DNA of 64,000 nucleotides from Jaminaea rosea. Its lineage: Eukaryota; Basidiomycota; Exobasidiomycetes; Microstromatales. The stretch lies in contig NW_020289991.1 in the NCBI RefSeq assembly GCF_003144245.1, positions 248,001 through 312,000 on the forward strand. The letters run 5' to 3'. The notes beneath the pieces are model-generated. The model saw nothing but the letters and a program-made list of their open reading frames with translations. It made no database searches and was not told the DNA's origin. Below are positions 1 through 64,000 of this stretch, one piece after another (within the stretch, counting starts at the first letter, position 1; the number at the start of each line of letters is the position of its first letter). A program made the translations under genes and the position numbers.

Positions 1-107
1 CGGTCGTGATACACGGCGGCCAAAAGAGCGAGTGCTACTACGGCGAGGAGCAACGCGGCGGCCAGCGTGGCGAGCGGGTCGCTCGTAGCCAGGACGAGGG
101 ATGGCAT
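1..107 (-). CDS. N-terminus of an unidentified membrane-anchored protein (partial, runs off left edge)
   Basis: From an ATG whose first base is 107, the minus strand stays open for 35 codons to the window edge. It encodes a short polar start (MPSLVLATSDPLATL) followed by an almost uninterrupted run of Ala/Leu/Val of about 20 residues and then a charged YHDR. That is the pattern of an N-terminal signal anchor or single transmembrane helix. Too little is visible to name a family; ER-anchored redox enzymes often begin like this, but that is only a resemblance. It would be divergently transcribed from the KRE33 gene. A chance open frame remains possible because the segment is short. Confidence 0.4.
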   Translation of the reverse strand, partial: MPSLVLATSDPLATLAAALLLAVVALALLAAVYHD

Positions 108-454
108 GGCTGGGGCGTGAGCGACGAGATGGGAGGGGTAGATGACCGTGAAGACCGCATGGCTCCTAACAGCGGTTGGGCTTTAACCCCCTCGCCCTTT
201 GAAATACAGTACATCGCTTGTTCGGCTGAGATGGAGGCCGAGGTGCAATGCCGGAAGGGCTCAGTGACCCGGACCCTGTGGGACTGACGCAGCGGATCGG
301 CTAAGGCGGCAAGGCGAATTGGATGCGCTTGAGCCACGCGAGGAGGGCGGGAGGAAGGGAGGGGTGAATAATTTGGAGAGCGGAAACGAAGGTCGCACTT
401 GTCGCACTTGGCCCACCTTGCATCCTCATCCTCCTCAGCGAATCGTACATCGCG
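108..454. promoter_or_regulatory. Putative shared promoter region between two divergent genes
   Basis: About 350 bp lie between the start of the partial minus-strand gene and the KRE33 start. No TATA box or clear upstream motif was recognised. The open frames crossing it look like compositional shadows. Confidence 0.3.
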
Positions 455-3400
455 ATGCGAAAACAACTAGATCAGCGCATACCAACGCTGCTTCGCAACA
501 ATGTCGCCCTCAACCACCGCTCCTTCTTTGTCCTGGTGGGCGACCGTGCTCGCGACCAGGTGGTGAATCTGCACTTTCTCCTCTCGCAATCGCGGCATAC
601 ATCCAGGCCCAATGTCCTGTGGTGCTACAAGAAGGATCTGTGCGTATGCGAGGCTCTCGATGACAGAGTGGCTAAGCGATTCTAACCTTCTATCCTCCCG
701 TCTCTCGCGCACCCAGCGGCTTCACCACTCACCGCAAGAAGCGGGAGCAGAAGATCAAGCGTGACATCAAGCGAGGGATCAGGGAGAAGGTGAGATGCGA
801 TGGCGTGTAGGCTCGCTCCAGAAGATGTGACTGACATGCTCATCCTTGATCGTCGCGCCGCGCTAGGGCGACTCGCAAGACCCATTCGAGCTCTTCGTCG
901 GCGTCACCGACATTCGCTACTGCTACTACAAGGACACGCCCAAGATCCTCGGACGAACCTTTGGCATGCTCGTCCTGCAGGACTTCGAGGCAATGACGCC
1001 CAACATGCTGGCGCGGACCATTGAGACAGTCGAGGGAGGTGGTGTCGTGGTTCTCATGCTGAGAACGATGTCGTCGCTCAAGCAGCTCTACCAGATGGGA
1101 ATGGTGAGTGTGCGCGGCCAGGAGGTGTCTACAAGGATTTATGCTGACATTCTTACCCTCGCGCCCGCAGGACGTCCACTCCAAGTACCGCTCGGCCATT
1201 GACCCCTCAACACCAGTCGCACGCTTCAACGAGCGCTTCCTCCTCTCTCTCGGCGCCAACACCGATACCCTTTTGTTGGACGACGAGCTCAATGTGCTGC
1301 CGCTGAGCAAGGGCAAGGATATCCAGGCAATTGAGGGCAGCGGGTCTGTACCCAAGGAGTCGGAGTCGCAGTTGGCGAAGCTGCGCCAGGACATCGGCGA
1401 GGACGCGGGGGTCACTCAGGTCGTCAAGAGCTGCAAGACGATGGACCAGGCTAAGGCGCTGTTGAGCATTCTAGACGTTCTTTCGGCGTCGTCCCTGTCC
1501 GCCACTGTCACATTGACGGCCGCCAGAGGTCGCGGAAAGTCGGCGCTGCTCGGTCTGGCAATAGCAGCGGCAATCGCGCATGGCTACTCGAACATCTTTG
1601 TCACCTCGCCATCCCCGGAGAACCTCAAGACGCTCTTCGAGTTCGTGTTCAAGGGGCTGGCCGTGCTGGGCTACGAGGAGACGGCAGACTGGAGCCTGCA
1701 GCGGGGCAGCGGAGAGTGGAAGGACGTCGTCGTGCGCGTCAATGTCTTCCGCAACTCCCGCCAGACGATCCAGTACATCGACCCCAACGACTCGCATGTG
1801 CTGGGTCAGGCGGAGCTCGTAGTCATCGACGAGGCGGCGGCCATCCCCCTGCCAACGGTCAAGAAGCTGTTGGGCCCTTACCTCGTCTTCTTGAGCAGCA
1901 CCATCAATGGCTATGAGGGGACGGGGCGCAGTCTGAGCCTCAAGCTAATCGAGCAGCTGCGACAAGGCGCCAGTGGCGCTGCGGGATCTAGTGGCGCGGG
2001 ACCCTCAGCGCTGCGCTCGCTCAAGGAACTCACCCTCAACGAGCCCATCCGCTACTCGCCCGGCGACAACGTCGAGTCGTGGCTCAACCAGCTCCTCTGT
2101 CTCGACGCCAGCCTCTCCAAGACTCCGTCAAAATCGACGTCGGCGCATCCCTCGTCGTGCAACCTGTTCCTTGTCAACCGCGACGCCCTCTTTTCCTACC
2201 ACCCGGCGTCGGAGCTCTTCCTCCAAAAGATGATGGCACTGTACGTGGCAAGCCATTACAAAAACTCGCCCAATGATTTGCAGCTCATGAGCGATGCGCC
2301 TGGGCACCGCTTGTTCGTGTTGCTGGCCCCGCAACCGCCCAACGCTACGACGCTGCCGGAGCCATTGGCGGTGCTCCAGGTGGCACTCGAGGGCAACATT
2401 GCGCGGCAGTCGGTGCTACAATCGCTTTCTCGCGGAGAGCGCTCGTCGGGCGACTTGATCCCGTGGTCCCTCTCCCAGCAGTTCCAGGACTTTGACTTTG
2501 CGAGCCTCAACGGCGTGCGCGTAGTCAGGCTGGCGGTTCACCCGCAGTATGCTCAGAGTGGGTACGGCACGCGAGCGCTGGAGTGTTTGAGACAGTATTA
2601 CGCGGGGGATCTGGTGGACGTCGACGCTATTGCGGAGAGAGAGGCAAAGGCGATCTCGGCGGGTGAGGAGACGCTACAAGATGTGGCGCAGAGGGGAACG
2701 AATGACGGTCTGCAGAGCGAGACGATTGCGTTGCGCGACGCCAAGCGTATGCCGGCGTTGCTTCAGCGCCTGTCGGATCGCCGTCCAGAGCCCATCGACT
2801 GGCTGGGCGTGTCGTACGGCCTCACGCCGCAGCTCTTCCGCTTCTGGAAGCGTAATGGCTATACGCCGCTCTACATTCGACAGGGCAAGAACGACTTGAC
2901 GGGCGAGCATACGGCGGTGATGCTGCGCGGCGTTGGGGACGAGGAGCTGCCGTGGTTGGGTGCGTTCGCTGCGGACTTCCAGCGTCGCTTCGCATCGCTG
3001 TTGGGCTACCAGTTCAGGGGATTGGGAGCGTCGACCGCTTTGGCCATCTTTGAGGCTGCGGGGAACGTGGCCAACGCGGGCGAGCCGCTCACGCCAGCCG
3101 AGTTGCGCGCGACACTCACGGCGTTCGACCTCAAGCGGCTCGAAGCGTTTGGCAACAACATGGTCGAGTACAGCGTGATCCTCGACCTCCTCCCGACGCT
3201 CGCGCAACTCTACTTTACAGGCAAAGTGCGACAGGAGGACGGCGAGGCGACGCTCAAGCTTACGGCGCTTCAGTCTGCGCTTCTACTCTCGATTGGTCTG
3301 CAACGCAAGGAGCCTTCGGAGGTGATTGCGAGCGAGTTTGAGCTGCCTGTTCAGCAGGGCGTGGCTTTGCTGGGCAAGGCGGTGCGTAGGCTCGTGGAGT

Positions 3401-3618
3401 GTCTGCGCGTCGTGGAGCGCAAGGAGCTCGAGGCTGAGGCACAGGATGAGTGGGCAGAGGCCGAGAAGCGGTTGGCGAGTGGGGCCGAGGGCCTGAACAC
3501 GGTGGTGAGCATTCGAAAGAGCGGCGACGGCGTGAGCGTGGACGATGCGGAGGAGAGTACGGCCAAGAAGAGGAAGAGTGGTGGCGAGGGGCGCGGTGCG
3601 GGGAAGAAGCGCAAGTAG
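455..3618 (+). CDS. KRE33: RNA cytidine acetyltransferase (NAT10/Kre33 family)
   Basis: This enzyme makes N4-acetylcytidine in 18S rRNA and tRNA and acts in small-subunit ribosome assembly in the nucleolus. The gene reads as four exons, 455-639, 717-789, 867-1103 and 1171-3618, with consistent phases and a 980-residue product (yeast about 1056, human 1025). Exon 1 ends in YKKDL and continues as GFTTHRKKR across the first splice, which matches the family. Visible motifs are the Walker A loop (GRGKSALLG), a Walker B-like DEAAAIPLP, the GNAT core (VRVVRLAVHPQY...GYGTRALE) and the late block DWLGVSYGLTPQLFRFWKRNGY. The C-terminus is Lys/Arg-rich, as expected for a nucleolar RNA-binding tail. Introns are 63-77 bp. 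The start is the only ATG that keeps the conserved N-terminus (RIPTLLRNNV). Confidence 0.96.
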
Positions 3619-3738
3619 TCGCGTGTTGTCACAGTCAAATACATTCGCATTTCCATGGAGCACAACATCAGCATGTCTCGTAACACAGCATTCGCGTGTC
3701 AACGTAGACAATATCGTTCCACAAATCTCATCTCGCAC

Positions 3739-5184
3739 TCAGAGCTTGGAGAGGAGACCGTGCCCGTGCTTGAGAGCGTCAACGGCCTCAGCCATCATCT
3801 CGTCGACAATCTCCTTTGCTGGCTTGATGTCCTCAATGACGGCCGCGCATTTGCCAAGGAGGTAGCGCTCCGCTGCTCCCTTTTCTGCCTCCTCGTCGTC
3901 CTTTTCGAGGTCGTGGTAGACGGGGATGATACCCTGGCTGGTGAGCTTTTTGATCTCCTCGGGCTTGCTCTCCCACTTTTGCACATAAGGGGTCATCTTG
4001 ACGCGGAGAGGGCGACCAGTGAAGATGATGGTGCGAACGTCGGTCTCGTGCGTCGAGGAGAGGACGGCCTCCTTGTGCTTCTTTGGGGCGCCGGATTCGA
4101 CGGAGGCGACGAAGCGGGTGCCGACCCAGACTCCGTCGGAGCCGTACATGAGGGCCGAGGCGAGAGAGCGGCCCTAGATGACGGTGAAGCACGTAGCAAG
4201 AGCCGGGGGGGGGGGGGGGGGGGGGGGGAGAGGGAGGCAGCATAAGAAGGCGCGGTGGAAGGGTCAGTACACGATAGGCGAAGCTCGCGCTGCGGACTCA
4301 CATTCCAGATACCACCGGCGGCAATGGTAATGATGGGCTTGCCGGTCAGAGGCGACTTGTGGCCGCGGCAGAGGTCGACGACGCGAGGGCCGAGGATGGA
4401 GAGGGGTACATCACCGGTGTGTCCACCTCCCTCACCACCTTGGTAGATGATGACGTCGCATCCTGCCTTGATGGCGTTGGGGACGTGCTTTGGGTGACCA
4501 ATGATGTTGGCTACGGGGATCTTGGCGGCGTGGAACTTCTCGACGACTTCCTTGGGCGGGACACCAACGGCCGAGCTGCGTGCACGCACAGGGGAGATGT
4601 CAGCATGGTGAGCATGTATGCGAGCGTTGAAGGCGGCGCGCACTCACATGAAGAGCTTCGCCTTGGCCTCGATGATGATGTCGACTAGTTCGTCGAGCTT
4701 ACCGCCCGTGTAGTCGGTGTTGGTCTTGCGCGCGTTACCGCCGACCTTGGGGAGAAGCAAGTCGACGCCAAAGGGGGCGTCTTTGTCATTGAGCTCAGCC
4801 TTCAGCTCGTCAATGGTCTTGCGCAGCATCTTGGGCGTGTAGCCGACGCCGCCGATGACTCCGAGGCCGCCTGGAACGCGAGACAAGGGTCAGTATATGC
4901 GCGCGAGAACGAGCGTCGTACAACTCACCAGCGTTAGTGACGGCTGCAGCGAGGGATGGGCCGGCCTAGAAGAGGGAGGAGCAAATAGGGCGTCAGCGTA
5001 AGTGATAATGCCCCTCTTGCTGGAGCTCTCGCCGCGCTCGCTGCACACTCACTGCGACGTTCATACCGGCAAGGGTGATGGGATGCTTGATGCCGAACAA
5101 CTCGGTCAATGGCGTCTTGATGAGCTGCGAGCCAGCTCCCGTCGGCGTGTCCTTCATCTCGGTGTCGTGGAGGGGCTGAGACAT
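3739..5184 (-). CDS. Nitronate monooxygenase (2-nitropropane dioxygenase family)
   Basis: An FMN-dependent flavoprotein that oxidises alkyl nitronates, thought to detoxify propionate-3-nitronate. It has five exons on the minus strand: 5184-5053, 4965-4929, 4870-4648, 4575-4302 and 4173-3739, all phases agreeing, giving 366 residues, normal for fungal members. Family blocks in order: TELFGIKHPITLAGMN near residue 30-42, NAGGLGVIGGVGYTP near 55, LFISAVGVPP, the segment GEGGGHTGDVPL that binds the FMN phosphate region and carries the active-site His, and ITIAAGGI. The fourth intron carries a 24-base homopolymer. It lies tail-to-tail with KRE33 (about 120 bp between stops) and head-to-head with the mitochondrial carrier. 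Substrate cannot be read from sequence. Confidence 0.93.
4205..4228. repeat. Homopolymer of 24 G (C on the sense strand) inside an intron
   Basis: An uninterrupted run of 24 G on the plus strand sits in intron 4 (4174-4301) of the nitronate monooxygenase gene. On the transcribed sense it is a C tract ending about 30 nt before the 3' splice site, so it could serve as, or interfere with, the polypyrimidine tract. Runs this long are prone to slippage and sequencing error, so the exact length is unsure. Confidence 0.9.
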
Positions 5185-5660
5185 GATTGCGATGCGAAGA
5201 AGGTGTAGAGAGGATGTAGAGGGGATGTGGGGTAAAAGAAGGAGGCGGCCAACCTCAAGTAACCAGCCCAGTCTTGCGCCACCTCCGCAATGCCGGGTGG
5301 CCATCGATAGCCGTTGTCCGGCACGCCTCTTGCTCTTTGACGACCGGGCCACGCGATCATAACCTCATCTCGCCGCCGCCCTCGTCGACGGACGGAGCGG
5401 ACGGCCAAGCACTTCTTGCATTCGCCGCCGCCGCGACAGACCAGACGAGACCAGACGAGTCGACTCGAGGCTTGAGACTCGAGACTCGGACGACTTTGAT
5501 TTCTTCTTGTCCGTCCCTCCGCGCATCAATAACGACGGAGCAAAGGCAGCAAGGCCGCAACAGAGGACAACATACCATCACTTTCAGCTCTACCTCTCGC
5601 TAGGAAGTCATCGATCTCGCGCCCCCTCGCCCTCTCGCTCCGCCCCGCCCGCCGCCCGCT
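5185..5660. promoter_or_regulatory. Divergent intergenic region, nitronate monooxygenase / mitochondrial carrier
   Basis: The 476 bp between two head-to-head genes is pyrimidine-rich just before the carrier ATG, typical of a fungal 5' leader. No TATA box, known operator or supported small gene was seen. Confidence 0.35.
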
Positions 5661-6825
5661 ATGGCATCGCAGCAAGCCGTCGAGTCGGTAGAGGAGTTTG
5701 ACTACGAGGACCTGCAGGGTGTTCCCCTCTCCGTGTCGATGTTGGCGGGATCGCTCGCAGGTATCTCGGAGCATGCCGTCATGTTTCCAGTGGATGTGAT
5801 CCGGGTGAGTGCGCAATGTGTTGAATTGCCATGCCACAAGCTTGGCTGACGGCATCCTGTCCTGCCCCTCATCACACCACACCCGCAGACTCGAATGCAG
5901 ATTCTCTCAACACCAGGAGCAGCCCCAGCATATACCTCGGTTCTTAATGCGCTGAATCGAATCACAACAGCAGAGGGGGCCAAGTCACTGTGGAGGGGAG
6001 TCAATTCAGTGATCTTGGGGGCGGGCCCAGCGCATGCGCTGTATTTCGGCACCTACGAGGTGGTAAAGGATATGACGGGCGGTAACAGGGAGGGACATCA
6101 ATGGGCCAGCACGGGTGAGTGCCGCGCCTCGTTCCCAATACTGACTGATAGAGTATCTTGTACTGACATCCACTCCCCACCTCGCACGCTCAGCCTTTGC
6201 CGGAGCATCAGCGACTGTAGCGTCTGACGCATTCATGAACCCGTTCGATGGTGCGTACGTTCGACGCTCACTCTGCGGTCGCCGCTGACCTCTAAGCCCC
6301 CTCCAATCCTTTGCCTCGCTCCCTGCGCCGCCAGTCATCAAGCAACGCATGCAGATGCAAGGCTCCGCGTATCGCTCCGTAGCCACCTGCGCTCGCACCA
6401 TCTACGCCAACGAAGGCATCCGCGCGTTCTACATCTCCTACCCAACCACCCTCACAATGACCGTCCCCTTTACCGCTGTCCAGTTCTCCGTCTACGAATG
6501 GGCAAAGAAGGTCCTCAACCCCTCGGAGACGTACTCCCCCATGACCCACGTAACCGCTGGCGGCTTCTCAGGCGCAGTAGCAGCCGCAGTCACAAACCCG
6601 CTCGACGTCGCAAAGACGCTTCTGCAGACACGAGGCTCGTCGACGGACACTCAGATTCGCAGCGCGAGTGGTATGCTTGAGGCTATGAAGATTATCAAGC
6701 AGAGGGAAGGAATGAAGGGATTCGCAAGAGGACTTTCGCCGAGGGTATTGACCTTCATGCCTAGCAACGCACTGTGTTGGCTGTCCTACGAGGGGTTCCG
6801 TTTCTTCCTCAGCAAGCAAACCTGA
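5661..6825 (+). CDS. MRS4: Mitochondrial iron carrier, mitoferrin (Mrs3/Mrs4) type
   Basis: A solute carrier family 25 protein of the mitochondrial inner membrane; the Mrs3/4 group imports ferrous iron for haem and Fe-S synthesis. Four exons (5661-5804, 5889-6114, 6194-6250, 6335-6825) give 305 residues, the family length. The three carrier signatures are visible: PVDVIRTRMQ after helix 1 (spanning the first splice), NPFDVIKQRMQ after helix 3 (spanning the third) and NPLDVAKTLLQTRG after helix 5. The Met-Asn in ASDAFMNPFD before the second signature is characteristic of the mitoferrin subgroup and is the main reason for the substrate call. Exon 3 is only 57 bp. The first ATG fits the short acidic N-terminus seen in relatives. 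Confidence 0.92.
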
Positions 6826-7224
6826 CCTTGTCATCGTCACCACCTTAATGCTATCCGGTCACGATGACCTTTGTCGTCTTTATGCCTCGTCGGCTGTGTG
6901 CCTCTCTCTACTCTAGTGTCCTGAGGACGTCTCGGTCCGCCAAGGGCCCGATTCCGTGCTCTCCTTCTTTGCCTGCCCTTGCCTCTGCAGTGTGCCGATG
7001 CGATGCGGCTGAGCCAATCTCAGAAGCGCGGACTAGGTGGGTCAGGCGGACGGAGAGAAGGCTAAACGACGCACTAAGAGCACGGACCTGCCTCGCCCAA
7101 TGCGATAGCCGTAAAAGAGCCCGGCCTATATAACCGCCGTAGGCTTCAAGAAAGGCGGCTATTCCTCGTCCCCCTACTCATCGACCTCCTCATTCCTCAT
7201 CTTCAACCACATCATCTCTTCACA
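6826..7224. other. Intergenic region: carrier 3' end and SPFH-gene promoter
   Basis: About 400 bp between two plus-strand genes. The distal part has nothing recognisable. The proximal part carries the CCAAT and TATA elements listed separately, followed by a pyrimidine-rich leader. Confidence 0.4.
7097..7133 (+). promoter_or_regulatory. CCAAT box and TATA box of the SPFH gene
   Basis: CCAAT at 7097-7101 and TATATAA at 7127-7133 lie 26 bp apart and 92 bp before the ATG at 7225. The interval after the TATA box is a C/T-rich leader ending in a CACA-ATG context. Position and order match a classical TATA-type fungal core promoter. Confidence 0.55.
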
Positions 7225-8690
7225 ATGTCTGCCGCAGACAACGACGTCAAGGGCAAGGCGCCCACCACGGCTGCAGACCATGATCCCGCCTTCGCTGCTC
7301 TCCACGACGAGAACGCGACTAGCCTCGATGATACTCCTACGCACACGTCAGCGCCTCGTCGAGCCCAGAAGGCCCACAACGACGGTGGTCTCATCAAGGT
7401 GCAGCCGCTCAGGAAGGCCGAGATGCAGCCTTCCTATGCCCAAGATATCGGAGGCGATGATGGTCCCCACTCCTTCTACAGCTCCTTCATGAGCGGTCTA
7501 GGATCCTGTATCGGGGCTTTTGGTCAGATTCCTTGCTGCTTGTGCTTCCCGTCTCCATTCAAGACGATTCCTCAAGGCAGGGTAGGACTCGTATCAACTT
7601 GGGGCCGCTTCACTCGCGCGCATGACCCGGGACTCATCCGACTCAACGTTGTCAGCGAATCGCTACAGCTGGTGGATGTTCGAGTTACCATCTGCGCAAT
7701 TCCCACGCAGAGTATCATTACCAAGGACAATCTGTCCGTAGAAGTCGACTCAGTGGTGCAATTCGTCATCAACAACCCATACCGTGCCGTTTACGGGGTC
7801 GGCAACGTCACCAACGCGCTCATCGAACGGTAAGTGGAACCGCGCGGAGGACTCTTCAAGACCTGATCTCCCTTTCCGTCCGTCGTGCTCACGAGCTCTT
7901 CCTCTACCACTCTCTCCCCGTCCCACTCGCCCTCACAGCGCTCAGACAACCCTTCGAGACGTCGTCGGCTCGCGCAACCTTCAAAGCCTCATCTCTGACC
8001 GCGAGGCCGTCGCGCTGCAAGTCGAAGAACTCGTAGAAAGCGTCGCGGAGAAGTGGGGTGTTGCTGTTGAGAGCATCTTGATTAAGGTGGGTTCGATGCG
8101 ATGCGTTGCTTTCGTGACCTCGAGGCGATTCGTAGCTGCCGCAAGCACCGTGGCTCGGAGGCCAAGCGTTGGTGACGCCCACGTGGCCTTACTCCGATTC
8201 GCTTGCGCCTCGCTATTCCGCACCCTTGGCTGACACAACTCCGCCCCTTCCGCATCCTCACTTCTCTCTCGCCAACGCATCCGTCCGTCGTCGCTACCGT
8301 GCCTCTCCTGGTCTCCCTTTGTCTTGAATTCGACGAGCACAGGACATCAAGATCTCCAAGAGCCTCCAGGAAAGCTTGTCGGCCGCTGCGACGCAACGCC
8401 GCTTGGGCGAGAGTCGCATCATCCAAGCCCGCAGCGAGGTTGAGGCAGCCAAGCTCTTGAGGCTTGCAGCCAATGAACTCGCATCAGGTCCAGCTTTGCA
8501 AATCAGAGAGCTCGATGCTATGCAATCGATGGCCAAGAATGCAAACGCCAAGGTCATCTTCTTCCCCATGCATAGTCAGGGTCAGATGCCGGGAGGTATT
8601 GGCGCTCAGGTCGCGCCGCAGGGTGCGCCTACGCCTGCAGGTGGTAACATGCAGCAGTACATGGCCATGTCCGAGATGGCAGAGCAGTAG
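7225..8690 (+). CDS. Stomatin-like SPFH/band 7 membrane protein
   Basis: Three exons (7225-7829, 7939-8086, 8343-8690) encode 366 residues. After a disordered 95-residue N-terminus comes a short hydrophobic hairpin with a Cys-rich loop (QIPCCLCFPSPF), probably the palmitoylated membrane insertion of stomatins. The SPFH core follows: GRVGLVSTWGRF, VRVTICAIPTQSIITKDN, NALIERAQTTLRDVVGSRNL across the first splice, WGVAVESILIKDIKI across the second, then the stomatin C-terminal helix (AARSEVEAAKL-like) and QIRELDAMQSMAKNANAKVIFFP. Stomatins scaffold membrane microdomains and oligomerise; a channel- or raft-organising role is inferred. A TATA box lies upstream. Introns are 109 and 256 bp, the second being the longest well-supported one here. 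Confidence 0.92.
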
Positions 8691-9630
8691 GTGTGCTCAA
8701 GGGACGTCAGCGTACCTGATACCCCATTGTGTAGGCTCGAGACTTGTTTGAATGCATGTGAGATTACCGTAGCGTTGCGAGAAGGCGTCAGCCTCTGGCC
8801 GCCTTTCTCCTGGGAGCCTTAGCAGCGGCGACTTGGAGCAAGGCACTGCAATAGGGACGGAGCAGCGCAAAGTTGGCCATTTGCTGCTCGTTATTCCGCT
8901 TTGAGACCTTCTTGTCGACTGCGGCGCTACGGCTCTTGCAGGCATGTCGATGGGCGGAGGCTGGCCTGAGCGCCAGCAACGTACGGGGCCCCAGGAGTGG
9001 AACGAGACGAGGGCGCGAGCAATCGAGCTTAGCCCCGTCGGCTCAGTCTGAGGAAAGAGAGGATTTGACGCCTGAGGTGGCTCTCATCGTCAAGCATAGC
9101 ACGAGTCATAGTGGTAGTGCAAGCCGATAGGACGTCGGCATGGCTTCTGAACATCAAAAGACGCTCTTCTCCAGGAGTCGAACGGGCCACCATCAGCCTA
9201 CTTCGAAGCCATGCTGCTTTACGGGACCGCCTGCCGTGCTTTTTCCAATACTCATTCGGTTCGTGGTCGCCGTTGCCTGGCTTTGCCTACGAGGAATCAG
9301 TGTGCGCGTTGGGGCAAGCGATCAGAGAATGGTAGCAGAGCCCAGGACGGAAACCGCATCAATCACTCTGGATGCTCTGCCTGATATGGGCTATCATTCT
9401 GCGACGCTGGCAAAGGGAGAAGCACGAAGACGGCCGTTAGTGGCTGGCGCCGAAGATTGAAGCGGCCGCTGTTGCGCCTGTAAGAGGCAGGACGGGAAGC
9501 TGAAGACGCGGTGTCCGGCAGAGGCATGCAAATGGAAGATCTACTCGAGAGGGCAGACAGGTTGAATACACGAAAGTGGGTCAACACCTCGAGTGATTGG
9601 GGTGAGCGGGCATGTTGACGTATTTCCTAT
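8691..9630. other. Intergenic stretch without a supported gene
   Basis: 940 bp with several short open frames on both strands (for example 8788-8979 minus and 9140-9460 plus), none with recognisable domains, splice structure or clear coding character. A T-loop-like string near 9172 does not fold into a tRNA. Confidence 0.35.
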
Positions 9631-10161
9631 TTACGGTTCTTCAGAGGCGGGCCAGCTTTGAGGCAGCGGTGGGAGAGAAGGGAAGAAGTCTGGAGTCGAC
9701 CAACGTTTGAGTCGCCGAGGCTTTGCAACACCACCGGCAAAGTCAATCTTGTCCATGGCCGCCACACGATCTCCAAAGAGGACTCCAGCGCGTTTGCATC
9801 TTCCACCTCCAGTGGGCCTGGGCTTCAACATGCCTACCGCAAAGTTGCATCGCTGCGTGACCGTCCGAAGCTTGCTGATGTTGAATCGTACCGGCACGCT
9901 GGAGCCAGGCGGTGGTGCATCCCCCCCAGCGATAGTGTCGAGCCCACTGCGCGACCCAAAGAGCTGCTTGGCCTTGGCGACATTCGTGTCCTGGCCATAG
10001 AAGGTCCTGACGAGCATGCCCCCTAGCCTGATGACGCCACCCTGGCTCATGACGTAGCGTCCGTCAAAGAGACTTTGATGTTGCGGGTCGAGAGTGGTCC
10101 AGCCTTTGCATGACCGACGACGGTGCTTATCAGCTGCTATGTACAGTAGTTGCGTCGGGCT
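9631..10161 (-). CDS. Hypothetical coding segment, possible 3' part of the next locus
   Basis: A minus-strand frame is open from 10161 to a stop at 9631 and reads like protein through segments such as LYIAADKHRRR, SLFDGRYVMSQGGVIRLGG and RVAAMDKIDFAGGVA. It overlaps the end of the 10137-10850 frame in a different phase, and I found no convincing donor/acceptor pair joining the two. It may be a separate gene starting at the Met at 10050, the second exon of one gene, or a decayed copy. No family recognised. Confidence 0.3.
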   Translation of the reverse strand, partial: SPTQLLYIAADKHRRRSCKGWTTLDPQHQSLFDGRYVMSQGGVIRLGGMLVRTFYGQDTNVAKAKQLFGSRSGLDTIAGGDAPPPGSSVPVRFNISKLRTVTQRCNFAVGMLKPRPTGGGRCKRAGVLFGDRVAAMDKIDFAGGVAKPRRLKRWSTPDFFPSLPPLPQSWPASEEP

Positions 10162-10850
10162 TCAAGTCGCGCAGCTTGGCTCGAAGCAGGCAAAAGGGCA
10201 AAGACTTTGTACGCCAGGTCGTATATTGGTCGCGGCAGCGGTGATGCTGGCCAGCTCAAGGTGACCTCACCCGGCTCGTCTTGCCTCTGAGACAACACGA
10301 CGAGAGCCAGCTTATCGAACAACGGCCTCTCGATCGCTGTCGCGCACGGCCACGAGCTCGCCCCTCCCTCTCTGACTTCGAGTCGTAGCTTACGCGAGGG
10401 GAACTTCTTCATGATGGCTTCGCGCTGCGGCTTCCACGCTCCGAGACCGAAGAGAATCTCACATTTGGTGGCGGCATCATTTGCTAAGTCGAGGAGGACT
10501 TCGCCGCGGGGGAGGAGGTCGGCAAGTGAGCTTTGAAGTATGATGTCCGCCGCTTGAAGCAGGACGAGGTGGTAGGCATGAGCGAGACCGTGCCTGGCTC
10601 CAAGGGCGCCAAAGAGTTTGCGGTGATAGGTCAGGCGGCGCTCCATTACCTTTCTTACGTCGCCGTTGCGCAGACTGCTCCTGCCCTTGTAGTTGGACGA
10701 AGGACGCTCTGGAGCCTCGAAGCACGGTGTGAGGTTCCCGCCTTTTACGCTCGTGGTGAAGTGAGGCAGTTGATAGTGGCGGTAGAACGCTTTGTATGAT
10801 GCCATTTTTCTCTCCTTTCGGTCCGAGTTGCTAGGGTTGAAGCTGCCCAC
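10137..10850 (-). CDS. Hypothetical protein, 237 residues
   Basis: An open frame with start candidates at 10850 and, 15 codons later, at the Met of MASYKAFYRHYQ. The product has a basic N-terminal half, a central Leu-rich helical stretch (YHLVLLQAADIILQSSLADLL) and a mixed C-terminal half (DKLALVVLSQRQDEPGEVTL). No transmembrane helix, signal peptide or known motif is seen. It is divergent from the small membrane protein at 11067. The relation to the overlapping 9631-10161 frame is unresolved; both readings look partly coding around 10137-10180, which may point to a missed intron or a damaged gene. Confidence 0.42.
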   Translation of the reverse strand: MGSFNPSNSDRKERKMASYKAFYRHYQLPHFTTSVKGGNLTPCFEAPERPSSNYKGRSSLRNGDVRKVMERRLTYHRKLFGALGARHGLAHAYHLVLLQAADIILQSSLADLLPRGEVLLDLANDAATKCEILFGLGAWKPQREAIMKKFPSRKLRLEVREGGASSWPCATAIERPLFDKLALVVLSQRQDEPGEVTLSWPASPLPRPIYDLAYKVFALLPASSQAARLEARRNYCT

Positions 10851-11066
10851 GGCATGGCAGAAGAGACTACCGCGTGTGCGAGCGCTCCCCCGCCTCGGAA
10901 GTCAACTCTTGCATCTCGCATGATGCAGCGGATCTTGGCGTCCATCTGATAGGTGATCTCTGCCTTGTGACCGCTTGCTCCACGCGCGCCCTCATGCTGC
11001 AAAGGAAGGACTTTAAAGCAGAGACGCTGTCATACTCACCGTCTCTACCACGCCCCGCTCACGAAA

Positions 11067-11730
11067 ATGCGCACTCAGTCTACCTCACAAGCCATATCCT
11101 CCTGGATTTTGATGCTCCTGCCCTCTGCGTTGGCTGGACTCAATCGTACGTACTGCCTCGCAGGCTGTTCAATCGCAAGTATGTCACTCATGTATTGCTC
11201 CCGCAGTCGTTGGCGCCGTCTTTGGCTACAGCTCCACCTCCTTTGCGCTCGGCCCGTCGTGGCATGACAGTGGCAACTTAACGGCGCTTGTCCGTCTCTA
11301 CTTCATCTACTCGCTGATCCTCAACATCAATGCAGCTTGGCTCATCGCATCGGCCGTTCTTTGGCCTCTTGTTCACACTCGCACGAGCTCTTTTGCAAAG
11401 GCATCATACCGGTGTACATGGCGCCGCGTGTCTCTCGCCATCAATGCCTCGATGCTACCCTTGGTCATCATCTTTGGTGCCTGCGGGCTAGCCTACGCCT
11501 CCAAGCGCGTCTACGACGACGCAGGAAACGGGTTCGTGGAAGTACAGGCCCCCGTCTACGGTCTCTTACTTGTGCTTTCCTCCATCTTCCTCTCCGCCAA
11601 TTGGATCTGGCAGCCTCAAGACAAGGAGAAGTAAGTCCCACCCCCCGGACTCGCTCTGGTTCGGCAGCGGGCCAATCTTGACTGCGCACTGACCCTCAGT
11701 CAGCTGAGCATCGCCTCGCAACTCATCTGA
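11067..11730 (+). CDS. Small membrane protein, copy 1 of an inverted paralogous pair
   Basis: Unrecognised family. Exon 1 (11067-11145, 79 bp) encodes a signal peptide-like start (QSTSQAISSWILMLLPSALA). Exon 2 starts at 11207. Three further hydrophobic segments follow (LYFIYSLILNINAAWLIASAVLWPL; VSLAINASMLPLVIIFGACGLAYA; PVYGLLLVLSSIFLSANWIW). It is clearly homologous to the minus-strand gene at 13568-14205: same 79-bp first exon, same intron phase, shared motifs TALxRLYFIYSL, RxVSLAINA and YDD. The frame meets a TAA at 11632-11634, but that stop overlaps a perfect GTAAGT donor with a CTGAC branch-like site and CAG acceptor, so a third exon (11700-11730) giving 177 residues is my preferred model. 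The unspliced form would be 168 residues. Confidence 0.6.
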
Positions 11731-11806
11731 AATCCGAGCTCCTTGCAATTCATTCCATGTATAATAGCGGCCCATGATCAGCCCTCGCTGAGCGTCATCC
11801 CACGCC

Positions 11807-13177
11807 ATGTCTTCCCCTCCATCTTCAATCGATCCAACAGCGACCAAGGACGTCGAACACGCCGTCACGCCAGATGAGAAGGCCTCACCCTCTGCGGCCC
11901 CTACTCCCACGCAGCCAGGTCGAGCAGGCTGGCTGTGCGTTCTAGGCTCGGCATGCTGCCTGTTCATGGGCTTTGGTTTCCTCAACGCATTTGGCGTATT
12001 GCAGCAATACTACGAGACGACCTACCTGCGCGGCACCTCTCCCTCGAGCATCTCTTGGATTGGGTCCATCTCCACGTTCCTCCTCTTTGGCGGCAACCTC
12101 GTCGCTGGAGTCTTGATGGATCGCTTCGGACCTCGCCCCTTGATGGGCTGGCTCGTCGTCTCTTACACCGTCGCGTGTATGCTGACGAGTCTTTGTAAAG
12201 AATACTACCAGGTCCTACTCGCTCAAGGCGTTCTCTTCGGCCTAGCCGCCAGCTGTAGCTTTGCGGTTCCCCTCAGCTGTATCATGTTGCATTTCAAGGA
12301 GAAGAGAGGGCCGGCAATGTCAGTGAGAGCCGAGCAACACCAGTCGACTCCCTTTCGCTAACCCTTGCACCCGTGTCAACGCAGCGGCATCGTCGTTGCG
12401 ACCTCGTCAATCGGCGGCGTCACCTGGCCCTTTATCATTCGCGCCTTGCTCAACAATGCCGGCTTCGGCTGGACATGGCGGGCTGTAGGCTTCATCGGAC
12501 TCGCCTTGCTCAGTATTGCATTCGTCACGGTGACCTCGCCGATCAGACGCAGCGAGCAGAGGGCTGGTCCGAGGCAGAGCTTGTTCTACGCGCCTGTTCT
12601 GCGATCCAGGCCATACCTTCTCCTCGCTGCCTCTCTCTTCTTTTCCTTCCTCGGCATCTTCTACCTCTTCTTCTACTTGCCGGCATTGACTGCCGCCCAA
12701 GGCGCGCCAACGGAGCTGCAGTTCGCAAGCATCTCGATCCTCAATGCCTGCTCATTCTTTGGACGGCTCGGCGTGCCCATCCCTGCGCCCAAGCTCGGCG
12801 CTCTCAACCTGCTCACGGGATGTTCAGCAATTGCCGCCATCATCGTCCTGGCCTCCATTGGCGCGCAAAGCACGGCAGGCGTGCTCGTCGTGGGAGGCTT
12901 CTACGGTTTCTTTAGCGGAGGCATCATTTCGCTCTTTGCGGCCTGCGTAGGTAGCATAACGCCCGATCTGCGGCGCATTGGCTCGAGCGTGGGCCAGATG
13001 GCAGGTCTTTTGGCGGTGGCAGCGTTGTTAGGCTCGCCCATCGCTGGCTGGATCATCGACTCGCGCGGGGGATACAAGGCGGCAGCAGGCTTCTCGGGAG
13101 GATGTCTCGCCTTGGGGGCCATCTTGGCGTTTGCAGCCCGTCTGGCGCAGGAGAGCAACTTGCGCAAGCCGGCGTAG
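11807..13177 (+). CDS. MFS transporter, fungal monocarboxylate (MCH/MCT-like) family
   Basis: Two exons (11807-12318 and 12385-13177, 66-bp intron, phase 2) give 434 residues with a soluble N-terminus and about 12 hydrophobic segments. Features of the monocarboxylate-porter group are the first helix with FGFLNAFGVLQQYYE, the helix 2-3 loop GVLMDRFGPRP, and the block LHFKEKRGPAIGIVVATSSIGG reconstituted across the splice. Yeast Mch5 of this group imports riboflavin and others have unknown substrates, so the substrate is not assignable. It sits between two inverted copies of a small membrane protein, a configuration that could reflect common regulation or a shared duplication history. Confidence 0.88.
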
Positions 13178-13567
13178 AAGCGGCGTGACGGCGTCCGTGG
13201 CCTTAGCTGGAGTGACAGCTGCTGGTCCGGAGCATGAGAAGGGCAATGAATGTTGAAGCGCAATGCAGCCCGTGTGATGCCCGCTGATGGTGCGCAGCGA
13301 GCAAGAAGGGGGGGACGAAGAGGAAGATGAGGAGGCGGGCTCGCTGGTCTGACGGACGGAAAAGACGCGGAGTTGAGAATCGGATTGCGGGGGAAAGACG
13401 GGGAGGAAAAAGTCTGGCTCCACTTTCCCTTCCTCGCACCATTCTCTTTCTTGCAACCGCCCTCATATCATTGCCACTTCTCATTCATTCTGATCAAGAG
13501 GGGTCTCCCGTGAATTGCCTTGATCGATGAGGCGTGGATCCAAGGATGCGTCAGCAGGACGTTCACG
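13178..13567. other. Tail-to-tail intergenic region
   Basis: 390 bp between the stops of the MFS gene and the second small membrane protein gene. It should hold both 3' UTRs. No further gene was seen. Confidence 0.4.
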
Positions 13568-14205
13568 CTATGCCCTGGCAAATGCGACCTTGTCTCCACC
13601 CTCATCGCCCTTCTCGTCGTCCCATTCATCCCCCTCCTCCGTCCTCCAAGCCCAATTGGCCACCAATGTAATCCCACTCAAGACTACCAATACCCCAAAG
13701 ATCGGTGCTTGTCCCTCGATCCAGCCGTTCGCCAAGTCGTCGTAGATGTCTTTGGCTGCATAAGCAAGCGCGCAAGGTCCAAACACGACGATGAGAAGCA
13801 GCATGACCGCGTTGATGGCCAGGCTCACTTTGCGCCATCTGCGACGAGACGATGCGCTCTTGAAGTCGCACTTGCGTGTGTGGGCCAGAGGCCAAAGGAT
13901 GGCCGAGGAGATCAACCAGGCTGCGTCCACGGTTAGAACGAGCGAGTAGATGAAGTAGAGACGGATGAGGGCTGTCAGGTGGGGGGTGTCTGTTGGGGAG
14001 GGCTCGAGACCGTAGACGGTGGAGGCGTAGCCTAAAACGCTCGCCAGCACTTCGTTCCGGTGTCGTGGATGTGTGGTTAGCATGACGATTCGCTGTCGCC
14101 GCCTCTCACGTGCCAGGGCTGCTCACGACAGGCCGCTGCCATTGGTGTGGGCAGCACCATCAGTGGCCAGATGGCAATGGCAGACATGGTGGATTGAGAT
14201 GGCAT
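13568..14205 (-). CDS. Small membrane protein, copy 2 of the inverted paralogous pair
   Basis: Two exons: 14205-14127 (79 bp) and 14049-13568, giving 186 residues. The first exon is found only by homology with copy 1: it encodes MPSQSTMSAIAIWPLMVLP, aligning with QSTSQAISSWILMLLP, and ends at a GTGAGC donor in the same phase; a CTAAC branch-like site precedes the acceptor. The body has three hydrophobic segments (LYFIYSLVLTVDAAWLISSAILWPL; VSLAINAVMLLLIVVFGPCALAYA; PIFGVLVVLSGITLVANWAW) and an acidic C-terminal tail (EEGDEWDDEKGDEGGD) that copy 1 lacks. Function unknown. The copies are clearly diverged, so the duplication is not recent. Confidence 0.68.
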
Positions 14206-14562
14206 ATCGAGGCGGTGGTGCGAGGAAACAGAGGAACGATCTCAAATTTGGGAGCTCTCTTGATATACCTCTGGACGCATCCGATGCAACCTGCGAGATG
14301 CGGGGCTGTGCCGTCGCCAAGACTTCGACGACATGCACGGTGAACCAGCGGTGCGCTAGGAGACCACACCAATGACGGCGACTAACGAGACGAGGCAACT
14401 GATGAGATAGAGTTGCACACTTGCATCCTCGCACGCGCGTGCCCCTTCATTGAACGCTCTGCCCTTCTCGATATAGTACAGGTCAGGTCATGCGACGACT
14501 ACGTCACTACATGGGCGGGCGCGTTGCGATGGCAGGGGTAATCTTCAAGGTCCTCGCCGCTC
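14206..14562. other. Intergenic region upstream of copy 2
   Basis: 357 bp between the start of the minus-strand small membrane protein gene and the stop of the CLPTM1-like gene. It presumably contains the promoter of the former. No motif stood out. Confidence 0.35.
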
Positions 14563-17043
14563 TCACCTCTCCAGCAATGACTCTGCCTCTCCGAGACGCT
14601 CTCCCGATCCAGGCAGCGGTTGAAGAACGGCGCTGAATTGCAAAGCCTGCGCTGCGGCGATGGCGAGGATTGAGAGTCGCTCTACGTCTTGCAGCGTGAC
14701 GGCGTACCTCCTACTACTCCATCCGCCGATAAGCTCCACTTGTCCTACCGCCATGGCGACGAAAGCAGAGACCGTCTCGATGTAGACGGACCATTTGAGT
14801 TGGCCGGCGAACGTGGCGCAACGAGCGTTGAAGGAGAGTTGCAACAGCGTGGCCGTTCCAGCCAGGCTGACTGAGGCGAGCGAGATGAGCGAGGACAACG
14901 TGAATGCTGGCGTTTCGTCAGGGCTGCCGAAGCAGCCTCGCTCCTGCCTGACAGCTAGGTCGTGGGGTCGAAGCCAATAGTGGTACCCGGCAAAGAGGGC
15001 GACGAGGGCGGCCGGCAAAGCGGGATGGGAGATTGGCGAGAGCTTCTCGACGGCGCGACTCTTGACCTCGCCCTTCCATGCGGGACGACGTGTGAGGCGA
15101 CGCCATGACGTCGAGGGTTGGATGCGTAGAAGCACGAGTGTCTGGTAGTACACGCGGAAGAGGTCGATCGGGACGAGTACGACGAACATGATGATGCTTG
15201 CGGCGTCTGGCTGCTCAATGAGCCCGAGCACGGAGCTGAAGAAGGCAAGGACCAGGCTTGCGGCGCCGATCCATTGAGCGGTGATGGAGAGGCCGGCACT
15301 TGTGGTTCGAGACGACCAGTAGAGGGTGTCGACTGCGTGCGAGGAAAAGGCAATCGTGAGCAAGGGATGAAGAGAGTGCATTCCGGCGGTCCACGCACGT
15401 ATGCAGACCAGAAAGGGCACAGCCGCGTCGAGGAGCGGGACCGCAGTTAGGAACGGGCGGTGTTGAGGATGGATGCGGTCGCCAACGAGAGCAGCTGGCG
15501 GCGTGCAAAGGGTCAGCAATGCTCGACTCAAAGCCACACTTACGCGCGACTCACCTTTGGCCTCCCACATGTACTCCATCGCCATGGACGAATTGAGCGT
15601 CACCTCTTGCCCAACGTCAATGGGGAGTTGTCCAGACGCAGGCTCGGGCGGCGATCCTTCGAATACATCCAGTTGCTCGGCCATGTTGGTGCGGATGGCT
15701 TGGTGCGCGGAGAAGTGCACTTCGACATCGGCGTGGAAAAATGCGGGATCCTCACTCAGCTGAATGTGCGGGACCGCACAGGGTCCGGCGGGAGGTCGAG
15801 CGGGCAGATCGCCGTCGATTGGGCGTCTACGCGGGAGGGTCAGGTGATGGCCCGGGTGGCCAGGCGTACGAGAGACGCGTAGCGAGGGGGCGTAGCGGTA
15901 CTGCTTGGTCAGGCTGTCACCGATGTCTTCGCTGGTGCCATCGAACCACAACAGCACCTCGAGCGGGCCATGTTCTCGTACATTACGGCAGTGGCTGGCC
16001 AAGAGGAGCTGCTGAACATTCGGGTCGTCCGAGGAGCGATGACATCGGTTCTCTTCGGCTGCAACTTCGCGCTGCGCACTCGTGTAGACGGCCTTGAAGA
16101 AAGAGCGAAAATCGTTGAGCATCACGATGCCGATCCGAGAGCGAATGTGGGGTAGATGCAGCTGGCACTGATTGTCGAGGTAGAGGCGTCCTCCCAGCGA
16201 GTCGTTGTGAACGCGATTGACGAAGTGGCGATTCTGGTAGACGTTGTCGAGGAAAGCCAGGCTTGGCGGCAGAATCTTTTGGCTGGCGCAATCGAAGCTG
16301 CGCCCTTCCTCCGGCTGCTCGTGTCGTATGCCCGCGGGAAGAAGAGCCAAAAGGCTGATGCTCGCAGAGTTCTGTTCCAGGGCAGCCTCGAGCGACGGCA
16401 CCGCGGTCGTGGTGCCAAAGTCGTGGCCAGGCGTCAAACGCTCAGAGTCGAGCGTGCGAGGTAGCATGAGGCGAGAGCCGCGAAACAGCGAGTTGGCGCC
16501 GATGAATGCGCCCAGCTTGCTGAGCGTCTCGTTGCTGGGCACTGCGGTAAAGGCAACGCGCAGGGAGGAAGGACCCAGCTCTTGCGAGTAGAGCGGGTGG
16601 ACCGGAATGTTCAAGGGAAGCGTCAGAGAGGCCTTGGACATCGACGTGACACTTTCAGCCACGACGGCGTCGTAGAGAATCAGCTCCGAGCGGTTCGCGC
16701 CGTGCACCGAGTAAGACACCAATCGCGCATCGTCGGGCAACGGTAAGCCCTGCTCAACGTGCTGCGTCACGTCCATCCATACCGTCGCCCGGATGCCGAA
16801 CGGCGTGTCCCTGTCGAGCAGAGGTTGTGCGATGGGAACCAAGTGGCTTGTGAGCTTAGGGTCGACCTGCATCAGATCAGGATGCAAGGTGTTGAAGCTC
16901 CCTTTGACGCTCAACGTCCCCTCAATCGCCAGGTACGAGATGACAAAGGCCGCCAGTAGGCCGACCACGGAGCATATTGTGCACAACGTCGAGCGTTGCC
17001 TGCGTGCGCTCGCAATGGGCGAACGAGACGTCGGCTCCTCCAT
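14563..17043 (-). CDS. Multi-pass membrane protein, divergent CLPTM1-like
   Basis: The frame is open for 826 codons. A cytosolic start is followed by one hydrophobic helix at about residues 24-44, a large extracytoplasmic domain with several N-x-S/T sites, and five or six hydrophobic segments in the last 270 residues. The order and spacing of the C-terminal blocks resemble CLPTM1/CLPTM1L (ER proteins linked to GPI-lipid scrambling and receptor trafficking): AGLSITAQWIGAASLVLAF, IIMFVVLVPIDLFRVYYQ and LQLSFNARCATFAGQLKW fall where that family has its second to fifth helices. Overall similarity is weak, so this is a cautious call. A 60-bp stretch at 15495-15554 has good GT-AG ends and is a multiple of three without a stop; if spliced the product is 806 residues. 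Confidence 0.5.
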   Translation of the reverse strand: MEEPTSRSPIASARRQRSTLCTICSVVGLLAAFVISYLAIEGTLSVKGSFNTLHPDLMQVDPKLTSHLVPIAQPLLDRDTPFGIRATVWMDVTQHVEQGLPLPDDARLVSYSVHGANRSELILYDAVVAESVTSMSKASLTLPLNIPVHPLYSQELGPSSLRVAFTAVPSNETLSKLGAFIGANSLFRGSRLMLPRTLDSERLTPGHDFGTTTAVPSLEAALEQNSASISLLALLPAGIRHEQPEEGRSFDCASQKILPPSLAFLDNVYQNRHFVNRVHNDSLGGRLYLDNQCQLHLPHIRSRIGIVMLNDFRSFFKAVYTSAQREVAAEENRCHRSSDDPNVQQLLLASHCRNVREHGPLEVLLWFDGTSEDIGDSLTKQYRYAPSLRVSRTPGHPGHHLTLPRRRPIDGDLPARPPAGPCAVPHIQLSEDPAFFHADVEVHFSAHQAIRTNMAEQLDVFEGSPPEPASGQLPIDVGQEVTLNSSMAMEYMWEAKGESRVSVALSRALLTLCTPPAALVGDRIHPQHRPFLTAVPLLDAAVPFLVCIRAWTAGMHSLHPLLTIAFSSHAVDTLYWSSRTTSAGLSITAQWIGAASLVLAFFSSVLGLIEQPDAASIIMFVVLVPIDLFRVYYQTLVLLRIQPSTSWRRLTRRPAWKGEVKSRAVEKLSPISHPALPAALVALFAGYHYWLRPHDLAVRQERGCFGSPDETPAFTLSSLISLASVSLAGTATLLQLSFNARCATFAGQLKWSVYIETVSAFVAMAVGQVELIGGWSSRRYAVTLQDVERLSILAIAAAQALQFSAVLQPLPGSGERLGEAESLLER

Positions 17044-17261
17044 GCCGTGCGATGATGAAGGAGAGGTATAGAAGACGAGATGAGATTAGGAAAAGGAAAG
17101 AGTAGAAGGCATAACGCAGGTTCGGAAGAAAGTCGCCGGCGGGAATGCGCAGCCCGATCCTCTTTCTAGCCCGCCCGATTCAACCCCCGCGTAGCCGCTC
17201 ACCCTCCTCATTCTCCTCGCCCGCCCTTGGCCCGCCCTCCTCCACCCCGCTGGGGGTGCTC

Positions 17262-17972
17262 TCACTGCGTCGCAAAGGGATTACCGTTCTGGCGAATCCA
17301 TTCGAGCTCGCTATCCGTGCTCTGCCTTCCCAGCGCCTCGTTACGATACGGATAGCGCCCAAACTTCTCGATAATCTCGTGGTGACGAGCGGCAAAGTCG
17401 GACGTGTTCTTGTAGTATGGCGAGTCGTCCTTCATCTCCTCGAGCAGGCGGGCCAATTGCTCGTGCTGTTCAATCGACTCGGAATGCTCGAGGGGCATGT
17501 AGAACCACAGGCGCCAGGCCATCGATTTCGCATTGGCCTGCGCATCAAGGCCCTTGGAAATGGCGTCCTGGCTGACAGCTTGCGCGATTTGGTCGTAGTG
17601 CGCGTAGATGAGCGGATTGGTGGCGGGGAAGATGCATCGGGGCATCTGATCGAAGAGCAGGACAAGCCCAAGCACGCTGTGATATTTGTCGAGGGGAGTG
17701 GATGCTTCGCTCATCTCTCGGGCGATCTGCTGGGCGTGGCTCTGCGCGGGCAAGTCCTTGATGTCGTCGAGGACAGCGCCAAACTTCTCACGGCACTGGG
17801 AGTTGAATCGATCGTTCTCTTCTCGACTCCGCTGGAATCCCCACCATCGCGCCATCGCTGCCGCTCCTGGTGATTGGGCGCCAGCCTCGACGCCTTCGAA
17901 CCAGATGTCAATGACTTGTGGGATCGAGGTGCGGAGACGGGCGAGCAGCGCTGGCTTGACGAGGGTGGTCAT
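17262..17972 (-). CDS. DUF924 family protein
   Basis: A single-exon gene of 236 residues. The ATG at 17972 (MTTLVKPALLARLR) was chosen because the upstream 36 in-frame codons look like leader sequence. Family blocks are IDIWFEG near residue 20, ARWWGF, LGLVLLFDQMPRCIFP (the signature LxLxLLxDQxPRxxxR region), WRLWFYMPLEHSE and FGRYPYRNEALGR close to the C-terminus. The family occurs in bacteria, fungi and plants, is all-helical, and has no established biochemical function. It is probably cytosolic: no signal or transmembrane segment. It is head-to-head with the alpha-galactosidase gene. Confidence 0.9.
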   Translation of the reverse strand: MTTLVKPALLARLRTSIPQVIDIWFEGVEAGAQSPGAAAMARWWGFQRSREENDRFNSQCREKFGAVLDDIKDLPAQSHAQQIAREMSEASTPLDKYHSVLGLVLLFDQMPRCIFPATNPLIYAHYDQIAQAVSQDAISKGLDAQANAKSMAWRLWFYMPLEHSESIEQHEQLARLLEEMKDDSPYYKNTSDFAARHHEIIEKFGRYPYRNEALGRQSTDSELEWIRQNGNPFATQ

Positions 17973-18315
17973 GGCGAAGTGATGATGTAGAGGAGGGAAA
18001 GGGGAGGGGGGCGTGATGCTGTGATGATCAGCTCCGTATCGTGAAGAGTAGACGCAATGGAACGAGAAGGAGGCGGACAAGCGGAGGTGACGTCCTTGTG
18101 GCTACTTCCGAGGCCAAGAATTGCTGCCCCTTTCGCCCGAAAGACGCCGAGCAAAAGCGGCCACCAAGACTTGCTTCTCTATCCGCTCTCCCCTCTTCAA
18201 TCGTCGAGGCAAGTGCTTGACATCTCATAGCGGCAGGTCTGCATGCGATCGTAGTCTCTCCAGAAGGAACAAAGTGTCAGCGGAGAAATCGCCTTGCCGG
18301 GCAAGTGATGACCAA

Positions 18316-18355
18316 GTGGGGGGCTCCGAGGGGCCTGCGTGGGGCCCGCGTGGGG
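18316..18355 (+). promoter_or_regulatory. Three GTGGGG motifs, candidate Mig1/CreA repressor sites
   Basis: GTGGGG occurs at 18316-18321, 18339-18344 and 18350-18355, the first and third within an 11-bp direct repeat. Each matches the SYGGRG consensus bound by the fungal carbon catabolite repressors CreA/Mig1. They lie about 140-175 bp upstream of the TATA box of an alpha-galactosidase, a gene type commonly glucose-repressed. Function is inferred. Confidence 0.45.
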
Positions 18356-18492
18356 GGCTCCACATCAAGAATCTCTCCAAGCGAAACAATTTAGCGAATC
18401 CCCCTCCCACTGCGTCTACGGATAAGTTTGCCGCCCTCGTCTGTGCACCTAGCACAAGAATTCTTCTTGGCCAAGGGGCTCGCACACGACGA

Positions 18493-18498
18493 TATAAA
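18493..18498 (+). promoter_or_regulatory. TATA box of the alpha-galactosidase gene
   Basis: TATAAA at 18493-18498 is 55 bp before the ATG at 18548. An earlier in-frame ATG at 18518 lies only 25 bp after it and would probably be upstream of the transcription start, which supports 18548 as the start codon. Confidence 0.6.
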
Positions 18499-18547
18499 GT
18501 AGCAGTCGCCGCGATCAATGCTCACTCCTCGTCAATCTTTAGCCAAC

Positions 18548-19929
18548 ATGCTTCCCCTCTCCCTGCTCGCCACTATCCTGGCTCTTGCCTCACTCGCGCA
18601 TGGCGGGAGTAATGGATTGGGACAGACACCGCAGATGGGATGGTCCACTTGGAATGCCTACGGCTGTGAAATCGACGCAGACATCATCATCGAGAGCGCA
18701 AAGCAGCTCGCCGACCAGATGAAGCCGTTTGGCTACGAATATCTCAACATTGACGACTGCTGGCAAGCCGCGGAGCGCAATGCACAAGGCGTCCTCGAGG
18801 CGAACAAGACGAGGTTCCCGGATGGTCTAAAGGCCGTTGTTGACCAGATCCACGACTTGGGACTCAAAGCCGGTATCTACTCCTCCGCTGGAACCATGAC
18901 GTGCGGCCGCAAGATCGGCTCGCTTGATCACGAGGAGACTGACGCCCAGAGCTGGGCTGACGCCGGGTTCGACTATCTGAAGTGTGAGTTATGAGCGGCA
19001 GAGACACATGACTCAGCGTGATTCTGACCCTGACGCTCTTTGCCCGCGCCGCGCGATTAGACGACAACTGCTTCGCGCAAGGACGTTCGGGAACGCCGCA
19101 GTTCTCCTACGACCGCTACAACAAGATGGCGACTGCTCTTAACAACACTGGCCGACCCATCTTTTACTCTCTCTGCAACTGGGGTGAGGATGGCCCCTGG
19201 AACTTTGCATCTACAATTGCCAACTCATGGCGCATCTCCGGAGACATAACGAATTCTTTCAATCGCGAGGATGATCGCTGCCCGTGCACGAGCGTGGTTG
19301 AGGGCGATTGCAACACGCAAGGATATCATTGCTCAGTAGAGAAAATTGCCAACTTCGCTGCCCCCCTCGGACAGAAGGCTGCTCCTGGCGGATGGAATGA
19401 CCTCGATAGCCTCGAGGTCGGCGTGAGCGTGGGCGAGGGATTGACACTCGACGAGTCCGTCACCCACTTCACGCTGTGGAGCATGATGAAGAGTCCCCTC
19501 ATTCAAGGCCCAGTCTTTGCCGACCTCTCGAGCCAAGACCGTGCTGTCCTCACCAACGAGCACGTCATCGCCATCAACCAGGACCCTGGCTCCACCCCCG
19601 CCATTCGCCTACAGTCAGGCAAGCAGCAAGTCTGGCAGAGCACGCTTAGCAACGACAGCTATGCGGTGGCGCTGGTCAATTTCGGCGAGTCCAAGTGGGA
19701 CGTCGAGCTGCCCCTCTCTGAAGTCTTCTTTGACGATCGCAAGCTGGCCAAGGCGTCGTGGACTGCGTACGACTTGTGGAGCGACACGGACTTCCAGAAT
19801 CCGCCGCGCAAGCCTGGTCAGAGCAAGTTGCAGGGTATGAGCGTGCAGGGCAAGCTGCCGCGTGTTGAGCTCAACCCGCATCAGACGAGGGTATGGAAGC
19901 TCACTCCCAAGAAGCACGACGAGTTGTGA
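18548..19929 (+). CDS. Secreted alpha-galactosidase, glycoside hydrolase family 27
   Basis: Hydrolyses terminal alpha-1,6-galactose from melibiose, raffinose-type sugars or galactomannan outside the cell. Two exons (18548-18983, 19061-19929) give 434 residues. A signal peptide (MLPLSLLATILALASLAHG) precedes GLGQTPQMGWSTWNAYGC. The catalytic nucleophile Asp lies in LKYDNC, with the Tyr codon split by the 77-bp intron. The acid/base Asp is the second Asp of PGGWNDLDSLEVG. VIAINQDPG closes the barrel, followed by a C-terminal beta domain. Family cysteines (DDCW, MTCG, CPCTS) are present and N-glycosylation sites are visible. Nothing suggests inactivation. The upstream region holds a TATA box and CreA-like motifs, consistent with sugar control. 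It is tail-to-tail with the kinase gene, 60 bp apart. Confidence 0.95.
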
Positions 19930-19989
19930 AGCGACGAAATGTCAAGATGAGGCTCCTTGTGTAACATGCATGTAATGCTATGGGATGCG

Positions 19990-22485
19990 TCAAGCCGTTC
20001 CTTCCGCTGCTCGTTTGACCCCCGCTCCTGCAGCCAACTCAGCCGCCGCGGCCGCCCTCCCACTCTTCTGTCTCGCCCGCCTACTTTCCAACTCGTGCCA
20101 CTCGCCCTTGAGCTTCGAGAGAGCGTCCGCGGGCAATTTGGGCTTCGGCGCTTCTTCAGTAAAGTAAGGCATCGCCAACGCCTGAGCCGCCGAAGCGCGT
20201 TTACGTGGGTCATAGTGCAAGAGGGCTTCTGCGACGTCGAGTGCCGGTGGTGAGAGCAGGTGAGCGTAATTCTTGCGGAAGCGCTGTGACCAAACGTCTA
20301 CGGCTCCACCATCGGCGTCAGGCTCGCCGAGCGCGGGCACCGTGGGCCTGATCAGCTCGAACCACGGCAACTGCTCAGCCCCTTCCCACCTTGCCCCACT
20401 CATCGGCCCGAGCACGTCTACGATCGCCTGCACCTGATGGATCTCGTCCTGCCCCTGAAAAATCGCCTTGCGCGTGAAGAGTTCGAGGAAGATACAGCCG
20501 GCTCCCCAACAGTCGACTTCGGTCCCATAGCGCGTCGTACCGAGGAGCAGCTCTGGCGGACGATACCATAGCGTGACGACGCGATTCGTGTAGTCGGCGT
20601 CGGTACGGCGCTTGGCGTACAGGCGGGCTAGTCCAAAGTCGGCCAGCTTGAGCAAGCCCGCATTGTTGAGAAGGATGTTGCTCCCCTTCAAATCGCGATG
20701 CAGGACCGCTTTGTCGTGTAGGTAGTCTAGCCCTTCGAGGAGCTGTTTCGCCAGCGACTTGAGATGAGCAGCGCTGAACTGCACGGAGGGGTGATGCAAC
20801 ACGCCATTGAGGTCGTGCTCCATGTACTCGAAAACCATGTAGACCGCTCCTGCCCCTGGCCGCCCACTCGCCGAAGTGCTCATCGTGGTCATCATCTCGT
20901 GCAGCCGCACCACGTTCGGGTGGCGGAGCATCTGGAGTAACTTGATCTCTCGCATGGCCGTGATGGGGAATCCGTCCTTTTCGCTCTCCATGCGAATCTT
21001 CTTGAGCGCAACGAGGACGCCGGTAGTCTCGGATCGAGCCTTGAAGACTTGGCCATACGTTCCCTCGCCGACTTGGGCGATGCGCGTGTAGAGCTCGGTG
21101 GGTAGGGCACGCTGCGGTTGCGCTGGCGTGACAGGCGTTGCGTCCTCGTCTTCATCGCCTTCGTCTTCGCTAGGACCGAGCACAGGCGAGCTAGCCAATG
21201 TAGTCATGACTGCGGGCACGCCGGGATTGTTGGAGGCTACTTCGAGGATCTGGCGTGGCGCTGGCTTGGTCTCACCGCTGTCACGCCGCTTGATCCGCTT
21301 GACCGCTTCCGGACTGAGCGAGGCCTTGCCGCCGCTCTGCGATCCTGTACCGCGATCCGACGGCGTCCTTGACCTCTTCCACCCTCGATCCCTGCTCTCG
21401 TCGCCATTCGCCCTGCTATTCCTGCGATCGAGCTCAGGGCTTCTGGATGCTCGGTTCGCACGACTTGCTGCTGGACCTGTGGGTGGGGCGCCATCGCGAC
21501 GATCTGCACGCGGACCCGTAGGTGGCTGGCGAGGGTGACGTGGCGGCGAACGTGATGCAGACCGTGGACGGCGAGGGGTGAACGACGTGCGCGATGGTGG
21601 ACTCGGAGGAGGACGGCGTGTTGCGTCGGCGCTGTCCTCCATGTCAGCATAGTTGAGCGAGTCTGAGAAGATGTCCTTTGCCGTAGCTGAGCGAGAGGCG
21701 GCTCTACGTGCCTTTGTGCGAGCATCTGGATCCGGGCCAGAAACGGGGGTGGATGTGCTCGTAGTGGTGCTTGATGCTGGTGGCCTACGCCGCGGCGAAG
21801 TTGGGGCGCGTGGTGGTGGTGATGCCCTGCGGCGAGTCGCGCTCCCATCTCTTCGCCTGTCCCCCTCTCTCGCGCCAGATGAATCCCGCGAAGGCGAGCG
21901 CGATCGCCTCTTTGCGCTTGTGTCATCCCTGCCACTCTGATTGACCCGATCGTCTCGACGATCGCGCTCCCTATCCCGCCGAGACGCCCAGCTATCTCGT
22001 GGCCCTTTAGGTGTCGCGCCATAGTAACCCTCTGCAGCCCATCTGCCCGCCCCAGCTTGCTGAGCGTAATAGCCGCTTGGACCAGCTGACGGTCCATAGG
22101 CAGCTGCGTAAGGATCCATGCCATAATATCCCGCCGCCTGAGGATGCCAAGCTTGAGCGGCTAAGTAGCGATCATCGTAATCGCTTCGTCGAGGGCCTCG
22201 GCGCTGAGCGTCTCGGTCGTTGCGAGCGGCGGTGTCGTCTTCTCTTCGCCTTGCTCGATTGCGATCGTCCTCTTTTGCTTCACTACGCCCTGTATCTCTG
22301 CCTGGGATCCCTTCCTCTCCTCCCCTCTTGACCCTTCCAAACTCGTCGGTATCCTCTTGCTGAGCAGATGCAGCTGAGCCTCGAATCGTCCAGGCACCGG
22401 CGCTGTCGCGTCTGGAATTTCGCCTGCTGCTGCTTCCTTCGCCGCCATTGCTATCGTTGGGCGGCCGCTCGCCTCTGCCGTACAT
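19990..22485 (-). CDS. CTK1: Cyclin-dependent kinase of the CTK1/CDK12 type
   Basis: This kinase group phosphorylates Ser2 of the RNA polymerase II CTD with a cyclin partner, coupling elongation to RNA processing. It is a single exon of 831 residues. I chose the ATG at 22485 (MYGRGERPPND) because upstream in-frame codons cover a repeat-rich leader. The first 440 residues are disordered, rich in Arg/Asp/Ser with RS-type dipeptides, as in CDK12/13. The kinase domain shows the Gly loop GEGTYGQVF, ALKKIRM, the cyclin-binding helix PITAMRE, the catalytic loop HRDLKGSN, DFGLAR, the activation segment DADYTNRVVTLWYRPPELLLG and DCWGAGCIF. A basic Ala-rich tail follows. The PITAMRE helix and RS-like N-terminus favour the CTK1/CDK12 branch over CDK9, though both are possible. 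Confidence 0.9.
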   Translation of the reverse strand: MYGRGERPPNDSNGGEGSSSRRNSRRDSAGAWTIRGSAASAQQEDTDEFGRVKRGGEEGIPGRDTGRSEAKEDDRNRARRREDDTAARNDRDAQRRGPRRSDYDDRYLAAQAWHPQAAGYYGMDPYAAAYGPSAGPSGYYAQQAGAGRWAAEGYYGATPKGPRDSWASRRDRERDRRDDRVNQSGRDDTSAKRRSRSPSRDSSGAREGDRRRDGSATRRRASPPPRAPTSPRRRPPASSTTTSTSTPVSGPDPDARTKARRAASRSATAKDIFSDSLNYADMEDSADATRRPPPSPPSRTSFTPRRPRSASRSPPRHPRQPPTGPRADRRDGAPPTGPAASRANRASRSPELDRRNSRANGDESRDRGWKRSRTPSDRGTGSQSGGKASLSPEAVKRIKRRDSGETKPAPRQILEVASNNPGVPAVMTTLASSPVLGPSEDEGDEDEDATPVTPAQPQRALPTELYTRIAQVGEGTYGQVFKARSETTGVLVALKKIRMESEKDGFPITAMREIKLLQMLRHPNVVRLHEMMTTMSTSASGRPGAGAVYMVFEYMEHDLNGVLHHPSVQFSAAHLKSLAKQLLEGLDYLHDKAVLHRDLKGSNILLNNAGLLKLADFGLARLYAKRRTDADYTNRVVTLWYRPPELLLGTTRYGTEVDCWGAGCIFLELFTRKAIFQGQDEIHQVQAIVDVLGPMSGARWEGAEQLPWFELIRPTVPALGEPDADGGAVDVWSQRFRKNYAHLLSPPALDVAEALLHYDPRKRASAAQALAMPYFTEEAPKPKLPADALSKLKGEWHELESRRARQKSGRAAAAAELAAGAGVKRAAEGTA

Positions 22486-22824
22486 CGTACGACGTTGGCG
22501 CGAGGATTGGTGGGTCTGTTGGCTGCGTGAACGACGAAGAGGACAAGAGTTGCTGGGCGGATCGACGGACCGACGGACGGACAGACGGACGACCAACTCA
22601 GATTCAATTCCTCCACGCGACGGAACGGGCTGCAGCACTGTGGCTGCATCGAGACGCGATGGCAGCAGCTCTTCTTGTTTCCCTTTCATCTCAAGCTTTT
22701 TTTCAGACTATGCTCATCGTGTCAAAGTGTTTTAAGGGAAAGTAACTTTCGTGGGGTTCGGATCAAGATCAAGAGTAAGAGTGTCGAGCATGAACGAGAG
22801 CGTCTGCGGGCAAGAGACCATGCC
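22486..22824 (-). other. Kinase 5' leader with GACG tetranucleotide repeats
   Basis: 339 bp between the kinase start and the upstream pepsin-like gene's stop. A GACG/GGAC-type tetranucleotide tract runs at about 22564-22592. The frame upstream of the kinase ATG stays open through it but looks non-conserved. Confidence 0.4.
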
Positions 22825-24319
22825 TTACGCCTGGACGCCGAAGCCAACACGCTTGCCGCGAATGTCAAAGACAGCACCTGTGCGGAAGAACTGCGAGGGC
22901 AACGTCCAGTACGTGACATTGCCTCCATCTGCCAACGTGTGTCAGTGCGCGCCTCCTCTTCACACACCATTGTCCTCGCCCACTCACAACCTTGCACAAT
23001 GGAGTAACACTGCCCGCCCTGGCGCATCACGCTGTCCGCACCGCTTACCGTCACTTGGCCGGTAGTTCCGGCGGGTCCGCTCAGGGTCACCGCAGCTCCT
23101 TTTACGCAGTCAACCTTTGCCCCGCGCACGGTACCATCGGGAGTCTGGACGATCTCGGGCTTCAGACCCATGGACGTGAGGATCTTGATGGAAGACTGCG
23201 GGCCAAGAATGGGCAGAGCAAACCACGGTAAGCAAGCGAGCCGCCTTACCACGCGTATCGACGCACCGCATCGTCCACAAAGACGACCGTGTCCTGCGGG
23301 TCTAGCGTCCCTCCAATTCCGGTAGGCACACCATTCACACGGGCGTCTATATCCCAGAGGTTGCCTTTCTTGGTGAGCGGAGCCCACCAGGAGGCATTGA
23401 ACTGGCCAAATTGCAACTTTCCCCCCTATCGCGGAGAAGAGCAGGACAATGAGAGCGGGCACAAGCAAGTGCTGCTCGCCGTAGACGTACCTTACCGTCC
23501 AGAGTGACTGCAAAAGGCGTTGGCCCCGAAGCGGTCACGAGAGCCTTCCAAGAGGTATTATATCCGGAGTAAGCAGCCTTGTTCTCCGGCGCGAGGCCGA
23601 GGACTCCGACGGGTTTGGTGACTGCCCAATTCGGACAGACGGTGTTAGAAACTGATGGTCCTGTCTACCCCGCAGACTCACAGGCATTAGGTCGAATCAT
23701 TGCATCCGAGTCGGCGTTGCCGATTCCAACGCTTTGAGCCGTCGTTCCACTAACACCGACGGTGTCGAGTACAATTTCGACCTTGTAATTCTTGCTGCGT
23801 AACCGATGGCAAGCGAGCAGGTCAGTCAATCCTTCCCCGAGACAGGTCTACGTCTGCGCCCTCACCCAGCAGCAAAGTCTTCGACTTCCATCTTCCCCGT
23901 CTTCAGACCCGTCGTATAGCCCGCCGACCTGGACATGATGACATTGGGCGTGCCTATCAGGTGGCGCGGAGGGTCAATCAGATGGACCATCTTGCGCGCT
24001 CAACCGCATCTGGCTCACCAAAAGTCATCACCATGGGATAGGTCTTGCCGCCGACATTGGCCGTCGTGGTGTAGGCATTGATGCCCTTGTCGAACATGAG
24101 GGCTTGTCCAGTGCTCTTTGCCGGAGCACGAGCGCGCAGGGAGCCCGGTGCGACGGGGAAGCCGCCAATGTCACGCCGAAGCACGGGCAACGAGGTGAGA
24201 GCAGAAGGCGAGCGGGGGGAGGGCTCGAGCTCGGCAGCCGCAGCATCGGTGTGGAGCAGCGCAATAGCGAGCGCCATAGCGACGGTGGCGCGCAGTAGGT
24301 GTGTAAAGGAGGGGAGCAT
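22825..24319 (-). CDS. Secreted pepsin-like (A1) protein with altered active site, tandem copy 1
   Basis: Seven exons, 24319-24019, 23953-23866, 23794-23682, 23621-23491, 23425-23267, 23195-22988 and 22928-22825, give 367 residues. A signal peptide (about 30 residues) and a pro-segment with a dibasic RR (48-49) precede a bilobal aspartic-protease-like fold. The usual N-lobe DTG is replaced by TFG (99-101, in MVMTFGTPNVIM), the flap region is shortened, and the C-lobe DTG is replaced by DPQ (253-255, in TLDPQDTVVFVDDA). C-terminal pepsin features such as GAVFDIRGKRVGFG remain. It should be secreted but not an active aspartic protease; a binding or inhibitory role is speculation. It is a tandem paralogue of the next gene, with all six intron positions and phases the same. 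Confidence 0.82.
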
Positions 24320-24665
24320 GGGCGTGTGTTGTAGAAAGGCAAGTAGGTGTGGGTAGGAAGGGAAGAAGAGGAAGAGGGGTCGAGGGGACGAAGGAACGAG
24401 GGTAGACACACTCGGAGGTCAGCCATCCTCGAGCACATTGAGAGCAAGGGAAGTGTATTGGCACTCTCAGGAGCGAGATTGGGGCACGCCAAATGCCCTC
24501 ATCAACAGCCGCCACCCGTGACCCAGTCCTCGGAGTCGCGACGCGACGCATGCCCTCCTCATCACCTCCCGCTCACGGCCCGCCACGACCGCCACGGATG
24601 GAGAGAAGATCGTCTATTCACGACCTGACTGAGAAGGAGCAAAGCATCGCGGCCAACGCATCTGA
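24320..24665. other. Intergenic region between the two tandem pepsin-like genes
   Basis: 346 bp holding the promoter of copy 1 and the 3' UTR of copy 2. No TATA box was seen and no gene is supported. Confidence 0.4.
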
Positions 24666-26155
24666 CTAGGCGGGCAGGCCGAAGCCGACACGCTTGCCTC
24701 GGATGTCAAAGACGGCGCCTTTGTGGAAAAATTGCGCGCCAATAATCCACAAGCCCTTTTCCCCCAAGTCTGCGAGCGAGAGAATAAGCAGATCAGCTTA
24801 GCTCTGAGCTTCTCGTGCGCTCACACACTCACAGCCCTGGATAATCGAGTAGCACTGCCCAGCATGGCGGTACACGCTGGAGGGCCCGTCGACGACGATC
24901 GAGCCGTTGCCATCAGGCCCACGAAGCGTAAGTGGAGCCCCTTTCTGGCAGTCGACCTTTGCCGTCTTGATCGTGCCGCCCGAGATCTTAATGTACTCGG
25001 GCTTGAGACCAAGGCCACGCAGAATCTTGTCGGCCGACTGCACGGGTGAGGGGGGCAAGTCAGCATCAAATCGGGCTTCGCCATCTAGCAGGCGCACGCA
25101 CGGCATCGTCTGGAGCAAGGCGCTGCTCTTGGCAATCCAAAGTGCCTTGAGAAAAAGGTATGCCATTGATTGATCCAAGCAGGTCCCACGTATCGCCTAA
25201 TTTGCTCAAGGGTACCCAGAAGGAAGGATTGAATTGGCCAAATTGCAGTGTGCCCGTCTGCGGTGACAGCGCAATGGGGTCAGTGGCTGTTGACCTCACC
25301 GTCAGCACCACCGGCGCGCACGCTCACCTTATCACCCAACGTCAGCGCAAAGGGCGTAGGGCCAGAAGCGACCACGAGAGGCTGGAAGGAGGAGTTGTAG
25401 TTAAAGTAGGCATCCCGATTCTCAGGAGCGAGACCGAGAAGTCCAACCGACTTGGAGCCTGAGCGGTTCGTGAAAGCTGAGCAGGCAAGACGACTGCACG
25501 CACATACCTGCCATTCGACTTACGTGCTGCAGAGGAGATCAGGGCATCCGAGTCGGCTTTGCCTACAGCCACGCCTTTTGCGGTGACCCCACTCAAGGAG
25601 ACGGTGTCAAGGACGACCTCCACCTTGTAACTCCCATTGCTACCGAGCAATGATGCGATGACGAGGACACCGTACACAGTCAGCTTGTCCCTCCCATGCT
25701 GATTCGCGCAGACTCACATCGAGCCGAACGTCTCAGTGACGATCTTGCCCGTCCTCTGGCCCGTGGAGTAGCCGCTCGCCTTGGACATGATGACATTAGG
25801 CGTTCCTGCGAGGCGCGCGAGTCAGCCTTTGTCCCTACTCCTTCTTGCTCGTACGCAGCTCACCAAAAGTCATAATCATCTCGTAGGCCTTGCCACCGAT
25901 AGTAGCTGACGTGGTGTAGACTTCAACACCCGAGTCCCACCCAATAGGCTGGCCGCCCGCACGAGCGTGAATGAGTTCTGGCGTGATGGACGAGGCGCGA
26001 GAGAGCCTGCGACGGGTCACGGGCATGGAGACGCTCGGAGCAGAACGCAGTGCTGCCCGGCCAGCAGAGACGTCGCGATTGGCTGCTGCGGGCAAAGCGA
26101 GAGCTAGAGTCATGGCGACCATGCCGATGGCGGCGGAGAGGGAAATGAAGAGCAT
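24666..26155 (-). CDS. Secreted pepsin-like (A1) protein with altered active site, tandem copy 2
   Basis: Seven exons, 26155-25864, 25805-25718, 25639-25524, 25476-25328, 25257-25102, 25037-24833 and 24769-24666, give 369 residues. Exons 2 and 7 have the same lengths (88 and 104 bp) as in copy 1 and all phases match, so the pair arose by tandem duplication. Signal peptide MLFISLSAAIGMVAMTLALA, then a basic pro-segment (RRR at 48-50). The N-lobe catalytic triplet is TFG (96-98) instead of DTG; the C-lobe triplet is DCQ (256-258) instead of DTG. Shared blocks with copy 1: MTFGTPNVIMS, LGLAPEN, VASGPTPFAL, LQFGQFN, LGLKPE and FDIRGKRVGFG. Loss of both motifs in both copies, with open frames kept, suggests a retained non-proteolytic role (inference). 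Confidence 0.82.
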
Positions 26156-26697
26156 TATGGTGTTACTTGGAGCTGTAGAGAGTCGGGGTTGGGAATAAGG
26201 AAGAGATGTAGGATGCGGAAGGGGGACGAAGTGACCGTGTCGAGGTGGCTGGGCTAGGGCGCGTCGAGCAGGATGAAGGGCATCTATCAAGCGAGGTTAA
26301 GACATGGTCAGAGCTTCAATCCTATCTAGGACCGCGCTCTTTCAAGCCGTGTACACGTTTGGGCACACGGTCAATGCAGGTTTTCACTCACGGCCCGTCA
26401 TGACAGGCCCACGCAGTGTCTCGGAAATTCTTTCAATTCAAACGCAAAATATCGAGAGGCGACAACAACTTGGCAGTTAACGAAGCGCGGCGGAGAAGAG
26501 GGATCGCGGAGCAAGCAGTGTCCTGCAATGGTAAAAAAGGAGGGGAGTCAAAGGAGTGTGTGTAGGGAAGGGACCGGGGTATCGCTTGGATCTCAGCGCG
26601 GCGAGGGAGCGAGCAGCGGCACGTGAGGGGGAGGCCCCGCTCATCCTCACGCTCGCCCTCTGCTACGACCTCGCCATCACTGCCATGCTGCCGTCAC
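26156..26697. other. Intergenic region upstream of pepsin-like copy 2
   Basis: 542 bp between the start of copy 2 and the stop of the giant DUF3712 gene. The proximal half should be copy 2's promoter. No clear motif or gene. Confidence 0.35.
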
Positions 26698-29600
26698 TTA
26701 AAGGTCGTGTTCTCTGCGAAGAACCGATGTCACTCCGCCGAGTACATTGCTCACAGCTGACCTGCCAGCCGAAGCCACTGGCGCTGCAGCGCTGGAAACT
26801 GGTGCGGCAGCGCTGTTCACTGCGCTCTGCACAGTAGTTGCCACACCACCCGCAGCTGACGTCGCATCTCCTGCGAGAGACTGAGCAGCAGGAGTTGACG
26901 TCGCGGCCGTGGTAGAGGGCGCCGCCGATGTGGTGCATCCTGCGCTGACGAGCAGGCCGAGACCGAGTGGCTCGCCAATGTCACAGATGAGTGCCTTTGC
27001 TACAGGATTGCTGACCAGGCCGCCGATGAGGCCTACGAGACCGGAGCCCACAGCCTTGAGAGCATTCGCCAAAGCCGACGTTTGAGCTTCGTTGAGACCC
27101 TGCTCGAGGACCGTCGTAAGCTGGTTGGAGTTCATGGTCCTGGCGAAAGCGGGAAGCGTGCCGCCCGCATCTCCAGCCGTGATGGCGCCCTTCACGAGCG
27201 TGGTGAGCGTGCCGGCCCCATTCGCTGCGGCGGCGCCGAGACCCTGCGTGAGAAGATTAGTGCCATTGGCAGCGAGGGCCTGTGCGACGGCAGGAGCGGC
27301 TGCACCGTTGTTGGCGCCCATGAGCAGGCCGAGAATGCCGCCAAGTTGATCGCCAGCTGCGCCCAAAAGCCCTCCCAAGACGGGGATGTTGCCGAGAGCG
27401 CCGAGAAGCGCGCTAGCAAAGTCGCCGCCAAGCTTGAGAATACCCTGGATGAGACCCAGCAGGTCGCCCAGGCCCTTGCCAAGTGCACCGATGTCGAGGG
27501 GTACACAGACCGTGGCCGCTTCATCGGCACAGATGAAATAGCGGGTCTTCACATTGATCTCATCGTAGAGGAATGAGGGGGCGTTGTACCCGCCGCCATC
27601 CGAGCCGATGTTGACCGAAAGCTGATTGAAGACGTTCAGGTTGTGACCAATGAGAGGTACCGAAGCCAGAAGACCGACGAGACCGTTGCCCTTGACGAGG
27701 CGAATGTTTTCGATCGTCGGACTGATGGCTGTGCCCGGGTTGTTGATCGTACCGCCGGGCGTGGTAAAGCCTGGGTCGAAAGTATTGTTGAGAACGGCGT
27801 ACGGGTCCGAGTTGAAGGGCTCATCTGCGCTGCGAATGACCGAATTGAGCGTGTTGAAGGTGATTGCAGCGGGCAGCTGGTCCTGAGTGTAGAGCTTGGC
27901 GCTGACGGTGGGGTTGGCCGCAAGGTTGAGGGCTCCCAACAGCGTGGGCAGCGAGAGGAAGACGTCGATCATCGTGACAACGCGAGAGCCAATGCCATCG
28001 ATGGTGCCGTCCGCCTGGACGCCTCGGAGTGCTGGAACGAGCGAGTCGTATGGCGTCAATGGCTGCGAGCCACCACCAGTGCCCAGAATCTCGATGGGAA
28101 TCTTGAGCTGCGGCGTCGACTCGGTCTGCTCGACAGGCTGCAGGTACGAACGGAGCAGATTCTGCGCGACTTCGTTCCCAGGGTTGTCGGGCATGTACTG
28201 GAAGTTCGTCGTGATAACATTGGTCCCGGGAATGAGGCCCAACTGCGGAATGATGGCACGACCCACGTAGACGTTCCTGTAGACGATGGGCAGACTGACC
28301 TGGTCCGTAAAGACGGTGAGCTGGCTCGGGTTTTCCAGGGTAGCCTTGAGCGGAATGAGAATGTACTGCGGCGTGCCTCCTTGTACGACGAGGTCTGAAG
28401 TCGTGAAGACGTGATTGAACGAATTGATACCAGCGAGCGAGGTGGTGACGTTGAAGGGAATTCCAGGGTTCTGCAGCGGAATATCTCCAATGACCGTGCG
28501 AGCAAGGACAGACGTTGTACCCTTGAGACCGAAGTCAGCTCGGTCCGTGTCAGTGAGCTTGGCAAAGAAGGCCTGGAACGAAGGGCGATCGATGGCGGCG
28601 ACGTCTTGGTCCTTGAAGTTGAGCAAGAGCTGCTCCCTGTCGTCTGGTCCCCTCGACGTGCCTGCCTGGACAGGAGCTGAGGGGAGATTGATCTGAGCCG
28701 TGTCGACGCCTTGGTACGTGAGCGTGATCATGGGACCAGCCCTGATGGGCGTGAGCGAGAAGCGGAAGGGGTTGGCGAAGATGGCAACCGTCTGGTTGTT
28801 CGATCCCTTGATGACGTACGGGTCCGGGCCAAAGATCTTGGCCGTCAAGTCGGACAGCGTAATGGCAAAGATGATCTGATAGATCTGGCCAGGGAGAACG
28901 GCGTTGGTCTGGAAGCGCTTGAACGCTGCGGTGAGCCATGAGACGGGCTGGTTGCCGTTTGCTTCTGTGACGACGGAGACACCGCGGAGCTGTAGCGTCT
29001 GGTTGTTGCCGGCCAAGAATTGCGAGAAGAGGATACCGAGCACGTTGAGGTTGGCCGTGTTGCCTGTCTGGTCCTGGATCTGACCAGTCGTGTGAGCGAG
29101 CGTATTGGCAACACCAGGTTGCCCGCTGGCAGGCTTGGGAGCGAGGAAGAGACCCGTCGCTTGAATTGGCCCGACGTCTACGCCCATGAAGAAGATCTCG
29201 AAGTTGACCGTGTCAAGCTGCACTCCCAATGCCGAGGGCGAAGGGATATTGGCGTCGGCCTTGATGATGAGCGCGTTGGACGTCTCACCAGGGATGTCGA
29301 ACGACGTGATGACGATGCCCGGCAGACCATTGAAGACGTCGAGAGAAATCGACTTTTGCAGGATGGTGTTGCTAAACGCGATACCGACGGCGCTGACCTT
29401 GACGGAGGGGCTGTGAATATCCCACGTGAAGCTGGGGTTCTTGAGAATGTACTCGGCAAAGTCGATGAATCCTGCGCATGTTGATAAGGAGCGAGCAAGG
29501 TTAGCGTGTTCAACTGCCAGTCCCTTCGCGCGCACTCACGGTCCTGGTTGGTGATCGTTAGGTGGCCCTGCGTGTTGAGGTCAGGCGTACCTGATCCAGC

Positions 29601-32600
29601 AGCCGAGCAGATGGGCGGCAGCTCAATCATAGCGATCTGCGAGCCCATCCAGTCGACCAAGATTCCGTCAGGGAACTCAATGTACGCATCAGCCGGCGCA
29701 TCGGTGAGCAGCGAACCCTTGAGCGATACGTCGAAGCCCGTGTTGACGAGGTTGGTCGCATTGGCTTGAGTGAAGAAGAGCGTAGCCTCGTTGACGATGA
29801 TCTGAATGAGCGGGGCAGCAGCAGGACCAACAAGGTAGAGCGCTGTGTTGTCCGTGTCGGTGGGGACGGGCTGCTGAATGAAGTTGAGGTCAGTCTGATA
29901 ATCGTCAAGCTTTAGCGTCGACTCGATGGGAATCGACGTCTGCAGTCCCTTGAGCAAGTTCAAGATGGCACCCAAGATGTCGAACTGCCTGCCAGAGTTG
30001 CACGGAGGCGGGGTGTCGTAAGGGTACGGCGAGATCGTCGTCCTCGTGTCGGGCAAGTCGAGAACCCTCTGAAGGAACGGAGGGAAGGGGCCCAGGCTCG
30101 TGCCCGTGTTCTTGGCTGCGGTAAAGATGAAGCGAATCAAGTTCTTCGGGTCGATGTTGAGGTTGATGGGAATCTGCCTCGATGTCGTGACCTGGTGACC
30201 AGGGTTCGACAGCGGGTTGCTGGTGAAGTCTTGATCGATCGTACCCAGCGTGATCAAGCCATAGTCGGAGGGACCAAAGTAGTTGGCGAGCGCGTGCAGC
30301 CTCAAGATGTTGATGCCAGCGGTGAAGGGGTTGGCGATCATGACGGAGGCCTGAGCAACGCCAGTCTGCGCAATATCCTTGGGCACAACGAGACGGGCCT
30401 CGATGACGATGAGCTTCATCAAGGGCGGGATCTCGGCCGTGAGCCTGATGCCGGACAGGGCTTGGACGAGCGACTCGATGGGCGTCGTCTGCTGCGTACC
30501 AGCGACAATCGTGGGCGACGTGATGTTCTGAACGTAGTTCTCCAGCAGCGTCTGACCGGCGCGCACGTTCTCGGCACCCTGAGGGCTGTAGTTGATCTGC
30601 GTGGGCACAATGTTGGTTCCAGGTACCAAGACGATGTTCTTGATCAATGCCATACCGATGGGTCGGTCCTGGAACAAGACGGCGAAGCGCACGTCGCCGG
30701 CACCAATGGTAATGTCCGACGGGTTGTACAGTGCAGTGTTGACTGTGATCAGCAGGTACGTCGGGTATCCATGCACGACGTCGAGGTTCGAGACGACGGC
30801 GGGGCGAGCATTGAGGTTCTGCAGACCCAAGATGTTCGTCGGCAGATTGAATGGAATGTCTGAGATGGTGACGACACCAGCAGCTGTGCCGGCCTTGGCA
30901 GTCGCCGCACCATGCAGATTGAAAGTGACTTGGTCCCTCGCCGTCGTGTCAGCCAGGAATTGCGAGAACGTCGGGTGCGAGTTGTCGTAGACTTCGAAGG
31001 GCACGTCGTTGAAGACGAGGGTCAAAATGCGCGCCTCGACATTCGTGGTAGCTTGCGAAGCCAGCGGAATGTTGAGTACGGCGGCATCCTGTCCATTGTA
31101 GTTGGCAATGAAGGGGCCACCCGTGTTCTGAATATCGACGGGGAAAGCAAAGGGCAGGTAGAAGTTGGCCGTCGTGTTCTGCGACGACGTCGGAGGTGCC
31201 CAAGACGACTGCACCGTGAAGAAGAGCGACAGCTGGTTGATCGAGACGACTCGAATGACGTCAAATGCCTGCGCGGGCAGCGAGACGTCGACGGCGAGGA
31301 CCTTGATACCGTCATTGAGCCAGGCGACATTCGAGGGGCCAGCATTTTCACCATGCACCACAATGTTGCTAGGGGTGTTGTGCACAAAGCGCGTAAAGAC
31401 CTCAGAGAGGACGGCAAGGCCGGTATCGTCGTTCTGAGGAATCAAGCGACCGACGAGAGGAAGCTGCGTAACAGCCAAGGCCTGCAGCGTAAACTCATTC
31501 TGCGCCGCGGCAGGGCCAATTTGAGTGTCGTTGCGGGTGATCGAAGTGCCGAATGTTGAGAGCTGAACACCGACTTGGGCAGGGCTGTTGATCGTCGATT
31601 GAGCAGTGAGATGAATACCGCCGGCCTCGTCGTTTGATGGCAGGTCGAACGAGTTGATGATGACCATGCCTCGCAAGCCGTTGAAACCCGTGAGCTGAAC
31701 GTCCTTGGAGATGGCGATGTTGGGCACCGTGATGCCGAGCGCCGCCACCGACAGACCCTCGCCGCGAATCGACCATACGAAGGAAGGTTGCGTGAGAAGG
31801 AACTTGGTGAAGTCGGTGAGGTAGGGCACACTGGGCACGCGAGCCTCGACCATGACGTTGAGAGAAGCACCCGTGTCGCCCTTGAGCTGGACGTCCGGGA
31901 AGGATGTCTGGACGAGGAGCTGGCCCTGCCAGAAGATGCTCAGACCCTGAGGGAAGGAGATCGTGGCGTCAAAGGGACCAGAGTTGGTAATGGTGCCCTG
32001 GAGCGCGACCTGGAAGCTCTCTGGCTGCGGGTTGAGAATCGTGACGCGATCGATGTTGAGGACGGCATTGTCGACAATCTTCTGCACGATGGGCGAGGCC
32101 AAAACGGGTAGCAGCTTGTTGAGCGATTCGTCCGTGCCAAGGGGAACCTCGGTCTGTGAGAACGTCAACGTCGTGTCGTACTCTCCAATCCTGGCGTCAG
32201 AGACGATTTCGAGGTTGAGCGTGGCCACTCCGAACGCCCGATCGACGTAGCTCGGCAGATTGAAGCCCGTGTACAGGTTGTCACGCTTCGTCAGCTCCAT
32301 GTGCTCGATGCGCTTGGCCAGTTGCTCGTGGTCCTCGTACGGCGCGGCGCGCTTGGCAAACTCGAAGCCATCGTCCTCCTCGCTGCCATCGCTGCGAGAG
32401 TGCGGTGCCTCAGCAAGGGCGCCAGGGTTGGAGCCAACGCCAAAGAGCATCTGCGACAACTCGTCGTCCTCCTCCAGCACAAACGACTCCTCGTCCGATC
32501 CACCAGGCAGACCTCGGCGCGAAGGCGTGTTGCCGTTCGCAGCCGTCGTCGGCGTGTACGTGTAGCCGCCCAACGCGACAACGCCGTCGAGGTACCTGGG

Positions 32601-35040
32601 GTCTTGGCCCGACTGCACGACCAGGCCACGCAGAAGACCAAAGATGTCAGGCGGGTACAGGTTGAGGCTGAGCGGGATCGTAGGAGAGTTGGTCAAAGCC
32701 TTGCCGTTTGCGAGGAACTCGAGACGGTGATCGATGTTGGCGATGAAGATGCCCTTGGACGAGGCATTGGCGACGATGCGGTTGATCGTCAGGCCAGCCG
32801 TGAAGGGGTTTGCCAGACCAACGACGGAATTGGCGACAGAGTCGGTAATTCCCGTCGTGTCCAGCACGGTGAGATTGGCAGCATTGACGAGCTTCGTCGA
32901 CAGACCGGGCAACGTCGAGTTGAGACGAATACCACTGAGCGTGACCGCCAGCGACTCGATGGCGCTTGAATCAGCAAAGCCAGAGATGTTGAGCTGAGTG
33001 TCTTGACCCGAGATGAAGCGGTTGAGCGTCTCGAGACCCTGAGGAGCACGGTTGGGGTCGAAGAAGGACGTGGCGTTTACGTCGACTCGGCCAATGGCGA
33101 GGTTGAGGTTGGGCAGCGTGACATTGCCCAGCACTACCTCGTTCTGCAGCTGGAAGATGGAGTCGCCGACGGACAAGTTCAAATTCGACGGGTTGACAAC
33201 GGTAGTGCCAACGACGAGCGAGATGGCGTCGGGAGCACCACCCACGACATCCACCGAGTTGATGACGGTGGGGTACTTTCGCAGGCCAGCAAGACCACGC
33301 AGACCAGAGCCTACACCGAACTTGATGCCGTTGAGCAGCACACGACCAAGCGGCGTGTCTGTGAGCGCCTTGGCTGAGCCCATCAGCCTGAAGTCAGCGG
33401 CCTCCATGTACGTGAAGGCGTTCTGGAAAGCAATGAGTTCCTGACGCGCTGCCTGCGTGTTGTTGGGCAGGACAAGCAGCGAAGGGGGAAGCGTGATGTC
33501 AATGACACCCGTCGTCTCACCAGCGCTGATGATGTCGAGGTGCGTCGTGGAATTGGAGTAGCCGGCATTGATGTCACCGACATGGGCGCCCTGGTAGATG
33601 ATGCTGATCGAGTTGGACAGCGAGACAATGTCAAGCGAGAAGCCAAAGGGCAGACCAATGCTTCCGCGCAAAGCCTGCGAGAACGTCGTAGGGTTGTACG
33701 GGTTCTGCTCCGAGTAGATGAGCGAAAGGTAGTCGATGGTGATGCCCTTGATAGGGTCGATGGGGATGGGCGTCTGCAGCGGGACGTTGACCACAAGGGC
33801 CTGGATACCCGTGCTGAGCCATCCCACCGTCTGACCATTGGCCAGCCTCGTCGAGATACCGCGCGCCTCGACGGGGACTGCCTCGCCGTTGATGTAGCCC
33901 GTGAATAGCTCTCCAAGCAAGTCAAGCTCCGTCGAGTTGTCCTGGTGGGGCACGAGCTGGCCAGCGATCAGGATACTGTTCAGTCCCTGCGTGATGTTGA
34001 CATTGTTGGCCTGCACTTCGCCGAGGAACATGTCCCTGTAGTACAGGCCGAGGTTCAACGTGCCCAGCTGGATACCAAACGGTGACGGATTTCGCAGCTG
34101 CGTGAGTACCTGCGTCGTGATACCCCCTCGCGGGTCGTCACCGGGCAGCTGGAAGTCGAGAACCTTGACATCAGAGAAGCCGTTGATACCCTGGAAGACG
34201 ACGTCCTTGGTGAAGACGAGGTTCTTGTATGTAGGCAAAAAGCTGAAGGCCTCGACGTGGACGTTGCCACAGCGCAATTGCCAAGTGAACTCGGGCTCAG
34301 AGACGAGGAACCTGGCAAACTCGCCGAATCCCTCCTCATCGCGGATCAGGAACGTCGTGGCCTGTGTGCGCACCAAGAGAGGGCAGAGTATTGAGTCAGT
34401 GAGAGGGAAGCGCGATCACATCTCGCCATCGCCACGCACCTGCTTGACGCGACCGTGACCTGCCGCGACACCGATGTAGTCGAGCGTCATGGAACCCAAG
34501 TGCAGCTCGCGCATATTTGGTGGCGGTGTGTTCCAGTACACCTCGACAGGCTCTCGGAAGTAAAGGTGAGCAGGGAAGATACCCGTCTTCTTGACCTGAC
34601 CCTCGATCGACAAGGGGAAGGATGAGTTGCCAATGTCGGTGAGATTGGCAGCGTAGACGTGAAGCTGCGATGTGTGGAGAGCATGGTTGCCGATGGCCCA
34701 CAGTACAGGGACCAAGGTAATCACGAGGGTGATGATGATGATCGGAGGGGCGAGGAAGAGACAGCAGAAGCCAAGCTTCTTGCTCAGGTACTTGTGCTCG
34801 TACGGTGTACCGCGAGCGTCTGCGGCGAGGTGGGACGGGAGGACATGGGAATGCTAATGTCAGTGAATGATGTGTTGGGAAGCCGCGCTGCATTGCAGCC
34901 TACTCACAAAGGTATCCCATGGGTCGACCAGGCTGGTACATGCCAGCTCCTGATCTGACTGAACCACCATCACTACCTGCTCCGCCACGCCGCCTTCGGA
35001 CCAGGTCCGTCCTGGACCCATACGAGGCGTCGTCGGCCAT
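26698..35040 (-). CDS. Giant single-pass membrane protein with repeated DUF3712/LEA2-like domains
   Basis: Four exons, 35040-34908, 34819-34440, 34361-29540 and 29471-26698, give 2702 residues with matching phases. The N-terminus is cytosolic and basic (LVRRRRGG). One transmembrane helix lies at about 61-87 (CCLFLAPPIIIITLVITLVPVLW). The rest should be lumenal or extracellular beta-sandwich repeats. A block of the form F-x-W-x-I...KDV...GFNGL...FDLP...GGI begins near residues 183, 1021 and 1780, so the module occurs three times, each preceded by a second block type (VNIDRV/VNEATL...LxG...DAxIxFP). The C-terminus has Gly/Leu-rich hydrophobic stretches and a 75-residue Ser/Thr/Ala tail. This matches fungal DUF3712 proteins, of which the yeast vacuolar protein Tag1 may be a relative (from memory, uncertain). 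Possible roles are lipid or cell-wall contact; no catalytic motif is visible. Confidence 0.82.
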
Positions 35041-37091
35041 GACGATGCGCGCAAGGAAGCGGTTTGTATTCGATTGAAGATGAAGGGGTGATAGATGAGG
35101 TGGATGAGAGGTGAAGAAGAGACCTTCAACTGGCCACGACGATTGTGGTGGCGGGTGGCGCGCGCGTCCCTGCTAGCGCAGCAGCGGATCTGAAGTGATC
35201 TCTGAGGCGTGGGCTTGTTCCCTTGCTGTCGTGGAGAGAAAGACAGAAGAGGATAGCGGCCCGCAAGTCGATGGTATTTGCTGTGGCGACGACGGCGGCG
35301 GCGGCAATGACTCCTGGGTGCGATGCAGCAGCGGCGGCGAGGCCCCGCAGAAGATGCGGAGCGCGGAAGAGGACAAGGACGAGGGCGAAAGGAGCAAAAG
35401 GGCCACGGAGCACCCGAAGAGTTGAAGGAGGAAGGGGGAAGCCAAGGGGTATTGAGCAGAAGGGAAAGGGACTGGTAATGAGAAAGGAGTGTAAACGCAG
35501 CGACGACGAGCGTGAGAGTCGTTTGAACAAGGCGTAGTTGGTGAGCAGCGTCAACCAGGCGCAGACGATGCAGAAGTGCGACCGCTCTCCGCCCCGCTTC
35601 ACTTCACACTCTGGCTGTTCTCCCTCGTCTTGGTCTCGCAGCGCAGCGCAGCCTCTTTGCCTCACCCCGGATCGAGCGAAATTGGGCGGGGGGCTAATGG
35701 CAGCGGGCGTCTTGCCACTGCTTGCTGCGAAGAAAAAGCGGTCTCTCAGAGCTTCAACAGCGTCGTAGCAGCCTAGGCCTGCCTGTGGACCAAAAGACGT
35801 ATTTGCACCGTCGATTGTCAGGCGTAGTGGCACGGCCTGGCGTTTTGCGGAGCTTCGATTTCAGATCGGAGACTGCGACGCAAAGACGACCTAGACTTCA
35901 AGGCTGCTCGAGTGCCGCCCTCTCAGAGAGATGAGGCAATGAATGCGGGGGGCGGCAGAACGGCAGCAAGACGCACCGCAAGAGGAAGACGCTTGGCCAG
36001 CGGCGGCACGCCAACAGTGGGATGCGAGGCGCCCTGTCTCTCTGCGTCTTGCTCTTGACTGCCTGCTACCACTAGCCTCCTTGCCTGAGTGGCTAGCGCT
36101 GGCTCCGCCCTCGCCTACAGGTCGAGGCAGCCGCGTGATTGGTGACGACCTGCGCCCATCTTCTACCGTGGAAGGAGCTGCAAATGCGAGAGGGACGAGC
36201 GAGCGAGCGAGCGAGGGTACGGACCCCGAAGAGCGTTACGGATCAAGGCACAGTACGAGAGGGAGAAGGGTACGAGTAATTGAACATCGTTGCGGGGTAG
36301 CGAAGAGGCGAGAATGAAGTGCAGTGCAGAGAGCGCACAGATGGGGAGGGTCGAGCGCTGAGAGTGCGCGGCACGTCACCTCATTTTGCCGCTCCGCGTA
36401 ACCGTTGACGGCGGCATTGAAGGTCGTACGAGTGTGCGGGGTGGCGAATCGAAGCCTTAATCGCAATACGTAGCAAGGGCGAGGAGGTGGTGATGACGAT
36501 GCTCGAAGCGGCCCATTGTTTGTTGACCTCAGCTGTCCAGCCAGGTGCACGGCTCTCAGCATGGTTTCCATCTAGGCCGCCGCCGCCGCCGGCGACGGCG
36601 GAAAGCTAAGAAGCAAGACGAGCCGGCCGTAACGCGGTATGCTTGGCGGCGTGCTTCTGGATGTCGTTGCGCAGGCGTCACCTGGCTACAAATACGTCGC
36701 ATTCACCAGTACGAATCAAGGTTAGCGTTGAGATTCGCATTGTCGTGCGGCATCTGCTTGCAATGTGGTGTTGAAAGGGATCGAATGAGCGGCGGCTCTG
36801 GTATCGACGTCTCCCTTCGGGACATTTGACACGGCTTTGGGCATGCGATCTCGCACGACGATGTTGAGCAGTAGCACAGGCTCTCGATCTCTTTGATTGA
36901 TGGCGAGCTCTCAAAAACTTGTGCTGAACTCGTATGGGCGGCAGTTGGTGATGCCGCGATTGAAGAGGCCACCTTCAGGCCTTCTTCCGACCCGGCCGGA
37001 AGGCGGAAGGGCGAGCAGCTGTCGAGGGCAGACGCGAAACCAACACTTCGTCGACCCGTCTCGACCTTCTATCCTGCACGCCCACGTCAAC
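35041..37091. other. Two-kilobase intergenic region without a supported gene
   Basis: Lies between the giant gene and the tubulin cofactor A gene, which are head-to-head. Open frames up to 235 codons (35126-35833 minus) are low-complexity and show no motif. A short GAGC tetranucleotide run occurs near 36196-36217. The region may hold long 5' leaders, both promoters or a non-coding transcript; I see no direct evidence for any of these. Confidence 0.4.
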
Positions 37092-37524
37092 ATGAGCGAC
37101 TCGACAGCCATCAAGCGACAGCTGGTCATTAAGACGGGAGTAGTCAAGAGGTGCGTCATACTGGAGCTGAGCGATGTCGTCAATTTCTCACGCATCACCG
37201 CCCGCCTCCTCCTCGCCCAGACTCACCAAAGAAGAGCAAACCTACATCCGCGAAGCCCAAGAGCAGCGACAACGCATCACGAACCTCGAAGCACAACCTG
37301 ACGCGGATGAGTGGAACGTCAAGCAGCAGCACAAGGTGCTGCAGGACTGCCTCCAGATGGTACCCGACTGTCGCCGTAGACTCGAGGCTGCGGTCGAGGA
37401 TCTGAAGCTGTTTGCTGAGGGACTGGATGAGGAGTTGGCGGCTTCGCTCGAGGCGAAGGCTGCGCAGGAGGCATTGCAAGGGGCTGAGGCTGCAGCTAAT
37501 GAGGCTGATGGGGCTGAGGCATAG
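37092..37524 (+). CDS. RBL2: Tubulin-specific chaperone A (TBCA/Rbl2)
   Basis: Binds free beta-tubulin in the tubulin-folding pathway in the cytosol. Two exons (37092-37150 and 37221-37524, 70-bp intron) give 120 residues, close to the family's 106-115. The start MSDSTAIKRQLVIKTGVVKR matches the family N-terminus (QIKIKTGVVKRL), with the Arg codon split by the intron, followed by three amphipathic helices: LTKEEQTYIREAQEQ, EWNVKQQHKVLQDCLQMVPDCRRRLEAAVEDL and an Ala/Glu-rich last helix. The MVPDCRRRLEAA block is diagnostic. An in-frame ATG at 36897 would add 65 basic residues without family support and is rejected. Confidence 0.94.
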
Positions 37525-38230
37525 ACTTGCAGCAGCGATGTCAGAGATGACGAGGGAGGGCTGGGCATCTGCGACGATGCGCGCAGACAACGTCACACCT
37601 TGGCCAGACGCCAGTGCCAATGACAGCTTCACACCGAGAGGGCGATGTGCGCAAACAACACGACTCTATGAATTACGAGTCACTCCCGCGCACGCACACT
37701 GGTAGATGATGTAGATTGGCGAGGAGGGGAAGGAACGGGAGGTCACTACACTAGGCGAAGGGGAGAAAGACGTCGCCAAGGTGTCGCCGAGTAGGAGATA
37801 TCGAAGGAGGAAGAGAGACTGAGAGTACAAGTTCAGAGGCTCTGCTTGCTGGTGCAGTTTGTCATGTATACAGGTTGCAAGTGTTGATCGAGACGTGGAG
37901 CGGGAGCGAGAAGAGCGAGGAATTGAGCGGCCGTGACGTGACGTTTGTGCGCGAATCGTATATGCTGTGCGATCCGTCTAGCCTTATGGAATGAGGTGCT
38001 GGATGTAGTAGTGGATGAGTGGGGGCGGGGTGGGAGCGTGACGTGGTGGCGGTTGCGCGTGGACGGGATGTGGCGGGCGAGATGCCAGAGACGGCCTTGT
38101 CCATCGAGGCTTGGTAAAGGGCCAGGTGGATTGGGTTCTGGAAGGGAGCCGTCGACTTGATGACTACGCCGCGGACGTTTTACTCAGCGCCCCTCCTTCC
38201 GGCTCTCTGCAGGTTCGGACTGGTGGATCT
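37525..38230. other. Tail-to-tail intergenic region
   Basis: 706 bp between the stops of the TBCA and YTH genes. It presumably holds both 3' UTRs. An 80-codon minus-strand frame at 37862-38104 is low-complexity and unsupported. Confidence 0.4.
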
Positions 38231-41180
38231 CTACCTCGCCGGAGCCGTAGCAGTCGAGGCGCCAGCTTGCCCGCCCTCAACGTGCTTCTCCCAAACTCCC
38301 AGCAGTTCAACGGCGGTATCGATGGCGATCTCGGTCCCATCCCTAGCAATGCGCAGACTCTTGTTCTCGTTCCAAGGGTTGCGCAAGTGCTTGACAGCCG
38401 TGAATGGCAACGAATTGGTTTGGACCCACTCAACAGAAAAGGTGTGGCCGAAAACTTCTTCTGACGAGGGGGAGGGAGAGGGACCTGAGACTGAGGCGCC
38501 CTCTGCCGCGGTGCTTGTATTTGTAGAGGGCGAGAGAGTCATGGTGGGGGTGGGAGTCGCGGTGCCAATCGATCGGCCGCCGTCTTGCTTTGCAGCAGGT
38601 GAAGTGGTTGCTTCGCTGTCTCGCACTCTTGCCTGACCCGAAGCAGCCAAATTCTCCTGCACTGCGAGCTGACGCTCCAATTGCTCAGCCTTGCGCTGGC
38701 TCTCTCGCTGGTCGATGCGGAGATTGTGAATGATGGCGCGCGTAGCAAGCTGGGTGGCCGCTCGGGCATCGCTTGAGGCTGAGTCACCTGGCGTGAGCGA
38801 CGAGGAGTACGAGACAGATGTTGCGGCACTGCTGTCCATCGCAGCTGAAGGCTGTCCATTCGCCATCATGTCCCTTCTCATGACACCGTCGTCGGTCAAG
38901 GCTTTCTTGCCAGTCTGAAGGCCCGTAGCTGTGCCAGGCAGCAATTCTGCCTTTTGTGCTTCCTCATTGGGCGTCAAAGCCTGAGGTGAGGTGACGAGAG
39001 TAGGTCCGCTAGGCGCGTCTTGCTCGCTGGCGGCGACAGCTTCAGTCTCTTGCGACCGATTGGCCTTCGCCTCCCGGCCCGGGATAGGCCCAGCCATTCT
39101 TGCGTACCCAAAGAAGGCCCCACTCCCATTGGCCGAGAAGACTAGGATCACTCTGTCGCTGTTCCTGAAAGCCTGCGCCAATACAGCCTCATTGTGGGGT
39201 TGCGTTGCCCATGTGCGCGTCTCTACGGAGCGGTCCAGCTCCTCGATTGTGCGACTCTTGAGGATGAAGTAGCGAGTGCGAAAGGCCGGGTGGCCGAGGA
39301 GGCCTGAATTGGTGCTCGTGTATGACACCTCTGCGCTCGAGCTGCCGATGGAGCTTGACCCGACTGAGGCGAGAGTGTTGGGCGAAGAGAGTGAAGCGAC
39401 TGCTTCCCCGCGGAGGTTGGAGGTGTCGCTGAGTGACAGGCCCGCTACGTCGAGACAGTCCGTCTGTGCTTTGTTGTTGGTCGAGGGGCTTGCGCTGGCG
39501 CCTTGTGCAATTGGACCTTCTCCTTCGCCGCGCGACTGGCCGAGCTTCTCACTCTCGCGACGGCGGTACTCCTTGAGGAAAGCGACGTGAAGCCCTTTGC
39601 CCCTTTGACCTCCTACGCCAGCCTGCACCTCGTCGCTCTTCTTCCTGATGCGGCAGACGAGCTTCGGGCAACGAGGGTCCTGAGGACGAAGCGGGTGGCC
39701 ATTAAAGAAGAGTACGGCCCTGTCGAGGCGGGAAGGCGTGGAGTAGTTGACGAAAGCGCAGTTGGAGCGAGCAATGATGAAAATCGAGACGATGCCATGA
39801 GGAGCAGCTTCGTTGAGGCTGGGTTCGTCATCGTCTTGTGCGTCGGCTGGAAGCTGAGAGAAGAAGGCGCGCAATTCGGCTTGAGACGCATTTGCGGGAA
39901 CATTGCCCACCCACATGACATGCTCTGATCGCAGCCCGACCGGAGGCTTGCCGTAGCTCGAATCCACTGAGCCAGCCTCCGTCGGAGAAGTAGCGAGAGC
40001 ACCTTCTGCCGGCTCTCCGGTGCTTCTCGTGTCTTGACGGAGAGGTGCGCGGGACGCTCTGCCTTGCGAGCCTGAACCGCGGTAGCCAACTCGTGAGGAC
40101 GGAGAGGACGCGGCCAGTGCTGGGGCTGGACCTCGTGGCGGGGCGTAGCCCATCGGCTGCTGACGTGGGTAATGCTGTTGGGCCCATGTGCCAGGCGAAG
40201 AGGCCGGCACAGCAAACTGCGGAGATGCGGCTACCGATTCGTGGTAGCCCATGGCGGCAAGTTGTGCATATTCCGGACTGCTTGCGGAGACATAAGGCTG
40301 AGGTGGCATGGGTCCAGGAGTGGTTGGGGAAGGATAAAAGCCGGCCACGCTAGTGTAGGGCTGCAGAGAGGGGTGCGAGAAGAGGTAAAGTCAACTCTTG
40401 CTCCTTGTATGCTGCTGTGGATCTGCTCACCGAGTAAGCGTAGGTAGGAGGCCACTGTGCGGAACTGGCAGAGTCAGTCCTTCCTGGTCCTCCAAATGAC
40501 TCGTAAGCAGGCTGCTGATGCATCCCGGACTGTGGTGGAGATGAGGCGTAGCCCTGCGGCGGCGGCTGTTGCTGCTGATAGTGTTGCTGCGGCATCCCGG
40601 CACCGCTGGCTGCCGAGACCGACAAAGCCCCCTGTGCTCCTGCCCCTCCTGCGACCGCTCCTCCCGAGCCTGCGCTGGACCCGTATGCAAACGCTGCTTC
40701 TGGGTGCATAGCAGGCCCGTAGCCGGCGGTGGCACCGGAGAGATCAGCTGCATATTGCATCCCTCTCCCACCTCCCTGATAAGCCTGGTAAGCTTGCTGC
40801 TGAGGCGGAGGCAATTGCGTCGAATCCGATCGGTAGAGATGTTGATGCTGGCTCGGAGGAGGAGGGGCCGGTATGCCGGCTTGGCCCGACATGAAGGCAG
40901 GCTGCGGCTGCTGCTGCTGTGGGTAGCGGTATGGATCGGCCAGGCTGTATGCTTCTGCCGTCGTAGCTGCGGCGCCAAAGCTGGACATGCTGCCCGCGTG
41001 GTGGAAGGAAGAAGACGACGGAGAATGGGATGCACGAAGAGTCGGCGGTGACGATGGCGTAGCAGACAAGGGCGAGATCATCGTGTCTTGGGATGCTTCA
41101 CTGACGTGAGCCGGTTGAGATCCCGCACGCTGCTCGCGCTGATCCGCTGAGCTGTTGCTGGGCGCTGTATCTGGCATCAT
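38231..41180 (-). CDS. RNA-binding protein with RRM and YTH domains (m6A reader type)
   Basis: Two exons, 41180-40431 and 40360-38231, give 959 residues. The first about 390 residues are disordered and Gln/Pro/Ser/Ala-rich. An RRM follows at about 393-490 (EHVMWVGNVP; SNCAFVNYSTPSRLDRAV). The YTH domain begins near 611 (RYFILKSRTIEELDRSVE, then TWATQPHNEAVLAQAF with the first cage Trp, VILVFSANGSGAFFGYARM) and ends at about 887-935 (FSVEWVQTNSLPF, HLRNPWNENKSLRIARDGTEI). About 200 Ser/Thr/Ala/Gln-rich residues split the two halves. YTH domains bind N6-methyladenosine RNA; the sequence type is closer to YTHDC1 than YTHDF. The second cage Trp, expected in the loop now occupied by the insert, is not visible. 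The role is probably in mRNA decay or meiotic-type RNA control (inference). Confidence 0.9.
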
Positions 41181-41369
41181 CTGTCGTGTTTTCGTTGGCT
41201 GACGGCGCTGCCATGGGCTTTGGTGTGTGCTGCTTTGAGGCTGAGAAGATGCTACAGGTGGTGTCGATGAGGAGGGAGAAGAGCAATGGAGGCGTGAGTA
41301 GGTTGCTAGAGGGAGGAGCAAATGGGAGACGAGGACGAGGACGACAATGATCCGCTCCGCGGCAACATG

Positions 41370-41776
41370 CTAGCCGCAATCCAAATGTGATGAGGCGGTA
41401 GAGGGCAAGGGCCAGGCCTTCTCGCGACGCGGGACGAATTGAGTCGCCTCATTCCCGCAGTAGCGGCAGCCCACTTTTACGCCCGTGCCTACATATATCA
41501 ATGACCCGCCGCTTAGGGTCCTCGATTGGGCGCGGGTGATCGGTAGCACCGGTAGCGCGGCGCTCACACCTGACACTCACCTTCGTGTTTGGCTGGCGCT
41601 GCGATTTCGACGGCTGCGCTTCCTTCGAAACTCGAGTCTTGGGGTACGTCGGGCTGTGTCGCAGCAATGAATTGCGCAGCTGCAAAGGTGCCGCTGGGTG
41701 ACGAGGATCGTGAGGCTGGTAGGGACTGATGAAGCCGGCCTTGAGTCTGTGCGGGCTGGCCTGCGTCTGGTGACAT
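41370..41776 (-). CDS. Small hypothetical protein with a Cys-x2-Cys motif
   Basis: Two proposed exons, 41776-41581 and 41488-41370, joined by a GTGAGT donor and a TAG acceptor in matching phase, give about 104 residues. The first 65 are Ser/Ala/Gln-rich. The second exon encodes GTGVKVGCRYCGNEATQFVP and then a short basic tail. A single CxxC knuckle suggests half of a zinc ribbon, perhaps paired in a dimer. No family recognised. It lies 189 bp upstream of the YTH start on the same strand, so it could also be an upstream exon set or leader of that gene. Confidence 0.38.
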
Positions 41777-41968
41777 GCTGGCGTGGCTTGATGTCCGCGG
41801 CCACAAAGAGTCTCTCTCTCAATTGCCTTGTTCTCAGCAATGTGAAGTAATGAAGCAGCTGAGAACAGACCAGTAGAGCAACGCCGTCTCTCTCCTCGAT
41901 GCCAGTCTATTGTTCTGCCAACTCGTCAACTACGACCCTTCCTTTTCTTCCCTTCCCTCCCCACTGTA

Positions 41969-42866
41969 ATGACTGACGGTGGCGTAATAGCCGGTGAGCC
42001 GTGTTGGCGATGAGAGACAAGAGTTGTGATGGAGTAGCAGCGGTGCTACAGGGATTGCAAGGCCTTGATAGCAAGTGGCTGACCTCTCTTCAGTGCTTCG
42101 CCAGACTGAGGTGTGAGGAGGATGAGAATGAGACAGGAAGATGACGCTGGTTTGCCACTGCTTCGAGATAGCGACGAGGCGACCAAGCGTCGTCACGAAG
42201 AGGCGATGATTGGGCTTCGAGCGATGAGAAGTCGGAGGCGGAGGCTTGAGGTGAAGAGACGTTTGAAGGCTCGGAAAAGCTTTCCCTCGACTCGCACCTG
42301 CTCTTCTTGACGGCAGTCCGCCGGAGACTGCGTAAATCGGAGGGGAGCGTGCGTGGACGGGAGTCGGCTCGGCTCTCCCTCGCTCCCTCGCTGGTCCCCA
42401 GATCGTCCCGATGCTCACAGACGTCAAGGACGAAGAGGGCGAGGAACTTGACGAGTTGTTTGCTGAGCTTCACCGCGATGCGTGAGTTTTGGTGATGGAG
42501 CAAGGATCGTGAGGACAGCCATCTAATCGTTCACTCAGCAAAGATTGTCAATTGGCAGCAGGGTCTGTCTCTCGCGCAGCGGGGCTGAACTACGACTCGA
42601 CTCCGCTTCGTCTGCGTCTGGCGAAGTCAGGTCAACGCAGCCAGCGTTGTGGTAGCCGCCAACTCTCGCAGCATTCCCGCAGTCATTTCTCACATTCATC
42701 GACGAGCCTGATCGAGGAGGACGTCCGCGACGTGTTGCGCAACGACGAAGCCCGCGCATCCGGCCTACCTTCGATGCTGCCTTTGCTCGTCAGCTCCAGT
42801 GAAGCTACCACCGCCAAGGCCGGATTAGTGGTGCATAGAGAGCAGCACGGAGGTATCTTCACTTGA
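41969..42866 (+). CDS. Hypothetical spliced gene
   Basis: Three downstream exons are well supported by phase: up to 42348 (read FEGSEKLSLDSHLLFLTAV), 42402-42481 (VPMLTDVKDEEGEELDELF) and 42539-42866 (ending SLIEEDVRDVLRNDEA...HGGIFT and stop). The upstream boundary is less sure: the ATG at 41969 with a GTGAGC donor joins in phase to an acceptor near 42250, giving a product of about 176 residues, but that intron is long (about 257 bp) and lacks a good pyrimidine tract. The protein is acidic in the middle and Ser/Arg-rich later, with no known motif. A SNARE- or adaptor-like helix cannot be excluded. The complementary strand also has a long frame, but its splicing logic is worse. Confidence 0.42.
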
Positions 42867-42869
42867 TGA

Positions 42870-42909
42870 GGCAGGCAGGCAGGCGAGCAAGCAGGTAGGC
42901 AGGCAGGCA
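42870..42909. repeat. GCAG tetranucleotide repeat
   Basis: An imperfect (GCAG)n tract, with GCGA and GCAA variants, immediately follows the stop of the preceding gene in a 174-bp tail-to-tail gap. Confidence 0.8.
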
Positions 42910-43040
42910 TCCATCCACATCGACAAGGCAAGGGCGGCTGCGTTGGAAGCCTTCAGCGGCTGGATATATCGAGAAGAGTATCATGGGGAGCACAGAGATC
43001 AGGGCGTAAAAGGTAAGGGACCTGATGCCACTACTCTACT

Positions 43041-43757
43041 CTAGAGCAGCGACTTGACAGCCTCTCCATCGTAAGGGCAAACATCACCCGCATCCTTGGC
43101 CACCTTGACCCACCTGACCTTGCCCTCCCTGTCGACGGCGAATCCACCCGAGTTCTGCCATCTCCACGAACCTGCGCCCGTCGTGGTATTTACGATGCCC
43201 TCATTGTTCTTGAGGTCTGTCAGCTCCTTGAGCGTCGAGCGTGAGAAGAGGCCTCCCCAACCAAGGGTGCCCACGCCAAAGGACGAGTAGAGAGTGCGTT
43301 GCGGGTCCGCGATTAGGATGGCATGGGGCAGGGAGGTGGCGCCACTGCGAGTGGTGCTCGAGGGGGTCAGCGATGTCTGTGAGACAGCTCACTCGGGCTC
43401 TTGCTCGCAGACTTACCCAATTCTCTCCCACCACTTCTTCGTCTCCTCCTCATCGCTATGCTGCACGACGACGATTTGCACCTCTCCTTGCCCGCCATAC
43501 TGCTTGTCGACTTGGCCGAGCAGCTTGATCTCCTTCTCTGCAAAGGGACAACCGCAATGACGCACAAAGGCGACGAGCGTGCCCTTGCTGGGAGTGGCAA
43601 AGTTGATGTCTTGACCGCTGGAGCCGCCTTGGACGATCTTGATGTCCGACGAGGACGGGAAGGCGGGCGCTGCTTCGCCCACGGATGGAAGGGAAGCCGT
43701 CTGAGGAGAGGAGCGTGGCAGTAGAGACTGGATGTCGTGAGGCAGGTAGGAGGTCAT
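43041..43757 (-). CDS. Peroxiredoxin-like protein (AhpC/TSA, PRXL2 type)
   Basis: Two exons, 43757-43417 and 43344-43041, give 214 residues. The thioredoxin fold shows ATPSKGTLVAFVRHCGCPFAEKE, in which Cys68 or Cys70 is the candidate reactive residue, then VQIVVVQHSDEEETKKWWERIGG across the splice and LPHAILIADPQRTLYSSFGVGTLGW. Related proteins usually carry CPxC; here the second Cys is Ala while an extra Cys lies two residues upstream, so the redox pair would be C-x-C. The C-terminal block GSWRWQNSGGFAVDREGKVRW is typical of the fungal group. Likely a cytosolic peroxide- or thiol-handling enzyme; substrate unknown. The ATG at 43757 follows a hydrophobic in-frame leader that I consider untranslated. 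Confidence 0.8.
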
Positions 43758-44378
43758 CGTGGCCGAACTTGATTTGAAGTGAGGAAAGGAGGGCCGAGGG
43801 AGCAGAAGGAGGTACAACAGTAGGTAGGTTGGTAGGAGAATTTGAATGTGGAGGCCGACCAGCACGAGCGGAGCATTTCATCCCAGCCTCCGAACCCCGC
43901 CTGCGAGCTCTACCATACGTGTTCCTCCTTTATTGAAGCAGATGAGGCCGCATCGACTCGATAGTCACACAGAGGGAGATCGAATTGATCGTCTTTCGCC
44001 GAGCGCCAGTAGCCAATTGTCGTGAGCTTGCTCTCTGTGGCGCTGACTGCAGACGAGCAACCCCTTCCGCAGCTAGAAGCAGTCGCAGTTGGCATAGCGA
44101 TATAAAACTTAAGAACAATGAGAGCCCTTGCTCCACCAGCAGGCGATGAACGCATCGCTGTCATTGCCTGCACCAAAAGTGAAGACAGCTTTGCCGTCGA
44201 GTGATGATCTTGAACTCATGTGCTGAATGGCGAGGGCCCGTGCAGGGCCTCTCAGTCCGGTCAACGGGAGGAGCGCCGAGTCCTTCGTCTTCTCGTTGCT
44301 CCTCATCGTGCAGCCGTCGGTCAACTTCATATCTGCTGTCTCCTCTTCAGCGCTGACGAGGGAGCGCAGCTGCCCAGC
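43758..44378. promoter_or_regulatory. Divergent region, peroxiredoxin-like / CDC43
   Basis: 621 bp between head-to-head genes. A TATAAAA string near 44102-44108 lies about 270 bp before the CDC43 ATG; its direction of use is unclear. No gene is supported. Confidence 0.35.
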
Positions 44379-45751
44379 ATGGCAGATGACGTTGTCTCCT
44401 CAAGCGACTCCTCACCTCAATCCTCTCGCCTCGTTCTGGAAGCTAAGAAGCATGCCTCGTTCTTCCTCCGTCACCTCCGCCTCCTTCCACGCCCGTACAC
44501 CTCAGCAGATACACAGCGAATGACCATGGCCTTCTTCTGCCTATCTGCGCTCGATCTACTTGGCGTTGTGGAGGACAAGATTATATCAGAAGAGCGCGAG
44601 GGGTATAGAGAATGGATCTGGAGGTTGCAGGCTGGTGAGTACGTGGGCTGCGATACGATGAATGGCATTGGTCGCTGACGATGCGCATATGCTTGCGCGA
44701 TGTAGACTCTGGTGGCTTTGTTGGATCGCCGGCGATATCTCGAGGAGAGAAGGGCAATCTCGCAATGACATATACCGCACTGCTCAACTTAGGCATCTTG
44801 AGGGACGACTTTGCGCGGTTGGACAGGGAGGGAATCAAGGCTCTCCTGAGGGAAACGCAGCAGCTCGATGGCAGGTGAGCCCCTCTCCCCGCTCAAAGGC
44901 CATGGCCACACCTGCTCATCCTACTTCCCTCCTTTGACTGCCAGCTTCGCCTCATGTCCTGGCTCACTCGAGCGTGATCCACGCTTCGTCTACTGCGCCT
45001 TTGCCATCTGTACGATGGTCGACGATTGGTCAGGTGTCGATGTAGATCGAGCACTCGACTACCTCGACTCGTGTCGCTCCTACGATGGAGTTTTTGCGCA
45101 AGGAGCAAGACAGGAATCTCACGGTGAGTGAGCAAGAGGTCGCAGCGACGCATAGCAGCTCACACGTGCCGTACTCGCAGGCGGATCGACTTATTGCGCC
45201 GTCGCCGCCTACTCAATGGCGGGTGCACTGAAAGCCCGCTTCTCGCAGCGCGATCGAAGGCAACTTGCCTCCTGGCTCATGGCGAGGCAGAGCGAGGAAG
45301 GGACGGGTGAAGGCGGTGGCTTCAATGGAAGGATCAACAAGCCCCAGGATAGCTGCTACTCCTTCTGGTGTGGGGCTGCGCTGGCCGTGAGTAATCTAGT
45401 GGTCGCCCCGGACCATCCGATATCATCCATTGATCCTCCTGCTCGCATTCGCAGATCCTCTCTCGCCACGACCTGATCGACCGCAAGAGCAACGTCGTCC
45501 ACCTTCTCTCCCTGCAGACGGCCGTGGGGGGCATACCCAAGACAGAAGATGACCATCCGGACGCCATGCATTCGTACCTTTCCCTCGCTGCCCTTGCCAT
45601 CCATAGAGAAGGCCAAGACGAAGGAGAGGATGGCAGAGATGACTGGCGCACCCGCTGCGGGTTGAGGGATGGGCTGGCGCAGGACCTCGACCCATGCCTC
45701 AATGTCGGGACAGAGACGGTCAAGTGGATCCGCAGTTGCTTATCAAGATAG
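44379..45751 (+). CDS. CDC43: Geranylgeranyltransferase type I beta subunit
   Basis: Catalytic subunit that, with the shared alpha subunit Ram2, attaches geranylgeranyl to CaaL proteins such as Rho1 and Cdc42. Five exons, 44379-44634, 44706-44874, 44945-45123, 45181-45386 and 45455-45751, give 368 residues, normal length. The alpha-alpha barrel repeats appear as DSGGFVGSP, YDGVFAQGARQESHGGSTYC, GGGFNGRINKPQDSCYSFWC and AMHSYLSLAAL. The zinc ligands are visible: Asp and Cys in QDSCYSFWC and His in DAMHSYL. The N-terminal KKHASFFLRHL block and the type-I pattern GRINKPQDSCYSFW separate it from farnesyltransferase beta. Introns are 57-71 bp. The in-frame extension upstream of 44379 is not conserved. 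Confidence 0.93.
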
Positions 45752-46336
45752 CGCGGTGCTGTCTTCACTGTAGTATAGCCAATAGCATAGCATCGAATAA
45801 CTTTGACGTCTTCATCACACCACCATCATCTGCGTATCTCTTTCAACGGTGGCGTGGATGTGAGCCTTCCTCTGCTTCGGCCGCTGTCGGGTCGGCACAC
45901 CTGTCCTTTCACAGCCCGCCCGACGCACTATCATAAGCAGGGGGGCAGAGCGGGCGGGCGGGCGGGCGCGACGCATTTGCTGAAACGGCCACTCCCGTTT
46001 CTTGTGTTTCGCGCCGGCTCACCGACGAAGACCGGAAGTAGGGTGTGCGGGCGTCTAGGCGGGCGTTGAGGCGGTCAAGCGGCTGATGATTATCGTGAGC
46101 CTCACTGGACGACGGCTCAACTTGAGCCGTTAGACTGCGAGGTTCGTCGTGGCAATGCCATCTGCCACGAGTTGCTATCTTTTCTCCCTCTTTCCAATCA
46201 AATAGATCTTCCCCCGCATTTACCCCATCGAGCGATCTTGCCTCCTTACCAAGCACCACCGATAGACGAGGTCAAACACTAGACAGCATCAGTATCACCA
46301 CTACCCTACCGCCACCAGCACCTTTCAGCTATCAGT
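45752..46336. other. Intergenic region, CDC43 3' end and CCP promoter
   Basis: 585 bp between two plus-strand genes, ending in a pyrimidine-rich leader before the peroxidase ATG. A short GGGC/GGCG run near 45944-45970. No TATA box. Confidence 0.35.
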
Positions 46337-47532
46337 ATGGCCGCGCAACCCACGCAGCTCACGGGTGACTTCGATGCCGTGCGTCGCGACATCGAAGCCA
46401 TCCTCAAGATGAAGGATTATGATGACGGGTCGATCGGACCAGTGTGAGTTGCTCCGAGCTCGAGCCCGCCATCCCATCACCTTTGTCCAACTCACATCCG
46501 TCCCCTCCCCCGCACACGCAGCCTTGTCCGCCTAGCCTGGCACGCATCAGGCACCTACGACGCCAAGACGAACACGGGTGGCTCAGTAGGCGCAGGCATG
46601 CGCTACGAAGCAGAGGGCGGTGATCCGGCCAATGCTGGTCTGCAGCACGCCCGCATCTTCCTCGAGCCCATCAAGGAGAAGCACCCATGGATCACCTACT
46701 CGGACCTCTGGACCCTTGGTGGCGTTGTAGCCATCAAGGCAATGGGTGGACCTTTGATTCCGTGGAAGCCGGGAAGGTCGGACTTCTCGGATGACTCGTA
46801 CATCCCTCCCAGGGGAAGATTGCCGGATGGAGCGCAGGCTGCGGACCATTTGAGGCACGTCTTCTACAGGATGGGCTTCAACGATCAGGAGATTGTCGCC
46901 TTGAGCGGGGCGCATAACCTTGGCAGGTGCCATCCTGACAGGTCAGGCTTCAAGGGCCCTTGGGTGTGAGTACGAGCTGCGGCGGATGCTAGCCTTCTTG
47001 ACGTCCAGCTACTGATCCACCCTCTTGCTGCCTCCCGCCCGCACACAGCGTCTCGCCGATCCGCTTCTCGAACCAATACTACAAGCTGCTTCTCAAGCTG
47101 AACTGGAAGAAGAAGGATCTTCCGCGAGACTCAGCAGACAAGGGCGCCTCATGGCAGTGGGTCGCCACACCTCCCGGCGGCGACGACGAGGACGAGGAGC
47201 TCATGATGCTGCCTACGGATCACTCCCTCATCGAGGACCCATCGTTCCGCGAGTGGGTCGAGAAGTACGCAGAAGATGCCAAGCTCTTCCACGAGCACTT
47301 CTCTGCCGTCTTTGCCAAGCTGATCGAGTTGGGTGTCTACAGAGATGAGGACGGGATCGCGCGATTCCACCACTTGGAGAAGGCGGCTAAGGATGCGAAG
47401 CAGGGTGGATACGACTCGGCGCCCAAGAAGTCGGACAGGCCAGGTGCTCCTGGACAGGTTGGCGATGGTGTCGCGAGTGGCGCGGCCAAGGAGAATGAGA
47501 AGGGCGTCATGCACGCTAAGGCCAAGCTCTAA
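46337..47532 (+). CDS. Cytochrome c peroxidase-type class I haem peroxidase
   Basis: Reduces hydrogen peroxide using cytochrome c. Three exons, 46337-46443, 46522-46965 and 47049-47532, give 344 residues. The distal site is [12 protein letters not shown] (Arg, Trp, His). The proximal His lies in [38 protein letters not shown], the tryptophan region ASWQW and [16 protein letters not shown] follow as in yeast Ccp1. Unlike yeast Ccp1 it starts directly ([19 protein letters not shown]) without a mitochondrial presequence, so it resembles the cytosolic fungal subfamily. A hydrophilic C-terminal extension of about 40 residues (Lys/Gly/Ala-rich) is extra compared with yeast. All catalytic residues are present. 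Confidence 0.92.
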
Positions 47533-48209
47533 GCGGTACGAGGATGATGATGGAGAGGGGAAAGAAGAGGAGGAGGATCAAGAGGAATAGCAAGTCGCCG
47601 ACTGCACTACGAGTCGACTTCTCAATAGGACTCGGAGCTCGACTGCCGAGGGCTTCTTGGCTTGTTTGCCTCCCCTCGGCTCGTGCCGCCCTCCTTCCCT
47701 CGCATCGCTCTCCATCTCGACGTCCCCACCTTTCTCCCATTTGTCACATGACCTAGCCTCTCGTCTCTAGCGGCACTTTTCCAGCCTCTCGATTGCACAC
47801 ACAGTTTTATTTGTCTCGCGATTCCAGGTCGATATTATTCTCGTCTCATAGAACCCTTTCAATCATAGAGCTCGTCTCAGAATTGAAATGGATGACGATC
47901 TCCTTTAGGAGTGAAGATTGAAAGCAAACTGCTCGCGCACATCTTGGCGCGGGGCCCCGCCGTGTCCCTCCCCGCACGCTCGAGATTGGGGGCTGCTCGC
48001 GATGCAATCTGTCCAGTCACTCGTCGAAGCAGCAAGGTGATCTCGTGGAGCTGCTTGAGCGCTGAATGCCGATCTCAGTCTTCTACCACAGCTGAAGGGA
48101 GAGGAATTGGATCATCGTATTATCATTCGAGGAGAATAGTGTTTGTGAGGGCTAGTCAAAGGCGGAATACCACGTCAGCACGGCTGTATCTGGTCTTGTA
48201 TGAAGTGCA
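47533..48209. other. Tail-to-tail intergenic region
   Basis: 677 bp between the stops of the peroxidase and the third pepsin-like gene. It presumably holds 3' UTRs. No open frame with coding character. Confidence 0.4.
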
Positions 48210-49702
48210 TCACGCTTCGACGCCAATCTCAAGCGTCTCTGCATCGTATGAAACGCTCGCAGCCCTGAAGAGAGGCCAGCCAAGGATAGACTCCCCCTCC
48301 GGGCTACCCCTAAGCGCAGCGGTGCACCTTCCCGTCTTGCTGTCCTTGAATACGCCACTAGTGCCCGGCACCTTGACCACCCCTCCCCCGAAGCTGATCT
48401 CCATGGGAAAGCCACGAGCACAGTCTACTTCTGCCTCGAGCACGTTGCTGCCCCGCCAAGGCACGGTACGTGTCTTGAGGTTGGCTTGCTGGAAGAATTG
48501 CTCGGCGACCTTGAGCGGCACGTACACAAAGGGGCTACCCGTGTCGACGGTGGCGATAGGGATGGCCATCCCGTTCAGCTTGACGCCCGCAGCAGCCCAT
48601 TGATCACTGTACGCCGTCCTGATCTTGAAGCCAGCCGGCTTGCGACCGATCGTGACGAACCCACCCGAGCTGAGACCAGGAGCGAGGCGGACAGTCATGA
48701 CCTGTCTGCCACTGGGGAGGGAGCCTGCAAAGCCTTTCAAGACCTTGTTGACCCTGGTGCTGTATCCTGCCGGATTGGAGTCGGCCGTGAAGCCCACTAC
48801 CCCATCGGCGCCGAACTGAGCGATGCTTCCACCGTTGAGCGAAGGGACGGGCGCGGAGGAGGAACCGACGGCCACGTTGTTGGCCGTGGCGCCGCCAAGG
48901 CTGACCGAGTCGAGAAAGATGGTGTCGGTCACAACGGAGCCGTCTTGCTGCTTGACAGTGTCCTTGAACTTGGTGGGGCGGCCGCCTGCGTAGCGAGCTT
49001 CAGGGGTGAAGACGGTCTGAGGATAGCCTGGGTGGACGGGACAAGATTGAGATCAGCTGAGCTGGCTCATGCAGAAAAATACCTTGCCCGCTACTCACTG
49101 GGTACGATCAACATGACATGCTCCCTGTTGCCGACCCTGACGCGAGCCGTAGGCGCAAACAAGGCGGCATCGGCGTCGAGATTGTCTCGCTTCTCGACGT
49201 TCTCGGAGCCATCACCGTGACCGACGTCGAAGCGGGGCAGAGTGATGGGCATTGCTTCAGCGCGCACCTCTTCGTCTTCGGAGCGGGCTTCAGCGACGAG
49301 AGGCGTAGCGGCAGCCATAGGTGCTCCTCGACTGCTGAGCTCACCGCGACTGGTCAGCTCGCGAGCTTGAAAGGCGGGCGTAGCGGCGGCCTGAGGAGAT
49401 CCACGGGTGCTGAGATCACGAGCCGTCACGGCTCGAGAGCTGAGCTCGCCCCTGCTGCTCAGATCGCGGACGTGGTAGGCAGGAGTGGGGACGGCAGGGG
49501 CGCCTCTAGTGCTCAACTCGCCCCTCATGGTCAGCTCGCCCCGAGCAGTCACTTCGGCCCTGCTGCTAAGCTCGGCCCGGGCAGTCACTTCGGCCCTGCT
49601 CGTGAGCTCACGTCCGGCGTACAGGTGAGCTCCATCAACTGAGGGTGCAGTGGACCCCATGAAGAGGGCGAAGGCAAGAATGAGAAACTTGGAGGTGAGC
49701 AT
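48210..49702 (-). CDS. Secreted pepsin-like (A1) protein, dispersed paralogue 3, half-altered active site
   Basis: Two exons, 49702-49099 and 49027-48210, give 473 residues. A signal peptide (MLTSKFLILAFALFMGSTAP) is followed by a repeat-rich pro-region at 31-126 built from about a dozen six-residue units of the form E-L-S/T-S-R-G/A, then a KR site at 171-172. The N-lobe catalytic triplet is VPS (in MLIVPSYPQTVF) instead of DTG, while the C-lobe keeps DTGS at about 363 (IATVDTGSPFVYVP). The C-lobe end (SILGWPLFRAASVSYD) is pepsin-like. Its only intron sits in the codon after the N-lobe triplet's first two residues, in the same phase as intron 1 of the 22.8-26.2 kb pair, supporting common descent. 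One catalytic Asp cannot give a normal monomeric aspartic protease. Confidence 0.8.
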
Positions 49703-50094
49703 CGTAGTGGTGGACCTAGGTGGTGTGTGTTGGGGGCTCCGGGGATTGGGATGGAAGGGCGAGGGAAGAGCGAAAGGTGAGGGCCCAGCATTATAAGGAC
49801 CTTCAGATGAATGCTCTGGGCGACGAGGTCGAGGGCAGGGGTAGAGGGCGGATGAGAATACCGAACGACGAGGAAGGAATGGGGACGGTATTGGGGGCCG
49901 CCATCGGATTGAGAATGACGGCTTCACAGACTCGTGGGCTTAGGCTGACACGGCTCTGCACGGGCCGTACCGTCGAAGAGGGGCTGAAGGCACGCGGGGC
50001 GCGCGGATGGTATCGAGTACGAGGAGGCGTACCGTCGTCGGTCAGAAATGGCCTCGGCCGGTCATTGTGTCATTCTCATGCCGCTTCAAGCCCT
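49703..50094. other. Intergenic region upstream of pepsin-like paralogue 3
   Basis: 392 bp between same-strand genes, with a pyrimidine-rich leader on the sense strand. No motif recognised. Confidence 0.35.
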
Positions 50095-50748
50095 TTACCT
50101 CCAAGACCAAGCCTCCTCATCCCACCCCTCAACCAGTGCCTTGTCCTCCTTGTACACACGCCCGAAGTTGGAAAATCCGTCCCGGAGAACGAGAATCGTC
50201 TGCCCGCCATTCTCGCTGCGTCGTGCTGTCGGGCGAGGGCCGCCTGTCTCTTCGTCCTCGGGTTGGAGAAGGGCACGGCCCCCTTGTCCCTCATCTTCGC
50301 CCGTCGTTGTGGCAGGCGAAAGGGGCTTGATGACTCCTGCATCCAGAGCAGCTCGGCGAGTCTCTGAGTAGATGCGCGCTGATTTGGGACCTCGTTGTTG
50401 CGAGAGGGAGCAGTGGAAGATGACAGTGGGGACTGCGAGCGTAGAGAGGTGAAGCGGGTGAGCGAGCTGGACGTGTGCGCCCTTCGGGAGCGAGCGAGAG
50501 AGGCATTCACCATCCTTGAGCTCTTTCTCGACAAGTTGGTGCACCTTCTGATCGAAGGTCGTGCTGGGTACGTTCAAGGCGCCGACGATGTTGCCACCTT
50601 CGAAGTCATCATCTCGCACATCGATGATGGCAATGTCTCGGCGCTTAGTGGGCGTGACAGCTGCCGACGAGGAAGAGGCTGCGCCATTCTTGAGGGCTGA
50701 TGCCAGCGCTGAAGCGGTCACATATCGGTATGGAGGAACAAATGACAT
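50095..50748 (-). CDS. Rhodanese-fold CDC25/Ych1-type phosphatase
   Basis: A single rhodanese domain. The start MSFVPPYRYVTASALASAL (ATG 50748) leads into DIAIIDVRDDDFEGGNIVGALNVPS, and the active loop is HCSLSQQRGPKSA: Cys-x5-Arg, the CDC25/arsenate-reductase-type seven-residue loop rather than the six of sulfurtransferases. The C-terminus ends in QTILVLRDGFSNFGRVYKED and a Trp-rich tail. S. cerevisiae Ych1 and S. pombe Ibp1 are likely relatives. An intron at 50433-50510 (GTGAAT...CAG, 78 bp, a multiple of three, no stop) is supported because splicing yields KDVPTVIFHCSLSQQRG, matching the family; the spliced product is 191 residues, the unspliced one 217. Confidence 0.86.
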   Translation of the reverse strand: MSFVPPYRYVTASALASALKNGAASSSSAAVTPTKRRDIAIIDVRDDDFEGGNIVGALNVPSTTFDQKVHQLVEKELKDGECLSRSLPKGAHVQLAHPLHLSTLAVPTVIFHCSLSQQRGPKSARIYSETRRAALDAGVIKPLSPATTTGEDEGQGGRALLQPEDEETGGPRPTARRSENGGQTILVLRDGFSNFGRVYKEDKALVEGWDEEAWSWR

Positions 50749-51051
50749 GCTGAGCCGGGCAAGGGAGCCACTATTGGAACGTCTTTTGGATGCGATTTGG
50801 ACGGAAGAAAGGAACAAAAAGACGCAGCTGCTCCACTTCTCGCCCTGTCCGCTCTCCACGTGAAGACGGTCGACGCGATCTGGCGTCGCAGGGAGAGCAA
50901 CACTTCGCTTGGCTCTGGGCGGCGGCGGCAGCGGCGTGAAGCGGCGCCCCGCTGCCTTGGTCGAGTGAACTTCTCGCTCGTCATTCGTTGATCCCCGCTC
51001 TCGACCCTTCTTCTTCCGTATCATCCATCACGATCCTCAGTCAGCTCGCCG
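50749..51051. promoter_or_regulatory. Divergent region, rhodanese phosphatase / GBD-FH3 protein
   Basis: 303 bp between head-to-head genes. No TATA or CCAAT element recognised. Confidence 0.35.
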
Positions 51052-53222
51052 ATGATGATGGCGTCACCAACACGTCGGCCAGAGGGAAAGGCAGAGAGGC
51101 GGGCATCGCCATCGAGAAATCGCTCTGCCTCGACTGGGTCTGTGTTGAAGCCCTCGTCTTTGCACAACCAAACTACGGGCAGCGATGCAGCGAGACCCTC
51201 TTCCAGCGGCAGGTCATCACCACTCAAGGCATTCCGAAAGGCCAACAAGTCGGCCTCTCGACCCGATGTTGGGCTTTCTGCTCCAAAGTCAAAGGCGCAG
51301 ATTGATGGGGAATTCGAGGACCTGCTGGTGAGGCGCAGCTCTACTGATTGCATACATCCTGCGAGACGTCAGCTGACACTGTCTCTTAACCTCTCGACCC
51401 TTCGCAGACACGCCTCGAGGTATCCAAGAATATTCGCTCCAAGCTCGTCGCTCTCGCCACACCTGTCAAGGAGGACTTCCTGCGCCGAGAGTCAGACTTG
51501 ACCGCCTCGTCTTTCGGATCCTTCGGAGGTAGTGGTGGCAGCAGCAGCAGCGCAGTCCCATCTTCGACATCATCGTCTTCGCCGCAGAAGAGTCGCATGC
51601 CATCTACTAGCAGCACTGATAATCTCTGTCCACCAGACAGACGAGCACTCTTCGGCGGCGGACCCCGATCAAGGAGCTCGACCTCGTTGGACTACGGCGC
51701 CGAGTCCGCTTCAGCAAGTCGAAGCGCCAGTGGCCAGAGCAGCCATTCTAGCGCCTCGTCCTCGTCTTCTCCGGGCAAGAAGCAGAGGACTAAGCAAGGT
51801 AGTGCGAGTAGTCCTACACTCCCCTCTGGCAGCGACATCTTCAATGGGGGCGGTGAGCGTACCCCTCGCGCCCGCACGAAGTCTGGCGCAGGCAGCGCTC
51901 TCCGCAGCCTCTCCCCGTCGCGAGCTGCTGCTTCGTCCAATCTCGCCCCCGCCAATTCTGCGACTCATCACGCACGACACCTCCTCTCCGTCTCCTCCCG
52001 CAAGCTAGACATAGACGCACTCAAGCAGCTTCGCGTGCTGCTGAGCTCCGAGTCTCCCACATGGCTGGGCGACTTCCTCTTCACAAATCGCGGCTACGAG
52101 GGCCTGCTGAAGCGCATCGGCGAACTAGTGGAGATGGAGTGGCGAGAGGACATCCACGATGATAAGGCGCTGCATGAGCTCTTGAGGGGCATGACAGCGC
52201 TTGCTGCTACAGATCGCGGTCTAGTTGCGCTCTCAAGCTTGCTGTTCAGGCCCTATGTACCTCAACTGCCAGCTGGTGGGACATGGGGTGCAGGACCTGC
52301 GGGATCATTGCCGGAGACGGCACCTGCCTCATTCATCGGTAAGGAGGATACACCGCCCGAGCTGCCTGTGGGGTGGGAGCTTCATCCGCCTTTCGGACCT
52401 CTCGTCGCCTTGCTCCTCTCGGAAAAGAAGCCAGGAGAGCTCAAAACGCGCAAACTGCTCATTGACGTGCTTGGTAGCCTCCTGAATTTACGTTTCCCGC
52501 CAGGGCTGGGAGAAGCAGCCGGCGACTGCCTTCGTGACATTCGCGAGAAGCGCGAAACTTCGCCCTGCTATCAAGCTTTGAGTAGCTCCAGTAGCAAGAC
52601 GACCCCTTTGCATCTGCTGCTCCTGCTACTACACAACCCTCTGCAGGCACGCTCCCTCTCTCTCCTTCCCTTCATCTCCATGTCACACCAATCACGTCCC
52701 TTCAAGGCCTACCTCGGGGAGCTACTCTCCGTCATCCGCGACTACTTCTGGGTCTTTTGTCACTCGGACAACAAGTTCTGGGATCACCACGCGCTCGGTG
52801 AGAAGGGAAGAGAAGAGCGCGGCGGGCCTAGCGTGCCCGGTGGGATGACGGATGGTGTCGAGTGGGAGGCTATGCATTACCTCACTGCGAACTTGAAACT
52901 GCTCAATCGCATTTCCGGGAGCCTAAAGCAGGCGGACGCGGAGGCGGCCAGGCTCTTTCATGAGGGTCTGTTCGACTCGGGGATGGAACGACTTCTTCAA
53001 ACTCTCAGGAGGGCATCTACCCGCTACTATCCTCTCACGCATCTCGCGATGGCCGAATACCTGACTCTTGCGGCTGAGAGTAGGTACAAGCTGCCGACGA
53101 GCGTGATTATGAGGAGCGAGGGTGGAGCACTTCGAGTTAATTTCGAGCTGCCTTCAATCCCGATGAGGAGCAGCTCGCCTGTCAGACCGGTGTCGCCCGT
53201 GAGGCAGGCGTCTCCGACGCGT

Positions 53223-53264
<42 letters not shown>

Positions 53265-54005
53265 CAACAACGGCCGACTGAGCAGCGCTCTTCTCCTCCC
53301 ACTATGGCCGCAGCGCTAGCATCGTCGCAAGCAAGGACGGCCCCTCCAACCTCCATCTCTCCCACTCGCAGCCCAGCAATCCGCCGCTCCCCTTCTCCCT
53401 CTCGAAAGACCCGAGGGGAGCAGCTCGCTTTCGCTCATTCTCCAATTCGCGCCGCAATAGCTTGCAACACGCCTCTCTCACCGCCTGGTAATGACTGGCT
53501 TCCTCCCAGCACCTCCTCCGGCTCAGGCTCGGCATCAACGTCGGCGGCAGAGGACATGGCGGCTGCCAATGCCTTCCTAACCACGAGCACGAGTGACGAG
53601 GCCTTCTTCAGCCAGCCTTTGCCTGCTCCTCCCGTCGGCACAAGTAGTGCGGATGTATATGCCAAGCAACAGAGCGGCAGACAGTCACCCTCCAAGACTT
53701 GTGCGGCTACGCCTCGATCTCCTGCGTCAGCGTCAGCGTCAACACCGGCTTCGGCATCGACAGGCACTCTCGACACTCTCGCCAGCCTGGAGCTCGGCGC
53801 TCCTCTTCCTACGGCACGAGCGGCTGCGGCCTTCTCGTTGGACCCTTCAAGCGGCTCGGGTTCTGGCAATGGCTTCTTCCATCGTGCTCCGCCTGGCGGG
53901 ATGGTCCCTGCGATGGGGACTGCCAAGGATCGCATCCGTCTGTGGGAAGGCAGGGCGACTGCTGCTGTCAGTGGCAGTGGCCATGGGAGTGGAGCTGGTC
54001 GATAG
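51052..54005 (+). CDS. GBD/FH3 (formin regulatory) domain protein lacking FH1-FH2
   Basis: Two exons, 51052-51327 and 51408-54005, give 957 residues. The first 285 are Ser/Pro-rich and disordered. From about 290 to 660 comes an all-helical armadillo-like region resembling the Rho-binding and FH3 domains of diaphanous formins: DIDALKQLRVLLSSESPTWLGDFLF, LHELLRGMTALAATDRGL, then FKAYLGELLSVIRDYFWVFCHSDN. The C-terminal 290 residues are low-complexity, with 16 consecutive Gln at 698-713 and many SP motifs. No FH1 proline runs or FH2 actin-nucleating block are found before the stop, and none downstream. It could be a formin-derived Rho or polarity adaptor; partner unknown. Three ATGs are clustered at the start (51052, 51055, 51058). 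Confidence 0.75.
53223..53270 (+). repeat. CAG/CAA microsatellite encoding 16 glutamines
   Basis: Sixteen in-frame glutamine codons, mostly pure CAG and ending in CAA-interrupted units, inside the GBD/FH3 gene. The purity suggests length variation between strains. Confidence 0.95.
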
Positions 54006-55625
54006 GCTCCAGTGCTGGCTAGGTACGGACGTTTGATGGCTCCTTGTATCGACCTACATCTCGTTTTCGCATATCGTCTCTTCTCGCACCGTCTTCTCGT
54101 ACCGCCTTGTTCCTCTCCTCGCATCCAGCTTTCATCTCTGTACTCACCTCGTCGTACTCTGCTTAGGTGTAGCCACGTGCTCCCAGCGGACCATTCCGTT
54201 CATCCTATCCTCGTCATCTCGTTGCATCGCCACGGTTGTGGAATCCGAGCTCACAGGCAGCTGTCGCGCTCGAGAGGCTTCATGAGAGCTAACCCTCGCA
54301 GCTCTCACATCTCAGGCCGAGGCGAGGCGACCGAGGCGAGGCGAGGCGACAATGATGGGTCAAGGCTGCACCCGCGTCGTTCCAAGCCATTATGATCGCT
54401 TCATCACTAGTTCAGCCCCGGAAGACCGAGCGATGATCGGAGCCCTGCTGCTGCTCCTCACGCTCCTCATTCTTCTCGCGCTACGACGTTGCGCCTACGC
54501 ACGCGCCGCCCTTGCCTGCCCCTCTGGAGCCGTTTTTCCGTCTCCGCCTCTGTGTGCCTCGTCCTCTCCGCTCCCGCCTCCGCCGCCGTCGACGCCCACA
54601 ATTCGGCGACTCCAGCTCAGCCCAGTCAGTCGGGCTTGAGCAAGTCGCCTCGGCTGCATCAATCGCACTTCGCAGCGCCTGCTCTCCTCTGCCTTGCCTT
54701 GCCGCGCAGGGCAAGCTTAGCCTACCCACACAGCAGCGCACCAGTGAGGCAGCAGCCTTATGTGTCTCAGCCGACGCCCAAGGAGCGAGACCTGAGAGAC
54801 CTGAATTGAGAGTCATCGCGAGACTCGAGGGGGTCGCGCTCGCACACTCGCGCCCACGCCCACGACGACGGCGGCGGCGGCGGCGAGCTGCGAGCAGATC
54901 AGGACGACGCTGGCCTTTCCGCATCATCGCATCGACGCATCCTCGCCTTCCTTTCCTACTCATCGTCCGTCTTTCTCCTTCATCTCCCCAGCCATTCCTC
55001 ACCTCACTCTCGCATCGCCGCCTTATCACGGCCTCTGTGCCTGACTGATCAACCTACTCTTCGCATCACATTCTCTCTCAGCCAGCCGCCCTGCCTCCTC
55101 CCCGCACTTCCGCCGCCTATTGCCCTCGTTCCTCTCTTGGCTGGTCGTGACGCCCCCCGCAAATTCCAAGTAGAGGTGACGCCAATCGCCGCAGAGTACA
55201 CGGTACGCGGTAGCATCGCAATCCAATCACCTTTCTGTCAAGGAGACCCAACCTCGCGCGACAATCTCCGTGAGCCCCTCCCTTCATTTCTACCACTTCA
55301 GCGCGAAGGTGAGTGCTCGAGCCAGGTTAGGGAGCTAGACGCGAGCGGCTGGACATCATGGTAGCAATGGGCGGCGTCAAAGTGGTTGGCCCGTGAGAGC
55401 CAGCAGACAGGCAAATAGGCAGACAGCTGGGCAGGAGGCGGTTGAGCTGCGCGTCTACACGATCGTGATTGTGGCCCGCGACGGCAGGCTGTGCTCCCAT
55501 GTATGATGCTCGCTCGCTCGCTCGCTCGTCAGTCAATTGGGCCATTTTGCTGATCATTTTCTCTCTGCTGTACCACCACTGCGATGGTGTGGCACGTCAG
55601 CCTCGCACTCCCGGCTGCCCAACGT
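54006..55625. other. 1.6-kb intergenic region without a supported gene
   Basis: Between two plus-strand genes. It has very C/T-rich stretches on the plus strand (54480-55140), a GAGGC repeat at about 54322-54352 and a GCTC run near 55508-55530. Open frames on both strands here are compositional (Arg- or Pro-rich). It may contain a long, possibly spliced 5' leader of the next gene. Confidence 0.4.
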
Positions 55626-57763
55626 ATGGCGACTGCCCAGACGGCATCGTCGTCAAGGCACCAATCGAGCGCATCACGCCTCGATCGATCCCCTGGTGGA
55701 CCCTCTGGCAATATCAGTAGCCCTCGTAGCAGCGCAGCCTCGCACGGCCGAGCCCTAGGAGCAATGGGACGCGGAGGTGATGATGACTTGTCGCGAGGGA
55801 CAAAAAGGAGGATTGAAGAGGATGATAGAGAGGAAGGGTGAGTTCGACAAAGCGACAATCATTCTCTGCCAGTCGTCTACTGACACAATACCGCTCTACA
55901 CCCTCCTATCTCGCTCGCAGCTACTCATCGCCGGCATACAGCTCAGTGCGCAACGACAAGGGCCCGCCCTCCTCGTACAGCCGCAATGGCGGTGGAGGCC
56001 CTGCCGTAACACCCACCTACGCATCACCTCGTACGCAGCTGCCTTCATTCAACAGCCTGTCCTCGCGCCCTTCGCACGACGATTTGGCAAGCAAGAAGCG
56101 CAGAGGAGAAGAAGGAGGAGGAGGAGCAGGATACCCAGACGGCGCTGGTAGCATGACCAGGTCGCCTTACCCCGCCTACTCGCGCGAGCCATACCCAGAA
56201 GACGATCGATACGCGCGTCGAGCAGGTCCGCCTGCCCCGCTTGCTCCACCGCCGCACCGCAGCAATGGAGGCGCCTCTCCCGGAGCTGCGCCTACCTCGG
56301 CATCGCTGTCTTACGCCTCCCAACAACGCTCGCCGGATTACTATCGCAGCGACGACGGCTACGATGGCAATGTGCCCCTCGCCCGCCGACGAGGAGACGC
56401 GGCGCAGGCAAAGGCAAAGAAGTTGCACATTGACGTTGAGTCGGCCTCATCCGATCGAACAGAGTACGACATCCGACCGGTAGAACGTGGCAACGGCGGC
56501 TCGCACCAGCTCCATCCCCACCACGCCCATGCCCAGCACGCGCCACGTTTCGGCCTTCCCCCACCACCTGAGGGCGGTTTGGTAGCAAGGAGTGCTCCGC
56601 CTACGCGTCTCCACTTCTCGGACAGAGCAGGCGAAGACCCGCGCGCCGACTTCGATGCCAGGCGAGGACTGGACGTGCCTCATCGTGTGGCTGCCCCCCC
56701 TGGAGGGCCGTACGGGCCTGCTCCGCCTGCTCTGGCGCCTCCTCCCGGAGCTGGATACGCCGCCGGAGGAGCGTATGGCAGCAGTGGGGTGCGACCCCTT
56801 GCGGCGCTTTCCTCGATGAGCAGGGGTGCTGCAGGTGAAGCTCACGTTGGCAGTTCACCTCCTCGTCATGCAGAGAGGGATGGAGCTGCTCCGCCATTGC
56901 CCTCGTCTGTGTCGAGGAGTGGAGGACCTCCACAGCATGGACGCGACCCTGGACCAGGCCCTACACCCCTTACGGCTCGCTTTGTACCACAGACGGCGAA
57001 CCTCCCCTCCCCTGCCTACCATACGACGCGCTTTGTCCAATCTACCACTGCGGGTCAACCAGCTGGAGGAGCGCCGGCACCATCCGCCGCTCCGGGGGGC
57101 GCTGCACCACCACGCACGGCTGGTCTCCCGCCCAGTTCTTCCGCCTACCCACCTCAGACGGCCCGCCCACTCGTTGCAGATGCTCAACACCCCACTTCCT
57201 CGGGCAAGGCGCAATTCCTGTCACTCTTTTCGAGCTTCTACGATTCGCTCTCCGACTCGCGCACGCTCAAGGCTACGCTCGAGGACCAGGTGCGGCGCAG
57301 TAACACTTTGCTTCAGACGTTGCAGCGCAGCAGTCGTGTGCTTGAAGCGACGGTCGATCGAAAGATCCGAGAGGAGAGGGCTATTTGGGAGGAGAGGGTG
57401 AAAAGGTTGGAGGGACGAGTGAGGGTGCTTGAAGGTGGGCCAGAGGAAGAGGACGAGGTGACGCGAGACGAGCTCATGGGAGAAGCGAGGGAAAAGGGGG
57501 CGGAAGACCATGAGGCCAAGCTTGCGGGAGAGAAGGCAGAGGCTAGGGCCGCGAGCGAAGAGGTTGAGGAGGAAGCCGTTTCTGTCGAAGCTGCTACCGC
57601 CGCTGCTGAGGAGGCGGCAGATGAAGAAGAGGACGAGGTGGGCGACGATGAGGATGACTCAAAGGGCACGGTCGACATGGAGACTGATGCCAAGTCTGAC
57701 ACGCCGGCAAAGGGCAAGACAAGCAGTAGCAAGGCAGCCGGCGGGAGGCGAAAGAAGAAGTAA
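55626..57763 (+). CDS. Low-complexity protein with C-terminal coiled coil, function unknown
   Basis: Two exons, 55626-55837 and 55921-57763, give 684 residues; the join (EEDDREEGYSSPAY) is in phase. The first 70 residues carry a basic patch, GTKRRIEEDD, that could be a nuclear signal. The next 430 are disordered and rich in Pro, Ala, Gly, Ser and Arg, with repeated PPxxA motifs and RFVPQTANLPSPAYHTTRFV. From about 505 a conserved-looking segment (KAQFLSLFSSFYDSLSDSR) passes into a coiled coil (LEDQVRRSNTLLQTLQRSSR, VDRKIREERAIWEERVKRLE), then an acidic stretch and a Lys-rich end. The layout fits a transcription or chromatin-associated factor, but that is only suggested by composition. An earlier in-frame ATG at 55584 is possible. 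Confidence 0.7.
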
Positions 57764-58091
57764 AAGATGATCGCCAAGGACGATGGACATGGTCACGGTC
57801 ACGGACATGGACACAGAGAGTCACCAGCTTTCCTCCGCTCAACTCGCCCTGGCTCTTCAGCGCTGTCTCGAATCTTTCTTTTCCCTTGCGCTGCTATTTA
57901 ATTTGGTGTTCAGACTCAACGACATTGTCATCGACAGCGAAAAGACGAATCAAACGATTGATGACCTTGCGACCCTACGCTTTCACTTCGTGCTGGCTTG
58001 TCTGATCAATCAATCGCGCCTTTCCACGTCCTTTGCACTATTCATCACGATGCCATTAACACGTCAAATAGTCTACCATTCCCTCACCGCA
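57764..58091. other. Tail-to-tail intergenic region
   Basis: 328 bp between the coiled-coil gene and the TMEM135-like gene. It starts with a short GGTCACGGACAT-type repeat (57782-57815) and is AT-richer than its surroundings, as expected for 3' UTRs. Confidence 0.4.
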
Positions 58092-60316
58092 TCAATTCCT
58101 CCCAATAAATTGATATACGATCCTCCTCACCAGCCCACTCAAATGCTCCGGACTCCTCGCGTATGTACCCATCACCAGCCCCATGCCCGCGCTTGTTAGC
58201 AACAAGTCCCCACCGGGCACAAAGGGCGCCCACCCACGCTTCCTCGCAACGGACCAGGCACTCTCCATGCCTTTTGGTAGGACGTAAGCCGCCAGCTCTG
58301 CTCGACGTCTCGCATGGTCGACGAAGAGGGAGCCGCAGGTTGCGAAGCCTGCCAGCCAGTGCAGGGTCGACCCACTGAGGAAGTCGAGCAACCATTTAGG
58401 CGCGCCAGAGCCAGGTCGGGCGAGGAGATCGTGTAGCTGATGTGCCGAGCAGAACAAGGTCTGGAAGATGATGACGAAGACTCCCAAGAAGGAGGAACTG
58501 CGGACCGCCCCAAAGATGGAGCGCAATAGTACCCGTAGCGGTGATTTGAGGAAGGAGCCCGTACGCAGGAAGAGGGCGGGGACGAAGTGCAGAGTGAGGT
58601 AGACGGGCAAGATCCAGCGCGTCACTTCAACGAAGCGATCGAGCGGGGAGAAGAGGTGCGAGTCTTCCCATGGGTGGACGAGATGACAGGGCACATAGTC
58701 CTGGGTGAGTAGCGGGAGGGAAGAGCGGTCAGCGTTGCTGCTCGAAATGTCTGCATCGAATCGTATTGCGTATCGCAGATCGCGCATCGCGTGGCGCTAC
58801 TCACCCCCGGGCTACCCCCAGCTCTGACTCTTTTGATCCACTCGATCATCTTTGTGGCATTCTTAGCCGTCATCCCTCGTCGGTTTCCAGCCGTAGGCAG
58901 CACGTTGCCGTACTTCTCTGTCCCATCACTCAATACCTTGACGGGGTCAGGCAATTTGCCATCCGGAAACCAGTACTTGATTACCATATCCACATCGGGC
59001 TTGTTTCCCCTCGCGATGTCTCGATGTACTCCGGTGACTCTCGGTGTGACCATGGACGCGTTTGTGATCCAGTTGACGTACCCGCGGGGAAGCGTCTCTG
59101 GTGCGTTTAGCCAGGCGTACATGATCTGCCCACAGGCGAGACCGAAAGCCAGTACGGCTCCGTGAGGGATGTTGACCTTTCCCTTTGCATGAGCCACATT
59201 GTAGCTACCTTCGAGGCCGCGCACAAAGAGCTGTTGAGCGAGGGAGATGCGGTTAGGCTTCGTCTCTGCGAGGAGGGCGAGGGACGAAACGCAGCCGGCG
59301 AGGTAAGCGTGCCAGATTTTGGAGCGAGGGTCATCCCGCATGAAGGCGCGACGTTTCTGCTGCGACTTGACGTGGGCTTTCTCTTCGTCCGTCTTGCCTG
59401 CTAGCTGGTGGTAGCCTGAGCGAGGAGTGTTGACGCCTGATGGGCCGCCCGCCGGAGTGGAGCCATTACTCTCATCGGCTCCCATAGCGGTTGCGTTTGG
59501 GACTGGGTCGGTGCTGATGGGGACGGCGCGTTGCTGCTGTTGTTGGTGCTCATGGCGGTGATCATGACCAGCCTTCTCCCCCGGCACGGGTGTAGAGGCT
59601 GATCTGCTGCTCCTCTTTGTTGTAGGCGGGGGCAAAGGAGTGAGCAGTCGTAGAGAGTTGTGTACCGTCTTGTACAGTCCGGCCCAAATGCCGAACATCA
59701 TTGCGAATCGGAAGTTTGGAATAGAGAAGAAGGCTTCGCGGAGATCCTTGCCGCGTACTGTCCTCTTGCGCAGCCCCTTGACGAGGGCGAGGACAAGCAT
59801 GAGAGTCGCCCTGAGCCCGTAGGCAAGGTTGAATGCTCTCAGCCCACCACGGAAGACGTGAACCGCCAACCTCTCCCAATCTCCGGGCAAACGTGCCTGC
59901 TCATCGTGGGGTCTCCATACTTTATTGCCCACAGATTTGCGTATCTGCTGAGGTGGCATCGATGAGAGCTGATGTAGCCCATGAACGGAGAGTGATCGTC
60001 GAAGCTGTTGTGCCGTTTCGGAGATGTTGGGAGTCTGAGGTGCGGAATGAGCTGAATAGAAGTTGTTTGCGGCCTCGTCGTCGGATGAAGGCGAGTCCTC
60101 ATCATCGCCTTCATGGCCCGACTTCGTCGACGAGGTGATCGAGGTGAAGTGGGGAAGGTGAAGGTGAGGGTCTCGTCGCCGTGTTGAAGTAGTAGCCGAG
60201 GGCTGCGAAGCTGATGGTGAGGTCGTAGGGGGGGAATCACCTTCGTCGTCATCTTGGTCTCCGCCGGGTATCGAGAAAGAGGGCGGCGACTTGGAAGGAG
60301 GCACCCCAGATGGCAT
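58092..60316 (-). CDS. TMEM135-like membrane protein
   Basis: Two exons, 60316-58805 and 58700-58092 (104-bp intron, phase 0), give 706 residues. About 145 disordered acidic residues are followed by segments typical of the fungal TMEM135 family: FRGGLRAFNLAYGLRATLML, FRFAMMFGIWAGLYKTVHN, WHAYLAGCVSSLALLAE, HGAVLAFGLACGQIMYAWL, VHPWEDSHL, and near the end FVDHARRRAELAAYVLPKGMES with the C-terminal membrane block. Animal TMEM135 is a peroxisomal/mitochondrial protein affecting lipid and cholesterol handling and organelle dynamics; the fungal role is unknown. A His/Gln-rich insert (HDHRHEHQQQQQ) lies in the loop after the second hydrophobic segment. It is head-to-head with the SQR fusion gene. 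Confidence 0.87.
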
Positions 60317-60772
60317 GGCGCGGAGAGATTGCGAGGATGAGCGAGTGGATGCCTTTTTGGTGCTGTATGATCGCTATCTAGTCGCGACACATTGGTGGTG
60401 GTGATGATGATGACAAGGAGCAACAGTCTTTAAAAAGGCTTTGCTACAGCCTTGACCGCTTTGCCTGGTATACCGAACCTCTCGTCGAAGCGATCGCTTG
60501 CAATGCAATCCAAATGTCGCCTGCCAGGTTGCGTCGCCGATGGCTTTCCCCACACTCGCCCCTCGCCGAGTGTGCGTGAATGCGTGGCTTTGACAGACCC
60601 CAGAGAGAGACACAGGTCTTCGACGGAACGGAAGAAGATGCGTGGACGACGTCGACGGACAGAGGAGGTGGCCGCCTCTTCACTTTAGAGCCGGCAGAAA
60701 GCCGTTGGCAACGCACACGAAGCAACTTTCTTCTTGATACCGCCACCACTCATCAATTGGATCACACCAGCT
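60317..60772. promoter_or_regulatory. Divergent region, TMEM135-like / SQR-mL58 fusion
   Basis: 456 bp between head-to-head genes, with no recognised TATA box. The two products both concern mitochondria or peroxisomes, so co-regulation is conceivable but not shown. Confidence 0.35.
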
Positions 60773-62791
60773 ATGGTAGCCCCTCTTCGAACAATGGCGG
60801 CCGCCTCATCGTCATCATCATCATCAGTCAGGCCCGCTCTGAGCAGTCTCGGCCGCCGCCACCTGGCCACGCCCGTCTCTTCTGGCTCTCGGTCGTCTGC
60901 CCATCGCATCCTCGTCATCGGCGGTGGAGCAGCCGGTCAAGCAATCTCACACCAGCTGCTGCGAAGTGGCGCTTTCCCCAACAAGCATGACATTGCCATC
61001 GTCGACCCAAAGACGACGCACGACTACCAGCCTGGTTGGACATTGGTGGGCGGCGGCCTGAAGAAGAAGGAGGACCTTCGCAGACCAATGGCAGATTTGG
61101 CTCAAGAGAAGGAAGGACTGGGTCTATACAATGACGCAGTCGAGTCCTTTGACCCGGACAACAACTGCGTCAAGACCCGTGATGGCCGCACATTGTCCTA
61201 CGAGCATCTCATCGTCGCACCCGGCTTGCGCCTCATGCCTGAGAAGGTCTCGGGCCTCTCTGAAGCCATGCGAGACATGGATGCCAAGGTAGCAAGCATT
61301 TACGACTACGATTCCTGCGACCGTGTCTGGGACCTCGTTCAACAACATCGCTCAGGCCCAGCCATCTTCACTCAGCCCCCTCAACCACACAAGTGCGCCG
61401 GCGCACCCCAAAAGATCATGTGGCTTGCCCTTGATCATTGGAAATCGCAGGGCCTCAGCCGATCTGATATCCCCATCACGTATGCCACGGCCCTTCCGGC
61501 CATGTTTGGCGTACCAAAATATGCGGCCACTCTCGAGGCACTGCGAAAGGAGCGCGACGTCGAGGGCCTCTTTGGTCACAATCTTGTAGCGGTCAACGGG
61601 TCAACAGCCACCTTCGCAAAAGGAGAGGAAAAGGTCACCCGTCCCTTCTCACTCCTCCACGCCGTCCCACCTCAAGGCCCTCACGACTTCATTCGCTCCT
61701 CTCCTCTCGCAAACCCCACCTCCGGCTTCGTAGACGTTGACGACAAGACACTCCGACATGTCAAGTACAGCAACGTCTGGTCTGCTGGTGACTCGAGCTC
61801 ACTACCGACGAGCAAGACGGCAGCAGCAGTCACTTCTCAGGCCCCGATTCTCGTCAACAATCTCCTATCCTCTCTCGCAGGCACCTCCGATGCGCCACAA
61901 GAGTACGACGGTTACACCTCCTGCCCAATCCCAACCGAATACGGAAAGCTCGTTCTCTGCGAGTTTGCTTACAACGGCGTGCCTAAGGAGTCCTTTGGCC
62001 CCACTTTGGGCATCGATCAGGCTCAACCCAGCCGTGCCTTTTACTACCTCAAGCGCGACTTCTTCCCTTGGGTCTACTTCAATGCTATGGTCAAGGGGAC
62101 TTGGGCGGGCCCCAACGGTTGGTTGAGCGCGCCCAAGTGGAAGGGAGCTGCGCCCAGCGTAGGTGGCGGCCAGGCCAGGGCCTTCTCAAGCGTAGTGGGA
62201 AAGATGGGCGGCTCAAACGGTGCTGCAGGACGTCGCGGCTTCGCCACGTCAGCCCGCGCTGCGCGTGATCAACCATCACGTCGCCCTCGTGACCCCCTCG
62301 AGCGCGACTCGACGGCAGTGCGCTACGCCCTTCCCGGCGGTGAGACGCTCATTGTCCGTCCTGCGCCGTCCAGCGGTGGTGGCTCAAGCACCGGGAGCAG
62401 CGCGACGACGACTACGACGGCGGACCCTGCGAAGATCCTGGTCGAGGAGGCGAACAGCGAGGCGTACCTTCCCCCAGCTCTTCGCCCGCGAACCGCACGC
62501 AAGCAGCAAGCCCGCTTCAACTCTACCACCCCGCGTCGAACGGACCTTTCTCCTTCTGAGATTGCTGAGATTCAAGCCCTTCGCCGCGAAGGGGGCGCCT
62601 CCGTGCCTGACATTGCGCGGAAGTTCAACTGCTCCGAGGTGTTTGTAAGGATCGTTGCGCCTGCGGGAGCTGAGGCGAAGAGGGAGGCTCAGAGGGGGAT
62701 GGAGCGGGTCAGAAGGGGTGAAGAGGGGAGCACGAGGTTTGGTGATCTGCTGAGGAGAGAGGCAAGGAGGGCTAGGAGGGAGATGTGGTAG
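60773..62791 (+). CDS. Sulfide:quinone oxidoreductase fused to mitochondrial ribosomal protein mL58/Mrpl20-like
   Basis: One uninterrupted frame of 672 residues holds two proteins. Residues 1-30 (RTMAAASSS..SSLGRRHLAT) look like a mitochondrial presequence. The SQR part (about 40-460) has the FAD fold ILVIGGGAAGQ, the reactive cysteines Cys208 (HKCAGAPQKIMW) and Cys384 (GYTSCPIPTEYG) in the two-cysteine eukaryotic pattern, SNVWSAGDSSSLP, and the C-terminal membrane-associating MVKGTWAGPNGW where the enzyme normally ends. A second presequence-like stretch follows (Met478, GRRGFATSARAARDQ), then at about 566-672 an mL58/Mrpl20-like region (LPPALRP; LSPSEIAEIQALRREGG; DIARKFNCSEVFV; basic tail). 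SQR oxidises sulfide at the inner membrane; mL58 belongs to the large mitoribosomal subunit. No stop or intron separates them. Processing or an internal start at Met478 may release mL58 (inference). Confidence 0.86.
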   Translation: MVAPLRTMAAASSSSSSSVRPALSSLGRRHLATPVSSGSRSSAHRILVIGGGAAGQAISHQLLRSGAFPNKHDIAIVDPKTTHDYQPGWTLVGGGLKKKEDLRRPMADLAQEKEGLGLYNDAVESFDPDNNCVKTRDGRTLSYEHLIVAPGLRLMPEKVSGLSEAMRDMDAKVASIYDYDSCDRVWDLVQQHRSGPAIFTQPPQPHKCAGAPQKIMWLALDHWKSQGLSRSDIPITYATALPAMFGVPKYAATLEALRKERDVEGLFGHNLVAVNGSTATFAKGEEKVTRPFSLLHAVPPQGPHDFIRSSPLANPTSGFVDVDDKTLRHVKYSNVWSAGDSSSLPTSKTAAAVTSQAPILVNNLLSSLAGTSDAPQEYDGYTSCPIPTEYGKLVLCEFAYNGVPKESFGPTLGIDQAQPSRAFYYLKRDFFPWVYFNAMVKGTWAGPNGWLSAPKWKGAAPSVGGGQARAFSSVVGKMGGSNGAAGRRGFATSARAARDQPSRRPRDPLERDSTAVRYALPGGETLIVRPAPSSGGGSSTGSSATTTTTADPAKILVEEANSEAYLPPALRPRTARKQQARFNSTTPRRTDLSPSEIAEIQALRREGGASVPDIARKFNCSEVFVRIVAPAGAEAKREAQRGMERVRRGEEGSTRFGDLLRREARRARREMW

Positions 62792-62913
62792 ATGGCAGGG
62801 AGCGAGATGCTGATGAGCACGAACGCACGGCACGCACGCACACACTCAAACACAGCTCCAAAGATAGCTTTGCTCTGGATTGTCACGATGAACAGTTGAT
62901 CGATGCCAAACAA

Positions 62914-64000
62914 TCAATCGACATCCATATCGCCTCGCTCTCCCTGCTCACCATCATGATCGTCTGCTCCCTGCTCATATCCGTCCCCATCCTCCTCTTC
63001 CATCCCATCCCCGTACCGCTGCCCCTCAGACCGTCTGCGTCTCTGATGCTCTGCGTCTGCCTCCTCGACCGCTTTCTGCATCAAGGCCGCTTCGGCTAGA
63101 CTGTCCAAGAAGTTGGGGGTCGTAGCGGCAGCAGCAGGCGGAGCCACTGCGGCAGCGCTGCGATGCGCGAGTGGCGGGGTGTCATATTGCGTCTGGCTAC
63201 TTCCTGAGACCGGGGTAGTGCCAGGAGGGCCGAGGGAATCGTCCGTTTCCATTTCGGATGACAATGCGTGAGGACCCGTTGGGCCGGCGGAGTGCTGGTG
63301 GGAGGTGGTCGGTGGGACGGGTGAGGAGCGAGAGGAAGGAGCAGGGGAGGAGGAGTCGAGCTTGCTCTTGCCAAGAGGGAAGGGAGAGGCGCGCCTCGAT
63401 GTATTGGCCGTGCCCGGTGTACCTTGCCGCGGCGTGTTGCTTCTCCTCGCCGTGTTGGCTGCCGAGGGCCTGCCTCCCTTCTTTTTTCCACCCGCGCCTC
63501 CTTTGACGGGTGGCATTCCCTCCTCCTGCACGAACGCCCCGGCGGCGTTATGCCCGTCATCGCCAACTTCGTCTTCGTCCTCTTGATCGTCCTCCAGATC
63601 CACAGGCTTGATGTACTTGGCGCGAACACGGGCACGTTCCTCCTCCGCAAGGTCTTGGTTCCACTGCTCTGCCCAATACTCAGCGTAGCGCTCTGACAGT
63701 GGGCGGCATCTGCCCCACCACGGTTCCGCTGGGATGGAGGCCGCGTCGTTGTCGGCGTCTTCCTCGACTGGCATGGTAGCATCGGTCATTTCCGACGTAG
63801 CTTGAGCATCCTGCTCCCTCGCCTGCCTCCGACGACGGCGTCGATCCGCCGCTTCCAACTCCCTCTCCACGCCTCTGAAACCTTCCTTCCCACCTGGTCT
63901 GTACCTCAAGCCCTCCCCCTCCTCGCTCTCTCCCCTCAATCTCAGCCTAGCACCACCATAGACACTCCCCATCACCCAGTATCCACAGCTCCCATCATCG
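62914..64000 (-). CDS. Acidic/low-complexity protein, possibly truncated at right edge
   Basis: The frame is open from the window edge to a stop at 62914; the first ATG inside is at 63972, but upstream codons (DDGSCGYWV) are also open, so the N-terminus may lie outside. The visible 353 residues start SVYGGARLRLRGES, then a basic helix (ELEAADRRRRRRQAREQ), a Trp-rich segment (EPWWGRCRPLSERYAEYWAEQWNQDL) that looks like the only folded element, an acidic run, a Ser/Thr/Pro-rich linker with TARRSNTPRQGTPG, and an acidic C-terminus (EEEDGDGYEQGADDHDGEQ). Composition suggests a nuclear protein. No family recognised. It is tail-to-tail with the SQR fusion, 122 bp apart. Confidence 0.55.
   Translation of the reverse strand, partial: DDGSCGYWVMGSVYGGARLRLRGESEEGEGLRYRPGGKEGFRGVERELEAADRRRRRRQAREQDAQATSEMTDATMPVEEDADNDAASIPAEPWWGRCRPLSERYAEYWAEQWNQDLAEEERARVRAKYIKPVDLEDDQEDEDEVGDDGHNAAGAFVQEEGMPPVKGGAGGKKKGGRPSAANTARRSNTPRQGTPGTANTSRRASPFPLGKSKLDSSSPAPSSRSSPVPPTTSHQHSAGPTGPHALSSEMETDDSLGPPGTTPVSGSSQTQYDTPPLAHRSAAAVAPPAAAATTPNFLDSLAEAALMQKAVEEADAEHQRRRRSEGQRYGDGMEEEDGDGYEQGADDHDGEQGERGDMDVD

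Follow-up and report, generated by a model that had tools for sequence, protein, structure and literature searches.

Aco2 of Schizosaccharomyces pombe is described as an aconitase fused to the mitochondrial ribosomal protein bL21 (PMC11431987). For the same species, the account of Rsm22–Cox11 gives a tandem that is cut after import, with the first-named part, Rsm22, an assembly factor of the small mitoribosomal subunit (PMC12375894). PMC8847149 describes Arg5,6 of Saccharomyces cerevisiae, a tandem precursor from which an internal cut by the matrix processing peptidase yields two enzymes, and it names Atp25, Etp1 and others as composite precursors with predicted sites. On the ribosomal side, mL58 is described as a component of fungal, not of mammalian, mitoribosomes (PMC11345376).

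We have analysed an open reading frame (ORF) in a stretch of 64,000 nucleotides of Jaminaea rosea DNA, referred to below as the window, that encodes a predicted sulfide:quinone oxidoreductase (SQR) followed by an mL58 domain. Like Aco2 as described, it unites an enzyme of mitochondrial metabolism with a protein of the large mitoribosomal subunit in one fusion; here, unlike in Aco2, that enzyme is a quinone reductase of the inner membrane and its partner belongs to the membrane-facing protuberance. With Rsm22–Cox11, in the form in which that tandem is presented, it shares the combination of a mitoribosome-related and an inner-membrane protein, although the ribosome-related part is there named first and cutting of our protein is deduced from its sequence. 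The two parts of the present protein, SQR and mL58, are unrelated, unlike the two products of Arg5,6, which both act in one pathway. In Aco2 the enzyme is the first of the two parts.

The pairing of SQR with mL58 was not found in the open-licence literature, in a search to which the spelling 'sulfide:quinone', with its colon, was inaccessible. The original prediction, made from the sequence of this locus, had stated that no description of such a coupling was known. Within the limits of our search this holds for the particular pair; the kind of arrangement is, however, an established one, to judge from the accounts of Rsm22–Cox11 (PMC12375894) and Aco2–bL21 (PMC11431987). The same fusion could exist in other fungi and could even be annotated there.

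The open reading frame and its surroundings

The frame is open for 672 codons without interruption, from the ATG at 60773 to a TAG at 62789–62791 on the forward strand, and encodes a product of 672 amino acids (Table 1). Upstream of the ATG the nearest in-frame stop is at 60686. Within the presumed presequence there is another in-frame ATG, at 60794, with A at −3 and G at +4. Both domains are complete and are read in the same frame, and the ORF, its coordinates and its two domains are real, as had been predicted. Neither domain is matched a second time among the 985 six-frame stretches of at least 40 amino acids in the window.

On the left, a gene on the opposite strand begins at 60316, leaving a gap of 456 bases to the ORF; on the right, a minus-strand ORF ends at 62914, after a gap of 122 bases. 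The left neighbour (58092–60316, minus strand), which is divergent, consists of two ORFs that are joined across a 104-base GTGAGT...CAG intron (58701–58804) to give a protein of 706 amino acids. Its first ORF has no Pfam match, and we presume a resemblance to membrane proteins of the TMEM135 type. Elsewhere the window contains genes for an RNA cytidine acetyltransferase of the NAT10 type (1141–3618), the C-terminal part of an alpha-galactosidase (19126–19929), a protein kinase (19990–22689) and a YTH-domain protein (38231–40309). Two DUF3712 ORFs at 26698–34031 on the minus strand seem to have been broken apart and probably belong to a single gene interrupted by a short intron. Five candidate introns restore a single frame there, including a 68-base GTGAGT...CAG at 29472–29539, and these speak against taking the suspected frame error as a sign of poor assembly.

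Table 1. Features of the SQR–mL58 open reading frame, in window coordinates.
Feature	Position	Strand	Basis
SQR–mL58 tandem precursor (candidate), single ORF, 672 amino acids	60773–62791	+	
Presumed mitochondrial presequence, residues 1–31, ending R-H-L before A-T	60773–60865	+	Motif at residue 29; putative function
Sulfide:quinone oxidoreductase (predicted), residues 32–460	60866–62152	+	Human SQOR match; ends of bacterial relatives; fold match
Reactive-type Cys208 (KCAGAPQK)	61394–61396	+	Aligned with human and bacterial SQRs
Reactive-type Cys384 (YTSCP)	61922–61924	+	Aligned with human and bacterial SQRs
Linker, residues 461–490, net charge +4, model confidence <50	62153–62242	+	
Processing-peptidase-type motif RAF/SS, residues 469–473	62177–62191	+	Motif search
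Met478, possible internal start, A at −3, G at +4	62204–62206	+	
Processing-peptidase-type motif RGF/AT, residues 488–492	62234–62248	+	Motif search
mL58 (MRP-L20) domain, residues 505–672, near-full family profile	62285–62788	+	PF12824; Neurospora crassa 6ywe_a
Helix-turn-helix-like mL58 core, about residues 589–625	62537–62647	+	Sub-threshold HTH matches; highest-confidence part of the model

The sulfide:quinone oxidoreductase domain

Residues 44–447 match chains of human mitochondrial SQR (SQOR) with an E value of 6e-85, and both cysteine blocks are aligned. This bears out the original description of a complete SQR with both reactive cysteines. The two are Cys208 and Cys384, which we take to be the reactive pair of SQR. 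A search of genome contigs yielded relatives at 17 loci. Every one of these lies in a bacterial record and none matches past residue 470, and they therefore inform the SQR part alone. Fifteen of the 17 entered the alignment of bacterial SQRs; the other two, L001 and L017, had no intact ORF under the filter used. Both cysteines are kept in all 15 aligned sequences and likewise in 12 of 12 sequences of a second alignment. Since the ORF filter sought the Cys208 region, conservation of that residue is partly by construction, and Cys384, to which this does not apply, provides the cleaner test.

In the 15 bacterial SQRs whose ORF is intact, the sequence finishes at a point corresponding to about residue 460, whereas the protein described here runs on into mL58. 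Near that end, 90% or more of 13 alignment rows share Trp450 and Pro454, and the presence of these residues in frame shows that SQR is read intact as far as 62134 or beyond. Twelve bacterial relatives went into a whole-protein model, whose mean pLDDT is 61.3. When it was used in a fold search, the eight best matches were all human SQR, the best with an E value of 6.8e-39 and a TM score of 0.86 by target length. By homology over the whole fold, and by its two cysteines, the N-terminal part is a predicted SQR, like human SQOR and the bacterial enzymes in having a complete domain, both cysteines and the same fold.

In NCBIfam the ORF scores highest with a selenoprotein subtype of type III SQR, at 225.6 bits where the cut-off is 525; the ORF protein has cysteine at both reactive places. 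At the bacterial locus L001 there is no ORF with the cysteine motif, and this locus might encode a selenoprotein.

The mL58 domain

In the whole ORF, Pfam family PF12824 (MRP-L20, which is mL58) is matched by residues 505–672 over profile positions 4–164 of 164, with an E value of 1.9e-13 and a score of 51.3 bits, the cut-off being 30.4. The C-terminal part alone scores 55.7 and 55.4 bits. Comparison with the family profile also upholds the mL58 identity first proposed for the last part of the protein, the final 117 residues by themselves scoring 46.3 bits against the same cut-off, but the domain had been drawn too short: it spans residues 505–672, not 560–672.

Single-sequence comparison gave less. 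The Neurospora mL58 chain 6ywe_a was matched with an E value of 0.062 by the whole ORF, and of 0.0067 and 0.005 by the C-terminal part. In one comparison a single engineered repeat protein matched the C-terminal part slightly better than Neurospora mL58 (0.0055 versus 0.0067), and in a second comparison two engineered proteins, at 0.00065 and 0.0021, stood before mL58 at 0.005. We set these engineered matches aside as weak stretches, none of which passes alone. Because they are similar to or better than the mL58 match, and because the whole ORF reaches just 0.062, the pairwise sequence evidence for mL58 is weak when taken by itself.

An AlphaFold2 single-sequence model of 62204–62788 was poor overall, with a mean pLDDT of 59.6 and a pTM of 0.29, its helical core being better. 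Submitted to Foldseek, this poor model found mL58 at ranks 1–3 in the PDB, namely Neurospora 6ywe_a and yeast 5mrc_a and 3j6b_a. The best of these, the Neurospora chain, has an E value of 1.2e-3 and a probability of 0.99; none reaches an E value of 0.001 and the TM scores are low, at 0.21–0.28. Since the ranking of the fold matches agrees with the profile, we regard the predicted membership of the C-terminal part in the mL58 family as established, chiefly by the profile. The part resembles mL58/Mrpl20 in its near-full family profile, and chains of that protein are its best fold matches, at low TM scores. Neurospora mL58, however, is a ribosomal protein of 225 residues, whereas here mL58 forms the tail of an SQR.

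A search of viral contigs returned no relative of the mL58 part or of the whole protein, and neither this search nor that of the genome contigs gave a fungal sequence. A search of 15 genomes with PF12824, one of them bacterial and 14 controls, gave no match, an answer that does not show absence. The mL58 core gives matches to HTH_38, HTH_7 and HTH_23. All are below their cut-offs and were put aside as to identity, but these sub-threshold similarities suggest that mL58 might have been derived from a DNA-binding helix-turn-helix domain.

The junction between the domains

Because the bacterial SQRs stop at about residue 460, residues 461–504 lie outside both conserved domains. In the model of the whole protein the pLDDT is below 50 over residues 439–500 and 502–516. 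The sequence pattern R-x-[F/Y/I/L]-[S/A]-[S/T] is associated, in the account given of plants, with Icp55-type processing after the matrix peptidase, and the pattern in yeast and mammals is called very alike (PMC8847149). Our motif, R-x-[FYLI]-[AS]-[ST], was defined from these plant data. It occurs at exactly three sites in the protein, beginning at residues 29, 469 and 488. The last of these is the processing-type site RRGF-ATSA to which the original prediction had drawn attention; a second junction site, RAF-SS at residue 469, had been overlooked.

A background set, made up of 17 further stop-to-stop ORFs that are 300 amino acids or longer and not all of which are necessarily genes, contained the motif seven times in 10,694 residues, which corresponds to 0.029 expected in the 44-residue junction compared with the two present. 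When the junction was shuffled 20,000 times, at least one motif appeared in 1.6% of cases and two appeared in none; shuffling of the whole protein gave three or more motifs in 0.4%. These statistics are support and not proof, since the motif was picked after the original prediction was known. We consider the two linker sites to be candidate cuts for a matrix protease, bearing in mind that a motif is not itself a cut. Amphipathicity or basicity does not discriminate the linker: the 43 basic, acid-free windows lie at the N-terminus, between residues 440 and 481, and at starts of 564–573, the last within the mL58 domain.

The frame contains no stop in the 132-base junction. Mononucleotide shuffling leaves a stretch of this length open in 34% of cases as well, and the open junction alone is therefore weak evidence. 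More telling is the lack of any stop codon belonging to SQR itself: homology continues in frame to Trp450 and Pro454, and just 69 bases lie between the Pro454 codon, which ends at 62134, and Met478 at 62204.

Around the junction there are 21 GT–AG candidates, of which the best donor agrees with the consensus at 6 of 9 positions; a branch-point match accompanies none of them. With two of these candidates the protein would terminate close to the junction, at 453 and 499 amino acids. The absence of a splice signal noted in the original prediction is thus confirmed in the sense that no convincing one is found, and we have discarded a junction intron as the main explanation, given candidates with donors of at most 6/9 and no branch point. 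A scan with a stricter intron consensus returned 33 matches on the plus strand of the window, none beyond 58000, and 36 on the minus strand, with two beyond 58000. One of the two is the intron of the left neighbour at 58701–58804, which the scan recovers; the other, 58918–59081, sits in an open frame and looks false.

A probable precursor of two proteins and the alternatives

The locus has one frame, two complete domains, a linker that is modelled as disordered and carries two processing-type motifs, and no convincing intron. On these grounds the polyprotein reading offered in the original prediction is also ours, and we judge it rather probable that this is a nuclear gene whose product is a tandem mitochondrial precursor, imported and then cut into SQR and mL58. 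Precedents are Rsm22–Cox11, in which the cut follows import, and Arg5,6, with its internal cut by the matrix peptidase. The presequence of SQR would bring the whole chain into the matrix, where the matrix processing peptidase and Icp55-type trimming would remove it after about residue 31. The linker would be cut at one or both of its internal sites, after Phe471 and/or Phe490. The SQR product would bind to the inner membrane and, if its predicted activity is correct, pass electrons from sulfide to quinone, while the mL58 product would assemble into the large mitoribosomal subunit. The ORF copy would then be the working copy of mL58, unless another mL58 gene exists elsewhere in the genome, and two unrelated mitochondrial proteins probably derive from one precursor in this cell.

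We think it somewhat unlikely that the locus instead produces several transcripts, with an internal promoter in the 3' end of SQR giving an mRNA from Met478, or with early polyadenylation or a weak splice giving SQR alone, or with both. Met478, correctly named in the original prediction, lies at 62204 with A at −3 and G at +4, and the 12 residues after it end in a processing-type site, as they might in a free mL58 precursor. The weak splice could be that of 62118–62178, which lacks a branch point and would end SQR after 453 amino acids, and alternative 3' ends occur in the aconitase–bL21 fusion. However, SQR has no stop unless the junction is spliced or polyadenylated, and the splice candidates are as poor as noted above. 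There are, moreover, 18 AUGs from 60773 up to Met478. On their account we have rejected leaky scanning to Met478, and they make it unlikely that a single transcript yields both proteins through alternative starts, as had also been suggested; because they precede Met478 on the SQR transcript, a separate mL58 would need the internal promoter. We regard it as highly improbable that these are two ordinary adjacent genes between which a stop has been lost through an error of sequencing or assembly. The +1 frame has stops at 62124, 62160 and 62193, so that an error of one base anywhere from 62135 to 62203 could conceal where SQR ends. Yet 62100–62260 contains one run of at least four equal bases (CCCC at 62110), the 69 bases from the Pro454 codon to Met478 are very short for a 3' end, a promoter and a leader, and for both of the other apparent frame breaks inspected in the window there are candidate introns whose removal restores the frame.

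The protein might also stay joined, at least in part, with SQR holding mL58, and hence the mitoribosome, at the inner membrane. SQR is itself an enzyme of that membrane, and model confidence is low over the 44 residues that separate the conserved domains, as for a flexible linker. Such an uncut form is conceivable because mL58 is listed among the proteins of the membrane protuberance, for which a role in anchoring mitoribosomes to the inner membrane has been proposed (PMC11345376). We nevertheless hold this to be improbable, since the two processing-type motifs of the linker predict cutting and since the amount of SQR would be bound to the number of ribosomes. More doubtful still is the idea that an uncut fraction builds SQR into the protuberance through mL58, such that anchoring and possibly translation would respond to the state of sulfide or quinone.

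Implications

The fusion need not couple sulfide oxidation to translation. If the full transcript is the sole one, SQR and mL58 would be made one to one. The two linker motifs make internal processing in the matrix directly testable and, because mL58 belongs to the membrane-facing protuberance, the protein is a natural test of whether such fusions stay joined. SQR–mL58 adds a pair to the few genes known to us that join a mitoribosome-related protein to another mitochondrial protein and, if the fusion is shared by a clade, it would serve as a rare-event marker.
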